A stretch of DNA of 64,000 nt from Cannabis sativa (lineage: Eukaryota > Streptophyta > Magnoliopsida > Rosales > Cannabaceae): positions 68,530,600 to 68,594,599 of the forward strand of contig NC_083602.1 of the NCBI RefSeq assembly GCF_029168945.1. The letters run 5' to 3'. A program made the position numbers and the translations under genes. The first letter of the stretch is position 1. Each line of letters starts with the position of its first letter. The notes under the pieces are model-generated. The model made no database searches. It was not told the DNA's origin and was given only the letters and a program-made list of their open reading frames with translations. This document shows positions 1 to 64,000 of the stretch, piece after piece.

Positions 1-2
1 TC

Positions 3-300
3 AAGTTTATCCTAGTAGAAAGCGATTCTAAGGTTGTAATCAACTCCCTCAACAACTTAGATACTAGATGGGAAGTTGAGAACTATTCCTTATTTTGTAA
101 AAGAATATTTTCCTCATTCGTTGGTTGTTTATTTTATATTACTACTAGACCTTGTAATTTTATGGCTCATAATGTGGCCAAGTGGGCTTTTGCCCATAAT
201 CAGTTTGGGCGTTTTTGCCATCTCGTCTATTCCTATGAACTTATTTTGTATCGAGAGGTCTGAAATCTATTTAAATTGAACGTTTCTTTGAAAAAAAAAA
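3..300 (+). pseudogene. LINE-type RNase H fragment, 3' end
   Basis: The frame starting at base 3 is open from the window edge to a TGA at 261-263. It reads as the C-terminal part of a plant RVT_3 (RNase H-like) domain: VESDSKVVINSLNN at the start and HNVAKWAFAH near the end, the usual acidic strand and C-terminal helix of this family. An A-run at about 291-300 follows the stop and fits a retroposon tail. The upstream part lies outside the window. It could instead belong to a domesticated RNase H-like gene; the adjacent A-run favours a LINE remnant. Confidence 0.7.
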
Positions 301-519
301 CTCAAAGGGGTAATTTAGTCAATTTAATCATTCTCATTATATTTCCTCATAAAGTAAATAAGATAAATCACTATCATTCCATTTTCAAGCAGTTTTAGTA
401 AACAACATATTATAAATATTGATTCTGATTATTCTTTATTAATTTTGTTATATTTCTCTATTACTTTAGATTGATTTTGAATACCGTGTATGTAGATATA
501 ATATATGAATTTGTTGAAG

Positions 520-626
520 TTAGAAATTCTCTTTGTGAAAAACAAATTTCGTGTCTCTTATATAAAACTCTCGGTATAGGTTCATCAGTTCTCGAACTGG
601 GCCTAGCACACCGCAATAAAACACAT
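520..626 (-). pseudogene. Decayed second copy of RBOH exon 12
   Basis: The minus strand reads [20 protein letters not shown] and ends in FHKENF and TAA (522-520). This is nearly identical to the functional exon at 944-1050. The acceptor is gone: where the other copy has ATTGTAG before the exon, this one reads ATTAAATG with no AG at the boundary. With a functional exon and stop codon encountered first, this copy probably lies in the 3' untranslated or downstream region. Confidence 0.8.
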
Positions 627-943
627 TTAATAATTAAAATGCTAGAGTTAACCACAATTATTTCTTAAGAAATAAAACAAAACAAACACTTTCATTCACA
701 ACAAATAAAAAGATGAATAATTAACTCAAAATGATAATTTAGCAAATTTGAGCATTTTGATTATGTTTCCTAACAAAGTAAATAAGATAATTCATTATCA
801 TTCTATTTTCAAGCAGTTTTAGTAAACAACATATTATAAATATCGATTCCGATTATTCTTTATTTATTTTATTACATTTCTCCATTACTTTATTCCGATT
901 CTGAATATTGTATATGTAGATATAATATATGCATTCGTTGAAG

Positions 944-1050
944 TTAGAAATTCTCTTTGTGAAAAACAAATTTCGTGTCTCTTATAGAAAACTCTCGACA
1001 TAGGTTCATCAATTCTCGAACTGGGCCTGCCACACCGCAATAAAACACAC
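944..1050 (-). CDS. RBOH: RBOH exon 12 (C-terminal NADPH-binding tail)
   Basis: The acceptor ATTGTAG at 1051 precedes GT GTG TTT TAT, which completes the glycine codon left open by exon 11 (phase 1). The exon encodes GVFYCG and a short helix, and ends with KFVFHKENF and TAA, the near-invariant C terminus of plant NADPH oxidases. The exon is 107 nt, and with it the 12 exons total exactly 843 codons including the stop. It lies 18.2 kb from exon 11 because intron 11 is filled with retrotransposons and a minisatellite. Confidence 0.9.
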
Positions 1051-4000
1051 CTACAATAATTAAAATGCTAGAGTTAGCCACCATTATTTCCTAAGAAATA
1101 AAACAAAAACAAACACCTTCATTCACAACAAACAAACAGATGAATAATTAACCATAAAAAACATTCATTCTTATTATATGTAAATAAAAAATCTAAAAAG
1201 TAGTTTTAGTTTGATATTTTTAATGTGTATTAAAAATAAGTATTAATATTTAATATTCACTGTTTTTAAACCATATATTAATTGCTATAATTGCAATTGT
1301 TGTTCTTACTTAAGTAACTTGTGTGAGTATAAATGTTGTTATTTGTTTAACTGTTTTGTATAGTTGTGATTAGCTGGGGGACAAATTGAGTGTGTTAGAG
1401 AGAATTAGTGAAAAAGCTTCTTGCTTTAGTAGCATGTGTAAGTATCATCTTCAAATACTTTTCTCATAAAATAATTTTTTAACGTTTTCACTCTCTTCCT
1501 TCCTCTTTTATCTGTTTTTCTTTCTATTACAATATGTCTACAAGATCTAATAGAACTATATGCTATTTTGAATTAAAATATGTAATGAAATTTAATTTTG
1601 AAATGTACAAATAAAAATATAATAACAATATGTTACACAAAGTTTTGATAAACACCATTGATGTTCCCTAAGAATATTCATTGAAAAATTATTATGAGTT
1701 AGTAGTATATTAATATTAGGGGTGTTCATCAAACCGCCCAAACCGCTCAAACTGTCCGTACCGCACCACACTGCAAAAAAAATACGGTTTGAAATTTTTT
1801 GCGGTGTGGTTGAGGTTTGAATTTTTCCTAAACTGCATAGTGCGATACGATTTGCGGTTTTGAATTATTAATATGCAGTTCAAACCGCACTGCACTGCAC
1901 ATTATAAAAATACCAATTTTTATATTCATTTAGGTCCAATATATGAATATTCAACTCAATATCTTATGATATTTTGACAAGTTTTGCTCAAGATTTGTTG
2001 TATTTGTAATAGTTTAATTATTTAAAGATAGTCTAAACCGCAAAAACCGCACCGCACCGCACCGCACTATTTTTTGTAGTGCGGTTTTTGTAGGTTTTTA
2101 GTTTTGCAGTGCAGGTGCAATTTGGAAAATTTGAAAAACTGCATGTGTAGAATTGATTTAAAAAAATGATCAAAAACTGCACCACTCGCACTGCGAACAC
2201 CCCTAATTAATATGAGAGCATGAAAAAGAAGAGTAAGACATTGCATCCTAATATTTGTAGTGAATATTTTTAAATACTATATAAATATTTTTTATATGAA
2301 TTTGGTACATGAGTTACAATTCTATTTTTTTATGATGTAAAATATTCAAAACTTCTTATATTTTTTTAAATTGTTTAGAAAAATACAATGCTGAAAGTAA
2401 TTTAGATAACTTATTGCTCACACATATAAATATCAAAATTTATAAGCACATATTAGCTAACTTAATTTTTGTTTCATAAGGCTCTGTTCGGTAACAATTT
2501 TAAAAGTAGATTTTTATTTTTTTAACCAAAATTATAAAAATATGGTTTGAAAGTAACGTTCGGTACAGGATTCCAACACCCAGGGCTTGGAACTAACACG
2601 TAGTAAGTGTTTGGATGTGGGACCCATACCTAAACTCAAACCTGAACCCAAACTCGGGCCCTGACCCAAACCCAGACCCGCACCCAAGACTTAGGTCCGA
2701 GTCCGAGATTGGGTTTGAGTTTGGGAAATAGAATCTGACTAGGACCCAAACATAGACCCGGACCAGGACGCAGACCCGAATCAAAACTCATCTCGGGAAT
2801 CGGGACACGAACCTGAACCCAGACACAAACTTGGACCCAGACCCCGAGCCAAGACCCAGACCGGGATTGGAGACTCAGACCTGGGCCCAGGACCCAGACC
2901 TAGATTGGGGACCCAAACTCAAAATTAGAACCAGAATCGGGACCCAGGACAGGGACTAGGACCCAAGACCTTACCCCGGTCTCTGTCCCAAACCTAGACC
3001 CAAACAAGGACACGAACCGACACCCAGGATCTGAATCAGAATGAGACAGGGACCTAAGATTGGGATTCAGATCTTGACCCACGACCCAAGGCTTGGACCC
3101 ATCCCGTAGTCGGTGTCCAAATCTTGGAATCATACCAAGACCCGAACCTTGAACCATTACCAGACCAGGACCCAAACCCAGAATCGAACCCGAGACCCGA
3201 AATCAGAACAAGTACTGGAATCGGGACCCTGGAACAGGAATTGGACCTGGACCAAAAACTAGATCTAGACGAGTAACATAACACGGACCCGGACCTAGAC
3301 CGGTATCTATACCCAGACCCAGACCCAGACTTCTACCAGTACCTGCGACCCAAAAACTCGAAACCCAGGACCGGTGACCTGGGACTTTGACTAGAACCAA
3401 CACCTGTAACAGAACCCTGAGCGAGACCCAAACCCAAACCCAGACCAAGACCCGAACCCATACACAGACTGAAACTTGGACCCAGAACCAAACCCAGACC
3501 CAGACTCGGACCCAGACCCGGACTCATACCAGAACTAAGACTCGGACCAGGACCGAGATCAGGACTGGGACCCATACCCAAACAAGGACCAAGACCAAAA
3601 CCTAGACTAGGACTAGAACCCAGATTGGGACACGGACCGAGACCCTGGACCGAGACCTGCGACCCGAGACCCAATACTCAGACTCAGGACTTGAAAATTG
3701 AACCGTGTCCCAGACCTACACTGGGCCAAGACTCGAGACAAGGACTAGTACCAAACACAGACTGGGACTTGCACTTAGATTGGGACCCTAACCCAGACCG
3801 GGACGTAGGACCCTAACTTGAATCGGGGACCCGGACCCATGACTTAGGACCCAAGACCCAAACCTAGACCCAAACCTAGACTTAAGACCCGTAGTAGGAC
3901 CCAAGACATGAGCTAGAATTGGCCCAAGATCTGGATTTGGACCCGGGACCGAGGACCCAAGACCTGAGGCTTGGACCCGACCCATAGTCGGTGTCTAAAT

Positions 4001-7000
4001 TATGGAATTGGACCTAGACCCAGATCCAAACACGGACCAGAACCAGAACCTGTACCAGAACTTGAACTAGACCCAAACACGGACCTAGACCCAAACCAGG
4101 ACTCAGACCCAGACCCAAACCCAAACCTTAAATCGTACCCTGTGACCCGAAACTGAAATTTGAACTATAAGCGGACTCTAAACCCTAAAACTTAAACCTT
4201 AAACCTTAAACCCTAAATCCAAAAGTCTTTACACTTCCCCCTAAACCCTATGCCCAAAACCCTAAACCCTAAATTCCTAAACACTAAACCCAAAACCCTA
4301 AACCCTAAACCCTAACCTAGACACGGGCCCAGACCCATACCCATACAAAGATTCGAACCCAAGACCCAAACCCGGACTCAGGTCCAGACCCACACCTAGA
4401 CCCAGACTCAGGATCTGAACCCAGACCCAAACCCAAAACAGAACCTTGTCTTGGACCTAGACCTTGATTCAGACCCGGATCGGGATCTTGACCTAAACTC
4501 GAATAGGGACCTGGACTAAGACCGGGACTCGAACCCAGACTCAAACTTGAACCTGTACTGGAACCTAGACTTAGACCGAAACTCGGGATCCAAACCTGAA
4601 CCTAAACTTGGACCTAGACCCGGAACTAGGATCCAGACCTAGATGGGGGACTTGGGCCCCAAACCCGAACTTGGACCCAAACCTGGACTAAGGATTCAAA
4701 CCTAGATGGGGGACTTGGACCCAAAACTAGGCCCTGAAACTGGGATCGAGACCCAAAACTCGACCCCAGACTTGAGACACGAGACAAGGCCTTGGACTCG
4801 AAACACAAGACCTGACTACTGGGACACAACCCCGAACGTGGACCAAAACCCAAACATAGGATGCCGCCCTAGACCCGAGGCCAGAACTGGAATAACATGG
4901 ACCTGGATTCGTATCCAGACCCCAACCAGGATCGAAACTCGATCGTGAATCTAGAATTAGAATCGGACCACGTTTGGGACTTAAACACAAACCTGAGACA
5001 GTAACAGGACCCAAACGTAAACCGAAACTCAAACCAGAACCTATACCTCGACTTGGACCCTAACTAGGACCTGTGACATGGGACCTAAACCAAGACCGGG
5101 ACCTAGACCCAGACCAGACCCAAAAACTAAGGGCCGGACCTTGGACCTAAGAACAAGACTCAGACTTAGGATCTGAAACTTGGACCCACACGAGGACTGG
5201 GACTCGAACTCGAACCCGAACCCAAATCAAGACCTGGACTCAGACCGGGACTTAAGACCCGAAATTAAACCGGAACACGAACTTGGACCCAGACCGGGAC
5301 CTAAGACTTGAATATAGATGGGGGACTAAGAACCTGGAATTGGGCCCCAAAACTGGGACTAGAACTGGGGCCTCAGAACTTGGATCGGGATCCAAGATCA
5401 GGTCCGAGTCTTGGTCCCAAATCCAAACACCAACCACATGTCGAGTCTAGTTCGAGTTCTGGTACGGGTTCGTATTCTGGTCCAGCTCTGGGTTTGGGTC
5501 CAGGTCCAATTCCCAAATTTAGACACTGACTATGGGTCGGGTCCAAGCCTTGGGTCTTGGGTCCTAGGTCCTGGGTCTCGGGTCCAAATCCAGATCCTGG
5601 TCCAGTTCTAGCTCATGTCTTGGGTCCTGGTTTGGGTCTCAAGTCGAGGTTTGGGTCTTGGGTCCGGAGTCATGGGTCTCGGTCCCCAATTCAGGTCAGG
5701 GTCCTAGGTCCCAGTTTCGGTTAGGGTCCCAGTCTGAGTCCAGGTCCCAGTCCGTGTTCAGTACTTGTACTTGTCTCGGGTCTTGGCCTGGTCTGGGTCT
5801 AGGTTGCAGTTCGGTTCTCAGGTCCTACGTCTGAGTATCGGGTCCCGGGTCCCTGTCCAAGTCCAGGTTCTAGTCCCAGTCTAGGTTCAAGTCTCAGTCT
5901 TATTCTTGGTATAGGTCTGAGTCTTAATCTCGCTACGGGTTAGAGTCCTTGTTTTAGTACGAGTCAGGGTCTGGGTCTTGCTGTGGGTCTCAGTCCGTGT
6001 TTGGGTTCGGGTCTTAGTTAGGGTTTGGGTTTTGGTACGGGTTTGGGTTCTGGTCCAGGTCTTAGGTCATGGGTCCTGGGTTCCAGGTTTTAGGTCACAG
6101 GTCTTGGCGCAACTCTTGGCCCGAGTTCGGGTCTGGTTTTGGGTATCAATCCCGGTCTAGGTCTAGATTCGTGTATAGTTCTGCATCTAGATTTGGTTTT
6201 GTGTCAGGGTCCAATTCCTTTTCCAAGATCCCGATTTCGGTTCTTGTTCTGATTTTTTGTCTCGGGGCCGAGTCTAGGTTTGGGTCCTAGTCTGGCAATG
6301 GTTCCAAGATCTAGACACTGACTACGGGTTGGTTCCAAGCCCCAGGTCGTTGGTCAAGATTCGGATCCCAATCTTGGGTCTCGGTCTCGTTCCAATTCGG
6401 ATCTTTGATCCCGGTATGTGTCTGTGTTTGGGTTCGGGTCTGGGACTAAGATCGGGGTCGGGTCTTGTGTTCCAGTCCAAGTCCTTGGTCTCCATTCTAG
6501 TTCTAATTTTGACTTTGGTCCCTAATCTAAGTCTAGGTCCTGGGTCCAGGTCAAAGTCTCTAATCCCGGTCTGGGTTCTTGGTCCGGGTCCTTGGTCTGG
6601 GTCTGGGTCCAAGTCCATGTCTGGGTTTTGGTTCGAGTTCGTGTTCCGAGTCTCGATTCAAGTTTTTATAGGGGTCTGCGTCCCGGTCTGTGTCTGGGTC
6701 TGGGTCCTAGTTAGATTCTAGTACCCGAACTCAAACCAAGACTTGAATTCGAACCCAACTCAAGAGTACAGGTCTGGGTCTAGGTTAGGGTCTGGGTGCG
6801 AGTCTAGGTCTGGTTTTGAGTCCGGTAATGGGTCCTAAATCTAAACACTTACTACATGTCTGGTCCAAGCCTCAGGTCTAAATCAGGGTCACGGTCTCAG
6901 ATCCTAGTCTAGTTCCACTACGGGTCCCAGGTCCCGATCTGGGTCCAAGGTCAGGGTTTGGGTCTTGGTCGGGTCTTGGGTCTCGGTCCTAGTTTCGATG

Positions 7001-10000
7001 CCCGTGTCTCTAGTCTAGGTCCCCCATCTAGGTACGAGTCCTAGGTCCCGATCCGAGTCCAGGACCCAGTCGTGGTTCAAGTCCTGAGTCGAGTCGGGGT
7101 TCGGGTTCCGATCTTGGTCTAGGTCCAGATGTGGGTTCGAGTTTAGGTCTAGGTTTGGGTTTGAGTCCCGAGTTTCGATCTAGGTCTGGGTTCTGTGGCC
7201 TAGGACCAGGTCCCCCATCCAGGTCTGGGTCCATGTTCGGGTTTGGGTCCTAGTCCTAGTTTTTATTTTGATTCAGTGTCTGGGTTCAAGTTTGGGTCCG
7301 GGTTTGGGTCGTGTTCAGAGTCTTGGTCTGAGTCAAGGTCCGGGTCTGGATCTAGGTCCGGATCCCGATTTGGGTCTGGGTTCGGGTCTGTATCCTGGGC
7401 CTATATATACTACCAACATTTTTCATTTCTAGGACGCTAAATTGAATAGTTTCAAGAGGAGACTTTGAGTTTGAGAGAGAAAGAGATTGAGATGTAAAGA
7501 GAAAAATGAGAGATTGGGTTTTGTTTTGTATGAAGAATCTTTTGTAGATGAAGAAGATTGAGAGTTGAAACACTTTGAGAGATCCAACACAGAATCCTTC
7601 ACAACTGTATTATGCATGTTCTTACTCTATCGATAAAGAGGATTTAGTGGTGTTTCAAAACTTGAGTAGAGTTATGATCACATCGATCTATCGGACTTGA
7701 ACCAGTATATATCTTGGTGTTAATTTTATCATTTTACTACTTTAATCATTTCTAATTTTTAATAATCTGCTCATTCGTGTTTTCTCTGATTACTATTTTG
7801 TGTTTGTTATTCTTGTCATTTATAACTATTTGGTGATTAAATTTTAGTTGATTTGATTTTTCACTTTAGTCCTAATTTGCCAACAAATCAGAGCTTGGTA
7901 GTCCATCAACAACATAGAATTAAGATTATTTCCGTTGCAATTCATGAAAAAAAATAGTTTATGTCATCAATGGCGAGATTCGAATTGGAGAAGTTCGATG
8001 GAACTAGGGACTTTGCACTAAGGAGAGAAAGTTTAAAAGGGATCCTAGAGCATCAGAAGGTCTCTAAAGTTCTTGGCAGGGGTGTAGAAAGTCATCCAAT
8101 CCAATTACAACTGATCGATCCAATCCTAATCAATCTAATAGTATTAGATATCCAATCATAATTGGATCAGATTGGATGTAAATTTTGAAAATCCAATCGG
8201 ATTGGATGGGACATTCGATCTAATGGATAATTGAACTGATCCAATCCACTTATCATCCAATTATATTTATTTAAAATATATTTATAATTTCATATATTTA
8301 ATATATTTATTTAAAAAATATATTAATTGATTTTATTCTTATTGTGTACCTGTACACATGAGATTAAAGAAAAAAAACTTAAATCTAAAATATTAATTCT
8401 CATCTTCCTAAACATTAATAAAATTATCAATGCGTATTGAATAAATTTTATTTTTTGGCAGTTTTATTATAGGATCATGAGAATTAGGTTGGACTAAACT
8501 AATGTTTATTATGTATGTTGAATTATTAGGTTTTAAATTATGTTTATATATATATATATTTCTTTTTATTGAAATTAGCTTAAATGGTAGCTAAAATGAA
8601 TTGGATGGATCCAATCCAATCCAATAGAAAACCAATTAATGCATCTAATGGTTAGAATCGATCCAATCTAATACATCTATTGGAATGGATCGGATCGAAT
8701 GACTCAATTTGGCTGGATTGGATCAGATGACAAAATCCAATGTCTAATAAATAATTAGATTGGATCAGTTGGGTCCAAATCCATTGGATTTGATCCAATG
8801 AATACCCCTAGTTTTTTAACATGAGAAGTTATTGGCCGAAAACAAATTGAAAGAGAAAGCAAAATTGGAAGAGATGGCATATTATACGATCATCATGTAT
8901 CTGTCAAACAGTGTTTGAAGAAAACTCATCACAGAGAAGACGGTGAAAGGATTCTAGAACAAGTTGGAAGAATTATACTTAAAACCATCAATTGCTAGAA
9001 AGGTTATACGGTTTTAGAATGATTTCTTCTATTTCTTTAGATGATAATATTGAGAGGTTTAATGAAATTATTGTAGGATTGGATAATATAAATCAAAAGG
9101 TTAATGAAAAAAGCCACACCACCATTTTGTTGAGATCGCTCCCAATTGCATATCAAGAAGTCAAGGCTGCTATCATGTGTGGCAGTGACGTGATTGTATT
9201 AGAGGATGTTCTTGCTGAACTTAAGTCAAAGGATTTTGAATTGCAATTGGAAAAGGAATCCAAGAAAGAATAAGTGTATCTAGAAAGAACAATATCACCT
9301 AAAAAAGTAAGGTCGAAGAGTAAACACCATCACTCTCAATCAAGATCGAATTCTAGAGAGAAGGAAACTCAAAAGTGTTACTTTTGTGGAAGGTTTAGAC
9401 ACTTGCAAAGATTTTGCAAGAAGGAAAAGGAGCAGTGAGGCTTCTACAAATCTCACGATGGAGATAGGAAGGACAACAGACGACATCACCGTAGGAAGGA
9501 TTCAACTGTAATCCCAGAGGATAGTGATGATTGCTCAACATATGGAGAATAATTCTTCATCTCAAAATCTTCAATGAACATGTATTGGATTCTTGACTCT
9601 GTATGCACTCATCACATGTGTCCAAGTCAAAAATCATTTTTTTAACTATAGATGAGTTGATGGAGGTAAAGTTCTAATGGGAAATGATGATTCATGCAAG
9701 ATCATTAGAACCAAAAAGGTTGCAATCATACAGTATGATGGTGAAATCAAGGTTCTGACAAACGTAAGGTACATTTCAAACTTAAGATGAAACCTCATAT
9801 CCCTAGGTGCACTTGAAGATGAAGGTTACAGATACAAGTCCATGCAAGGAAGCATGGAGATCACTAAAGGTTCATTGATAGTGATGAAAGGTGAAAAGAT
9901 CAATGGTTTATATATTCTCCAAGAAGAAATTGTTCCAATCGGAGAAGCAAGTTTGGTGAAAGGGCTAGAATTAGATATGTAGGTGTGGCATCACAGACTT

Positions 10001-13000
10001 TGGCATATCAGTGAACAAGGCCTCAAAAAAATGCACAAACAAGGTATAACTGAAAATTTAAATTCTTGTGCCTTACCATTTTGTGAAGCTTATGTTTTAT
10101 GGAAACAACATAAGCTGAAGTTCACTCTGGCAAGGCACACAACTAAGAAGATACTTGAATATGGGCATGATAATCTTTGGGGCCATAAAAAGTTCTCACT
10201 CATTTCGGTAAGCAATATTTCCTTTCTGTAGTTGATGATTGTAACAGGTGTGTTTTGACTTATTTGCTAACAACTAAGATTGAGTGTCTAGAACAGTTTA
10301 GAATTCGGAGAACTCAGGTGGAAAAAAAATCAACCTTAAAGTTAAGAACCTTAGGATAAACAAGAGGTTAGAATTTATTAACTCTGAATTTGATAAGTTG
10401 TGTCAGGAGTATAGGATCACTAAGCATAATAGTGAAGACCGCAGAGCAAAATAATGGATCTAAAAGGATGAACCAAACCTTGTTGAACAAAGTTAGATGC
10501 TTATAGTTTTGTTCTAGATTAGAGAAACCATTTTGGGAGAAGCTCTAACAACTACAACCTACCTTATAAATAGAAGCCCAAACCAAGTTATAGGCTTGAA
10601 AACCCCTTATGAAATGTCGTACAACAAAATCCCAAACCTCACATTTAAGAACCTTTAGGGGTACAACATATGTACACCAATCTATTGATGAGCTGGAATC
10701 TAGATAAGTTAAGGGAACTTTCCTAGGTTATGCCTTATGTACAAAGGGGTATAGAATTTACATTTCTAGGAAGGGTAGACAAACGGTTGTGAGTGATAGA
10801 AATGTTGTTTTTAATGAGTTGGAATATGCTCCCTTGACATCCAGGAAAGGTAGTGTGTCTCCATGTGATATAGAAAAAATAGGAAACAAGAACACTACAC
10901 GCATGGAAGTGGAATACAGAGTGAAACATCCTGACGAAGGTTCACAGCTGGAAGCTATGTGGAACTGAAAGACAGTGTGCAGACAGAAGCTGTTGTTGAG
11001 TTGGAAGATAACAAAGACTAAATAAGGCTTCAAAATTACTCAGACAGATAGGTTTGAAAGGTTCTTAGTTGGCGCGTGATAGAACCAGAAGAGAGATTCA
11101 CCCTCTGACAAGGTTTGCAGAAGCACACTTAATAGCTTTTGCACTAGACGCAGTACAACAAATTAAAATTGAAGAGCCCAAAAGCTAGGAACAGGAAATT
11201 TCAGGTGAAAACAAGTCCAAATGGCTTTCATCCATGGATGGGAAGATGGATTCACTCTAGAAGAACAAGGCTTGAGTAGTGGTACCAAAGCCAGAGAACA
11301 AAAAGATTGTGGAGTGCAAATGGATTCTCAAGGTGAAAGAGAAAAATTGATAAGAATGAACAAGTGTGGTTCAAAGCTAGGTTAGTGGCTAAGGGCTTAA
11401 TCAGGTTGAAGGAATTGATTACATTAAAATCTCCTGACGTGTGGTAAAAAACAAGACAATAAGACTTTTTTTCAATGGATTCTAAGATGAAGAGATCTAC
11501 ATGAGGCAACCACCTGGGTTTCAGGTGGAAGGAAAAGGAGTTGAGCTAGTTTGCAAACTCAATAGGTCCATATATGGTTTAAAACAGTCCCAAGATAGTG
11601 GAACAAAATATTTGATTCTTATATGCAACAGATTGGGTTCAAACGATCAACATATGGTCACTACTTATATTTTAAGAACCAGGAGTAATCAATAACTGTG
11701 TTTTCATTGCTGTATGTGGATGATATGCTCATCGTGAGCAAGGATAAATTAATGATCAAAAGTATCAAAGCCAAGCTTAAAAGAGAATTTTAGATGAAGG
11801 AGCTTGGACTAATTCAAAAGATACTTGGTATTGAAGTTTGTAGGAGCAAGAGGGAAGAGGCGATAAACTTAAAGCAGTTTGGGTACATCAAGAAAGTTAT
11901 TCAAAAGTTCAACATGGAAGTTGCAAAGAGTACATCTGCTATATTTGGTTGAAAGTTTGTTTTGTCAAAGGAATAGTGTCTGAACGGTTTGCAGGGGAAA
12001 GAGAAAATGAAGGATGTACCCTATACAATGGTTTTGGGATTTTTAATGTATGTAATGTGAGCACCAAACCGGACATAGCTCATTCACTAAGCATCATAAG
12101 TCGTATCATGTCCAATCCAGACATTGAACATTGGAAGGCCCTTAAAAAGTTATTAAGGTACTTAAAGGGCACTTGAGATTATGGTCTGACCTATGAGAAA
12201 GAAAAAGTAGAATTCGAGTTAAAAGGGTTTGTGGAAGGTAACTATGCCTCAAACAGAGATACCAGAAAATCAACCACTTTCTACGTTATCTTGACAAACC
12301 AAAAATGTATATATTAGAAGGCCCAGTTACAGTCTATGGTCGGCCTTTCAACCGCAGAAGCAGAATTTATGGCAACGACAAAAGAATTCAAGGAAGCGTT
12401 ATGGTTTTGGGGAGTTTTGTTTATATAAAAAAATAAGATGAGGAGTGACTTTTTACTCTGATAGTGAGTCATCCATCTATCTTATTATCATGAAAAGAGC
12501 AAACATATAGACATATGACTCTACTGGATTAGAGAAAAGATAGAAGAAGGATTAGTTGATTTAGATAATGTCAAAATGGAAGATAAACTTGCTGATGTTG
12601 GTACTAAGGTCTTAACAGTAAAAAAGTTCAAGCATTGCTTGGACTTGATCAATCTCAAAAATTAGTAAACTGAGATTTTTGGAACATCAACCATGATGGT
12701 TGTATACTTTCTTCATCACCGTTAATATTTTCATTTGATGTAACTAGGTGGAATTTATGGTATAGTTCCTCTTAATGAAAAGATCTCCATATGACTGTTC
12801 AAGTAATGGAAATTTAGTTATATCCAGGAAGTATGTTCCCAGATAGCAAACTTGTCCCTCTAGAAGGAGTCTTCCGAAAGGGCGTTCCCGGATGACTATC
12901 ATATCCACTCCAAATGTAGTCTTCTAAGAAAGCTAGTGCCCCCCCCCCCTTCAAAAAAAAGGAGTTTCAGATGGCTAGTTGTTCCTCCTGGAAGAGTGTT

Positions 13001-16000
13001 CCGGATAGTCGACTCGAGCTGGCCCATTTCCTATCCAGAAGCTCCTTCAGCACACGCTTCGCTCCTTTGTCAAGGAAGCGTATGTCTCATCCAGAAGTGC
13101 CTCGTCTTGTGCTGATGTGGAGATTCTATTTCGAGGAGGTTGTTAAGTTTTTTTATAACATAACTAACTTAACAACTTATTAATTGTAGCCTCCGACCTT
13201 AGGATCTTTATCCTAAGCTTATATATACCACCAACACCAACACTTTTCATTTGTAGGACACTGGATTGATGAGTTTCAAGAGGAGACTTTGAGTTTGAGA
13301 GAGAAAGAGATTGAGAGGTAGACATAGAAGTATAAAGAAAAGAGAGAGATTGGGTTTTGTATGAAGAATCTTCTATAGATGAAGAAGATGCTTGGGCAAG
13401 AGTTTGAGAGCTGAAACACTTTGAGAGATCCAACAGAGAATCCTTCTCGACTGTATTGTACGTATTCTTTCTCAATCAATAAAGAGGATTTGGTGGTGTT
13501 TCAAAACTGGAGTAGAGTCATAGATTACATCGATCTATCAGACTTGAACTAGTATATATCTTGGTGTTAATTTTATCATTTTACTACTTTAATTACTCCT
13601 GATTTTTAATACTCTGTCCATCCCTATTTTCTCCTATTACTATTTTGTGTTTGTTATTCTTGTCATTGCTAACAGTTTGGTTAGTAAATTTTAGTTGATT
13701 TGATTCTCCACTTTAGTCCTAATTTTCCCACAAAGAGCTTATGTATATTGTTACATGGGAATACCCTTATTGATGCCTAGCCATTAAATTGATGCTTCTG
13801 CATTGCTTCAGTGTATGGTGTTTCCAACCTTGAGAGCAAGGTTATTTTATAAGAGATGGTGTATAAGGGATGCTCAAGGTATCTATATTGTTACATGGGA
13901 ATACCCTCATTGATGCCTAGCAATTAAATTGATGCTTCTGCATTGCTTCAATGGTATGATGTTTCCAACCTTGAGAGAAAATATATTTTTGAAGACGGGG
14001 TTGTGATGGCCAAGCCCAAGTCACATTGGACCTCTCTTTAATGGAAAACCAAATGAAAGTATGGGCTAGGCATAAAGTCGATGGGAATATATAGTAAGCT
14101 TTATTAATAGTTTGGATGTTGGTTGTTTGGTGTTGGTTACAATTTGAAACCCTTCAAGGGGTAGTTATAGTTGCTCACCCCTTACACTTTATGGTTAGAA
14201 TCATTTCTTCTAGATCCTTCTTTTACTAGAAGGAATTATATCTAAACAAATCTAAATGTTTCTAGAGTTCAACATACTAGTATATTCTAGACTTAATCTA
14301 ATCTAGAATTTTCTTAAGTTCTTAGATAATTTTTCTACAAGTTTATAGAAATTTCTAGACTAAATTGTGCAGAAATGTGTAAAGAATTCTAATACTCCTC
14401 CTTGGTACACATTTCGGTAAATCCAATCATGTTTCGTAGTTGCTTGAATTTGCCTCTTGGTAGTGCCTTTGTGAATATGTCTGCTACTTGCTCTTCAGTC
14501 TTATAGTTCTTGAGCTCGATTTCTTTGTTTGCTTCTGCTTCCCTGATGAAATGGTACTTGATGCTTATATGCTTAATTCTACTGTGAAATACTGGATTTT
14601 TTCCTAATGCTATAGCTGATTTGCTATCACAATATATCTTTGTAGCCTCCTTCTGTGATTCTCCCATGTCTTCTAGTATTCTTTTAAGCCATATAGCTTG
14701 GCTTGTAGTCATTGCTGCTGCAATGTACTCTGCTTTTGTTGATGATTGTGCAACAGTTGCTTATTTCTTTGATGCCCAAGAAAATATTCCTGATCCAAAT
14801 GTGAAGGCATATCCTGACGTGCTTTTCATGTCCTCTATGGATCCTGCCCAGTCACTATTTGTGTACCCAACACGTTTTGAGTCACTTGTAATTTTGCGCA
14901 ATATTCTGTAGAATTTTGTTCCTTACAAGTATTTGAGGATTCGCTTGGCTATTCCGTAGTGAACTTGACTTGGATCATGGATGAATATTGATAGGAGACT
15001 AACTGCGTACATTATGTCTGGTCTTGTAGCAGTTAGATATAGTAGGCTGCCAATTAGACTTTGAAATTTTGATTCATCATCTTTTGGTGAGCCATTTTCC
15101 TTCTTAAGAGCTTTGTTGTTGTCTAACGGAGTTGATACAGTCTTGAATCCCTCCATTTTTAATTTCTTTAATAGTGTCTCTCTATACTTCTTTTGTGAGA
15201 TGAAGATCCCATATTCTTTTTGAGTTATTTCGATCTCGAGAAAGTAGAGTCTTAGTCCCAGGTCGGTCATCTCAAAATTTTTCATCATGTCTTCTTCAAA
15301 CTTCTTTATCATCTTCTCATTATTGCCTGTGTAGATGAGATCATCAACGTATAAAGAGACAATTAGTATATCATTCGTACCTTGAGTTTTGATGTAAAGA
15401 GATGGCTCACTCTTGCTCTTCTTGAATCCTTGCTCGGTAAAGTAATTGTCAATTCTGTTATACCAAGCTCGCGGAGCTTGCTTTTGGCCATATAAAGCCT
15501 TTTTCAATCTAAGAACTTTATCTTCTTGTCCTTGCGCTACGAACCATTGAGGTTGTTCCACATAAATTTCTTCTTCAAGATAACCATTTAGGAATGCTGA
15601 CTTCACATCGAGTTGAAAAATCTTCCATTTGTTTTGTGCGGCTAGAGCTGTTAAAGCCCTAATAGTGTTGAGGCGTGCAATTGGAGCAAATGTTTCGTTG
15701 TAGGCAACTCCGTATTGTTGTGAGTATCCTTTCGCAACTAACCTTGCTTTGTGTTTTTGGATAGAGCCATCTACGTTGAGCTATGTCTTGTAGATCCACT
15801 TGACTCCTATAGTATCTTTGTCTTGTGGACAATCTATAAGCTCACAAGTCTCATTCTTCACAATCATCTTTATCTCTTCATTCATAGCTTTTCTCCATAC
15901 TTCTTGTTGTTGAGCTGCTTCAAAACTTTCTGGCTCTATAAGTACTAAGTTGCATGTCTTGTAGATTTCTGATAGTGGTCTTGTTCGCCTTATTGGTGAG

Positions 16001-19000
16001 TCTGGCAGAGATTCTATGACTTGTGCATGTTGATTCTCCATGGTAGGTTGAATTGGAACATCATTTTGTTCTTGTCTTGGCAGCAGAGGAATGTTGATTA
16101 TCTTTCTTTCAATTTCTTGTGTCTCCTAGTTGTATGCAGCATCTTAATCAAATTTTACGTCTCGATTGATTATTAGCTTGTTTGTTTCTACGCTATAGAG
16201 TCGAGAACCTTTTGATTGAGTAATATAGCCTAAGAAGATTCCTTTCTCAGTCCTCTCATCAAGCTTGCCTCTTTTCTCTTTTGGAATGTGACTGAAGCAT
16301 ATGCAGTCGAAGACTTTGAGATGCTTTGCTGATGGCTTACGTCTGCTCCAAGCTTCGATTGGCATCTTATTCTGCACAGCTTTGGTTGGACATTGGTTGA
16401 GCAAGTAGACTGTAGTGCTTACTGCCTCTGCCCAAAATCGTTTTGGGAGACCTTTCTCTAGCAGCATGGCTCTTGCTGCCTCCATAACAGTCCTGTTTTT
16501 CCTTTCAGATATGCCGTTTTTTTTTCTGGTGTGTATCGAGCAGTGAGTTGGTGCTCCATCCCTTCATCTTCACAGAACTTGTTGAATTCATTAGAAGTGT
16601 ATTCTTTGCCTCTCACTTCTAATTGTCTTTATGTAGTGACCATTTTGTTTTTCGACATGGGATTTGAATTTTTTGAAAATATCGAAGACTTGCGACTTTT
16701 TTTTTGCATAAAATAAACCCATATCATTCTAGTAAAGTCATCAATGAAGAGAAAAAAGTACCCGTTTTGGTCATTTGATGGAGTGCGCATTGCCCCACAG
16801 ACGTCAATATGGACTAGCTCCAATGGCTTTTTGGCTTTCCAAGTTTTGCCAGATGGGAAAGGTTTTCGATGTTGATTTCCAAGCATGCATCCTTCCCAGA
16901 CTATGTTGATCTCCTTAATTGTTGGGAGGTCTCGCATCATGTTCTTCTGCCTGAGGATCTTTAGCCCATGGAAGTTAAAGTGACCAACCTTCTATGCCAT
17001 AACCATGACTCATCTGTTTGTGCTTACATTGCCACATTGCTTGCATATCTCCATTGTATGGGAAAGCATTTATTTTCTTTCATTTTCACGTTTGCAATTT
17101 GAAATGATTTATCTTGCTTATCATAGATTGTGCAAGATTCTCCTTCAAAATGCAAAGAGTACCCTTTCTCAATCATTTGACCTATGTTAAGTAGGTTTTG
17201 GTCAATGTTGGGTACCAAGAGTACATAATTGATGTATCTCTTGCCTTTTTTAGTGTTAATGGCAATGGTACCTTTGCCGACTGCTTCCATGAAGTCACCA
17301 TTACCGATTTTGACTTTAGTCTTGGATCTATCAAGACTACAAGAGATGCTTTCATTTTTCGTCATGTGGTTACTACAACCACTATCAAGATACCAAGTAT
17401 CTTTTTTTTTTTCCTTCTGTTGCAGCTTGGCAGACATAGAAGAGAGTACTTTCATCATTTTTCTCTTCGAAAAATTAGCTTGATGGGATTTTTTTAAATG
17501 ACAAGTTTTTTCAGCGTGGCCAAATTTTTTACAATTTTGGCATTGTGATTTTCCTTTAAACTAGCAGTCTTTCTCCAAGTGACTTTTTCTTTCACAAATG
17601 TCACATGGAGGATACTTTTCGTTATTTTCTTTTTGTTTTTCTTGTGTCTCTTTCCCATCAGCTTTTGGTTTTTGAGAACGCGGATTGATTTTAGATTGAA
17701 AGGCATTTTCAGCTTCACTTTCCTTATGCCTTTCTCGTCTACTTTCATATGCTTCAAGAGAGCCCATAAGTTTAGTTGGTGATATAGTTTTTAAATCTTT
17801 TGTAGTCTAACTATGCGTACCTTGACTGTTGCTTGGAACTCCTCCTACAACGTGTCCCATGCTTCTTTTGTCGTTGCTGCACCCATAATCCGTGGAAAAA
17901 GATTGTTTGTCATAGCTTTGCTGCAAGCAGTATAATGCATGAGAATCTTTTTGTTGATTATCCTTCGGTGCCTTCTTTTTATCTTCCAAAAGAGATGTAA
18001 TATCTTCCGGAATAGTGTTTCATTCTTCAACAATTTTCCATAGATTTTGTGATTGAAAATAGGTCCTCATTTTGATGGACCAAAAATCATAATTTTCTCC
18101 ATGGAAAATTGGAAGAGGTAAAGAAGAGCGATTGGACTCCAAACTCATATTGATAAGTGGAAAAGATTACTCCTAGTGATATATGATCGAACGGAGCTCT
18201 AATACCCACTATAAGAAATGTCACTTTTGCTAGCACATTTTTCTGCTGGCAAAAGTTGGTATTATGCTGGTAAAATAGAATTTACTTGTGATGTGTTAGC
18301 AAAAGGGGGTTGGCAAATCAATGTTGGTATTAGAACTTTTGCCAGCATAAAATAAAAAGCGCTGGCAAAAATGACTTTTCCCAGTGCGTAAATGCGTTGG
18401 TAAACGGTTATATTTTAGCCACTGCAAATATACGCTGGTAAAACTTTGACCTCTTTGCCAGCGCAGTTTGCGAAATGCGCTGGTAAAAGTTACTTTTACC
18501 AGCGCAGTAGCGAACTGTGCTGGTAAAAGTTGCATTTCTTGTAGTTACCAGTGATGTTTTGAGAATAAATTTGTATTGGTTTAGATTTGAATAGGTGGAT
18601 ATGAGGAATAAGTGTTTAATGGTTGTTATGGTAATTGAAGTAGTGATGTTGATGAGTACTTGTTGATTTAGTATATGAGAATTGTTTTGGCTTAGCAGAG
18701 AGGGTTGTATGAAAATGTAGTAAGCTTTATTAATAGTTTGGATGTTGGTTACAATTTGAAACCCTTGAAGGGGTATTTATAGTTGCTCACCCTTTACACT
18801 TTATGATTAGAATTATTTCTTTTAGATCCTTCTTCTACTAGAAGGAATTATATTCAAATAAATCTAAATGTTTCTAGAGTTCAACATAACTAGTATATTG
18901 TTGACTTAATCTAATCTAGAATTCTCTTAAGTTCTTAGATGATATTTCTACAGGTGTATAGAAATTTCTAAACTAAATTGTGTAGAAATGTGTACCAAAT

Positions 19001-22000
19001 TCTAATAATCCCCATTTCTTGTATCATTCTCTCATCATTTTTCGTTCTTTTCATTTATGTTTTCCTTCATCCCAATTAATGTTGTGATAAACTCAGTTAA
19101 CAACACTCAAACAACAAACTAAAGACAAAGAAAAGGAAATGATACTACATTTCTGCGAGGAGATTTTAATTTTGAATCCCTCCACAATATCCAATATAAA
19201 AAAGACCAAAAAAAAAAAAAAAAAAAAAAACAGAGGATAATAAGTGTAATTGTATATTAGATTGTTGGTAGAGAAATACTTACCAATTTGTTGGTTGGCG
19301 TGTTTTGCTGCTACGTTCTTGAAAGCATTATACCACTTTGGTCTTCCGAAATTGGTTTTAACTGCTGTGTTTGACACAATATCAAGTCCATTATTTTTGG
19401 CGTGATAAAGAGTTTGAAGCATAGAGATAAAAGCAGAGCGAGCATCTCCTTCTTCATAAACACTAGTACAGTAGTTGTGGACCTCAATAACACCATCATT
19501 CCCGTTCTCAGTGATTTCATCCATCACCTCCTTGAACCACTTGAACGACCCTTCATCACGAGTGCTCCAGTAGAAGTAGACTTGTTTCGTGGCAAATGGC
19601 TTTCTCTTCTTCTTTTTATTATTGCAATTATTAATTCCCTTCTCTAAGTCTTTTTCGTCCTCTTTGTATTGCTTCCTGTTATTAAGCACATCTTTTACAA
19701 TGCTCATAAGAGGAGTCACTCCAATTCCACCTCCTATGAGAAGGATAACTTTGTACTGTTTATAGTCTTGCGCTGGCGCACCGTACGCCCCATCGATTAG
19801 GAGCCTTTATCCCAACATAATAGTTTAATTGGAGAAAGAAAGAAGTATTATTAATAATTTGATTGGTAGTCAATGAATGGATGAAAATGTTTTGAAAATA
19901 GCTAAAGTAATACCTTGGAATTTTATTGACTTGCCCATCAACGATACTTTGATTACTAGATATTGGAGGTAAGTTTATATCAGGTAACTGCAATAAATAT
20001 GCAAATGATTAGGAATATTTAAACTTTTGTGAATAGTGTTCAAACACTAAGTTGAAGTGTATGATTTTTTTTTTCTTTTTATACACCTAAAATAAATTGT
20101 GAGCATTTTTCTAAATTCATATGTTGGGCAGAAAATATAAATATTAACCAAGACTTATGAAGGTCAGTTACATGTAGAAAAAGAGGTACTAACTTTTGAG
20201 AAAGTGGAATTGAGCTCTTTTGTCCAGTCACCCAATCCGCGAATATGGACACTCAAGTAATCGTCATCAGGAGCCGAAGTAAGTGAAAAAGGATGCCTAA
20301 TTTTATTAAATTTATAGATTTTAATAACAATACCAATAAATAAGAATATAACTAGGTTTAAATTAATCAAAATACACTAGCTATATATATAGTTACCACT
20401 CAAAAGGAGATATAGCCGAACAATTCAAGTATATGTATTGTCCACTACTGTATTCAAATCCTCTAGGTTTCAGCATTTGCAAGGCTAGAACATTTTCAGG
20501 ATACACTTTAAACTGAACATGTTGAAAACAAGTATTATTTTATTATTATTGCCTTATATAATAATACTACATTTATACAGCCCATAGAAGAGAGAAATCA
20601 GTGAAAGTTACGCACCTTTAGAATTTTCACTGCTTGGAACCCATACCTAAATGCACGAATTGAACGTTCACAGACATACAAAAGGATTGGAACAAGCACA
20701 TACATCCATGTCTACAACAACAATATTATAATTAAAAAATTGAATTGAGATTTTAGATAATTATAAAAGAATATTAAAATAGTTAGATGGTCTTGCAGTT
20801 GGTTGAGATCACTAACTTACAGTCTTTTTGTACCACTTGTCAATGAAGTAGAGATAATAACCGTGAACGAGAAAGAGGACGTAAACAATGACAAACAAGT
20901 GGTGAGAGTACCATAACCTTAGGGCCTTGGGTAGCTTTGATTTATTTTTACGGAACCAGGACTGTGCTAAGGTGAAAGTTATAGCCATTAAGACCACCAT
21001 AACCAAACCGGTCCACCCTTCTGTGCCCTTCAAGAACCACCAGTAGTTGTTGGGTCGTTCTTTCCCAAAGAATTGCGCCATTGGCTGGTATTCCTCATCT
21101 GTTGCATGCAGCAGCCTTGGAAAATCACAAGTTAAATGTGCCAATGCATGTACACCAACTCCAATTGCAATCCCACCAGCGATTACCTAAGATACCAATC
21201 ATAAATATATATATCATGAATTTAAAAGAAATGGGCAACATTGTAGTATAGTAAATCTCACAATATATGTTATACCGTGTGAAACTCAATATTGTCATTG
21301 AAGGGAATGAGTGCTCCCAACTTTGTCTCGGTCCTGATCAAAGTTATGGTATTTCTACAAACAGGTAAGAGAATTAGAGCCATGTTGAACTTGAGAGTCT
21401 CGGCAGCACCCTTAGCAGTGGTAACACAATAGCCCATCACTTCAAACACAGCTCGATTCCTGTACTGAATAAACTTCCACGTAAAAAGGCATGCACAAAT
21501 GGCCAGCCACAACCCCATCACCCAAATACGTCTCCAATTTTCCTCTAAAATCCAATTATGTCTCCGGATGTTGTTTACGAGGTGTTTGACCCGTTTGTGG
21601 TATCGGTTTATGGTGTTGGACTCTACAGTTGTCTCGACTAACTTCTCTTTGACCTTCCTTGAGCTCGGCGCCATGCTTCGATGAAATAGATCTTCCAATT
21701 TCTTCAACTGTTTGAAATATAATTTCATCAATGTTAATTCATGCTAATTTTGGCGGTTTTGCATTTAATTAATTGCAAAATGTAACATGCGTTGTGTGGG
21801 TGTACCTCAATTTTGCCAATTTTGTTGGGGTCTAGTTCTTCCATAATAAGTGTTGCATATTCTTCAGCATGTTCGTAAATGTTAAGTAACTTATTCTCAC
21901 TAGCACTAAACTCAATAATCTACATGACCAATAAAAAAAATCAATTTATGTATGTTAAGGTTATATAAAAATGATTTTAATTTTTTTTTTATATAATAAA

Positions 22001-25000
22001 AATATCTATTTTTGAGATGACTTTTTTTTTTTTTTTTTGATTAAGAGGCCTGTTAGAGCCACAACGAGAACACAAGAGCACAGAACACGGGCAGGGCTGC
22101 AAATAGCAGCAGAAAAAGGAAAACTAACTTAATAAAAAACATAAAACCAGGCATCAAGCCAAACTAAAACTAACAAAACAGAAATCAAAAAAGTCTAAAA
22201 GAAAGAAGCTAATCCAATCGGCCATCCACCAGAGCAGTGGGTGGGAAACCGAAAAAACTGGGCGCATCAAAACTTCCAATCAGTTGGGAGTGAAGAGCCC
22301 TTTGAGCCGCATCATGGGCCACATCGTTGTGAATCCGAGGGATCCAACTGACCTCCCAGAGGTCAAACTTGTGCGTTAAGTTTATGAACTTCATGACTAT
22401 GTCTTTGATGTTGTAATTGAGTGTGTCCAGATCAACGGAGTCCTTTGAGAGAGCAGCAACTGCCCCAGCGGAATCGCATTGAAGGATTAAGTTTTTATGG
22501 CCAAGGGTAGATGCCATTTCAGCTCCCCAGCAAAGAGTGGCACTACAAGAAAATACATTTTCAGCGACTAGATTTTTTGTGACCAAATCAACTTAGTCAC
22601 TAATAGTTAGATTTTGTGACTAATTTGTAGTCGTAAATAATTTTAGTCACGAGACAATGTTTATTTGGAACCAAAAAAATCAATGACCAATTTTTTAGTC
22701 ACTGTTTGTTATATTTAGTGACTAAAATAGTATTTAGTCACTAAAACTGTTGCGCCAAATTATAATAGTGGCGAGACTAATAATTTTTGGTGACTAAAAT
22801 TATTTAGTCATTAAAAATTTAAAATTTGTGACGAAATAGTTAGTCAGTAAAAGTTAATGATCTTTTACAACTAAAATATTAGTCTTAAAATATTTTATTT
22901 TTACAATTATTAATAATTTATATGTACCAAGTAATTATTTAGTTTCTTTAAAATATAAGATTAATTATTACTATATTGAATATACATTAACTACTAATTT
23001 AATCCTTAAAAAAATATGATTAACATAAATTATATTTTTTTAAAAAATATATATATAGTTATTGAATTAGTAGCAAATATATAGTTAAAAAAATTATTTT
23101 TTACTAACAAAATATCATAACAAATAGTGAATTTTACTACTAAAATTTTGATGCAAAATAAATTAATTTGATTTATGATTTTTAAGTTGAATTTATTTTT
23201 AATATTTAATTTTAGTTACTACAACAACAATCCTGGCCCCTCATCAAACTTAACATCCTGTAAATCACAACACTATTATTAATATTATTATTACAATTCT
23301 CTTAGCATCCAGATCACTTGAAAAGAACAGAAGCTTTTTCTGTTTCAGTCAAGTTAAGTTACAATAATAATACTTTGTTAATGTTACAATTTATTAATGA
23401 TAACACTTTTTTTTTAGATGTAATTGCAACAACCCACAAGAGGAGAAGGGAGAGAAACAATTACAAACTTGGAAAAAGAGAGTCAACAAACTCTTTTAAT
23501 GATAACACTTTGTTAATGTTAACTTTTGTATTTTCTTTATTTGAATTGTCACAAATGAAATCTAATGTAATTACTATTTGATAAAATCTTATTATTGGTA
23601 TATTAACCTAAATATTTAATACATGTGTTAAAAATAAAATTGCTTATAGAAGAGTCTCCAGGTTGGCCACCAACTTGCATCACTAACATCAGCGTGCTAC
23701 TGTAATTATGCAGAGGTAGAAACTGTTGAATCCAACATGATAATCCACTTGAATTATTCCACCTTCATCAAGTACTGAAAACAATATCCAAACAGCGATA
23801 ATGAGCACAATAAAGCCAAAACCAATAGACAAAACAATACTACCTTTCATCGTTATCAAAAAATTTCCAAAGTACAAAACATTATTGTTGTACTGTCTCC
23901 CTAATTGAGCCACATTAAGAGTTGGTAATCCTCAGGCTTTTTGTGCTCAAAAAACTCCATTTTAGAACCAAAAGAAATGTTCAACAAAAATCATATGAGA
24001 TAGCTAAAATTATACTCTTAACCAAATGGGATAACTTTCATTTCCAAACACAAAAAAATTTTAAAAAAAAAAAAGTTACACTAAAATGGAATCAACTTCA
24101 TTTATTTCAAATGTCTATCTAGGATTCATATTCATATACTAAAGCTATGATTTTTACAATGAACAATGTTTAGATGATCCAAATTCAAGCTTATGAGCAA
24201 ATAAAGTACCTCATTGATAGCAAGAACTTGTCCATTGGTCTTCTTCACCTTCATTAACTTCCTCAGAAAATACCTAAGCAGAAACTAAAAACAAATCACT
24301 TACCCAAATCAAATAACTCCAAAAACCCTAAAGATCATAATAAAAAAAAAACATTGGCTTACCAAAACTTGGACTTGGCACGGACTTCATTGGTGGCCCA
24401 AAGCTTCATCTTGTAAATCTTAGGATGGTCATTTGACTCAGTAGGGAGAGCCCTTCCCACAACCTGGTACTGATGAAACCTGAAAGTCACCATTTCTGAG
24501 AAAGACTAACCTAAACACTAGTATCAATAAGAACCCATCAAATAAATCTGAACCAAAACCAAAAGAATATGAACATAAATAAAAAATTCCTAATATAAAG
24601 ACTCATCTAAGCTTTTATCGACTCATCTAAGCTTTTAGTAATTTTAACAGACTCATCTTTTGATATAACCTGCAAAATACAACTGATTTAGTTTACTCAA
24701 GAGAAAAACAAGGTAATTGGCTAAACAGAGAAATCTATTGTCACATAATGCAGCTACTTACCCCTGTCCCACTACAAGGAGCATCCAATAACACTCTATC
24801 AACAAATAACGTTGATACCCAAAACTTTAGGTAGCTGGAAGAAAATGAAAAAGAGGCGAAGCAAACAGAAGGTGTTATAATTGAATTTTAATCACATTGA
24901 CTCCAGCACAACATGATTTTGTGATGATTAGACATGAAATAAAAAAAGGATTTTCAGAATAACATTAATTTCTGTGAATTAAATGAGTACAATCTGCAGA

Positions 25001-26152
25001 ATATAGAAAAGAATCCAGCAGTTCTCAATGTCAACAATTAGACAGAATAAAATAGAAAGTGAATTAAAAAAAATACAAAGACAAAAATCTAACCTCCTTT
25101 CCATCATAGTTGCAGACCACAGTATTGGTCACACCCATGCGATTCAGATTTGCAGTGAGTGACTTGAGCCTTGGCACCTTCATCTCATTTGCAAAAATCA
25201 TTCCTGATAAATTTATGACAGAGTACTTGAGATAAAGAGGAACCACGATAATTGGAATCTTCCGCAACTTAGAAATAATAATAATAAAAAAAAAAGCATA
25301 AGAGCACTTCAAGCAAAGAGAGCAAAATATAGGATACTAAGTAGAGAAACAGAAGCAAAAAATGTTCACTTTTTGGCAGTGTAACCAATCTATTCTAGTT
25401 TAGTTTTATACAATGCAATATAGAAAAGAATCCAGCAGTTCTCAATGTCAACAATTAGACAGAATAAAATAGAAAGTGAATTAAAAAAAATACAAAGACA
25501 AAAATCTAACCTCCTTTCCATCATAAATAAGTGCGAGACCACAGTATTGGTCACACCCATGCGATTCAGATTTGCACCATCACTTGATCTTTTAATCAAT
25601 CCACTGATACAAAAGAGAGGAAAAATACAACAAAATATATATTAGCATACTATAATGGTGTCTGCTTATGAAGGAACAAACCCAATAACTCGAATAAAAC
25701 TGCCTCATACCTGCGGTGCGAATTTGCCATATTTGTCTGGTCCTAGAGAATCAATCCAATAGATGAGACTAAAATATATTCTTTGAGAAAATTATTAAGT
25801 TAATATTGCATTCTTCATCTCCCTTTGTCCCTCAACTGAAAATTGGAATGAAAAACCTGAAACAAAACAACAAAAAAGCCTATTTCACTCTCAATCAACG
25901 TCCAATGTAGAAAACACCAATTATATACATTAAAATTCACACTACTAATCCACTCAATAAGCACAAAAATTGTGTTTTGGTTAGAACAATCTGATCAATC
26001 ACAGCCATCCAGACTCCATACCAAAAAAAAAAACTCTAAATGTCATCATGCGAACAATATCCCCTGTTTATACATACGAATTTCTCATACCAGTCATACA
26101 TATATGCTAAATTTTAGGACAACATTACAAGACAAATTAATCACATAACTGA

Positions 26153-26183
<31 letters not shown>

Positions 26184-28385
26184 CGTTATTGTGATCTGAA
26201 AAAGCGCAGGCAGTGACAAAAATAAGCTGAGACTAAAGATTCAAAATATGATCAAATAATGACAGAAAAAAGTCAAAATAAACTTTAAGCCAGAATTCAA
26301 GTCGCAATGAAAAGTAGCATACCCTTCTACTTTCATCCATATCAGCCTTGTTTCCTACCAGGATCTTTTTGACATTATCCCCATGCTGTTCGATGTTGCG
26401 AATCCAATTCGTAATATCTGAATTAATTAAAAGGCAGTGTTAGTGCATAAAACCATACAAGAAACAAGAGGCTAATTAACAATAATTTATAAATATTAAC
26501 TTTAACTTATCTGAAAAATAAAACACGTATAGTAACAAACATTAAGTGAAAGATTTAAAATAAAATAAAGATATTAATTTAAATTTAAATTCATAACAGA
26601 TTGCACTAATCTAGGGTAAAAAAAGCATTTATTTAACAAAAATTTGAAATAAATATTTCAAAATTTAAAATTTAAATTTTGATTTTTTAACAGTACGGTA
26701 TCTTTATATCTTTATATATACTATATATACACAAATTATCTTCAATTAATTTTTTTTCTTTACTTTGTTCGCTTTCACTTTAATTTTTCTTAACGCAAAC
26801 AAATCTTAATTGGCCTGAACAAATCTGAAGAGCAAATCAGGGTCATATTTGTTAAGGTATGAGCTAAATTAAATTTATGATGGCTTTACAATCTTGTATT
26901 GACTGGTTGTTAATTAAAAACTCTTCAGGTGTTTCAACTGGTTAGGGATTTGAAAGAAGATAGAAGGAGTCGGTACATCCAACCAGGTTTGAAAAAATTT
27001 CTATCCTATTTCACTAAAACAATATGCATTGTAACTAACTAGGAAATATATTAACATGGATTAATCATCTTCGTTTTTGGATGCATATAGTTGTTTTTTC
27101 TTTGGCTATCAACAGAGACAAACAAAAATACAACTTCAAACCTAAGAAAGAATTAGATATCCAACTACTTAGAACAAGGCATTTAATAGTCGTATCACCA
27201 GCCAACCAAACTAAAAAGTATATAAACCCTCAAAACATTAGTAAAATTACACATACACAGTAAACATTCAAAGCTCTCCCAAAAAAGAAGTAGCCCGTAA
27301 TTGAAAATTCCGCACATTCCATACAATATTAGGAAACTACCTTCTGACGCTGTAAAGCCTTCAAAGGAGATAAAGCCCACTTATACAGAGGATCATGTAT
27401 AAAAACCTGCAGAAATTTCTCACATGAGATTTCAAATTAACAAAAAGAAAAGAATTTTTTTTTTTTTTTGAAAATGACTATTAATTACTAATGCAACTAC
27501 GTTCGGTAACATACTTCAACAATGGTCAGCAGTGCTTCTTTATTTGTCCTCATAACAGAGAGTGTTTCCTCGCAACATCTTCTAAAAACTCCTTCGACTC
27601 CACTTACACCCATGCCATCAATAATGTCCCTTGTCAACCTGAAAGGAACCTGGAAAAACAAGATAGCCCAGAGAGCCATGTTTTCTGTAAGTTTAAATTT
27701 TAATTATAAAGGGGTTATTTTCATCTGTGATCTCCATTCTTTCACTTATTTTACACACAGGCATAACAGAGAGATATAGGTGCACGATTTCAGATTTTAA
27801 ATAGGCTTTTCTAGAGAGATTAAATAGGCTTAAAAATGATTATCTTAAATCGGAATCATATATTCAAACAAGGTCAAACAATTAAAAGTCATCATGAATC
27901 CTGAAAAATTTTAGTGATACAAAAATAAACAAAAATCGTCATCCTTTCTTTTAAAAATTCCTCCCTTACCTAGGTGGCTGCTGGATGGGCGCACCTGGAT
28001 AGTACCAGGACCCTTGTGCCCCGGCCCTTGATCAGATAAAGCTGCCCGCCCTATGACCCACAACTAAAAATGAGCCTTGCGACGAGACGCGGACACTCCC
28101 CATGCTGCGGTTCCCTCCGGTCCGTTCCCGGGTTGGGTTAGGGGAACATCCGAGCGATTGCCTTCGCGGATCCAAACGCGCCCCTCGAATGTGTTCGGGC
28201 GACCGCTCTCGTTCCGTGTACTTCTTGAGCTGCCACGGACGTCGGAGAATCGGAATACAGCGACAACGGGAGGGACAAATTCGAACAGATCGAGACGAGA
28301 AGGAGGGAAAGAGTGACGGCAATTTTTTAGGGTTAGGTTTTCATGAATGAGAAAGAGTTTATGATGGTGGTGTTATCTGTTGTAT

Positions 28386-28440
<55 letters not shown>

Positions 28441-31400
28441 TAATTTGGAAAGATATATAATAGGAAACTATTTAAACAAAATAATAATAATGAGACTAGA
28501 AATATGATAATTAAATATATTTTTTAAAAAAAAAATAAAAAATTTCTCTAAATACTATTTTTTTTTAATTTTATTTCATTGAATACTATATGGGTTTCTA
28601 TGTAAATAAAATTATACCATCTTTGGGCCCATGTTTTCATAAATTAGAATTTTATATAAAAAATTATAATAATTTTAGTTTTACTCCTATAAAATTAATT
28701 TTTTGTATTAATTTTAATGTATTATATTGGGTACCTTTATATTTGTTAAAAAATAGTGTGAAATTTTCATTTATTTTTTTATTTATATGAGCAATATTTT
28801 TTAAAAATTAATAAATAAAATTATTTTTCTTTCAATTTATTTCTTTGTTCGCAAAGTATTCTACCTTATTATATCTTAATAATCAATTTGACATTATACT
28901 TGTTAGTTAGGTTTATAAATTTTTATTATTTATCTAACAACAATAAACCATCGATAAAATTCTATTTTGAAAACATAAACATTTCGAAAACTTAAAATAT
29001 TATCATAAAATTATCATTGTATGTTATATATTTAAGAGTACTTATATTTACACATGTTTAATAATTATTATTTTTATTGTGTAGAAATAATAATGGATAA
29101 AAGTTGGATATGGTCTAATAACAAATTATCAGAAGAATATACCAACGGGGTTAGTACTTTTATTAACCTCGCACGTAGTCGCTTGAATGATGAGAATAAA
29201 ACTCCTTGTCCTTGTACCGATTGTGTGAACTTCTACTATCACGAATTAGAAACAGTAGAGCGACACTTATGGGTCAATGGTTTTTCTAAATCTTATACAA
29301 ACTGGGTATATCACGGGGAGGACGAAACTGCTTCAAGCTTCAATATTGATGATTTAGAGTCAGACATAAATGAAGACAACGAAGATTCTGAGGAGGAGGA
29401 TGATGAAATGTTTGACGTTATTGAAGATATTACTGGAGGAGTAAATTTTGAAACTAATCAAAATGATGAAATTGGAGGGGAGGAAACTTATTACAATGAA
29501 CCTACAAATTTTAAAGAATTATTTGACGAAGTAGAGAAAGAATTATATCCAGGGTGTTCACAATTTTCTTCTTTAACATTTTTGGTGAAAATGATGCATA
29601 TCAAGGTGCTTAATAAAATGAGTGACAAATGTTTCGATATGATACTTGAATTACTTTGTCAAGCTTTTCCGACTGATCATAAGCTGCCAAAGTCTCATTA
29701 CGAAGCTAAGCGAATGTTACGCACTCTTGGATTGGGTTATGAGACAATTCATGTATGTAAAAATGATTGTACTCTATTTTGGAAAGAATATAAAGATGCT
29801 ACAGAATGCCCTACTTGTGGATTTTCAAGGTACAAACATAAAGGAAAGAAGAAAAAGAATGTACCGGTGAAAAAAATGCATTACTTTCCAATTACTCCAC
29901 GTCTACAAAGACTTTTTATGTCACGACATACGTCAGATGAAATGAGGTGGCACAAAGAAAAGCGTGTAAATACTGAAGGTGTACTTAGACATCCTGCAGA
30001 TGGAGAAGCTTGGAAAGAATTCGATAAACAATTTCCAGAATTTGCAAAAGACCCCAGAAATGTCAGATTGGGACTTGCAACCGATGGATTTAATCCATTT
30101 GGAAACATGAGCACAAGCTATAGCATATGGCCTGTTGTATTAGTGCCTTATAACATGCCCCCCTGGAAATGTATGAAAGAAAATAATTTCATAATGGCAT
30201 TATTAACTCCTGGTCCCAACTCTCCAGGTAAAGACATTGATGTTTACTTACGACCCCTAATTGATGAGCTAAAACAATTATGGGAGGAAGGGGTAACAAC
30301 ATATGATGTATCAAATAAAAAAGAATTTATAATGCGTGCTGCAATATTGTGGACGATAAATGATTTTCCAGCTTATGGTACAATATCTGGATGGAGCACA
30401 AAAGGTTACAAGGCATGTCCTGTTTGTAATGTGGATGCTTTGTCGTTTCCCATATTAAGTAAAATTAGTTATATGGGGCATCGTCGTTTTTTGCCATTAG
30501 ATCATCCATGGCGAAAAGATAAACGCTACGATGGTAAAATTGAAAGTCGTCCTCCTCCTAAAATATTATCAGAGGAAGATATCTTAAAACAATTGGAAAC
30601 AGTTGATCAGTTCATTCCAGGAAAAATACCTAAAGACGATAATGGAAAATTGTTAGAAGAAGTCGTGCAAAGGAGAAAAAGATTAAAGGTTGATGTGAAT
30701 GGTGGAAAAACCCAAAAGAATAAACCTATTTGGAGTCGAAAATGTATTTTTTGGGAGTTAGAATACTGGTCAAAATTAAAGTTGAGACACAATTTAGATG
30801 TGATGCATATTGAAAAGAATATTTGTGAAAGTATCTACGGTACAATGTTATGCATAGATAAGAAGTCAAAGGATACTGAAAAGGCCAGACTTGACTTACA
30901 AAGGATGAACCTACGCAAAGAATTACACTTGAAGAAACAAGGAGATAAATGGTTTAAACCACAAGCATGTTACACATTGCCATTAGTTGACCGGAGAAAA
31001 TTTTGTACGTGGTTAGGGTCGGTCAAATTTCCAGATGGGTATGCCGCAAACATTTCAAGGAATGTCAATATAAGTGAAGGTAAAATTATTGGCTTAAAAA
31101 GTCACGATTGCCATGTTTTGCTGCAAAGATTATTACCAGTTGGGTTGCGACCATATGTGAAAAAGGATGTGATACTTGCCATTTCCGAGCTCTCATTATT
31201 TTTTCGAAAGTTGTGCGCAAAAACATTATACGTTGAAGACTTGGATTCACTAGAGAAAGGAATTGTAAAGTGCTTATGTAAACTTGAATCCATTTTTCCT
31301 CCAGCGTTTTTTGATGTCATGATCCACTTAGCAGTGCACTTACCTTCAGAGGCAAAGTTAGGTGGTCCGGTACATACAAGATGGATGTATCCTATTGAAA

Positions 31401-34400
31401 GGTAAAATACTAATTATTTTTTAAAATAAAATTTTATCCATCTTATTTTAAAAATTAAGAATATTTTTCTAATGATGAATTTTAATTTTTTAGGTTCTTA
31501 GGTTCTCTAAAAAATTTAGTTAAGAATAGAGCACGATCAGAAGGTTCAATTGCTGTAGGATATGTTGGTAAGGAGGCCTTAACTTTTTGTTCGATGTATC
31601 TTCACGGGATTGAAACAAAATTCAATCGTCCAGAGCGTAATTGGGATCTCAGTGAGGTACAAAATGAATCAACGTTGTCTGTTTTTGATCAACCTACAAG
31701 GTTATTTGGTGGAAGGGAATTTCGCAATTTAGAACCTAATGAGTATAACAAGCTGCACTGGTACATTTTAAATAATTGTCCGGAGTTACAACCTTACATC
31801 GAGTAAGATTTATAATTATCGTATAAATTTTAGTTTTTATACATTTTGCACAAATATTTATATCATCTTTTTCTTATTAAATAGCGAGCACAAAGCTTTA
31901 TTACAATCTAAAGGCGTAGTAGACATCATTCGAACTCAAGAGTTGGAATTTTCATTTTGGTTCAAAGAAAAAGTAAGTATTTTTTTTACAACTGCGTTAA
32001 GTATAGTTTCTACTAAAAGCTAATAGTTATAATACTTTTACAGATAAATGAAAAATATAAATTGTCTCCTCATCAAATTACAAAATCAGTCTTAGCTCTT
32101 GCAAGTATGCCAGATCATCGAATCTTCTCGTATAATGGATGTATAGTTAATGGCGTGCGCTATCATACTGAAATTTGGGACGTCGGACGAACCACTCAAA
32201 ATTACGGTGTTTGGGTTGAAGGTGAACATGGTGGCAGTACGTGTGACTTTTATGGTGTCATAACAGATATTTTAGAAGTATCATATATATATGATCATAA
32301 AGTGGTACTTTTTCAATGTGACTGGTATGATACTGATACCAAAAAGAAAAGAACACACCAAGAATACCATATCACAAGTATAAATGTCAGCTCAAAATGG
32401 TATAAGGAAGAACCTTATATTCTTGCCGACCAAGCAAATCAGGTATTATATTTGGAAGATGATAAGTTTGGTTCGAAATGGAGAGTGGTTGATAAGGTGA
32501 ATCAACGCCACTTATGGGACGTTCCAGAAGTAATACTTGAAAGTGTAGATGCAGAAGAAGATGGTTCCAATAGTTATACAGAAGCTTATCAAGAAGAGAG
32601 ATCAAATGATATTGACATAACATTTGATGAGTCAAACGTCGAAATTCCTCTTAACCATCCAAATGCAGAATTGATAGAAATTAACTCATCACATATTAAT
32701 TTTGAAATAATTAATTGTGATCAAATTTTGAATGAAAGTAATGTAAGGGAAAGCGATGATGATATATCAGATTCCGAGACTGATATAGGGGATATTGATA
32801 AGAAATTACAACATTCTGAATGTTCATCTACAGATGAAAGTGATGACAGTTTATAAGTAATTTTATATTATTGCATAGTTTTTTTTATATTAATTTTTAT
32901 TTATTTAATTTAGTACCACTTCAAATTTATTAGTTATTTGGAATTTTATAGGAACATGGGACCGAAAAAAAAAGCAATTGATATCCCTAATAAAACCCGA
33001 TCAACGCGAAATATTTCAGAACAATCATCTGAGATTCCCATTACTACTCCGTCTTTACCAGTTTCAAGAGTTAATTATTCCACTACAACACAACCAACAG
33101 AGAGTACTCAAAATGAACAAGAGGATTTAGAATCTACTGGTATGCTTTTTTTTATATAATTATTATTATTAATTAATTTGTAAATTAATAAATTTGTATT
33201 AATATATCTTTATCAAATATTTCTCTGAGACATTTTGTATTTATTTTTATAGCCCCAACCAAGAAAAGAACTCGTGGCCAAAATAGAAGTAAAGGCACAA
33301 GTAAAGTAGTTGCGGATACAAAAAGTAAGTTGCCAGTAACAGCTAGAAAGGGAGAACTTCACCCGGTAGGAGACAATGCTTCAAAATTAGCATCAGAAAT
33401 TGGTTTTATAGTAAGAAATCATGCACCTCTTAAATATAAAGGGTGGAAGAATGTCCCACCAGAGGATAAGGCACTTATTCATACTCGTATTAAGGTTACT
33501 TAACTTATTCAAAAATAATTTTTTTTCTACATAATTCTTTTTATTATTTCTTTTACATAACATTTATCTTTCAATACATATTGAAATTATTTTAATCTAT
33601 TTATGTAGGACAAATTCAAAATTGATCCGAAGGAAGAAAGACACATGCATGACGTCATTGAACGACATTGTTCAAATCGTTACAAAAATTATAGAAACCA
33701 ACTTCATGCTCATTATAAAGATGTTGTCAAAGAAGGAAAGGATCCACTGGCTAATCGACCTTTAAATCATAGAATGACGGACCAAGATTGGCACTGGCTG
33801 TGTGACAATATCTTTGGTAATCCTAACTGGCAGGTATAATTTATACTTTCTATATGTTTATTAATGATATAGTATTAACATCATATGATGTCATTTATTT
33901 TTACTTTATTTAGAAACGTTCGGTTGCGGCAGCTAAAAATAAAGCTAAAGTACCATATAATCATCGAGGCGGATCAAAATCTTTTATTCAACATCGAACA
34001 AAAGGAGTAAGAGTATTTACATAAGAATAATAATGTTTTTTTTTTTTAAAAAAAAAGTTATACTAACAATTTTTTTGTTAAATAGTCTTTAGTTAATGAT
34101 GTTGGAGAAATTGAGCTATTTAGGAACACCCACTGGAATGCAGAAAATGGTTGGTGTAATGAGGAAGCAAGAACACGATATGTATGTCTTAACTTGTTAT
34201 ATTCTTTCAAAATAAATTGTTTAATTTTCCTCTAAAATTATTCGTTTTAAAAATACAGGATCGAATGGTTGAGTTAAGACGACAACGTCAAGAGAATAAT
34301 GAGGAAATACTGGAAGATGAAATCCGTGCTGAGGTTTTGGGTAGTGAAAGATGTGGTCATATACCTGGATTAGGACCTGCCCTTAACAAAAAAAACTCAA

Positions 34401-37400
34401 ACCACCAAGTTGAAAAAGTAATTGAAGATCGTGTTGCAAACATGCGAGAAGAAATGCGTAATGAGATACGACATGAGGTGCGAGATGAGATTCTTCAAGA
34501 GGTAAGAAATGAACGCCAAGATTTTTTACAACAACTCAAAGATATTATGAACATACCCAACAATCATCCTATTTTTGGCATCCAACAACCACCGCCTCCA
34601 CCACCACCACCTCCACCATCTCCACCATCGTTTGGACCACCTCGTGTTGATACTACCTCTGTTCCATCACCACCACCTGCTGCTAGGGACTGTTCTTCTC
34701 CACAATCACCAACAACCGCCAGGGCATCTGGTCCACCAGCACCGTCTCCGGTTACTTCGGATAAGGTATTTTTCACTTGAGTTTTAAAACAATTATAATT
34801 CTACTTAGTGACTTGTCATATCTCACTTACTTAATTTTCATATTATAATACAAGCTTGTTTATTGTTTGGTTTGCAAATAAAGACAATTGAGTGCAGTTT
34901 GCACGTGATTGATCCTAACATCAAAGGAAATGGCCTAGTTGCATTTGGGTATCTCAAATTAGAAAAATCGGATGAGAAAGGTGAGATCACGGTACATGGA
35001 GAAAAGAAGAAGCATTGTGACTTTAAACGTGTCTTCATAGAAAAGGTTGTTGAAGAAAATGCCGATCTGCCATGCCCTCTAAAGCAAGAAGGCTTCTTCA
35101 AAGTGGGTTCAGCTGTGAAACATTTCGTCTTCTGGCCGAAGAAACTAATAAATATGCCTTCAGCTTGTTCACTCCAGGTAAACTATAATTAGCCTTAATG
35201 TTGAAAAATCTTAATTTTTCACATTAAAGTGTTTCTTTTTTTTTTGGTTGTAGGTGAAAGGAAAGATGAAAGCTACCCAAGATCCTCTGGCTCCGCCTAC
35301 TCAGCCACTGATACACTTGAAGAGGCCAGAGATGTTTCATGAATCACACTACACTCCACCTGAAAAGACATTGTTGTTGACGACACTTTTAGGGATTGTT
35401 CAGAAATGGCATCAGAAGAAAACAGTACAACATGAGCTTAAACAAGAATTGTTCGGACCTGGCCATGAGTGTTGGATCGACAAGGAAGATGTCATAGATG
35501 TGTGCGAGCTGAGATGGATCGGAACTAATGTCATGACTATTTGGTGCAGGTATAGTGGTTAATATTTAAGTTAATAATTATATTTGTAAATTTTTACTAA
35601 TAAAATTTTATGATTCAGTTATTTGCAGGAACATTCACTTAATATCAGTGGTTTGAATAATACATATGCATTTTTAAATCCTGCTTTAGTATCCTCAATA
35701 TCTTATAAAGATCCCAATAGACGTACACAGAATCTCATTGAGCGGTTGAAGGAAATACAACCCGATCAATGGTTGATTTGTCCCTGGAATCATGCGTAAG
35801 TAGATTTATAATTTAATATATGTAAATATAGATCGATCAGGGGGTTCACTAAACTTTTTTAATTATGTGCAGTAGTCAACACTGGGTAGTGATAATCATC
35901 CAGGCTGCTACTCAGTCAGTGGCATTCATTGACCCAAAGAATAAGCCAATTGAAAATGAAATTAGAAATTGTGTCACAACGTAAGTCATCATTTTTTTTT
36001 TCTTTAATTTAACTTTTCTTACTAATTCTTTCACTAATTAACTTCTCTTTGGTGTAGTGCTTTGGAAACCTACATGACCCAGCAAAATATACGAAAAAGG
36101 GCTGAGATAAAGATCAGGCAGTACAGGTGTCGAGGACAACCGGACGATCAACAGTGTTGATATTACTGCATGAAGATTATCAAAAGCTTCATGACTCAGT
36201 ACAATCCTGCAACTTTTTTGAAGGATAAGGTATTTAGACATACATGATTCATTTGATAAAGTTTTTATTTAAAATAAATTCAATTTCAATGTTATCTATC
36301 TCTGGTTGTACAGTTCAAAGATGACAAGCCTTACAACAACCAGGAGATAAACGAAATACGAGATGAATGGGCCGATTTTGTGAAGTCTTATATATTAATG
36401 GAATGAGTGCACAGTTCTTTATACGTGTAGGGTATATAATTTTATATGACCACTACTTTTGGCTGTACTTAGTTTTTGTTATGGCGAGCAGAATACAATT
36501 TTTATGATCGTTACTTTTGGTTATATTAGATTTACTTTATAGTTATATTAATTTTTTGTAGCAGTGAGTACTACAATAAATTTTTATTTATTATTATATT
36601 TATTTAGCTGTACTTTTTTTTTTTAACTTTTATTAATAATTTTTAATAATAAGGTTTTTTAAGTATGAATCAAACTTAATAATAAAATTTATTAGTTCAA
36701 ATGAGTTGACAAGATGGCATTGAATTATATATTTTATCTATTATATCTTTATATATTAAAAGTGCCTATCTAACGGCATTTCTTGGTTTAACAGAATATA
36801 CTTAAAAATAAAAAGAATATTCTGTTAAATTTAACGATTAGGTTTGATCTCCCGTTAATAAATAAACCCAATAATTAAACCCAAAAAATCAAAACTTCCT
36901 ATTCTCACCAAAACAATTCAGTAATATTTTTATATCAGTTAATTTATTGTTAAAATTGTCAATACTCTACTAATAAATGCTATATTTTCTTAATTTTGCT
37001 TGTACACGCGTTGCAACAAATTATTATTTCATAAATATATTTTTTTTCCTTAAAAATGAACACAGAGTAATGATGTTGAACCTAATAACTAATAATATAT
37101 ATTTTTTTAATTTTTAATTATATCACTTTTTAATAACGTAGAAAAAAAAACTAACATAAAATTTAGTATACGTGCCTCGCACGTAACTTTTTACTAGTTT
37201 GCTTATATATGTATGGACAATATATAAATATTAATTTATTTTTTTGGATATATTAATGTTAGTTTAATATATTATTTTTAATATAATATGAAAATATTTT
37301 TATTAAAATATTAACCAATGTATAAAGATAACAAATAATTATATTCTTTGTTTTTTTAAAACATATAATTATTTATTATTAAAAACAAACTGCTACTAAA

Positions 37401-40400
37401 TAAATTTGCTAAAATATTTTTTTTGGAGGTAAACTCCAAATTTTCCCTCTACATTTTCATTTGCCTTACAGTTACATTTTCATTTTCCTGGTTCCCATCC
37501 TTGATTTTGTTCCTCAGAAGCGACCAACTGCGGCTCAATTATGCAGGCCCTCGTCTCTTGGAACCATCTATTACTATTACCTCTGATGGAAATCAAGCTG
37601 AAGGTAGTGCCATCGTTGATGATAAGAAAAGGGAAAATGATGACAGAGAGGCATCGTTGATGATAAGGTAGTGCCTGGTTAACGTGTTTTATTATTGAAG
37701 AAAAATCCTGAACATTTTCTTGGACGGTTTATGATGAGTCTCATACAATCTAGTTTAGCTGCAATTTTTATTTTTTAGAAAAGACCTTACTGTGACAAAC
37801 CTTTACTTTGTATTAGCTTTGGGAATCAACCAAAAAGTCATGTGTCTTGTGTAAATCTCTTGGTAACCTTTCATTTATTATTTTCTTTGTTAGTTTATAG
37901 CACTTTTAAGGGTATTTGTTGAAAATCGTACATCATTTAAACCAAACTAACCAATAAGATATTATTTATTTAGTCGAGAAGGGACCTAATCCATAGCTTG
38001 AATGATCCCAAAAAACATTTTAAATTTTTTTATCCGAATGATTTTATCAGAGTATTTGTTTAATACTTGTTTCTTACCTTTTCTCATATTCAGATTGGTT
38101 TGCAAGGAGAGCATTTAGGCATTTACAAGGCAGATGGTATTAATAAAGTAAATTGGGTTGCTACCTCGGAACCACCAAAGATGCAACCTTTAACATGGTA
38201 CAAGGTAAATACTGGGATCTGGGGAACATTATGGTTTTCGTATTACAGAGGCTGATTGTTTCAGTTGTATTATTACTTTCTTTTTATGCTGTTGAAATTA
38301 AGAAAAACAAAGTACTCACTCGGACTCGGAGTATTGCAGGCTGAAATAAACCCTCCACCAGGGAAAGAACCTGTGGGGCTGGATATGGTTCATATGGGAA
38401 AAGGTCTAGCTTGGTTGAATGGGGAAGAAATTGGAAGGTACTGGCCAAGGAAGAGTTCTATAGATGATGGATGTGTTAAAGAATGTGATTACCGAGGAAA
38501 GTTCATGCCCAACAAATGCTTTACGGGTTGTGGAGAACCAACTCAAAGATGGTAAGACTAAGTCAATAAATATACTCAAAGATGTTTCCCTTTCATTTCT
38601 TTGCTGCCAAGGCTGAGTAGCGTAGACATTTGGATCTTCAGTAGTCACTATCATATAAGTATATCTAATTTTGTTTTTCAGTAAATGAGAGTGTATGTGA
38701 GTGGTCTTGAGTATTTGGTAAATATATCTCATGAAAAAACAAACAGTACAATGTAGCACAAAATAAAAATAAGGTGCTTGGGTTTGATCTGAGGAAACTT
38801 ATAGAGTGAGCTTAATACTTAATAGCTCGAAGGTTTACTTTCTCTTTTACCAAGATTAAATAACCACTGAAACAATTTGTCAGTTGAGGCTAGCTCAACT
38901 GGTTATGATTTAGCTTTCAGAAAAGGCTAGTATTTACTATGTCCAGAAGTTTATAAGCCATCTATCAAACTTGCAAAAGCAAGCAGGAATGCACAGGCGC
39001 TCTGCATGCACACTTTTAATGTATTGCCTAGTATATAGTTATTGTTATTTCAAAACCAAATTTGAAGTTTTATAGACTCTTGGTGCCTGGCTGTGGTGTA
39101 CTCGTTCTCTGTTATGGTTACTAATGTGAAGATATACTCTTAAATTCTTAATGGTAAACGATTGTGATAGCATAGTGGGTGTTAGCACTTTTTTTGTTTC
39201 TTTATTTCATCTTGTAAGATCAAATGTTTTAAGATTTAATAAGTAATTACTGCATTGTTAAAGAACCTTACAAGGCAGCAATGTTTCTCGAACAGGTACC
39301 ATGTGCCCCGTTCTTGGTTCAAGTCATCTGGAAACATTCTGGTGATCTTTGAGGAGAAAGGAGGAGATCCATCAAAGATTACTTTGTCAAGGCGGAAAGT
39401 AACTGGCCTCTGTGCTCTTGTTGCAGAGGATCATCCTTCTATTAGACCTGAAGCTTGGGAGAAAGAAGACAGTGGAAGTAACAGAAATGTTCCAACTGTC
39501 CACTTGCAATGTCCTGAGAATACCCTTGTATCTGCTGTAAAATTTGCTAGCTTTGGAACTCCTTCAGGAAACTGTGGATCTTATACCAAGGGAGATTGCC
39601 ATGATCCTAATTCCATTTTAGTGGTTGAAAAGGTAAGGACTGCATCAATTCCTTTTCTATATATTTTAAGCAGTGTGAATAGTGGAATTCTAGAATCCCT
39701 TTCACTGAAAGTACAATAAATATACAATTAAGGTGATTACATTTACAAATGCACCTAGAGTTTCAGAACATAATGCCACAAAATAAGAATACTTGCATAC
39801 ACTTCAATATATGGAAACTCTGTTGTGGTGGCCTCAGTGGTTAAAAACTTCACCCTCTTATAGTTGAAACATCATTGTATTTTATGAATCTTGGGCGTGC
39901 TTTAGTTTGTTAATTATAAAATGTTTTAATCGGTTGTGCTATGTATTATTTTGTATACTTATGGCCTATTTTGGGAGATATAGTTAAATTTTCAGAGCAA
40001 CTTTTTTGGTGTTCATTTCATGTTTGGCAGCTTGGAAGGAAGAAGACCAACACCAGTGAGACTCATTTGAACTCAGGTAGCGGGATTAACCACTCTGGGT
40101 TAAAAAGGCGTCAGAAAGTTCTTTCAGTAGTATTTCTGGTACGTTGTTATATTGTTTCTTTCTGCAACATGTTTTTTCAGTGTTATCATAAATGTTTTTT
40201 CTTGTAGTGCAAGCTGCATGATTGGTATGTTTTCCTTTAATTAGATATTGAGGATTTTCACTGGGCTGTGAGGCCACTGGCAAATGCTTTTGGTTTGTTT
40301 GCAGCCATGAAATTTAGCTTATTTCTCGGATGAGGTGTGAGCTTAAAACTGAGGAAGGAGCAGAAAAAGCTGACTAGATCCAATGATATTACATTTCTTC

Positions 40401-43400
40401 AAATAAATATAAAACTTGATTGCTATATAATCCTACTGCACTTGTTTAAAACGTAAGCAAAGAATAGATTTTTTTTTTTAATTATTTCTTTTAAAAGATT
40501 TCAGATATCTCAATCAATTTCATTGCTACTAACTTAATTGTTTAATAGGTTATCTAACATTGAGTAATGGGGGTTTTCTTTTTCTGTTAAAACTTTGTCT
40601 GATCACATTTTGATAAAGTTTTTTGTCACTAACTTTATAACATTTTGATCGAACTTCTTTAAGGTCCTGGCTTACATGTTAAATTTATTTATTTGTTTTG
40701 TCCTTGCTGTCAAGTGTCAACCAGTGTATAATTTGATCTGAATGATGCCATTGTGTTTTGTTTTCTCAGACATGCTGTTCAGCTTATATCTCCTGCTAGC
40801 ATTGTTGCAAAAATGAATGGTCAGGACAGTATCTGCAAGGTATCAATAATTTGGGACCCAGTCATTATTACAATGAAGTGGTTAAACCTTATTGTTTTCT
40901 ATGATTTCATGCTTATATTTGCACGATCTGCAGGCGGATCTCGAGGAAGTCACCTCATTGTATCATGACAGATGTATAATTATGAAGAAGGGTGGGTACT
41001 GGGTAGCTGTTTTTGTGGTTGTTTCAATTTAATAATCTCTCTGCCTCTTACAATCTAAAATCTAATTGCTCCTACCAAAATATGTCTGCACATAAACATG
41101 ACTACATTTTTGGTGAAATTTTTCTGGTGTTTTCTTCTTTTCTTTTGATGGGTTTCATTTGATCATGACCAGGCTGATGGGCAAAGTTGCATCTGATAAA
41201 TGTCACAAATGGGTCTTCAAAGAACCAACTGAATGTGAACCTAATATCTCCAACTACTGGCAAAGCTCTTTTGATGTTGTATGTTCTTATAATTACTTAA
41301 ACTTAGTAAATTGAGTATTACTTCTGCTTTTATTATTCTGTTTTAGGTAAGACGGTGTTTTATTAGCAATATCTGGTTCTGACTCCAATAATTGATGTTA
41401 TTGATTGCAGCTGCCCACTGAATGGACTGATCAGTTTGAGTCAGGGATTCAGGTCAGTACAGAGGAAAATTATGTTACTTACTACAGATTAAACTGTAAA
41501 TCATGTACTATCATATCTGATTTACTTACTACTGATTCGAAATTCTCAAGTACTCATATTATAATAATTATAAGTACTCATATAAGCATGAAATATTAAG
41601 AAATATTAAGAAATATTATAATCATGTACTAGTTTCTCTCATTTCATATAATTATAAGTACTCATATTTTTTCTTTTTTCTTTTGTAACAAGGTTGCAGG
41701 AAGCGTGATATTAGTTTCAATCATGAGAACTGGTCACATTACTATGAAAGATACATATACATTGCATTGCTTCTTGTATATGAAAGATACATATTCATAT
41801 ATGAAGATGAATTCTTTGCTTTGTTGATGCTTGTTCTTGAGACTCATAGCTTACGGACTACAGGTTAATCTATATTTTCGTTCCGGTTATATATATATTT
41901 TTCCTATTTATTTGCTGCAAAATGTTGAATTATTTTTGAAATCGGAGTTGTAATTTTGTTTTGGATTGCTACAAAGTTATGAGAAAATGAGTTATTCTCG
42001 TTTTGATGAATATGCACATAGGGTATTGTTGTGGGGCTTGATAATTTGGATGGTGTAATTCCTATAATAATAAGAGAATCTTCAAGCAATGCAGTTGCAA
42101 CATCTGGTCTAAAAAATGGTAAGCTTTCCATGCTCTTACATTTCATATAAATAAGTTGGGTAAATTAATTTAAGAGAATTATTGATGGCTTTCCCTTAAT
42201 TTCCCTTAATTTTGTCATCAAGAGTTTGATAATATAGGTTGATATAGTAGTGACTTTATGTTGATATAGTAGTGACTTAGCCAACTCATTTAACACATCA
42301 ACTGCTTGATCATCATCCTGCTGAGACACAATGAGTTTTGGAAGGACAACAGGAACCATTCTCGTGACAAGTTTTTCAGTTTCAACACCTAGAACTGCTT
42401 CAAATCTCTTAGTCATTGTTTGCAAGGACTTTATACTTAAATGTAATTCTTTGCAGAGGAAAAAGTTAATCAATGAAAGTGAATCCTTAAAGGAGCAAAT
42501 TTCAAAATTAGAGGAACTTTTGTGAAGCAAGTAGAATATGTTAGAGGTATATATTTACTATTCAAGCAATAAATAAATTTTGCCGCACTAATTAGTTTTG
42601 TTTCTTAACTTTGCAGGCATATCATGAAGTATTATCTTTAAGTATTATTTGGTGATAGCGTTAAGTGTAGTTCACTTTTAAGGTATATAAGAACTTTTTC
42701 ATCTGCTAAACCAGACATATACATCAAAATAGAAGCATCAAAGTAGGGGGCATATATGCTTTTTTATTTTAGAACCCTCTGTTCTGTATTAATTTACTGA
42801 TTTTTCAGGTGAGATTTTATAGTACTGTTATATTATGTTTAACTTCTCTCACTGCTGTAGATCTCTCTCTGTTGCAAGATAATGTAGAGTGGAACTTTCA
42901 CTGCTGTAGATCTCTCTCTGGAGGACAGAAATCCCGTGTTGTCTTCACATCAATATCCATGTCAAAACCCCACATTTTGCTGTTGGATGAACCCACAAAT
43001 CACTTGGATATGCAGAGTATTGATGCTCTAGCTGACGCACTTGATGAATTTACTGGTGGAGTTGTGCTGGTCAGTCATGATTCTAGGCTGATATCACGTG
43101 TGTGCGAGGACGAAGAGAAGAGTGAAATTTGGGTGGTCGAAGATGGTACTGTACGGAACTTTCCAGGCACGTTTAAGGAATACAAGGAAGATCTACAGAG
43201 AGAAATTAAAGCTGAGGTCGATGATTGACGATGTAAAGGTGAAAATATTTGTTATTTGCTCTGTCTACATGTTGAAATTTTGCAGGGGTATGCTTTCTCT
43301 CTATACAGAGAATAAACATGGTCTTTGTCCTACTCTTACATATACGTCTTTCAATATTATTTATATGAGTGTATGATTAGTTTGTTTCCGGAACTAATAA

Positions 43401-46400
43401 AGTATAAATTTTCATTTAAAATTGTAGTGATAGTTATGTATTGCTGCTGATTTTAATAATTTTCCTATAATTCTTTCACAGATCATGCCTACAGATGCTC
43501 AAAGGATGCTTTAAGAGTTTGAGGGGTGTGTGCTTCTAGCTTTTGAGTTGGAGCCAGATCAAGACAGAGGCTTCACATTCTTTTTTATGTTTGTTTGCCT
43601 AATTTAGTGTTAGTTTTTTTTGTTCATTTAGTTTGGTTTGAATTGGGGGTAACTTTTTTCTGTTTTCCATGTTGGCAACTCTGATTCATGGAGTTTGTTG
43701 TTGTAGTTCACAGACAATACAATTCAAGCAAGGACTATGTAATTGAATTTTTTATGATTGCTATTGTAATTTTTATGTAATGAATAAATGTGTTCAATAT
43801 TATTTAAATATAGCTTTTTGAATAATTTGTTTTTATTATATAATTTAAATGAATATATTTTAAATTAAAAAATAATAATTAATTTTTATGACTAAATATT
43901 AGTCACTGAATAATTAATTTATGTAATTCTTTATTTATTATTGCCAACTAAACTATTTAGTCATAAAATATTAGGTTTTTCGTGACTAAATTTTAGTTGT
44001 TAAAGTTTACTTTTTTGGTTGTTGAAAGTGCATATTGGTATTTATGTGACCAATACATCAATCTTACTGTGACTAACTTTAATATATTTTGTAACTAAAT
44101 TTTAGTCATAGAAAATAACATTATTTGTGACTAAATATATTAGTCACTAAATCTCTTCTACGACCGACATTCAGCGACTAAATGGTGACTAAAAATAATT
44201 AGTCACAAAAAATTTTAGGTGACTAATTAATGAGTTTTAATGACCAAAAAACTAGTCGGGGAAAATGGGTTTTTTTGTAGTGTGGCTAACTCCCCAGCTA
44301 GCGGTTCGCAGTATTGAATGCGGGAAGTGTGAATACTAGTAATCTCCCCTCTGTCATTTCTGAATATAGTTGCACCTACCGAGTGTGTTTGGCCAATTGC
44401 CACATCTGTGTTGCATATGTGCCATCCCTCAGGGGGGGGGGCAGCCATTGTGACATTGCAGCATCACCATTTTGATGGGATTGGAGGGCCTCCAGGAGCC
44501 GGTTATCAACAAGCTGAGTAATGGTCCTTATGGGGGTGCCGTGATCATGGTGGATCACCATGTTTCTCTCCTTCCAAATCTTCTCGAAGATTAATGCAGC
44601 ACCCTCAAGGAAAGCATGGAAACTAAGATCATTTGGTCTGTTAGCAGTGTTTTTGAATCCAATTAACCATTCCTCCCAATTGGAGAAACTGAAGGAGTCC
44701 GTCCTTATGCTCCAATAACAGCCAAACCATATAGATCGAGCCATAGGGCATTCCCAAAAAATATGAAACGAGTCTTCAACGACCTTGGAGCACAAAGGGC
44801 AATAGGGGTCAATTAATCCAGTAAAAAGTTGGAGTTTACCTCTCGTCAGCAAACAATTTGAAAGGATTTTCCACCAGAGCATTTTTGGTCTAGAATGCAT
44901 CTTAGCTCCCCAGATTATCCTCCATTTTTCATTATTGCTATCTCCATGATCAAGGTTCTTGATAGTACGATAGGCTGATCGGATGGAGAATTTTCCATTG
45001 CTTTCTGGTGTCCAAAGCCAGGAATCCTCCAAAGGATGGTTCGGAATGGTGATGTTCATGATTCTTCTTGCATCATCTTCTTGGAACCATTGGAGGAGAA
45101 GATCTTCGTTCCAAGAATTATTAAGTATAAAGTTGGAGACAAGGCTGATACCGTGAGTTGCGTCAAGTTTTGGTCGAGGCTGAAGGGTGCCTAAGGGAAC
45201 CCACGGGTGAAACCAGATGGAGGTTGATTCCCCATTTCCAATTTTCCTGCAAACGCCTTTTTGGAGATGAGTCCTAGCTTTGAGGATAGCCTTCCAAATT
45301 AAGGAGTCAGAAGGTTGAACTTCAAGATCTAGGAAGTTGTTATGCTTGAGATACTTAGCTCCCATTACTTGCTTCCAAAGGCTTGAGTCATCTGTTAGCG
45401 CCTTCCAAGCCCACTTTGTAAGGAAAGCTTGGTTAGTTGCCTCCGTTGTTCTGAATCCCAGGCCACCAAACGATTTTGGTTTGCAAAGTTTCTCCCAAGC
45501 AACACAATGTAGGACTCGCTTTTCTTCCGTATCTCCCCACCAAAAGTCTCTAAGGGCTTTGTCAATTCTATTGGCAGTGGATATGGGGATGACATCTGAG
45601 GATGCTACATAGTTGGATAAAGTGGAGCCTACGGATTTGATGAGGCAGGCTCTTCCCGCACTGGATAGAAGTTTGGCTTTCCACCCCTTGATACGCGACA
45701 GGACACGGTCTACCAAGTGATTGTAGTTATCCGTTCTTCTTGAGTTGGTGAATAAAGGCAGTCCCAAATAGGTAGCCTTCTCATTCATTTTCTTCATTCC
45801 CAGAATTTCAGTAACTTCCTGGCTCCGCCCCCGAGGCACCCCCTTGGAGAAAAAGACCGAAGATTTCTGGAGGCTAATTGATTGACCAGACCAACCACAG
45901 TAAGTGGCTAAGCATTCCTTGAAGGCCTTGGCTTCTTTAGTGGTGGCTTGACCAAAAAGCATTATATCATCAGCAAACATGAGATGGTGAATGAACGGTC
46001 CCTGACGGCCAATCTTGATGCCTTTTATTTGACCTTTCCTTTCCTTATCCTGAAGAAGACGGGAGAGAGTTTCAGCCGCAAGGATAAATAGAGAGGGGGA
46101 TAGCGGATCACCTTGTCGAAGACCTCGCTCTGGTTTAACTTTACCCGCTATGGATCCATTTAGAAGGAGCTTTATTTCATGTAACGATATGCAGGCTCGG
46201 ATCCATCCGAGGAAAGGATTTATGAAACCCATATTCGACAGAACTAGAAGAATGAAATCCCAGTCCATTTTTTCGTAGGCTTTCTCAAGGTCAAGTTTGA
46301 TCATCATGAAGCCTCTATTACCTCTTCTTCTTTTCATGGAGTGGACTATCTCTCTAGAAATCATAGAGTTTCCCGCTATGTTCCTTCCTTTAATAAAAGC

Positions 46401-49400
46401 CGCTTGATTTGGGGAGATGATGTTTGGCAGTAGCTCTCTTAGTCTCGAGGCAAGGATTTTCGAGATGATTTTGTAAGAGACATTGCAGAGTGCAATTGGG
46501 CGGTAATCTTTAGGAGTCATCGGAGCTTCATTCTTTGGTATTAGGACAAGGGAAGTATCATTGATAAAATTGGGAAGCTCCAAATGAGAGAAGAAGTGGG
46601 TTACCATTTCGCAAACATCCTCTTTGACTGTTTTCCAGTGGTGCGAGTAAAAACTCGGAGGAAGGCCATCCGGCCCTGGTGCCTTATCTTTACCCATGCT
46701 CGAGATTGCCATAGTAATTTCTTCATGGTTGGGGATGGCATTTAGGAGAAAGTTATCCACATCAGAGAGGTCCTGCTGGGTATAGATTTCATTTAAATTC
46801 GGCTGTTGGATGGTAGTTTGCTTGGAAAATAGGTCTTTATAATGGTTCAGGAAGCATTTGGCAATTTCAGAATGATCTCTAATCCAGTCGCCACCTTCAG
46901 GATTCTTAATGCTTTGTATGTAATTTCTCCTTCTTCTTACGATAGTAGAAGCCATGAAAAATTTAGAGCACATGTCACCTTCCGAAAGCCATTGAATCCG
47001 AGATTTTTGGCACCAATGGATTTCATCTCTAAGAAGTGCTTCATCCAATTTCTTTTTTGCAGCTTCTAATTGAGTTACGTTATCCGGGTCCCTTAGTTCC
47101 AAGTCTTTTAGAGAAGAAGTGGCTTCAAGGATTTGCAACTTAAGATTCCTGAAATGAGTTTTGTTCCAGCGTCTCAACTTGCGGCTAGTATTCTTGGTCT
47201 TGCGATGGAAATTTATCAGAGGGTTGGAGTGCAGCCTCTTCATCCAAGCTTCTCTGACCACCCAGAAACATCTAGGGTCCCGGTTCCACATGTTTTCCTA
47301 TTTAAAGAGTCTGCCTTTACACATGACTCCCCCATTTGTATCCAGAATAATGGGACGGTGGTCTGATGCAGAAGAAGATAGGTGATTGATAATGGCCGCT
47401 GGGAATAGAATTCTCCAATCCGTGGTTGCCAGACCTCTATCTAGCCTGGCTCGTTTGATAGCCCCTGCACCCGGAGTCTGATTGTTTCTTCTGGACCAAG
47501 TGTAGCCAGGACCTTCAAAACCCAAATCGATAAGGCCAGTGCGGTTCACCATTCTTCTGAAATCAAAGGCATAACGGGAGGAGTTGCTGCTATTGACATA
47601 GTTAATGCATTCCGAGTCTTGCAAAGTACCATTTAAGTCGCCGAGAATGAGAATTGGGTTTGTTGCAAGGAGGACCATGTCCCCTATTGAGCGCCAAAAA
47701 TCTTCCTTATCCGATCCATGAGGGGGTCCATAGGTGCCAAGAATGAGCCATTTATCTCCTATGGGATCAGAACTAACTTCCCCAACAATGACAAATTTAT
47801 TTGCAGAAAGTATTTTACAATGGACTCCTTGTAACCAGCAGAGACCAATACCCCCGGATAGACCAACTGGTGGAACGTAGTGGAAACCAGAGAAATTCAA
47901 TTTGTTACAGATAGCAGAGAACTTACTTAGTGAGATACGAGCTTCATAAATTAGAAGCATTTCGGGTTGGTGTTGACGGACAAGGGCCGCCAGTTGCCGA
48001 ACTGTCGTGGAACTCCCGAGACCACGACAGTTCCAAGCTAGGATTTTCATGGCGACTGTGGAGACTTTTGCGGGCAAGTCTCCGAGGCCCCAAAACGAAA
48101 ATCCATAGCATTAGTGCTAAGTTCTTCTGGCAGTTCATGAATTTGGCATGAGGAAGATGGTTTTTGTGGTTTCTCGATCACCACAAAGTGGTTGTTAAGA
48201 TCAATTTTCAAATCAAAGTCTTTCCCATGCCATTGATTTCTGATTGTGGAGAAGAACTCACCCTTAGCCTTTGCTGCTCTCGGTTTAAATTTCTTAGGAG
48301 TGGAGGAGAGTTTAGTCGAGGCAGAGGGCTCTTTTCCCTTGCGATTCTGGGTAGGACTGATAGTAGGGAGAGGGGAAGCAATTTTCCTTGGTCTACCCCG
48401 GCGCCTTGGAGTGCGGGATTCATCTGGCTAGCCAGGGACAAAATCAGCTTTGGGAAGAGAGCAGTCGATGGAGTCCTTGTACGAGGTTGAGGATTTCAGA
48501 ATCGTGTGATTGACTTCTTCAGTAGTCTTGTTTTCTGGGTTGGGGTAGAAGGCCACTGTTTCATTAATTGCTTTTGTATTTGGGCTAAATACAATACCAT
48601 CGGTAGCCTTTCTTTTCCTTGGGCCTTCCAAATGCTCTTGGACCCTAAAGTCCTCAATGTTGAGAATGGGATTAAAGAGGGATGGTTCACGGTGATATTT
48701 GTCCACAGTTACGGCCCCAAACAAAAGCTCACGGGCCTTGTCTTGGGCCCAGCATTCCTTCGAAGGCCAAGGGACGATTTGGGCTTGAGTACCTAGAGGC
48801 GAAGCCTTATAGGGTGAGATACAGCCTCTTGCCACTTCATTGTCTAGTCTCTTATCAGACGAGGAATAGGGTGTAACGGCATGCTGCTTCTCCGAATGGG
48901 AACTCTGGGAGTTACTTTCCAAGGTTGGTATATTGTCCCCCCCATTCTTGGTAATGTTCTCTTTTATCATTGTTGTATCATTGTCCCTCTGCTCAACGTG
49001 GTCATTGCTATTTGAATTGAGGCCCTGGTTGGTACTCGATTTTGCTGTGATGTTCTCAGGGGAAGTTGCAGCATCAATAAGTTCCTGGACATTAACTTGC
49101 TTGGAATTTTGTCCAAATGGGGCAACTTCCCCTATACCCGGCAGATAAACCATGGGCAGCTGGGTAATAACCATCGCCGGCTCACTCCCGTCGTGTTCTT
49201 CATCGGAATCAGACACAATCCTTCGTTTTGAAGGGAGTTGCATTCTACATTCACGCATCTCTGCCTCTTCCCCATTTCGGATGGCTTTGTGGACCTTGAT
49301 TTGATTGCAAAGAACTTGATCTTTCCCCATTCTTTTCTGCAGGACCCAGTCTTGGAACCACTTGGCTAGGGGGGTACTGAATGTTGATTTTTCTTTGACG

Positions 49401-52400
49401 TCGTTCCTCAGCCATAGTCCGTATAAAGGGTAGTAGTTACCCAGGTTATCCTTGACCACAGTAGGAGCTTTGAAGCATGAACTTTGTTCATGTGAGAGAA
49501 TTCCACATTTGAAGCAAAGTTTAGGCAGTTTCTCGTATTTATATTGGATCCAGAGGTCCTTCAATTTCTGCCGTCTGAGGAAGAACCCACAGAAGATAGG
49601 TTTATGAATATCAATGGTGGCTTTGAAGCGTAATGTACTTAGACCAACCGCATCTTCAATACCCTGAGGGAGTTCATGGACTGGAGAGGCCTTAGTAGCA
49701 ATCTCTTGGAGATTTGAGAGGTTCCAATAGAAGGGGGGAATACTTTCAACGTTTACCCACATTGGTGTCTTGTCAAAACGAACTTCTGATGGTGTTAGCC
49801 AGGCGGGCCAGGGCATGAGGATCATGAGTGCACCACATACAAACCAGGGTCTATGGGCCAGGACGTTCATGGCGTCCTCTCTTCTCGCGAATGTGAACTG
49901 GAGGAGTCCGTCATCAATCTCTTTCCATTTCCAGCCCTTGACTGCTTTCCATGAGAGATTCAATGATCCTTGTATAGCAGCTTTGCCAAACTTGTATCTT
50001 TGGATTATTTTTCCTAGCAGTACTTTATTTGCTTCTTGTGGTTCATCTACCTCGCCCGGGTTAAGGGAGAAGGTAATGTCATCTGGGAAAATTTGAATAG
50101 AGTCTTCAAACAGGTTGCTAATTCCCGAAGTATCCATTTTGGAGTACAAGGGGAAACACTGGTAGATGTTGTTTAGAGCAATTCTCTATGCACTTCAAAG
50201 AAGTAATGGCATGTTTACTAATCACGATTGGGAGTGATAGGTATGGTAATCACTCCTTTTCATTTGTTTACTTTATTTAATGGTTGGAATACTCTAAGGG
50301 AAAGGCATAAAATTAGGAGAAAAGAATGGGAGAAGTTTTCCTCCCAATTTCTTCAGGTATAAACCATTACGGATAATGCTACTTTTTAGTTTTTTATTTA
50401 TTTTTTATTATTAAAAACAAAAAGACACTTTTGCCACCAAATATTATATACCCTATTATATATATTATATACCCTAAACCCTAAACAAACCACTTTTCTA
50501 TTCTCTTTCGTTTCTTTTTTTGCAGCAGCCATTTTCTTCTTCTTCTTTTTTTTCTGAGAGAGGAACAGCCACATATCAACATCAAGGTGAGTTTTAATTC
50601 TTTATCATTCATTATATATATATAATTTTTGATGATGCATGTATGATGCATATATTGATGGTTTATGTTTATTATCATGTTTTATTATTATTTTAATTGA
50701 AAAACATCTTCTATAATATAAATCTGACATTGACATATATATTTTGGTACAATTGAATAGTCCAACTCAATCACCATCATCATATTTAATTTTAATTTTT
50801 ATATTATTTATTATATTTTATATTATTTATGTATAATTGAAAAGTCATAATCTATTATTCTCACAACTTCTCACGCTTGTCATACATTTCATAATATATA
50901 TATATATTTCCTAACCTATATATATAGGTCTTCTCTATCTACCCATATATATATACATATATGTCGTTCTTTTTTTTTTTTTTTAAAGATACATATATGC
51001 CTTTGAAAACTGGTAGAAGCTTGGTGTAGCATAACAAATTCTCAGAAAACACAATTACACTGCGTAAATTACCAAACAAATTCTAGTCAAAAACACAATA
51101 ACATAATAAAACTTTGCTACAAAAAAAAAACATAATAAAACTTAAATCCAATGAAAAGCTTCAATAAAAAAAAAAAACCAACACAAATAATCTGTTCTTA
51201 TTTTCTTTAGAAACATATACTGTACCTTTAATAAAATAATTATACAATCTAAATTACCATATTAAAACATACACAAATAAATTCAACAAACTCAAAACAT
51301 ATCAATATTTATTTTCAATAACAAAAATAAAATATAATTTATTTTTAACATTCTTTAGATGCCACTCTCTTAAAATTATTAGAGTATATATATTATTATT
51401 TTTAAAAGGAAAGCCTTTTCTTTATAATATAATATATGTATAATTTAAGAATCATATATATACATAGTTATAATTAGTCACTGAATTAAAAATATGTTAT
51501 ATGTATATATATGTTTACGGATCATATGTATATATAATTGAAAAATATTATTCGTCATGCCAATATTGTCATATAATTTAATTTCTTAATTGTTTTTTTT
51601 ACTTTGGTTTTTTTTTTTTTTTGTAGATCAATGGCTCGTTTAAGTTTAGCAAGAAAGCAAAAAATAATTATTGTAGTGCAGAATTTAATTGTAATCTTAG
51701 ATATTATTTTAGCAGTGTGTGCTATTGTGAGTGCTTATGCATTAATAAATTCTAAAAGACGTCTCAATCAGCCATTATCTATAATGAGAGTCTACAAACA
51801 GTTAGAAAACTTACATGATTTAGTGTATGCAAGTGATGTCAATTGTGTTTCACAATTAAGAATGGATAGACAAACATTTCAAAGGTTATGTCACATACTC
51901 AGTACTAGGGGAAATTTAAGAAAGACACAAAATGTCTCTATCGAAGAGATGGTAGCAATGTTCCTATATATTTTAGCACACCACCATAAGAACCGAGTTG
52001 TTGGTTTTAGTTTCAAAAGATCAGGAAAAACCATAAGCAAATACTTTCATGAGTGTTTAAAAGTAATGATTCGCTGCCAAAAAGAATTTTGGAGAACACC
52101 TGAGCCAATATTAGCGACCTCAATTGATCCAAGGTGGAAGTGGTTTAAGGTATGAATTGAGGATTTAAAATTATAGTTAGTAATTGTTAACTTTAAATAA
52201 TTTTTAATAAGTATAATTAATTTGGTGTAGAATTGTCTGGGAGCATTAGATGGAACATATATAAGAGTGCGTGTACCTGAAGCTGACAAACCAAGGTATA
52301 GAACAAGAAAAGGAGAGATTGCAACTAACGTTTTAGGAGTTTGTTCACAAGACATGCAATTTATATATGTTCTACCAGGCTGGGAAGGTTCAGCACACGA

Positions 52401-55400
52401 TGGGCGTGTATTAAGAGATGCTTTAGCTAGGAGAAATGGTTTGAGAGTCCCTAATGGTAAAGTTAATTATAAAAAACTTATCAGTGTTTGAGATTAGACT
52501 ACCAATATATATAGTTTTCCATTCAATTATAACATCATTTATTTATTATGTTTGATAGATTATTATTATTTAGTTGATGCTGGTTATACCAATGGTCAAG
52601 GTTTTCTTGCACCTTTTAGAGGAACACGATGTCATCTTAATGATTGGAATGATGGACACCTTCCAAACACAGCAGAAGAGTTCTTTAATATGAAGCACTC
52701 AAGTGCTAGGATTGTTATTGAGCGTTGTTTTGGATTGTTGAAAATGCGATGGGCTATTCTCAGAAGTCCATCTTTTTATGACATGAATACACAACGGCGT
52801 ATAATATCTGTTTGTTGCATGCTACATAATTTTATTAGAAGAGAAATGAGCATAGATCCAGTAGAAAATGAGATGAATAGTGTACAAAGAAATCACCCCA
52901 CAACAGATAATAATTATATTAATAGTATCGAGTCTTCAGATTTATGGACTACTTGGAGACAAAATTTGGCAGAAGAAATGTGGAATACATGGCAGGGAAC
53001 TAGATGATTAAAGTATATATGTTGTTAACCTTTACTACTTTAGTATTTTTTTTGGTGCATTTTTCAATTATGATTTGATGTAATAAGAACAAATGTCTAT
53101 ATTTATTTGATATATATGTTTATTTTTGTTCAAATTTTTTGTGTTTAATTTTCAAAGTATTAATTTATGTGTTCTTTCAAGTTTCAAAATTTATACTTTT
53201 TTATTAATATTAAAAAAAATTATATGAATATATATGATGAGTTCAAGCTCTAATGCAGATCAAAGAGGGAGAGGTAAAAATAAACATTATTGGACACCAA
53301 CACAAGACAGTGTATTGATTGAATGTCTTCTAGAGTTGAGTCAAAATTCAACATGGCGAGCTGATTCTGGATTTAAGAATGGATATTTGCAACAAATGGA
53401 GATTATGTTAGAGGAAAAATTACCAGGCTCGAAGTTGAAGGCCTCACCTCATATTGAATCTCGTATTAAAAATTTGAAGGGGAAGTATTCTTGCTTGGCA
53501 GAATTATTATCTTTAAGTGGTTTTAGTTGGGACAATGAACATTCTTTATTATTGTGTGAGAAAAGTGCATTCGATGAGTATGTGAAGGTAAATATAAAGT
53601 AATTTTTATAATACAAGTATTTATATATATTTATATTTACAACAACATGGACTTATTATATGTGTTTTTGTGAATGTACAGAAACGAAAAGATGCAAGTG
53701 GATTATATGGGAAACCATTTCCTTATTACAACAAGCTAGCAGAAATATATGGACGAGATCGAGCTACTGGGACAAATGCTGGTAATGCTGATGATGATGA
53801 AGAAGAAATACGCCAAAATGATGCAACTGGTGTAAAATTTGGAGTTGATGATAATATAGATGACGGTGAGGATGATGAAGAAATAGATGAATTTGATGGT
53901 GTCTCACATACTCAACAACCAACTAATATGCATCGTAGATCTACTGAGAGTACTACTAGTAACCAACAACGTGGTAAGAATAAAAAAACTAAGGTTATGG
54001 ATGAAATTTCTACAAATGTTGGTGCCTTAGCAGATTCTATATCTAATATTGTCCCGAAGTTTGAAGGATTAATTGATGCAATATCTGATAAGGATGTAGC
54101 TGAGATGCAAACCAATTTATTCACAGAAATAAGCAAGATTAATGGCCTAACTCCAATGCAGTGTATTCAAGCAACCAACATATTGGCTAAAGAACCTCCA
54201 TTGATGCGAGTGTTTTATGCAATATCAGATGAGATGAAACTGCTATATATCCTGAATATGTTGCAAAATGATGCATAATTTTATAATTGCTAGATATTTG
54301 GGATTTTGTTTATCTTTATGTTTCACATTAGAATATTTTCATGTGGAGATTTTATTTATGGTTTGGTCAGATATTGTTTAATTGAATAATATGAGGATAC
54401 TTTTTTTAACAGTATTATGTTAATTTTTTTATGTAATCATTTATGAATTTATTTATTATTATATAAATTAATTTATTTAATAAATAAAAAAAAATATAAA
54501 TTTTATATTAAGGGTAATATGGTCAACTTAAAGCATTCCGATTACCTTTCCTTATTGATGTAAACAAAATAAAGTGATTCCGATTCCGTTTCCGGACAAT
54601 TTAGTAAACAACATGTTAAAATAATTATTTTTATTTCATAACATTTTATTCCCTTTCATTTCTCCCATTAATTTATTCCGATAACGATTACGCTTTAGTA
54701 AACGTGCCATAAGCTCCTAGAGAGCAAACACTGGTATTGTAGGGAAGTTAGATTAACTGGTATTATCATTGGAAATGTGTTTCCAGTATCATCCTTTTCC
54801 ATTACATTAGTTTAGTTAGTAGCCTAAATGTGATACAGTTTGCACATTAGTTTAGTATCATCCTTTTCCATTACATTAGTTTAGTTAGTATCATTGGAAA
54901 TGTGTTTCCAGTATCATCCTTTTCAAATTTATTTTTGAGATGACTTAATATAATTTATGTACTTATATTGTTTCGTTATTTATATTGAGTAATTTTTTTA
55001 GCACCAATAAAACTTTTTCTTTTTTAAATTTCTAATAATTCTAATTTTAAACATATATTGATCATACCTTAAAATTAAATTTGTAAATTAAAACGACACT
55101 TTTCATATATTATTAAAATTACATAGAGATACTCTCTCAACAAAAAAAATGACATAAAGACAAATGAGGAGACAAAAATAACATAAAGTGAAATAATACT
55201 TCTTTTCTTTTAATAACATTAATAATGTTATCTTTTTATTTTTTTTCAGTGCTCAACATTTTCATTTAAAAGAAGATAAGAAAAAAAAAAATTCTCTCAT
55301 AATCTTCAAAATAAAGAAAAGCTCAAAACATTGTTTCTCGACTTTATTTTTCAAAATATATTAAAAAAAAAGAAAAAGAAAAAAAAAACTCACGTTTTTA

Positions 55401-58400
55401 ACATCTTCCTTGTTGATTAGGCCGTCTATATCTTTGTCCACCCTGCATCCATTACATTTATATAATTTACTAGGTGATTGTTACGTGCCAAGCCACGTAG
55501 TGTTAGTTTTATTTAATATTTTAGTTTTTTATTTTAATTAATAATTAAAATAGTATAATTATTTGAACGATTTGTTTTATAAAAATAAAATATGTGTCAG
55601 TATATTTAGTAAGTAAAACATAGTTGTGTTATAATAATGTATGTTATTAATAGTAAAATGTACATTAATCTTCTAATTGAAAAAAGTTCTATTATCTCAT
55701 TTCATATCTAATAATAGCTACACAACTATATATTTATAGACTTTCACATTCTTTGCAAATTACTAATAAGCACCAATAATATTTTCATATTCTAATATTT
55801 TTCAACCTTCTCCTTTTGGTGGTAAAATTAAAAATAAAACTAAAAATAAGCACAAACATATAAGGTAAATACTAATTACAGCCCATTTCATCTTTTTTTT
55901 TTAAATTATTTTTTTAAGTCCAAGCCCAAAAATCTCTAATCCAACACAATTAATCTTCTTTTATATTATCTTTTCTAGATATTTTATCTATATTTTTCTT
56001 TTTTAAAAAATAAATAAAAAAATTATTAATATTCTCCCAAGATAGGTTTGTTAGAGAGATATGTGGCTAAGATGATTTTTTTAATTTAAAAAGAGATTAT
56101 TAATATTTAAAAGATTGTTTATTTAAAAGATGGTTTAATTTTTTGGGTTTAATTATTGGGTTTATTTTTTAACGGGAGATCAAACCTAATCGTTAAATTT
56201 AACAGAATATTCTTTTATTTTTAAGTATATTCTGTTAAACCAAGAATGTTAAACCAAGAAATGCCGTTAGATAGACACTTTTAATATATAAAGATATTCT
56301 TTTAAATAAAACAATTAAATAAAAAATTATTCTGCCAGTGACGAATTTATAGTTATATGGACCAAAAAAAAGTATCTATAATTCTAAATTTCTTATATAA
56401 TAATGTTTAATTATTTAGAATATGAAAAATTAAAATAATTTTTTTAAATAACTTACTATACTGATGAAAATATATATAGTTTAAAAGACAATCTGAATAC
56501 ATGCAGTACATGCATGCATGTGTTGCCTTTCTAAGGAATGAACTATAATTGTCCAGAATATATATAATTGCATTTTTTTTTTCTTGACAATATTAAAGAG
56601 GATTTATACATAGAGAGACCTTGAAAACAAAGGTTTGAATTCGTTATATATAAAAGTAGGGTAAATACAATTTTGGACTATTTGTTTTGCAAAATTATTA
56701 ATTGGACTCTCTATTTTGTTAAATGACAAAGTAGACTACGTATTTTCAAAATTGCACTCAATTATTTTTTTGTCAAAATAAAACTTAACAATTATCTAAT
56801 TTAGAAATTTTATGACAAAACTGGTCATATTAATAGTATCTATTCATATTAGAAATTATCTTAAAATTGGTTATATTAAAAAATAAAATTGTTGAAAATT
56901 AAGCTCGAGGTCTTATTTGTACAATTTTGGAAAATACATGGTCCATTTTATCATTTAACAAAACAGATAGTCCAATTAATAACTTTTACAAAATAAAATG
57001 TCCAAAATAGTATTTATCCTTATGTTTATATCACCGAGAATAAAAATTAAAGAGATAATATTATATCAATTACTTAAAATGATTTTTTTTTTTTTTTGGA
57101 AAGAATTACTTAAAATGATCACTATGTACAAATATAAATTTGAATGAGGATTATCAATGTTGTAATAAAGTAATAATAATAAATTGATAAATATAATTAG
57201 TCATAAGTTAAATATTTGATTAATTATATTATTTCACAATATTTAAAGTTATTATTTGAAAATTTTGATATAAAAATAATGAGATATTTTCAAATAAGAA
57301 CAATGATAAAATTATTCAATCATGAAAATGAAATAAAGATATATTAAAACAATGTTACTACTCGAAAATTAAAATCAATATATTCTTACAAGTAAACTAT
57401 ATACCATTTAATTAGTATTTTTATAACGCGTCTATATATTTATTTGTCTAATTTAAATTTAAATTAAAATTTATAAAAAAAAATAATTATCTAATTTTAC
57501 TGATATTTTTAAATTAAATTTAAATATTTAAAATTATTTTTTTCAAAAGAAAAAGAAAAAGAAATTAATTGATTGATTTAAAACGGTGTTAGTTTTAACC
57601 CTTAACATTAACAAAAAAAAATCATTAAATCTGATAATTTTTGCTAAATAGTAGAATTTAATATAAGAAAGATATATGAAGAGATAAAAATTATTTATTT
57701 AAATACTGATAAAGGTAGTGAAACAAATCTATTCTATCATATTTTTTAAAAAATATATATAAAATTTAGTTAAAATTTAAATTTAGGTTGTTTCATATTT
57801 TTCAAATTTAAATTCTATCATATCTTTTAAATGTAAATTTTTTAGATTGTATCACATTTAAATTTAGATTTAATAATATTTTTCAATTTTAAATTCTTTT
57901 AAAAAGATTAAACTTAAATTCTTGGAGAATTTTAAAAAATACTCCTTTCTTATGTTTTATTTATAATTTTATAGCACCAAAATATGCTTTGTTGAGTAAA
58001 AAGCTAAAAAATAATATAAAAGGCAAACTCACGGTAATTATAAATCAATTATAAATAAACTATAACACAAACCAAAAAATAACCTTATGACAAACATAAT
58101 ATGATAATACAACTATAAATAATTTATAAAATAACTAAGAAAACAAGGTTTATTGCTTTTACTAAAGAGGTATCTTCTAAATAAAAAAGTTCAAAAGAGT
58201 AAAAATAAAAAAAAATTCGTATTGACTTATTTTTGTAATCTTTTTTTTCAAATTTTCGATTTATTATGTAAATTTTTCAAAATTCAAAATAAATACCATT
58301 TACAATTTTATTAATAGTAGTTTTAACCGTTAATTTTAATGAAATATCAATAACAAAACTTGATTAAATCAACAATTTCCTTGAAATAACCATATTTTAT

Positions 58401-60207
58401 TGATAGCTCTAATATATTAAATGTGACTATATAACAGAAAGTGTTGTTCTATTTTAAACATTGTGATTCAAATTTAAATCTACTCTATATATCTACAAAT
58501 ATTTTTTTATTATTATTTGTTAAACTTATCTCTATTATATTTATGTCTATGTTTGTTATATTAATGTAGCTATACAACTTGATCATTTTTCATAACATTA
58601 TAATTCAAATTTAAATTTATAGATATCTCTCTTATCTTTTATCGTAGCTATGTAATATAATATATATATTTATCTAACATTGCAATTCAAATTTAAAATC
58701 ATTACACATATTTAAAAAAATATACATTTCTATTATTAATTTTTTTACCTAATTCATGTATCTAAAAAAAATATTTCTATTATTATTTTTTTAAAACAAT
58801 AAAATAGAAAAAAGTGTCTATGTTTTTTTTTAAAGAATCACTATATTGTGACCCTGTTATCTATCAGTTACAAAAAAAAAAAAAAAAAAATTATTATTAT
58901 TTTTTAAAAAAAATAGAAAAATATATGATATTTGTAAAAAAATAAAAAGTATTATAAAATTAAAAGCATTATTGTTAAACTAAAATTATAATTAACAACA
59001 AATTTTAAAAATTAATTAATATTTATTATTATAAATAACACTTAAATTAAATATTTTTAATAATAATAATGTTATTAATAAATAACATACAAAAAAAACT
59101 AATAATACAACTATAAATATACAGATTCAATGTATATCAGTAAACTTTTAAATCTGAACATAATATAATTTTTTTTTATTATAAATGACATTTTATTTCA
59201 TTTAAAATTTATAAGATAATTAAAATTTATAATTTTAATAAATTATAATAAACGTGTCACACATGCACGTTGCTTAATTATTTTAATTAACTAGTTTTCT
59301 ATTTTAACAAATTAATTTTAGTTACTATTACAAGTATTTATTAAAACATTTGATGAATTCATGTGTTCATCTCGGGGCAATTAATGATGAGGATAATGAT
59401 TCATGAACTTTATAATTAATAAATTACTTGAAGAGAATGTAAAAACATGCAACGCTTAAACATAGAAGAAATCTAACCCTACCAAATTGAAAAAGAAAAA
59501 GAATTAGAAAGGAGAAAAAAAGACAAAGAAACCTTTAATTAAAGCATTAATACTTGAAATCTCTTACATGTCAAAGAAAGTTTGCATCCTTGAATCGAAG
59601 CTTTCATCTGTGATTTGATCCCAAAACTTCCGTAGCTCAGCTTTGTCTATTGAAGAAACATTTTCACTTCTTTTTCTAGCGATTAATGCATCAAACAACT
59701 CCATCGCGAACCTACTCCTCGGATTCTTATCTTCCTCATCATCCATCCCTGTACAATTTTTTTATAAACTTTTATATTTTTTTTGACTTTTTTCATTTTC
59801 TCACGAATCAATTGTGTTAAGTTAGGAGCGTACGTACCTATGCATTTACCGAAAAGCGATCTATGGAGTAGTCCATCATCAATATTAGCATATTTCTGGA
59901 ATCTTTTCTCGATGTCATCCCAGCCTTGTTTTTCATTACTAATGAATCTGAGCCCATTGTAGGAACTTTTAGTGGATGTAAGTCTCTTAAGCTCCTCCGA
60001 CACTTGGCTGAGGCTAAGCGATGAAGAGGAAGGCAAAGAGTTATTATTATTCATGTGGCTCCCACCGCCACCGCCACTGCCGACTAAGCCATCAATTTGA
60101 CCGTTGCAGTATCTGTACCGGCCAATTCCACCACTGCTGCGGCTGATCGTGCTTCCCATCTCCGGATGTGATCGATAGTTATTAGTATGGTACTCTTCAA
60201 TCTCCAT
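944..60207 (-). CDS. RBOH: Respiratory burst oxidase homolog (plant NADPH oxidase), 12 exons over 59 kb
   Basis: A plasma-membrane NADPH oxidase that passes electrons from NADPH via FAD and two hemes to extracellular oxygen, making superoxide. Exons, in order: 60207-59838, 59748-59568, 55442-55394, 21919-21806, 21707-21276, 21186-20821, 20711-20616, 20512-20397, 20296-20194, 19987-19914, 19804-19284, 1050-944. All junctions are GT..AG, the phases are consistent, and the total is 2,529 nt or 842 residues. Domains: N-terminal NADPH_Ox region (about 70-185), EF-hand (184-200), six-helix ferric reductase domain with histidines in [15 protein letters not shown] and [11 protein letters not shown] site [14 protein letters not shown] site GGGIGVTP, and C-terminal FHKENF. 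Length is normal for the family (about 830-950). No disabling change is seen in the coding exons. The paralogue (A-J type) cannot be assigned. Whether the 33.5 kb and 18.2 kb introns splice efficiently is unknown. Confidence 0.9.
1153..1716. other. Intron 11 sequence, no gene recognised
   Basis: AT-rich non-coding DNA immediately upstream, in the RBOH sense, of exon 12. No open frame with a recognisable product was seen. A short exon-like stretch on the plus strand near 1375-1440 has no matching neighbours. Confidence 0.5.
1717..2205. mobile_element. hAT-type MITE (489 bp)
   Basis: The element begins TAGGGGTGTTC and ends GAACACCCCTA, perfect 11-bp inverted ends of hAT type. It is flanked by an exact 8-bp target duplication ATTAATAT at 1709-1716 and 2206-2213. 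The interior is made of short inverted motifs around AAACCGCACCGCAC and its complement, with no coding capacity. Start and end are therefore exact. Confidence 0.9.
2214..2579. other. AT-rich spacer with one possible transposon end
   Basis: No gene recognised. At 2480 the sequence GGCTCTGTTCGGTAACA looks like a Harbinger/hAT-type terminus, and TTCGGTA recurs at about 2560 just before the minisatellite begins. No matching opposite end was found, so no element is called. Confidence 0.35.
2580..7396. repeat. 4.8 kb degenerate hexamer minisatellite in two opposed orientations
   Basis: Almost the whole stretch is built of hexamers of the form RACCYR (GACCCA, AACCCA, GACCTA, AACCCG). From about 2580 to 5400 the C-rich hexamers are on the plus strand; from about 5440 to 7396 their complements (GGGTCT, GGGTCC, GGTTCG) are. 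A longer marker, tagtcggtgtc and variants preceded by a CTTGGACCC-like block, recurs at 2601, 3107 and 3985. Its complement, followed by the matching block, recurs at 5522, 6314 and 6844. Because the period is a multiple of three, open frames with TQTQTR-like dipeptides appear in all frames; they are artefacts. The array is joined at its right end directly to a Copia LTR. Confidence 0.9.
4166..4318. repeat. Interstitial telomere-type repeats (AAACCCT)n
   Basis: About 150 bp of imperfect plant telomeric heptamers, for example CTAAACCCTAAACCCTAACC near 4300, with variants such as AAACCTT and AAACACT. It sits inside the C-rich half of the hexamer minisatellite. The surrounding period is six rather than seven, so the heptamers are a distinct core or an ancestor of the hexamers. 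Confidence 0.85.
7397..7885 (+). repeat. Copia 5' LTR, first ~75-85 bp missing
   Basis: Aligns with 13208-13732, sharing TATATATAC, the block TTTCAAGAGGAGACTTTGAG, and the end CCTAATTTGCCAACA. The U3 start seen in the 3' LTR (TGTTAAGTTT...) is absent. Instead hexamer minisatellite runs up to a few bases before the TATATATAC box. Confidence 0.8.
7961..9424 (+). pseudogene. Copia gag remnant, split by a hAT-like insert
   Basis: The frame at 7961 starts [18 protein letters not shown], a typical Copia gag N terminus, and reads to KVLG at 8076. It is then interrupted by a 734-bp element and resumes at about 8811. From 8992 to 9270 a UBN2-type gag segment is open, followed by a CCHC knuckle [14 protein letters not shown] (about 9377-9418). 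Several stops interrupt the frame between segments. It would have encoded the capsid protein. Confidence 0.75.
8077..8810. mobile_element. hAT-like non-autonomous element inside Copia gag
   Basis: Ends CAGGGGTG and TACCCCTA are hAT-like. The interior consists of direct and inverted copies of ATCCAATCC/GGATTGGAT. Flanks GTTCTTGG (8069-8076) and GTTTTTTA (8811-8818) fit a diverged 8-bp target duplication. Gag resumes immediately after it. Confidence 0.65.
9560..12660 (+). pseudogene. Copia pol remnant (protease, integrase, RT, RNase H)
   Basis: Segments in order: protease [19 protein letters not shown] (about 9583; the catalytic DSG is DSV); GAG-pre-integrase [21 protein letters not shown] (9983); a broken integrase core; reverse transcriptase with [20 protein letters not shown] (11504) and the active-site box [11 protein letters not shown] (about 11708); RNase H with [19 protein letters not shown] (about 12326). 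Numerous stops and frame changes show long decay. Confidence 0.75.
12664..13140 (+). other. Copia 3' untranslated stretch and polypurine tract
   Basis: Between RNase H and the 3' LTR. No coding frame recognised. It contains a C10 run near 12941 and related motifs such as GAAGAGTGTTCCGGATAGTC. A purine tract, GAGGAGGT, ends at 13140 directly before the LTR and fits a polypurine primer. Confidence 0.55.
13141..13732 (+). repeat. Copia 3' LTR (592 bp)
   Basis: Begins TGTTAAG after the purine tract and ends CCCACA. It contains a TATATATACC box about 80 bp in and an AATAAAGAGG tract as a plausible polyadenylation region. The right part matches 7397-7885. Confidence 0.8.
13733..14084 (+). pseudogene. 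Possible Ty3/gypsy polyprotein scrap with a 140-bp tandem duplication
   Basis: A block starting TATATTGTTACATGGGAATA is present twice, at 13744 and 13884. After the second copy the plus strand reads [21 protein letters not shown], which resembles the LEDKV.F..G tail after a gypsy chromodomain; the preceding VTWEYP resembles ATWE. Frames are broken. It sits between two Copia elements; the assignment is by motif only. Confidence 0.35.
14085..14394 (-). repeat. Copia 3' LTR, truncated
   Basis: Starts TATTAGAATT on the minus strand, directly after the purine tract AAGGAGGAG (14395-14403). Matches the 5' LTR until about 14085. The last ~150 bp present in the 5' LTR are missing and gypsy-like sequence follows. 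Confidence 0.8.
14389..17458 (-). pseudogene. Copia pol (protease to RNase H), broken frame
   Basis: From the 17458 end: protease [16 protein letters not shown] with intact DSG; GAG-pre-integrase; integrase core (16940-16144) including VHIDVCGAM and [15 protein letters not shown] (16041-14923) with [28 protein letters not shown] and the active-site box [12 protein letters not shown]; RNase H (14712-14389) with [15 protein letters not shown] and [15 protein letters not shown] [11 protein letters not shown]. Frames change at about 17000, 16630, 16140, 15770 and 14920, so no full polyprotein can be made. Confidence 0.85.
17494..18148 (-). pseudogene. Copia gag, with in-frame stop
   Basis: The minus-strand ATG at 18148 begins [20 protein letters not shown], a typical Copia gag start. 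The reading continues through [12 protein letters not shown] and reaches a stop after KIVEE. Downstream frames hold more gag and a CCHC knuckle [14 protein letters not shown] near 17600. It would encode the capsid protein; in its present state only a short N-terminal peptide. Confidence 0.75.
18190..18206 (-). other. Copia primer-binding site, interrupted
   Basis: On the minus strand the sequence after the LTR would read TGGTATTAGAGC, the usual tRNA-Met type site. In the window GGT|ATTAGAGC lies at 18206-18193 and the missing first bases (CTGGT) lie at 18551-18547, on the other side of a 340-bp MITE. Confidence 0.8.
18207..18546. mobile_element. Small CACTA-like MITE (340 bp) in the primer-binding site
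   Basis: Left end CACTATAAGAAATGTCAC; right end, complemented, AACTACAAGAAATGCAAC. A 3-bp duplication ACC flanks it (18204-18206 and 18547-18549). The interior is made of alternating TGCTGGCAAAA and TTTTGCCAGCGC motifs. No coding capacity. CACTAYAAGAAA ends and the 3-bp duplication point to the CACTA superfamily. Confidence 0.8.
18552..19007 (-). repeat. Copia 5' LTR (456 bp)
   Basis: Starts TATTAGAATTTGG at 19007 (the canonical TG is TA here and in the other LTR) and ends CATCA at 18552, two bases before the primer-binding site. Shares its first ~310 bp with 14085-14394. Confidence 0.8.
19284..21919 (-). CDS. RBOH: RBOH exons 4-11 (second EF-hand region, heme domain, FAD and NADPH domains)
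   Basis: Eight closely spaced exons (21919-21806, 21707-21276, 21186-20821, 20711-20616, 20512-20397, 20296-20194, 19987-19914, 19804-19284) with short introns. Exon 4 begins [13 protein letters not shown] and ends [10 protein letters not shown], a degenerate second EF-hand. Exons 5-7 carry six hydrophobic helices and the heme-ligand histidines. Exon 9 holds [19 protein letters not shown] (FAD). Exon 11 holds [28 protein letters not shown] and [16 protein letters not shown] (NADPH). Exon 11 ends ...ANQQIG at GTAAGT; the open frame that runs on to 19093 is intron read-through. Normal RBOHs usually have GLGIGATP where this has GGGIGVTP. Confidence 0.93.
22209..22540 (-). pseudogene. LINE ORF2, C-terminal half of RNase H domain
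   Basis: Reads [20 protein letters not shown], then DSAGAVAAL and the [13 protein letters not shown] helix, ending at 22209. It is the missing second half of the RNase H whose first half ends EPLAGELA at about 44290. Removing the CACTA with one copy of the TGG duplication joins GAG TTA GCC ACT CTT in frame. Confidence 0.92.
22541..22880. repeat. CACTA left terminal inverted repeat and subterminal repeats
   Basis: The terminal repeat aligns with the right end as CACTACAAGAAAATACATTT versus CACTACAAAAAAACCCATTT and continues through GACTAG. It is followed by a cluster of TTAGTCAC, GTGACTAA and similar motifs up to about 22880. These are the usual binding sites for the second En/Spm protein. 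Confidence 0.85.
22881..24209. other. CACTA interior, no gene recognised
   Basis: AT-rich. A minus-strand frame at 23913-23689 encodes a small peptide with one hydrophobic stretch ([19 protein letters not shown]). I do not recognise it; it may be a captured exon or chance. Confidence 0.4.
24210..24493 (-). pseudogene. RPL18A: Captured fragment of ribosomal protein L18a gene (RPL18A)
   Basis: Exon A (24493-24363) begins ATG and reads [18 protein letters not shown]. After a GT..AG intron, exon B (24273-24210) reads [21 protein letters not shown] to a GTAC donor. Together they give 65 in-frame residues, the N-terminal third of the eL20/L18a protein of the large cytosolic subunit (about 178 residues). 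The start codon and both splice sites survive. The rest of the gene is missing, and NOP2-like exons lie upstream on the same strand. Confidence 0.92.
24610..25204 (-). pseudogene. NOP2: Captured fragment of NOP2/NSUN-type rRNA m5C methyltransferase
   Basis: Three exons: 25204-25094 ([20 protein letters not shown], then [15 protein letters not shown]); 24834-24762 (LPKVLG, a small frame-shifting insertion, then [14 protein letters not shown]); 24669-24610 ([13 protein letters not shown]). DAPCSGTG is motif IV, the catalytic-site motif of the RsmB/NOP2 family that methylates 25S rRNA. The junctions keep GT/AG. The exon 2 insertion breaks the frame, so no functional product is expected. Confidence 0.88.
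25000..25576. repeat. Local duplication of a NOP2 exon edge
   Basis: 25000-25154 and 25417-25576 are nearly identical: both contain AATATAGAAAAGAATCCAGC and the exon piece [13 protein letters not shown] on the minus strand. The second copy carries a small insertion after TCCATCATA and is cut within the exon. The duplication arose after capture, inside the CACTA element. Confidence 0.85.
26323..26417 (-). pseudogene. RABE: Captured exon of a RABE (Rab8-type) GTPase gene
   Basis: A single 95-nt exon between an AG acceptor (26418) and a GTATGC donor (26322). It reads [20 protein letters not shown] and then [15 protein letters not shown] is the guanine-specificity G4 box of small GTPases. WIRNIEQH is characteristic of plant RABE (ARA3-like) secretory GTPases. 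No other Rab exons were seen nearby. Confidence 0.88.
27341..27649 (-). pseudogene. ATM: Captured fragment of the ATM kinase gene
   Basis: Exon A (27649-27515) reads [20 protein letters not shown], then [20 protein letters not shown] and LTIVE. Exon B (27406-27341) reads [20 protein letters not shown]. These are consecutive pieces of the C-terminal PI3K-like kinase domain of the DNA-damage kinase ATM. Both exons keep GT/AG borders and are open and in phase. Only a few percent of the very large gene is present. Confidence 0.92.
27960..28330. other. GC-rich island inside the CACTA element, origin unknown
   Basis: About 370 bp much richer in G+C than the AT-rich flanks, with overlapping open frames on both strands (minus 28322-28032; plus 28077-28316 and 28102-28350) that look like by-products of composition. 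I do not recognise a protein. An organellar insertion (NUMT-like) or a captured promoter or first exon are both possible. Confidence 0.4.
28389..28441. repeat. (ATT)n microsatellite
   Basis: About 53 bp of uninterrupted TTA/ATT trinucleotides between the GC-rich island and the transposase. Confidence 0.95.
29093..32856 (+). CDS. CACTA TNP2-type transposase, four exons
   Basis: Exons 29093-31401, 31494-31802, 31885-31972 and 32044-32856, all with GT/AG borders and matching phases; the total is 3,519 nt, or 1,172 residues, without a stop. The ATG at 29093 (MDKSWIW) is preferred over 29054, which lies before an AG acceptor at 29083-29084. Domains: N-terminal transposase-associated zinc region with CPCTDCVNF (about 40-60), the large Transposase_21/TNP2 catalytic region, then DUF4218-like and DUF4216-like parts ([19 protein letters not shown]). 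The tail is acidic. It would bind and cleave the element ends; nothing visible disables it. Confidence 0.9.
32953..36406 (+). pseudogene. CACTA second protein: En/Spm-type domain joined to Ulp1-like (C48) protease, one nonsense codon
   Basis: A multi-exon gene starting [20 protein letters not shown]. Middle exons read as the plant Transposase_24 (Ptta/En/Spm) domain: [54 protein letters not shown]. Then come a coiled, charged stretch (34260-34550) and a proline run. Exons from about 35620 carry a Ulp1-like fold: [22 protein letters not shown] (His), FIDPKNKP (Asp) and QPDDQQC (nucleophile Cys). The codon right after that Cys is TGA (36158-36160), where the family normally has Gly; beyond it the frame continues to [13 protein letters not shown] and a stop at 36406. 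A neighbour of the transposase, probably the TNPA counterpart. Confidence 0.82.
36746..37197 (+). mobile_element. Non-autonomous Helitron (452 bp) nested in the CACTA
   Basis: The 5' end TCTTTATATATTAAAAGTGC is preceded by A. The 3' end is CTAG followed by T, with a hairpin ACGTGCctcGCACGT (37170-37184) 9 nt before CTAG. Insertion between A and T without target duplication is the Helitron signature. The first ~130 bp match, inverted, the element at 55470-56294. No coding capacity. Confidence 0.85.
37198..38093. other. CACTA interior, possible captured exon
   Basis: Mostly AT-rich. A plus-strand frame at 37423-37671 has an exon-like part ([20 protein letters not shown]). I do not recognise it; it precedes the beta-galactosidase exons. 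Confidence 0.35.
38094..39632 (+). pseudogene. BGAL: Captured C-terminal part of a plant beta-galactosidase gene
   Basis: Three exons with AG/GT borders: 38094-38204 ([20 protein letters not shown]), 38340-38551 ([20 protein letters not shown], then GCGEPTQRW) and 39296-39632 ([20 protein letters not shown], then [19 protein letters not shown]). They are in order and phase and match the galactose-binding and SUEL-lectin-like end of GH35 beta-galactosidases of the cell wall. The catalytic GH35 domain is absent, so no enzyme can be made. Confidence 0.92.
40031..40140 (+). pseudogene. Exon-like fragment of unrecognised origin
   Basis: Between a GCAG acceptor and a GTACG donor, reading [20 protein letters not shown] and [16 protein letters not shown]. 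It is open and of plausible exon composition. I do not recognise the gene. It lies between the beta-galactosidase and RuvB-like fragments, so it is probably another captured piece. Confidence 0.45.
40770..40970 (+). pseudogene. RUVBL1: Captured fragment of RuvB-like 1 (RVB1/pontin) gene
   Basis: Exon 40770-40839 reads [20 protein letters not shown] and ICK. After a GT..AG intron, 40934 onward reads [12 protein letters not shown]. This is the C-terminal part of the AAA+ ATPase used in chromatin remodelling and box C/D snoRNP assembly. The last residues that normally follow are missing and the sequence runs into unrelated DNA. Confidence 0.82.
41174..42525 (+). pseudogene. Several exon-like fragments, gene(s) unrecognised
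   Basis: Pieces bounded by AG/GT: 41174-41279 ([20 protein letters not shown], then [15 protein letters not shown]), 41411-41452 ([14 protein letters not shown]), about 42020-42119 ([20 protein letters not shown], then [12 protein letters not shown]) and about 42457-42525 ([20 protein letters not shown], coiled-coil-like). The first two appear consecutive. I cannot name the source gene(s). Confidence 0.45.
42866..43228 (+). pseudogene. ABCF1: Captured C-terminal ABC domain of ABCF1 (GCN20-type)
   Basis: Open to a natural stop at 43228. Contains the ABC signature [12 protein letters not shown], Walker [13 protein letters not shown], the H-loop VSHDSRL, and the family C terminus [20 protein letters not shown] followed by [11 protein letters not shown]. 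The protein is a soluble translation-associated ATPase; only the end of its second nucleotide-binding domain is present. A 20-bp block, CACTGCTGTAGATCTCTCTC, is duplicated just upstream (42849 and 42899), suggesting a repaired junction. Confidence 0.92.
43860..44282. repeat. CACTA right subterminal repeats and terminal inverted repeat
   Basis: Many copies of TTAGTCAC, GTGACTAA and GACTAAAT in both orientations from about 43880, ending with ...TTTTTTTGTAGTG at 44282. Confidence 0.85.
44286..48077 (-). pseudogene. LINE ORF2: endonuclease, reverse transcriptase, zinc region, first half of RNase H
   Basis: Starts near 48077 with [20 protein letters not shown] (APE-like endonuclease); ILGDLNGTL and [10 protein letters not shown] complete that domain. 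A TAG at 47300-47298 interrupts it in frame, after which the same frame runs to 44376. RT motifs: [47 protein letters not shown] and the active site [11 protein letters not shown]. Then [20 protein letters not shown] (zf-RVT). At a G10 run (44432-44441) the frame shifts, and RNase H begins [20 protein letters not shown] before the CACTA insertion at 44285. Confidence 0.9.
48428..50149 (-). CDS. LINE ORF1: DUF4283 and CCHC zinc knuckle protein
   Basis: 573 residues, the nucleic-acid-binding protein that packages LINE RNA. A DUF4283 region (about 40-190) includes [20 protein letters not shown] and [17 protein letters not shown] knuckle [14 protein letters not shown] lies at about 215. The TAG at 48430-48428 may be a nonsense change, because the frame beyond it stays open and reads [18 protein letters not shown], an AT-hook-like basic tail. 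It is antisense to nothing else of note; minus-strand shadows on the plus strand are not genes. Confidence 0.85.
   Translation of the reverse strand: MYSKMDTSGISNLFEDSIQIFPDDITFSLNPGEVDEPQEANKVLLGKIIQRYKFGKAAIQGSLNLSWKAVKGWKWKEIDDGLLQFTFARREDAMNVLAHRPWFVCGALMILMPWPAWLTPSEVRFDKTPMWVNVESIPPFYWNLSNLQEIATKASPVHELPQGIEDAVGLSTLRFKATIDIHKPIFCGFFLRRQKLKDLWIQYKYEKLPKLCFKCGILSHEQSSCFKAPTVVKDNLGNYYPLYGLWLRNDVKEKSTFSTPLAKWFQDWVLQKRMGKDQVLCNQIKVHKAIRNGEEAEMRECRMQLPSKRRIVSDSDEEHDGSEPAMVITQLPMVYLPGIGEVAPFGQNSKQVNVQELIDAATSPENITAKSSTNQGLNSNSNDHVEQRDNDTTMIKENITKNGGDNIPTLESNSQSSHSEKQHAVTPYSSSDKRLDNEVARGCISPYKASPLGTQAQIVPWPSKECWAQDKARELLFGAVTVDKYHREPSLFNPILNIEDFRVQEHLEGPRKRKATDGIVFSPNTKAINETVAFYPNPENKTTEEVNHTILKSSTSYKDSIDCSLPKADFVPG
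51631..53007 (+). CDS. PIF/Harbinger DDE transposase, three coding exons
   Basis: Exons 51631-52149, 52231-52456 and 52559-53007, all GT/AG and in phase, giving 397 residues. The ATG at 51631 follows an AG acceptor (51625-51626), and a donor CAAG|GTGAG at 50587 suggests a 5' UTR intron. The DDE_4 fold shows its acidic residues in [24 protein letters not shown] and [31 protein letters not shown] is also family-typical. A hydrophobic segment near the N terminus ([20 protein letters not shown]) is seen. It should cut the element at its TIRs into TWA sites. Confidence 0.93.
53234..54278 (+). CDS. Harbinger accessory MYB/SANT-like DNA-binding protein, two exons
   Basis: Exons 53234-53587 and 53682-54278, GT/AG, 316 residues. 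The N-terminal Myb/SANT-like domain reads [20 protein letters not shown], then [13 protein letters not shown] and SGFSWDN. The middle is acidic ([23 protein letters not shown]) and is followed by a basic patch [11 protein letters not shown]. In PIF/Harbinger elements this partner brings the transposase to the ends and to the nucleus. Same orientation and about 230 bp downstream of the transposase. Confidence 0.88.
54713..54929 (-). repeat. LINE 5' leader with short tandem repeats
   Basis: The motifs GTATCATCCTTTTCCATTAC and ATTAGTTTAGTTAGTA, together with TGGAAATGTGTTTCC, are repeated two to three times just inside the 5' target duplication. Tandem leader repeats near a LINE 5' end are common; a promoter role is only inferred. 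Confidence 0.6.
55394..55442 (-). CDS. RBOH: RBOH exon 3 (EF-hand micro-exon)
   Basis: A 49-nt exon between acceptor ATGCAG (55443) and donor GTGAGT (55393). It completes the ATG codon split at the end of exon 2 and reads [16 protein letters not shown], the calcium-binding loop of the first EF-hand (Asp at loop positions 1, 3 and 5). It ends in phase 0, matching exon 4. It is stranded between a 4.1 kb intron and a 33.5 kb intron, and no automatic open-reading-frame scan would find it. Confidence 0.93.
55470..56294 (-). mobile_element. Non-autonomous Helitron (825 bp) beside RBOH exon 3
   Basis: On the minus strand it starts A|TCTTTATATATTAAAAGTG at 56294 and ends CTAG|T at 55470, with a hairpin ACGTGgcttggCACGT (55483-55498) 12 nt before CTAG. 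Its 5' ~130 bp match the Helitron at 36746 in inverted orientation. Its 3' end lies 28 nt upstream (in the gene sense) of the exon 3 boundary. Confidence 0.8.
56658..57020. repeat. Foldback MITE (~363 bp)
   Basis: The left arm from AGGGTAAATACAATTTTGGA pairs with the complement of the right arm, AGGATAAATACTATTTTGGA, over roughly 100 bp including TTATTAATTGGACT. No coding capacity, and no clear target duplication was seen, so the superfamily is open. Confidence 0.7.
57021..59250. other. AT-rich RBOH intron 2 sequence
   Basis: No gene recognised. Very AT-rich, with several homopolymer runs (for example A18 near 58873). Possibly ancient repeat debris. Confidence 0.5.
59251..59294 (+). mobile_element. 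Possible Helitron 3' terminus
   Basis: A hairpin AACGTGtcacacatgCACGTT (59251-59271) is followed 19 nt later by CTAG|T. A convincing 5' TC end was not found (the TCTAATATATTAAATGTGAC stretch at 58405 is preceded by C, not A). Confidence 0.4.
59568..60207 (-). CDS. RBOH: RBOH exons 1-2 (N-terminal cytosolic region)
   Basis: Exon 1 (60207-59838) starts [20 protein letters not shown], has a glycine-rich patch, a Ser/Asn stretch, [12 protein letters not shown] and [13 protein letters not shown], and ends FGKCI before GTACGT. Exon 2 (59748-59568) reads [20 protein letters not shown], then [20 protein letters not shown] and TFFD. These match the NADPH_Ox/EF-hand-like N-terminal domain that binds RAC GTPases and is phosphorylated in this family. 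No start lies further upstream in frame. Confidence 0.92.
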
Positions 60208-60469
60208 TTTTGATGATCAATCTTGAAATCAACACTTACATTTGATTGTTTTGTCAAATGTTAAAATAAATTTGGTATTGCATGTAATTATGAGTTATTA
60301 TAAAATTTTATTTGATAATAAAAAATTAATTTAGCTACTATTTAAGAAAATACATAATCTAATTTATTATTTAAGAAAATAAATAATCAAATTAATAATT
60401 TTTATAATTGCCAATGTGAATAAAAATGCCAATATATAGATGAATATTTGTGTTTTTGACTTTGTATCT

Positions 60470-60485
60470 ATTTTATATATATTTG
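60470..60485 (-). promoter_or_regulatory. Candidate TATA box for RBOH
   Basis: On the minus strand CAAATATATATAAAAT lies about 265-280 bp upstream of the RBOH start codon, the only strong TATA-like string in the near upstream region. The distance implies a leader of about 230 nt. In AT-rich DNA this can arise by chance. Confidence 0.35.
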
Positions 60486-61102
60486 AATGTTTTCTTTTTA
60501 GAGAAAACATATTATATTTTAGTTTTTAATTGTTGCCAGTTCAACTTCAACTGCTGGAGGAATGAAATATCTATATGTTATTCCTTAATTATTAATAGAA
60601 AATAGCACTGCTGAGGATAGACAGACGTCGGATCAAACAACAGGATGCATGTAGTGAGATGAACATGAATATTAATAATAAGAGTAGTGCTAATTATCAT
60701 AACTACTACTTATTACAACTTTTCATATGGCCATATTCATCAAGTCTCAAAATCATATATATAAGATGATTTTTTTTTCAATTTCTATATTTATTATAGT
60801 TATAGTATCAGTTGAAATTTTTTTTAAAAGAATAATAGTTTACAATAACAAAAGTAGAGTTTTTGATATTTTAGTTTACTACGCGTGTTCAAAAAACATT
60901 AAATTTTTTAAAAAAAATTCAAAAATTTACGAGAATAATGTTGTAAGCGTAACAAACACTACCATAAAAAAATTAAAAAAAAAATCCGCCATGTGTTTTG
61001 AGACACAGAGATTGACTGAGAGCATCTGGAATTGAAGTTGTTAATTGGAGTTGTCTTACCGCATAAACAATGTGGTCTAATTTTTAAGAATAATTTTATG
61101 TG
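60486..61102. other. RBOH upstream DNA, no gene recognised
   Basis: AT-rich. A 102-residue plus-strand frame at 60727-61035 is low complexity with no recognisable motif and is not called. Confidence 0.5.
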
Positions 61103-62601
61103 AAAAATGTTACTTTATATAGACAATAACCACATGTCATCTTTTTTCTTCTTTTATTTTTTCTAATAAGTTATTTTTTACAATAATTAGCTTTTTTAGT
61201 CCCTGTACTTATGACACTGTACTATGATGCCCCTTAATTTATAAGTGTAGTTAAAAATACCCCCTAAAATATATCAGTTGGAATAGTATAATCCTTCTAT
61301 CTAATTCTGTTAAAATTGACTAAAGTTGACTGTTAAATTAATAATGTGGGATTATACATAGATAGTAGTTGAAAAATTATATACCATTAGGAAAATAAAT
61401 TACAAGTCATAAAAATTACAATCACAGGAAAAAAAAAATGAAAAATAACATCCCAAAAAATAGAATATCATTACCTTAATTTTCCAAAAATCCCATGTTC
61501 TTTCTAGTGATATCCATCTCTTCAAATACTGTAGAATCCTAATTTTACACATTTTTCTAATTTGAACTGCTAAAAAACGATTGGAATTATTTTAATAAAA
61601 TTACTTTTATTAAATTTTTTTAAAAGGTTATGAAATTATTTTTTAATCATCTTTCATTGTCAGTTATTATGCCACCTCATAGTCAATTTTCCCTATAAAA
61701 AGAGATGAAATTACTACTCTATCCTTTGTTATAATACCACATCATCAATACAAACAGTATTTTTAAACAAAATAAACAGAAGGACTAAATGTATGCATAT
61801 AAAATTATACAAGGACTATTTGTATAGTGTCATAAGTATAGTGTCATAAGTACAGGGGGTAAAAAATATAATTATTCTATTTTTTACCTAAGATGTCATT
61901 AACTCAATGTGATATGTCACAATAGTGGGCAACTTTTAAAATTATCAACCACTGAAGTATTTTTTTAAAAGAAAAAATGACAAATCTTATATGTCGATGA
62001 GAGAGAAAATAAAAAAAAAATATTTTACCATAATATCTGTATTTTGACAATTATAAATGTTGCTCTCATTAAAGATACGGTAAAAGATTGTAATAGAAGG
62101 TTGAGGGTAACACTTCTTTAATAATAATAATAAAACAAAATATGAAAACAAAGTCTTAAATATATGAATCATTATTTATTGAAACAAATTTATTTTAAAA
62201 ATAAAATATTGAAACAAAAAAACTTGATTTAAAAAATTCTAATATTTGATAGAGAACATAAGAGAATATTTGATCATGTATCTGTTATATAAACAATAAC
62301 CACATGTCATCTTTTTCATTTTTCCATTTTTATTTTAAAAAAGTTAATATTTATTTAAAATGTCATTAATTCAATATGATGTGGGGGTGGGCAACTTTTA
62401 AAGTTGTCAACCATTAGAGGTTTTCATTTTTTTTTTTTTTAAGAAAAAATGACAAATCTTATATGTGGATGAGAGAGAAAATAAAAAAAATAATATTTTA
62501 GCATAATATGTGTATTTTGGTAATTATAAATGTTGCTCCCATTAGAGATACGGTAAAAGATTGTAATAGAAGGTCGATGATAACACTTCTTTAATAATAA
62601 T
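61103..62601. repeat. Two copies of a ~320 bp repeat, the first split by a MITE
   Basis: Copy 1 is 61103-61180 plus 61878-62125; copy 2 is about 62280-62601. Shared blocks: ACAATAACCACATGTCATCT, TGACAAATCTTATATG, GATGAGAGAGAAAATAAAA, GATACGGTAAAAGATTGTAA and GATAACACTTCTTTAATAAT. Copy 2 is ended by the gypsy LTR at 62602. The repeat itself is unidentified. Confidence 0.85.
61181..61877. mobile_element. Mutator-type MITE (697 bp)
   Basis: Imperfect ~40-bp inverted ends (CAATAATTAGCTTTTTTAGT... and complement GAATAATTATATTTTTTACC..., both leading into CCCTGTACTTATGACACT). A 9-bp target duplication TATTTTTTA lies at 61172-61180 and 61878-61886. The neighbouring copy 2 of the host repeat is the empty site. 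The right end has an extra internal copy of GTGTCATAAGTA. No coding capacity. Confidence 0.82.
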
Positions 62602-63340
62602 TGTTGCCCCTGATTTTGCCTAAAATACGTGGACCAACCGGATGATGACACGTAGGTGGAAAAGGTTTAGCGTTTGTATAAATTGGCTAAGTCTCCTTAA
62701 GCACAGGATTACCTTAGACATGCCTCCCGGAGAAGGCATGTAAGTCTCGCATGCCCCTGGAGAGCAAGGCCACAAGAAAGCCCCTCCGGGAGGTGTCAGA
62801 CCCTATCTGAACGGTCATCTCGCATTTAATGCCGCATGGGAGGAGGCGTATTGAAACTGTCATACGTAATAAAGCCTAACGTCACAACCCCCACTCTGCA
62901 CCTACTAGGCTATGATCAATAAAGTCTAGTGACGGCTACTCTGTGAAGAATTACATCAGTCAAAAAGGATGAAGGACTGCACTCATCCCTACAGAACCTA
63001 GGGATTACACCACGCATTACCTATGATATATTCATTGGGAATGTTTGACTTTACTGATAGTTACAGAAATACATGTACATTCTAGGGATCACCCCACAAA
63101 AACACTATAAATATCCCCCAAAACTCATTAAAGAGGGGTCGAGAATTCTGGATTTCATAAGAACTAGAAGAGTAAAAATCAACCAAGAACATTCTCTGTA
63201 ATAAATACTATCATAAATACACAGACTCGTGGATTAAGGCTCATTAACGCCCCAACCACGTAAAAATCTCTCTCTTAATTCCTTATAGCTCTTTAAATTA
63301 TTATTATTATTATATTGGTTGTCGAAAACCTCGGTCAACA
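62602..63340 (+). repeat. Gypsy 5' LTR (739 bp)
   Basis: Begins TGTTGCCCCTGATTTTGCC and ends CCTCGGTCAACA, so the tips form TGTTG/CAACA. A TATA-like box CTATAAATATCC is at 63105 and an AATAAATAC tract near 63200 may serve polyadenylation. Confidence 0.82.
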
Positions 63341-63343
63341 TTT

Positions 63344-63361
63344 TGGTGCTTTCATTGAGAG
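63344..63361 (+). other. Gypsy primer-binding site
   Basis: TGGTGCTTTCATTGAGAG lies three bases after the LTR end. The leading TGG pairs with the CCA end of a tRNA. The tRNA identity was not determined. Confidence 0.6.
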
Positions 63362-63408
63362 CTGAAGGAAGCGTCTGAAAGTCGACAGTACATTACAACA
63401 AAACAACA

Positions 63409-64000
63409 ATGGTGGAGACTCGAAGCACACGTCAACCTCCCCCTCTCCAAGATGCTCAAGATCCAAATGATGAGGACGTGGCCTCAAGAGCAACTGTGGG
63501 TTCTGAGGAAGAAGAAGGAACCCCTGATGACGACTACGAAGGAAACTTCGATGAGTACGCCTACGACGAAGGCAGCTACTCAGAGTTGGTACTCTTAAGG
63601 CAAAAGGCTGTCGATCATGAAGCTGAAATCGCAGCCCAAAAAGAGCAAAACCAAAAGATGCAAGAGGTGATGCTGGCCATGCAAAAAGCCATGGAGGCAG
63701 CAGGAATCCACGTGCAACCTAAAGCCATCACTGCCGGACTTGGAAAGGAACCAGAGGAATCCTCACCAAGTACCCAAAAGCAGAAGTCTAGGGAACCAAT
63801 CCCTATAAGGTATCCCGCTGAAGGGAACCAAAAGGAAAACCCTACTTCCAACCCTGGGAAAAAGAAAAAAGTGCAGGATCCGCGAAAGGTCCGCTCAAAT
63901 TTCCCGAAAGGGAAAGGTCCGCAGAGGGGCAAACTCCAAAAAGGGAGTCTTGGCCCTCAGGATCGAGAGGACCGAAAGAGCGTATCCGTGCACCAAGAGC
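63409..64000 (+). CDS. Gypsy gag-type protein, N-terminal part
   Basis: The ATG at 63409 opens a frame that stays open to the window edge (197 codons). It starts MVETRSTRQPPPLQDAQDP, then an acidic stretch with VGSEEEEGTPDDDYEG, a coiled-coil-like segment (QKAVDHEAEIAAQKEQNQKM) and a basic tail (NPGKKKKVQDPRKVRSNFPK). This is the usual layout at the start of plant gypsy gag. The capsid and zinc knuckle would lie beyond the window. Confidence 0.75.
   Translation, partial: MVETRSTRQPPPLQDAQDPNDEDVASRATVGSEEEEGTPDDDYEGNFDEYAYDEGSYSELVLLRQKAVDHEAEIAAQKEQNQKMQEVMLAMQKAMEAAGIHVQPKAITAGLGKEPEESSPSTQKQKSREPIPIRYPAEGNQKENPTSNPGKKKKVQDPRKVRSNFPKGKGPQRGKLQKGSLGPQDREDRKSVSVHQE

Follow-up and report, generated by a model that had tools for sequence, protein, structure and literature searches.

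The window analysed here, a stretch of 64,000 nucleotides from Cannabis sativa, harbours a complete CACTA element of 21,742 bp (22541-44282) sited within a LINE. Its left end, CACTACAAGAAAATA, begins at 22541 and its right end, ...TTTTTTTGTAGTG, closes at 44282; the terminal inverted repeats read CACTACAA at either end, starting with CACTA, and position 9 is the first mismatch. The target site duplication TGG stands on both sides (22538-22540 and 44283-44285), as the preliminary description had claimed together with the CACTA ends, and both flanks joined by script with a single TGG restored an unbroken 169 aa of the LINE RNase-H-like frame. The left flank, belonging to the interrupted LINE, matched RVT_3 at 8e-9. 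The left terminal region (22541-23205, plus strand) consists of the CACTA end and subterminal TTAGTCAC/GTGACTAA repeats, and the right one (43468-44282, plus strand) of subterminal repeats and the CACTA end. All 15 element copies of the TTAGTCAC/GTGACTAA 8-mer were located within the terminal 660 bp and 482 bp, with one additional window copy outside the element.

The assembly was searched with both ends, the left and right lists each comprising 40 scored matches of 95 candidates. Among the matches listed, at least 27 more same-strand left/right end pairs were identified with a spacing of 3.3-27 kb, and the end pair in the window is thus not a chance one. The 3-bp target site duplication was an exact repeat in seven of nine sister elements; one (C2_15k) showed a 4-bp duplication (AAGG), and another (C6_17k) had no such repeat and both end bases altered. 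The features of the CACTA (DTC) superfamily, namely CACTA terminal inverted repeats, a 3-bp duplication, a TNPD with Transposase_21, a TnpA-like second gene and subterminal repeats, were all present. The element shares with Pack-CACTAs the host gene pieces between its ends, but not the absence of a transposase gene, as TNPD is open (29093-32856). RNA family models gave no match at gathering scores within 20001-48000.

The TNPD gene (29093-32856, plus strand) is composed of four exons (29093-31401, 31494-31802, 31885-31972 and 32044-32856) and encodes 1172 aa free of stops, with Transpos_assoc, Transposase_21 (PF02992, 2.5e-101), DUF4218 and DUF4216 domains, in agreement with the apparently intact transposase described previously. 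The second gene (32956-36406, plus strand, 12 modelled exons) combines a TnpA-like Transposase_24 (PF03004, 3.1e-10) with Ulp1 Peptidase_C48, and its model has an in-frame stop at codon 775 of 829. Autonomy is therefore at most putative, as is any present mobility. Of the earlier suggestion that an autonomous element carries the cargo, the first half, autonomy, stays a conjecture in view of this truncation; that a transposase-bearing element holds the cargo stands, since all six listed TNPD copies of at least 98% identity adjoin the block formed by RABE and the element leader. No purifying signal on TNPD was detected between sisters (synonymous:nonsynonymous 4:13, 6:11 and 6:16).

The left-hand cargo starts with an RPL18A (eL20) fragment (23812-24503, minus strand; exons 1-3, intron 1 precisely missing), the donor gene of which lies at C7:60056455 (95%). 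It is followed by a 58-bp piece (24501-24558) 100% identical to C1:28077447; C10:51210057 matches 24501-24594 at 88%. A 28-nt filler (24595-24622), in which about 18 nt of the start of the following piece are repeated (read by eye), takes the place of direct overlap at the left junction of an NOP2-type methyltransferase fragment (24623-25423, minus strand; donor C6:11079075). Then come a second NOP2 copy (25417-25576, minus strand), the piece P3 (25572-26246; locus C2:90183876) and a RAB8/RABE GTPase exon with an intron (26245-26476, minus strand; donor gene C2:65932459, 94%), which a related, older element on C9 also carries. The first part of the element leader (26474-27265, plus strand) has matches of about 71-74% elsewhere, several of them about 5 kb from TNPD copies of a 63% family. 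The ATM kinase fragment (27263-27754, minus strand; donor C3:48002213, 95%) was found only in the window copy and the host locus among the matches listed. Behind the second leader part (27748-27935, plus strand) lies a patchwork (27936-28182) of 55 bp resembling C18:358219 (27936-27990, 98%) and 92 bp identical to C7:46959371 (28083-28174, 100%), succeeded by the element's own leader, whose third part (28183-28440, plus strand) contains a TTA microsatellite. The G+C content of 0.52-0.64 across 27951 to 28300 agrees with the GC-rich island noted before, and the island is composite.

C9:51846759 was considered as a host donor of 26474-27075 and rejected: it is aligned in order with RABE (51840517), leader (51853219), TNPD remnants (51869417-51871453) and second-gene remnants (51874323-51874795), and hence represents the element leader in an older decayed relative, and no host gene. 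The RABE piece of this relative has two derived changes in common with the window lineage.

The right-hand cargo comprises a beta-galactosidase fragment with introns (37676-39813, plus strand; C4:58425576, 98%), an older family piece (39810-40388) shared with the C5 sister at 99% and with four further elements at 97-98%, and a piece matching C6:22234415 at 97% (40387-40638). Further on are a RuvB-like 1 fragment (40651-40964, plus strand; C4:51744162, 98%), a piece (40968-41551) matching either C5:2743419 at 99%, a locus that may itself be a chimeric copy, or C1:34397136 at 95%, a 127-bp piece 100% identical to C10:17673182 (42275-42401, minus strand) and an ABCF1 fragment (42917-43427, plus strand; C1:38902028, 97%). 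The 127-bp piece may derive from plant ATR, for which identity the search returned no match, and peptides from 40968-41551, 37500-37680 and 41700-41830 matched no Pfam family. The segment 40387-43480 is, save about 100 bp, 99% identical to a 6.5-kb sister on C10, so that those captures need not date from the transposase-bearing copy, and a sister devoid of transposase may have gathered some of the cargo on the right-hand side.

Altogether, 14 pieces had matching loci (94-100% identity), distributed over eight or nine contigs, so that they do not stem from one segmental capture; among the loci searched, parental genes were not adjacent in the same order. Best matches to solved structures were eL20 (2e-34), NOP2 (6.4e-16, with a query spanning a frame break), Rab8A (1.8e-6), ATM (6.3e-28), beta-galactosidase (4.5e-18), RuvB-like 1 (4.7e-14) and ABCF1 (3.3e-36). 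All seven genes named in the preliminary description were thus recovered, and the multi-gene capture proposed there proved to be larger. About a dozen host loci on different chromosomes contributed pieces in succession.

The search for same-ended copies and the dating of each capture from its parental locus, both proposed at the outset, revealed sisters that keep capture intermediates and five left-hand pieces of unequal age. Ten whole elements of the 28 end pairs were compared, together with the unpaired copy C3:28776335 in part. Substitutions relative to the donor amounted to 9/225 (4.0%) in RABE, 21/669 (3.1%) in RPL18A, 11/739 (1.5%) in NOP2, 9/668 (1.35%) in P3 and 6/476 (1.26%) in ATM; the older RABE and RPL18A differed from the younger NOP2, P3 and ATM (Fisher P 0.0012), and the intervals of the latter three overlap. 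The breadth of sharing among sisters was nested and gave the same ranking as donor divergence (exact order 1/120). This sharing count covered six elements, including C6_17k, which owing to a deletion from 23410 to 26328 is uninformative on RPL18A, NOP2 and P3. The sisters show serial capture, oldest to youngest: RABE, RPL18A, NOP2, P3 and ATM. The private length of the sisters was rejected as a measure of cargo length, the C5 and C10 sisters being swollen by retrotransposon frames (named by eye).

For ATM, the site before capture is preserved: all five sisters read have an identical 7 bp at the position taken up in the window copy by about 482 bp of ATM, which replaced the 7 bp without target duplication. 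The window differs from its nearest sister in P3 by about 0.45% (3/669), against 1.26% between ATM and its donor, and this discrepancy may reflect a differing donor allele, error-prone synthesis or passage via another element.

At the six junctions for which both source sequences were available, microhomology measured 3, 4, 5, 2, 3 and 0 nt, a sum of 17 versus a random mean of 4.8 that was reached in 10 of 20,000 random draws; leaving out the blunt junction, the five-junction count gave P 0.00015. The blunt one lies at the right edge of NOP2 and was read from the C7 sister, which preserves it. Set apart from this count were the junction with the 28-nt filler, the internal RPL18A join (intron removal) and the internal NOP2 skip; it likewise leaves aside the GC-island pieces, every junction of the right-hand cargo and the outer boundaries of RPL18A and RABE. 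The second NOP2 copy carries the two changes by which the element differs from the donor and is then joined to the C2 locus (P3); it was therefore copied from the element's own NOP2 before a switch to another locus, which documents local and then distant templating in one case.

The microhomology excess, this templating and the pre-capture ATM sites favour template-switching gap repair, and we assign a probability of roughly three in four to a series of separate captures of this kind in a complete CACTA (DTC) element of the transposase lineage. An element of the transposase-bearing lineage would have been complete already before host DNA was acquired, event by event. Each event would start with a break or gap within the element, probably near excision or replication; repair synthesis would leave its own template, prime on other loci mostly via 2-5 nt of microhomology, copy tens to thousands of bases and return to the element. 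Older pieces would be partly overwritten by newer ones, and recombination would move pieces among sisters. That a break occurred, when it did so with respect to transposition, and which polymerase was at work are parts that we infer.

It should be added that the blunt right NOP2 junction, the left filler, the ATM divergence, the overlapping intervals, the deletion in C6_17k and the sister match of 40387-43480 were counted against this explanation.

Two sister elements carry RPL18A in full: the gene is open between its start and stop codons, lacks intron 1 exactly and retains introns 2 and 3. It is possible, with the odds on the other side, that at least this capture went via RNA, with a transcript spliced in part, or cDNA made from it, as the template. 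Exon 1 is fused to exon 2 exactly at the splice junction in five listed element copies (matches from residue 1), with 1 nt of microhomology at the join, introns 2 and 3 are present in the three longer element copies, and in two listed host RPL18A genes the exon-2 match begins at residue 3 or 4 with no fusion. This is, however, a single case, the NOP2, ATM, RABE and beta-galactosidase pieces retain introns, and with an exon 1 of only 25 bp a chance template jump, or an intron-less paralogue now extinct, could yield the same structure. If true, a cut-and-paste DNA transposon could acquire complete host genes by RNA-templated repair. The joint proposition, that the transposase-bearing lineage is a serial gene collector by template switching that at least once copied a partly spliced RPL18A transcript, is still more tentative. 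Differences of the two captured copies from the host gene (synonymous:nonsynonymous 8:6 and 9:4; 14/522 and 13/522 in exons 2-4; 25/926 and 25/924 in non-coding sequence) do not need selection to be explained.

Alternatively, all captures might have occurred in non-autonomous sisters and reached the transposase-bearing copy by ectopic recombination or gene conversion. The 99% match of 40387-43480 to the 6.5-kb sister points in this direction, as do the terminal regions and several blocks common to ten elements in mosaic fashion and the copy at C2:67568030, which holds a RABE piece at 96% with no TNPD there among the matches listed. Such shuffling alone is nevertheless improbable: in those elements that were read in their entirety, the left-hand pieces between RPL18A and P3 were found in TNPD-bearing copies and in the C5 sister, where TNPD is deleted, and, among the matches listed, the ATM piece occurs outside its host locus in the window copy alone.

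More improbable yet is an origin by the model of Catoni et al. 2019, given for Pack-CACTA in the accessible portion of a review (PMC13317346), in which two related CACTA copies that landed close together form, by aberrant excision, a hybrid element enclosing the intervening DNA. Family copies do cluster, with four left ends on C6 at 42.705-42.729 Mb, and the largest pieces, e.g. beta-galactosidase, could still fit; but the pieces of ATM, of P3/NOP2 and of the GC island replace internal sequence of a complete element and lack bounding element ends, those of 55 and 92 bp that match distant contigs misfit an enclosure of flanking DNA, and the ATM site is empty in pre-capture sisters. An assembly artefact or chance matches, for which we found no support in the one assembly, deserve hardly any credence, as the left-hand junctions recur at about 99% at other sites of the assembly, in as many as five sisters, and the E-values of cargo against named loci range from 0 to 4.4e-18.

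Gene pick-up by cut-and-paste transposons is an old question, for which the published proposals include gap repair and the enclosure of DNA lying between adjacent copies. Soybean Tgm-Express1 is a comparable element with pieces of several distinct loci. Since donor loci and pre- and post-capture sites are preserved here for consecutive events in one family, these proposals become checkable per junction; the sister copies preserve some steps and make the route of gene theft partly legible. Our data suggest that cargo is collected by the transposase-bearing lineage of the family too, beyond its non-autonomous offspring, and that a complete coding gene can travel along in such elements.

As far as the available parts of both papers go, Cactavine of grapevine (PMC2528002) and Chenopodium CACTAs (PMC8978399, citing Rubin and Levy on mechanism) resemble the window element in having a Transposase_21 gene with Ulp1/Peptidase_C48, and bear captured gene fragments on either the upstream or the downstream side of that gene; each element described there has captured one gene or two, in contrast to 14 pieces with matching loci and sisters in intermediate states. 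Among maize Pack-TYPE elements, Pack-CACTAs carry the most loci, several in one element as in the window, according to the consulted excerpt (PMC8903248); Pack-TYPE elements are non-autonomous by definition, whereas the window copy has an open TNPD. In animal Pack-TIRs, attributed to gap filling or FoSTeST, a small internal stretch is likewise swapped for filler with microhomology and a parent elsewhere, and for 190 (67.6%) cases one or more breakpoints are given as microhomologous, over 1-36 bp with a median of 2, in the sections seen of PMC8277862, where plants are named as worth exploring; here, serial events took place in one plant lineage with pre-capture sisters kept. Maize Ds2 and Ds-l4, non-autonomous members of the hAT superfamily, share with the window intron-containing, gene-derived filler DNA from other chromosomes, as stated in the part of PMC3260210 at hand. 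Within the present family, the 5.6-kb sisters C9_5k and C10_5k look like Pack members.

The element, a CACTA (DTC) transposon at 22541-44282 of the window (C2:68530600-68594599), has ends that match and are flanked by a TGG duplication, and 8-mer repeats lie in its terminal regions. Joining its flanks in silico with a script restored an unbroken run of the hosting LINE's frame, which bears out the ends and duplication proposed in the preliminary description. An RVT_3 match lies on the left flank, in the LINE; by eye, long LINE-like frames of 973, 270 and 585 aa flank the transposon (22209-22540 and 44376-50185, minus strand). The main transposase gene, TNPD (29093-32856), comprises four exons and is open over 1172 aa in the window copy, in agreement with the earlier impression of an intact transposase. 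It carries stops in all three sisters (other copies of the same family, named by contig) where its sequence was examined, C7, C6_17k and C10. The second gene (32956-36406; TnpA-like with Ulp1) has 12 exons and matches Transposase_24 and Peptidase_C48, but in the window a stop at codon 775 cuts the 829-codon model short; its exon 11 is open in two of three sisters examined, with a stop in the third.

Comparison with solved structures and Pfam confirmed the fragments of all seven genes previously named, RPL18A, NOP2, RABE, ATM, beta-galactosidase, RuvB-like 1 and ABCF1. Fourteen pieces were placed in the same assembly at 94-100% identity, on eight or nine contigs. Matching loci were found for RPL18A (C7:60056455), NOP2 (C6:11079075), RABE (C2:65932459), ATM (C3:48002213), the piece P3 at 25572-26246 (C2:90183876) and pieces of 55 bp (C18:358219), 92 bp (C7:46959371) and 58 bp (C1:28077447). 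Placed by coordinates and identity alone were beta-galactosidase (C4:58425576), RuvB-like 1 (C4:51744162), ABCF1 (C1:38902028) and right-hand pieces matching C6:22234415, C5:2743419 or C1:34397136, and C10:17673182 (42275-42401); some of the right-hand loci placed in this way may themselves be copies. The placed loci cover about 7.1 kb of the 21.7 kb element (12 intervals, the 58-bp piece left out). Donor genes of RPL18A, RABE and ATM extend past the captured stretch with more exons of the same protein; further exons of the NOP2 donor are more weakly supported, below the Pfam cut-off. It should be added that the cargo includes an ATM piece (27263-27754), RuvB-like 1 and, at 42275-42401, what we take to be perhaps an ATR piece, a combination that is probably coincidental.

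We read the captures as repair synthesis with template switching, as the junctions suggest. In the lineage of the window and C5, 70 bp still kept in C7 were removed, and in their place stand 160 bp of NOP2 and then about 670 bp from C2:90183876. This second NOP2 copy bears the element's own two changes relative to the donor gene and was therefore templated locally, after which synthesis moved to another locus; repair synthesis would thus have copied the element's own NOP2 piece and switched to the C2:90183876 locus. Microhomology at the six junctions with both source sequences amounted to 3, 4, 5, 2, 3 and 0 nt, summing to 17 against a mean of 4.8 in 20,000 sets of joins drawn at random from these sequences (at least 17 in 10 draws); without the blunt junction the random mean was 4.0 (P 0.00015). 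By eye, the left NOP2 junction holds a 28-nt filler in which some 18 nt from the NOP2 piece recur, and the 70 bp kept in C7 resemble another RABE exon. At the ATM site five of five sisters examined have CTTAGAA where the window has ATM, and the ATM piece is not flanked by a duplication. The enclosure model for Pack-CACTA, as set out in a review (PMC13317346), would not lead one to expect such internal replacements. Exchange between elements contributes as well, since 40387-43480 is 99% identical to the 6.5-kb C10 sister, except for about 100 bp.

Substitutions against the donor were 9/225 in RABE, 21/669 in RPL18A, 11/739 in NOP2, 9/668 in P3 and 6/476 in ATM. Among the window and five sisters, the holders numbered six (one partial), five, three, two and one, respectively, C6_17k being uninformative for RPL18A, NOP2 and P3 owing to a deletion over them. 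The two rankings are concordant (exact one-sided 1/120), and divergence separates the older RABE and RPL18A from the younger NOP2, P3 and ATM (P 0.0012), the intervals of the latter three overlapping. RABE also occurs on C9, in a relative that is older and decayed, and two changes are common to both. ATM differs from its donor by 1.26%, above expectation; in P3 the window stands only 3/669 apart from its nearest sister. The excess could stem from a differing donor allele, from error-prone synthesis or from transit through another element.

RPL18A is retained as exons 1-3 only in the window, and from 10 bp 5' of the start codon to beyond the stop in the C7, C10 and C3 sisters. An open 178-codon frame is found in C7 (C7:22124900-22134899) and C10 (C10:37664700-37674699), where intron 1 has been removed precisely, with introns 2 and 3 and their splice sites retained; the C3 frame has one stop. 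Among the matches listed, all five element copies join exon 1 directly to exon 2, and neither of the two host RPL18A genes does. The precise join, a single case, is most simply read as pointing to a partly spliced RNA template.

For left and right ends alike, 40 of 95 candidates in the 770.7-Mb assembly were scored and 40 matched; at least 28 same-strand pairs, window included, could be formed from the matches listed, with 3.3 to 27 kb between partners. TNPD exon 1 has six copies at ≥98% identity, the next being at 63% (61 matches; 58 of 2541 candidates scored), and is stop-free in two of the six, the window and C6:42697692. RABE together with the leader (the element's own 5' stretch, in three parts, 26474-28440) adjoins all six among the matches listed, RABE being partial in C6_17k; the C2:67568030 copy has the RABE piece, with TNPD absent from the matches listed. 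Gene collecting is a family habit, because a 5.6-kb C9 sister (C9:52342700-52348750), which looks like a typical Pack-CACTA, holds histone deacetylase (PF00850, 6.4e-36) and EXS (PF03124, 2.2e-25) pieces, and a fragment of a permease (PF00860, 1.1e-6) lies in C2_15k. The older decayed relative (C9:51840517-51874795) retains remnants of RABE, leader, TNPD and second gene, ordered as in the element. At C6:42675645-42729388, four left ends lie on one strand within 25 kb, with one right end 30 kb away from the closest of them, possibly nested or tandem insertions; in a copy there TNPD exon 1 is stop-free, and about 12 kb separate it from exon 6 of the second gene.

Earlier work has already described Pack-CACTAs with multiple loci (PMC8903248), as well as CACTA elements that have Ulp1 and carry captured fragments (PMC2528002, PMC8978399). 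The closest described mechanism to the internal replacements is gap filling in animal Pack-TIRs (PMC8277862), whose authors regard plants as worth exploring for it. Our literature search, mostly outside subscription papers, turned up no earlier account of a CACTA that combines an open TNPD with about a dozen donors and with intermediates still preserved.

Elsewhere in the window, 2600-7400 contains degenerate 6-, 12- and 18-bp repeats of the ACCCAGACCC/CTAAACC type, resembling decayed telomere-like repeats. By eye, Copia-like frames lie at 14389-17560, frames resembling an RBOH (respiratory burst oxidase) gene at 19093-21743 (minus strand), and others resembling a PIF/Harbinger transposase with a Myb-like partner at 51577-54278 (plus strand).
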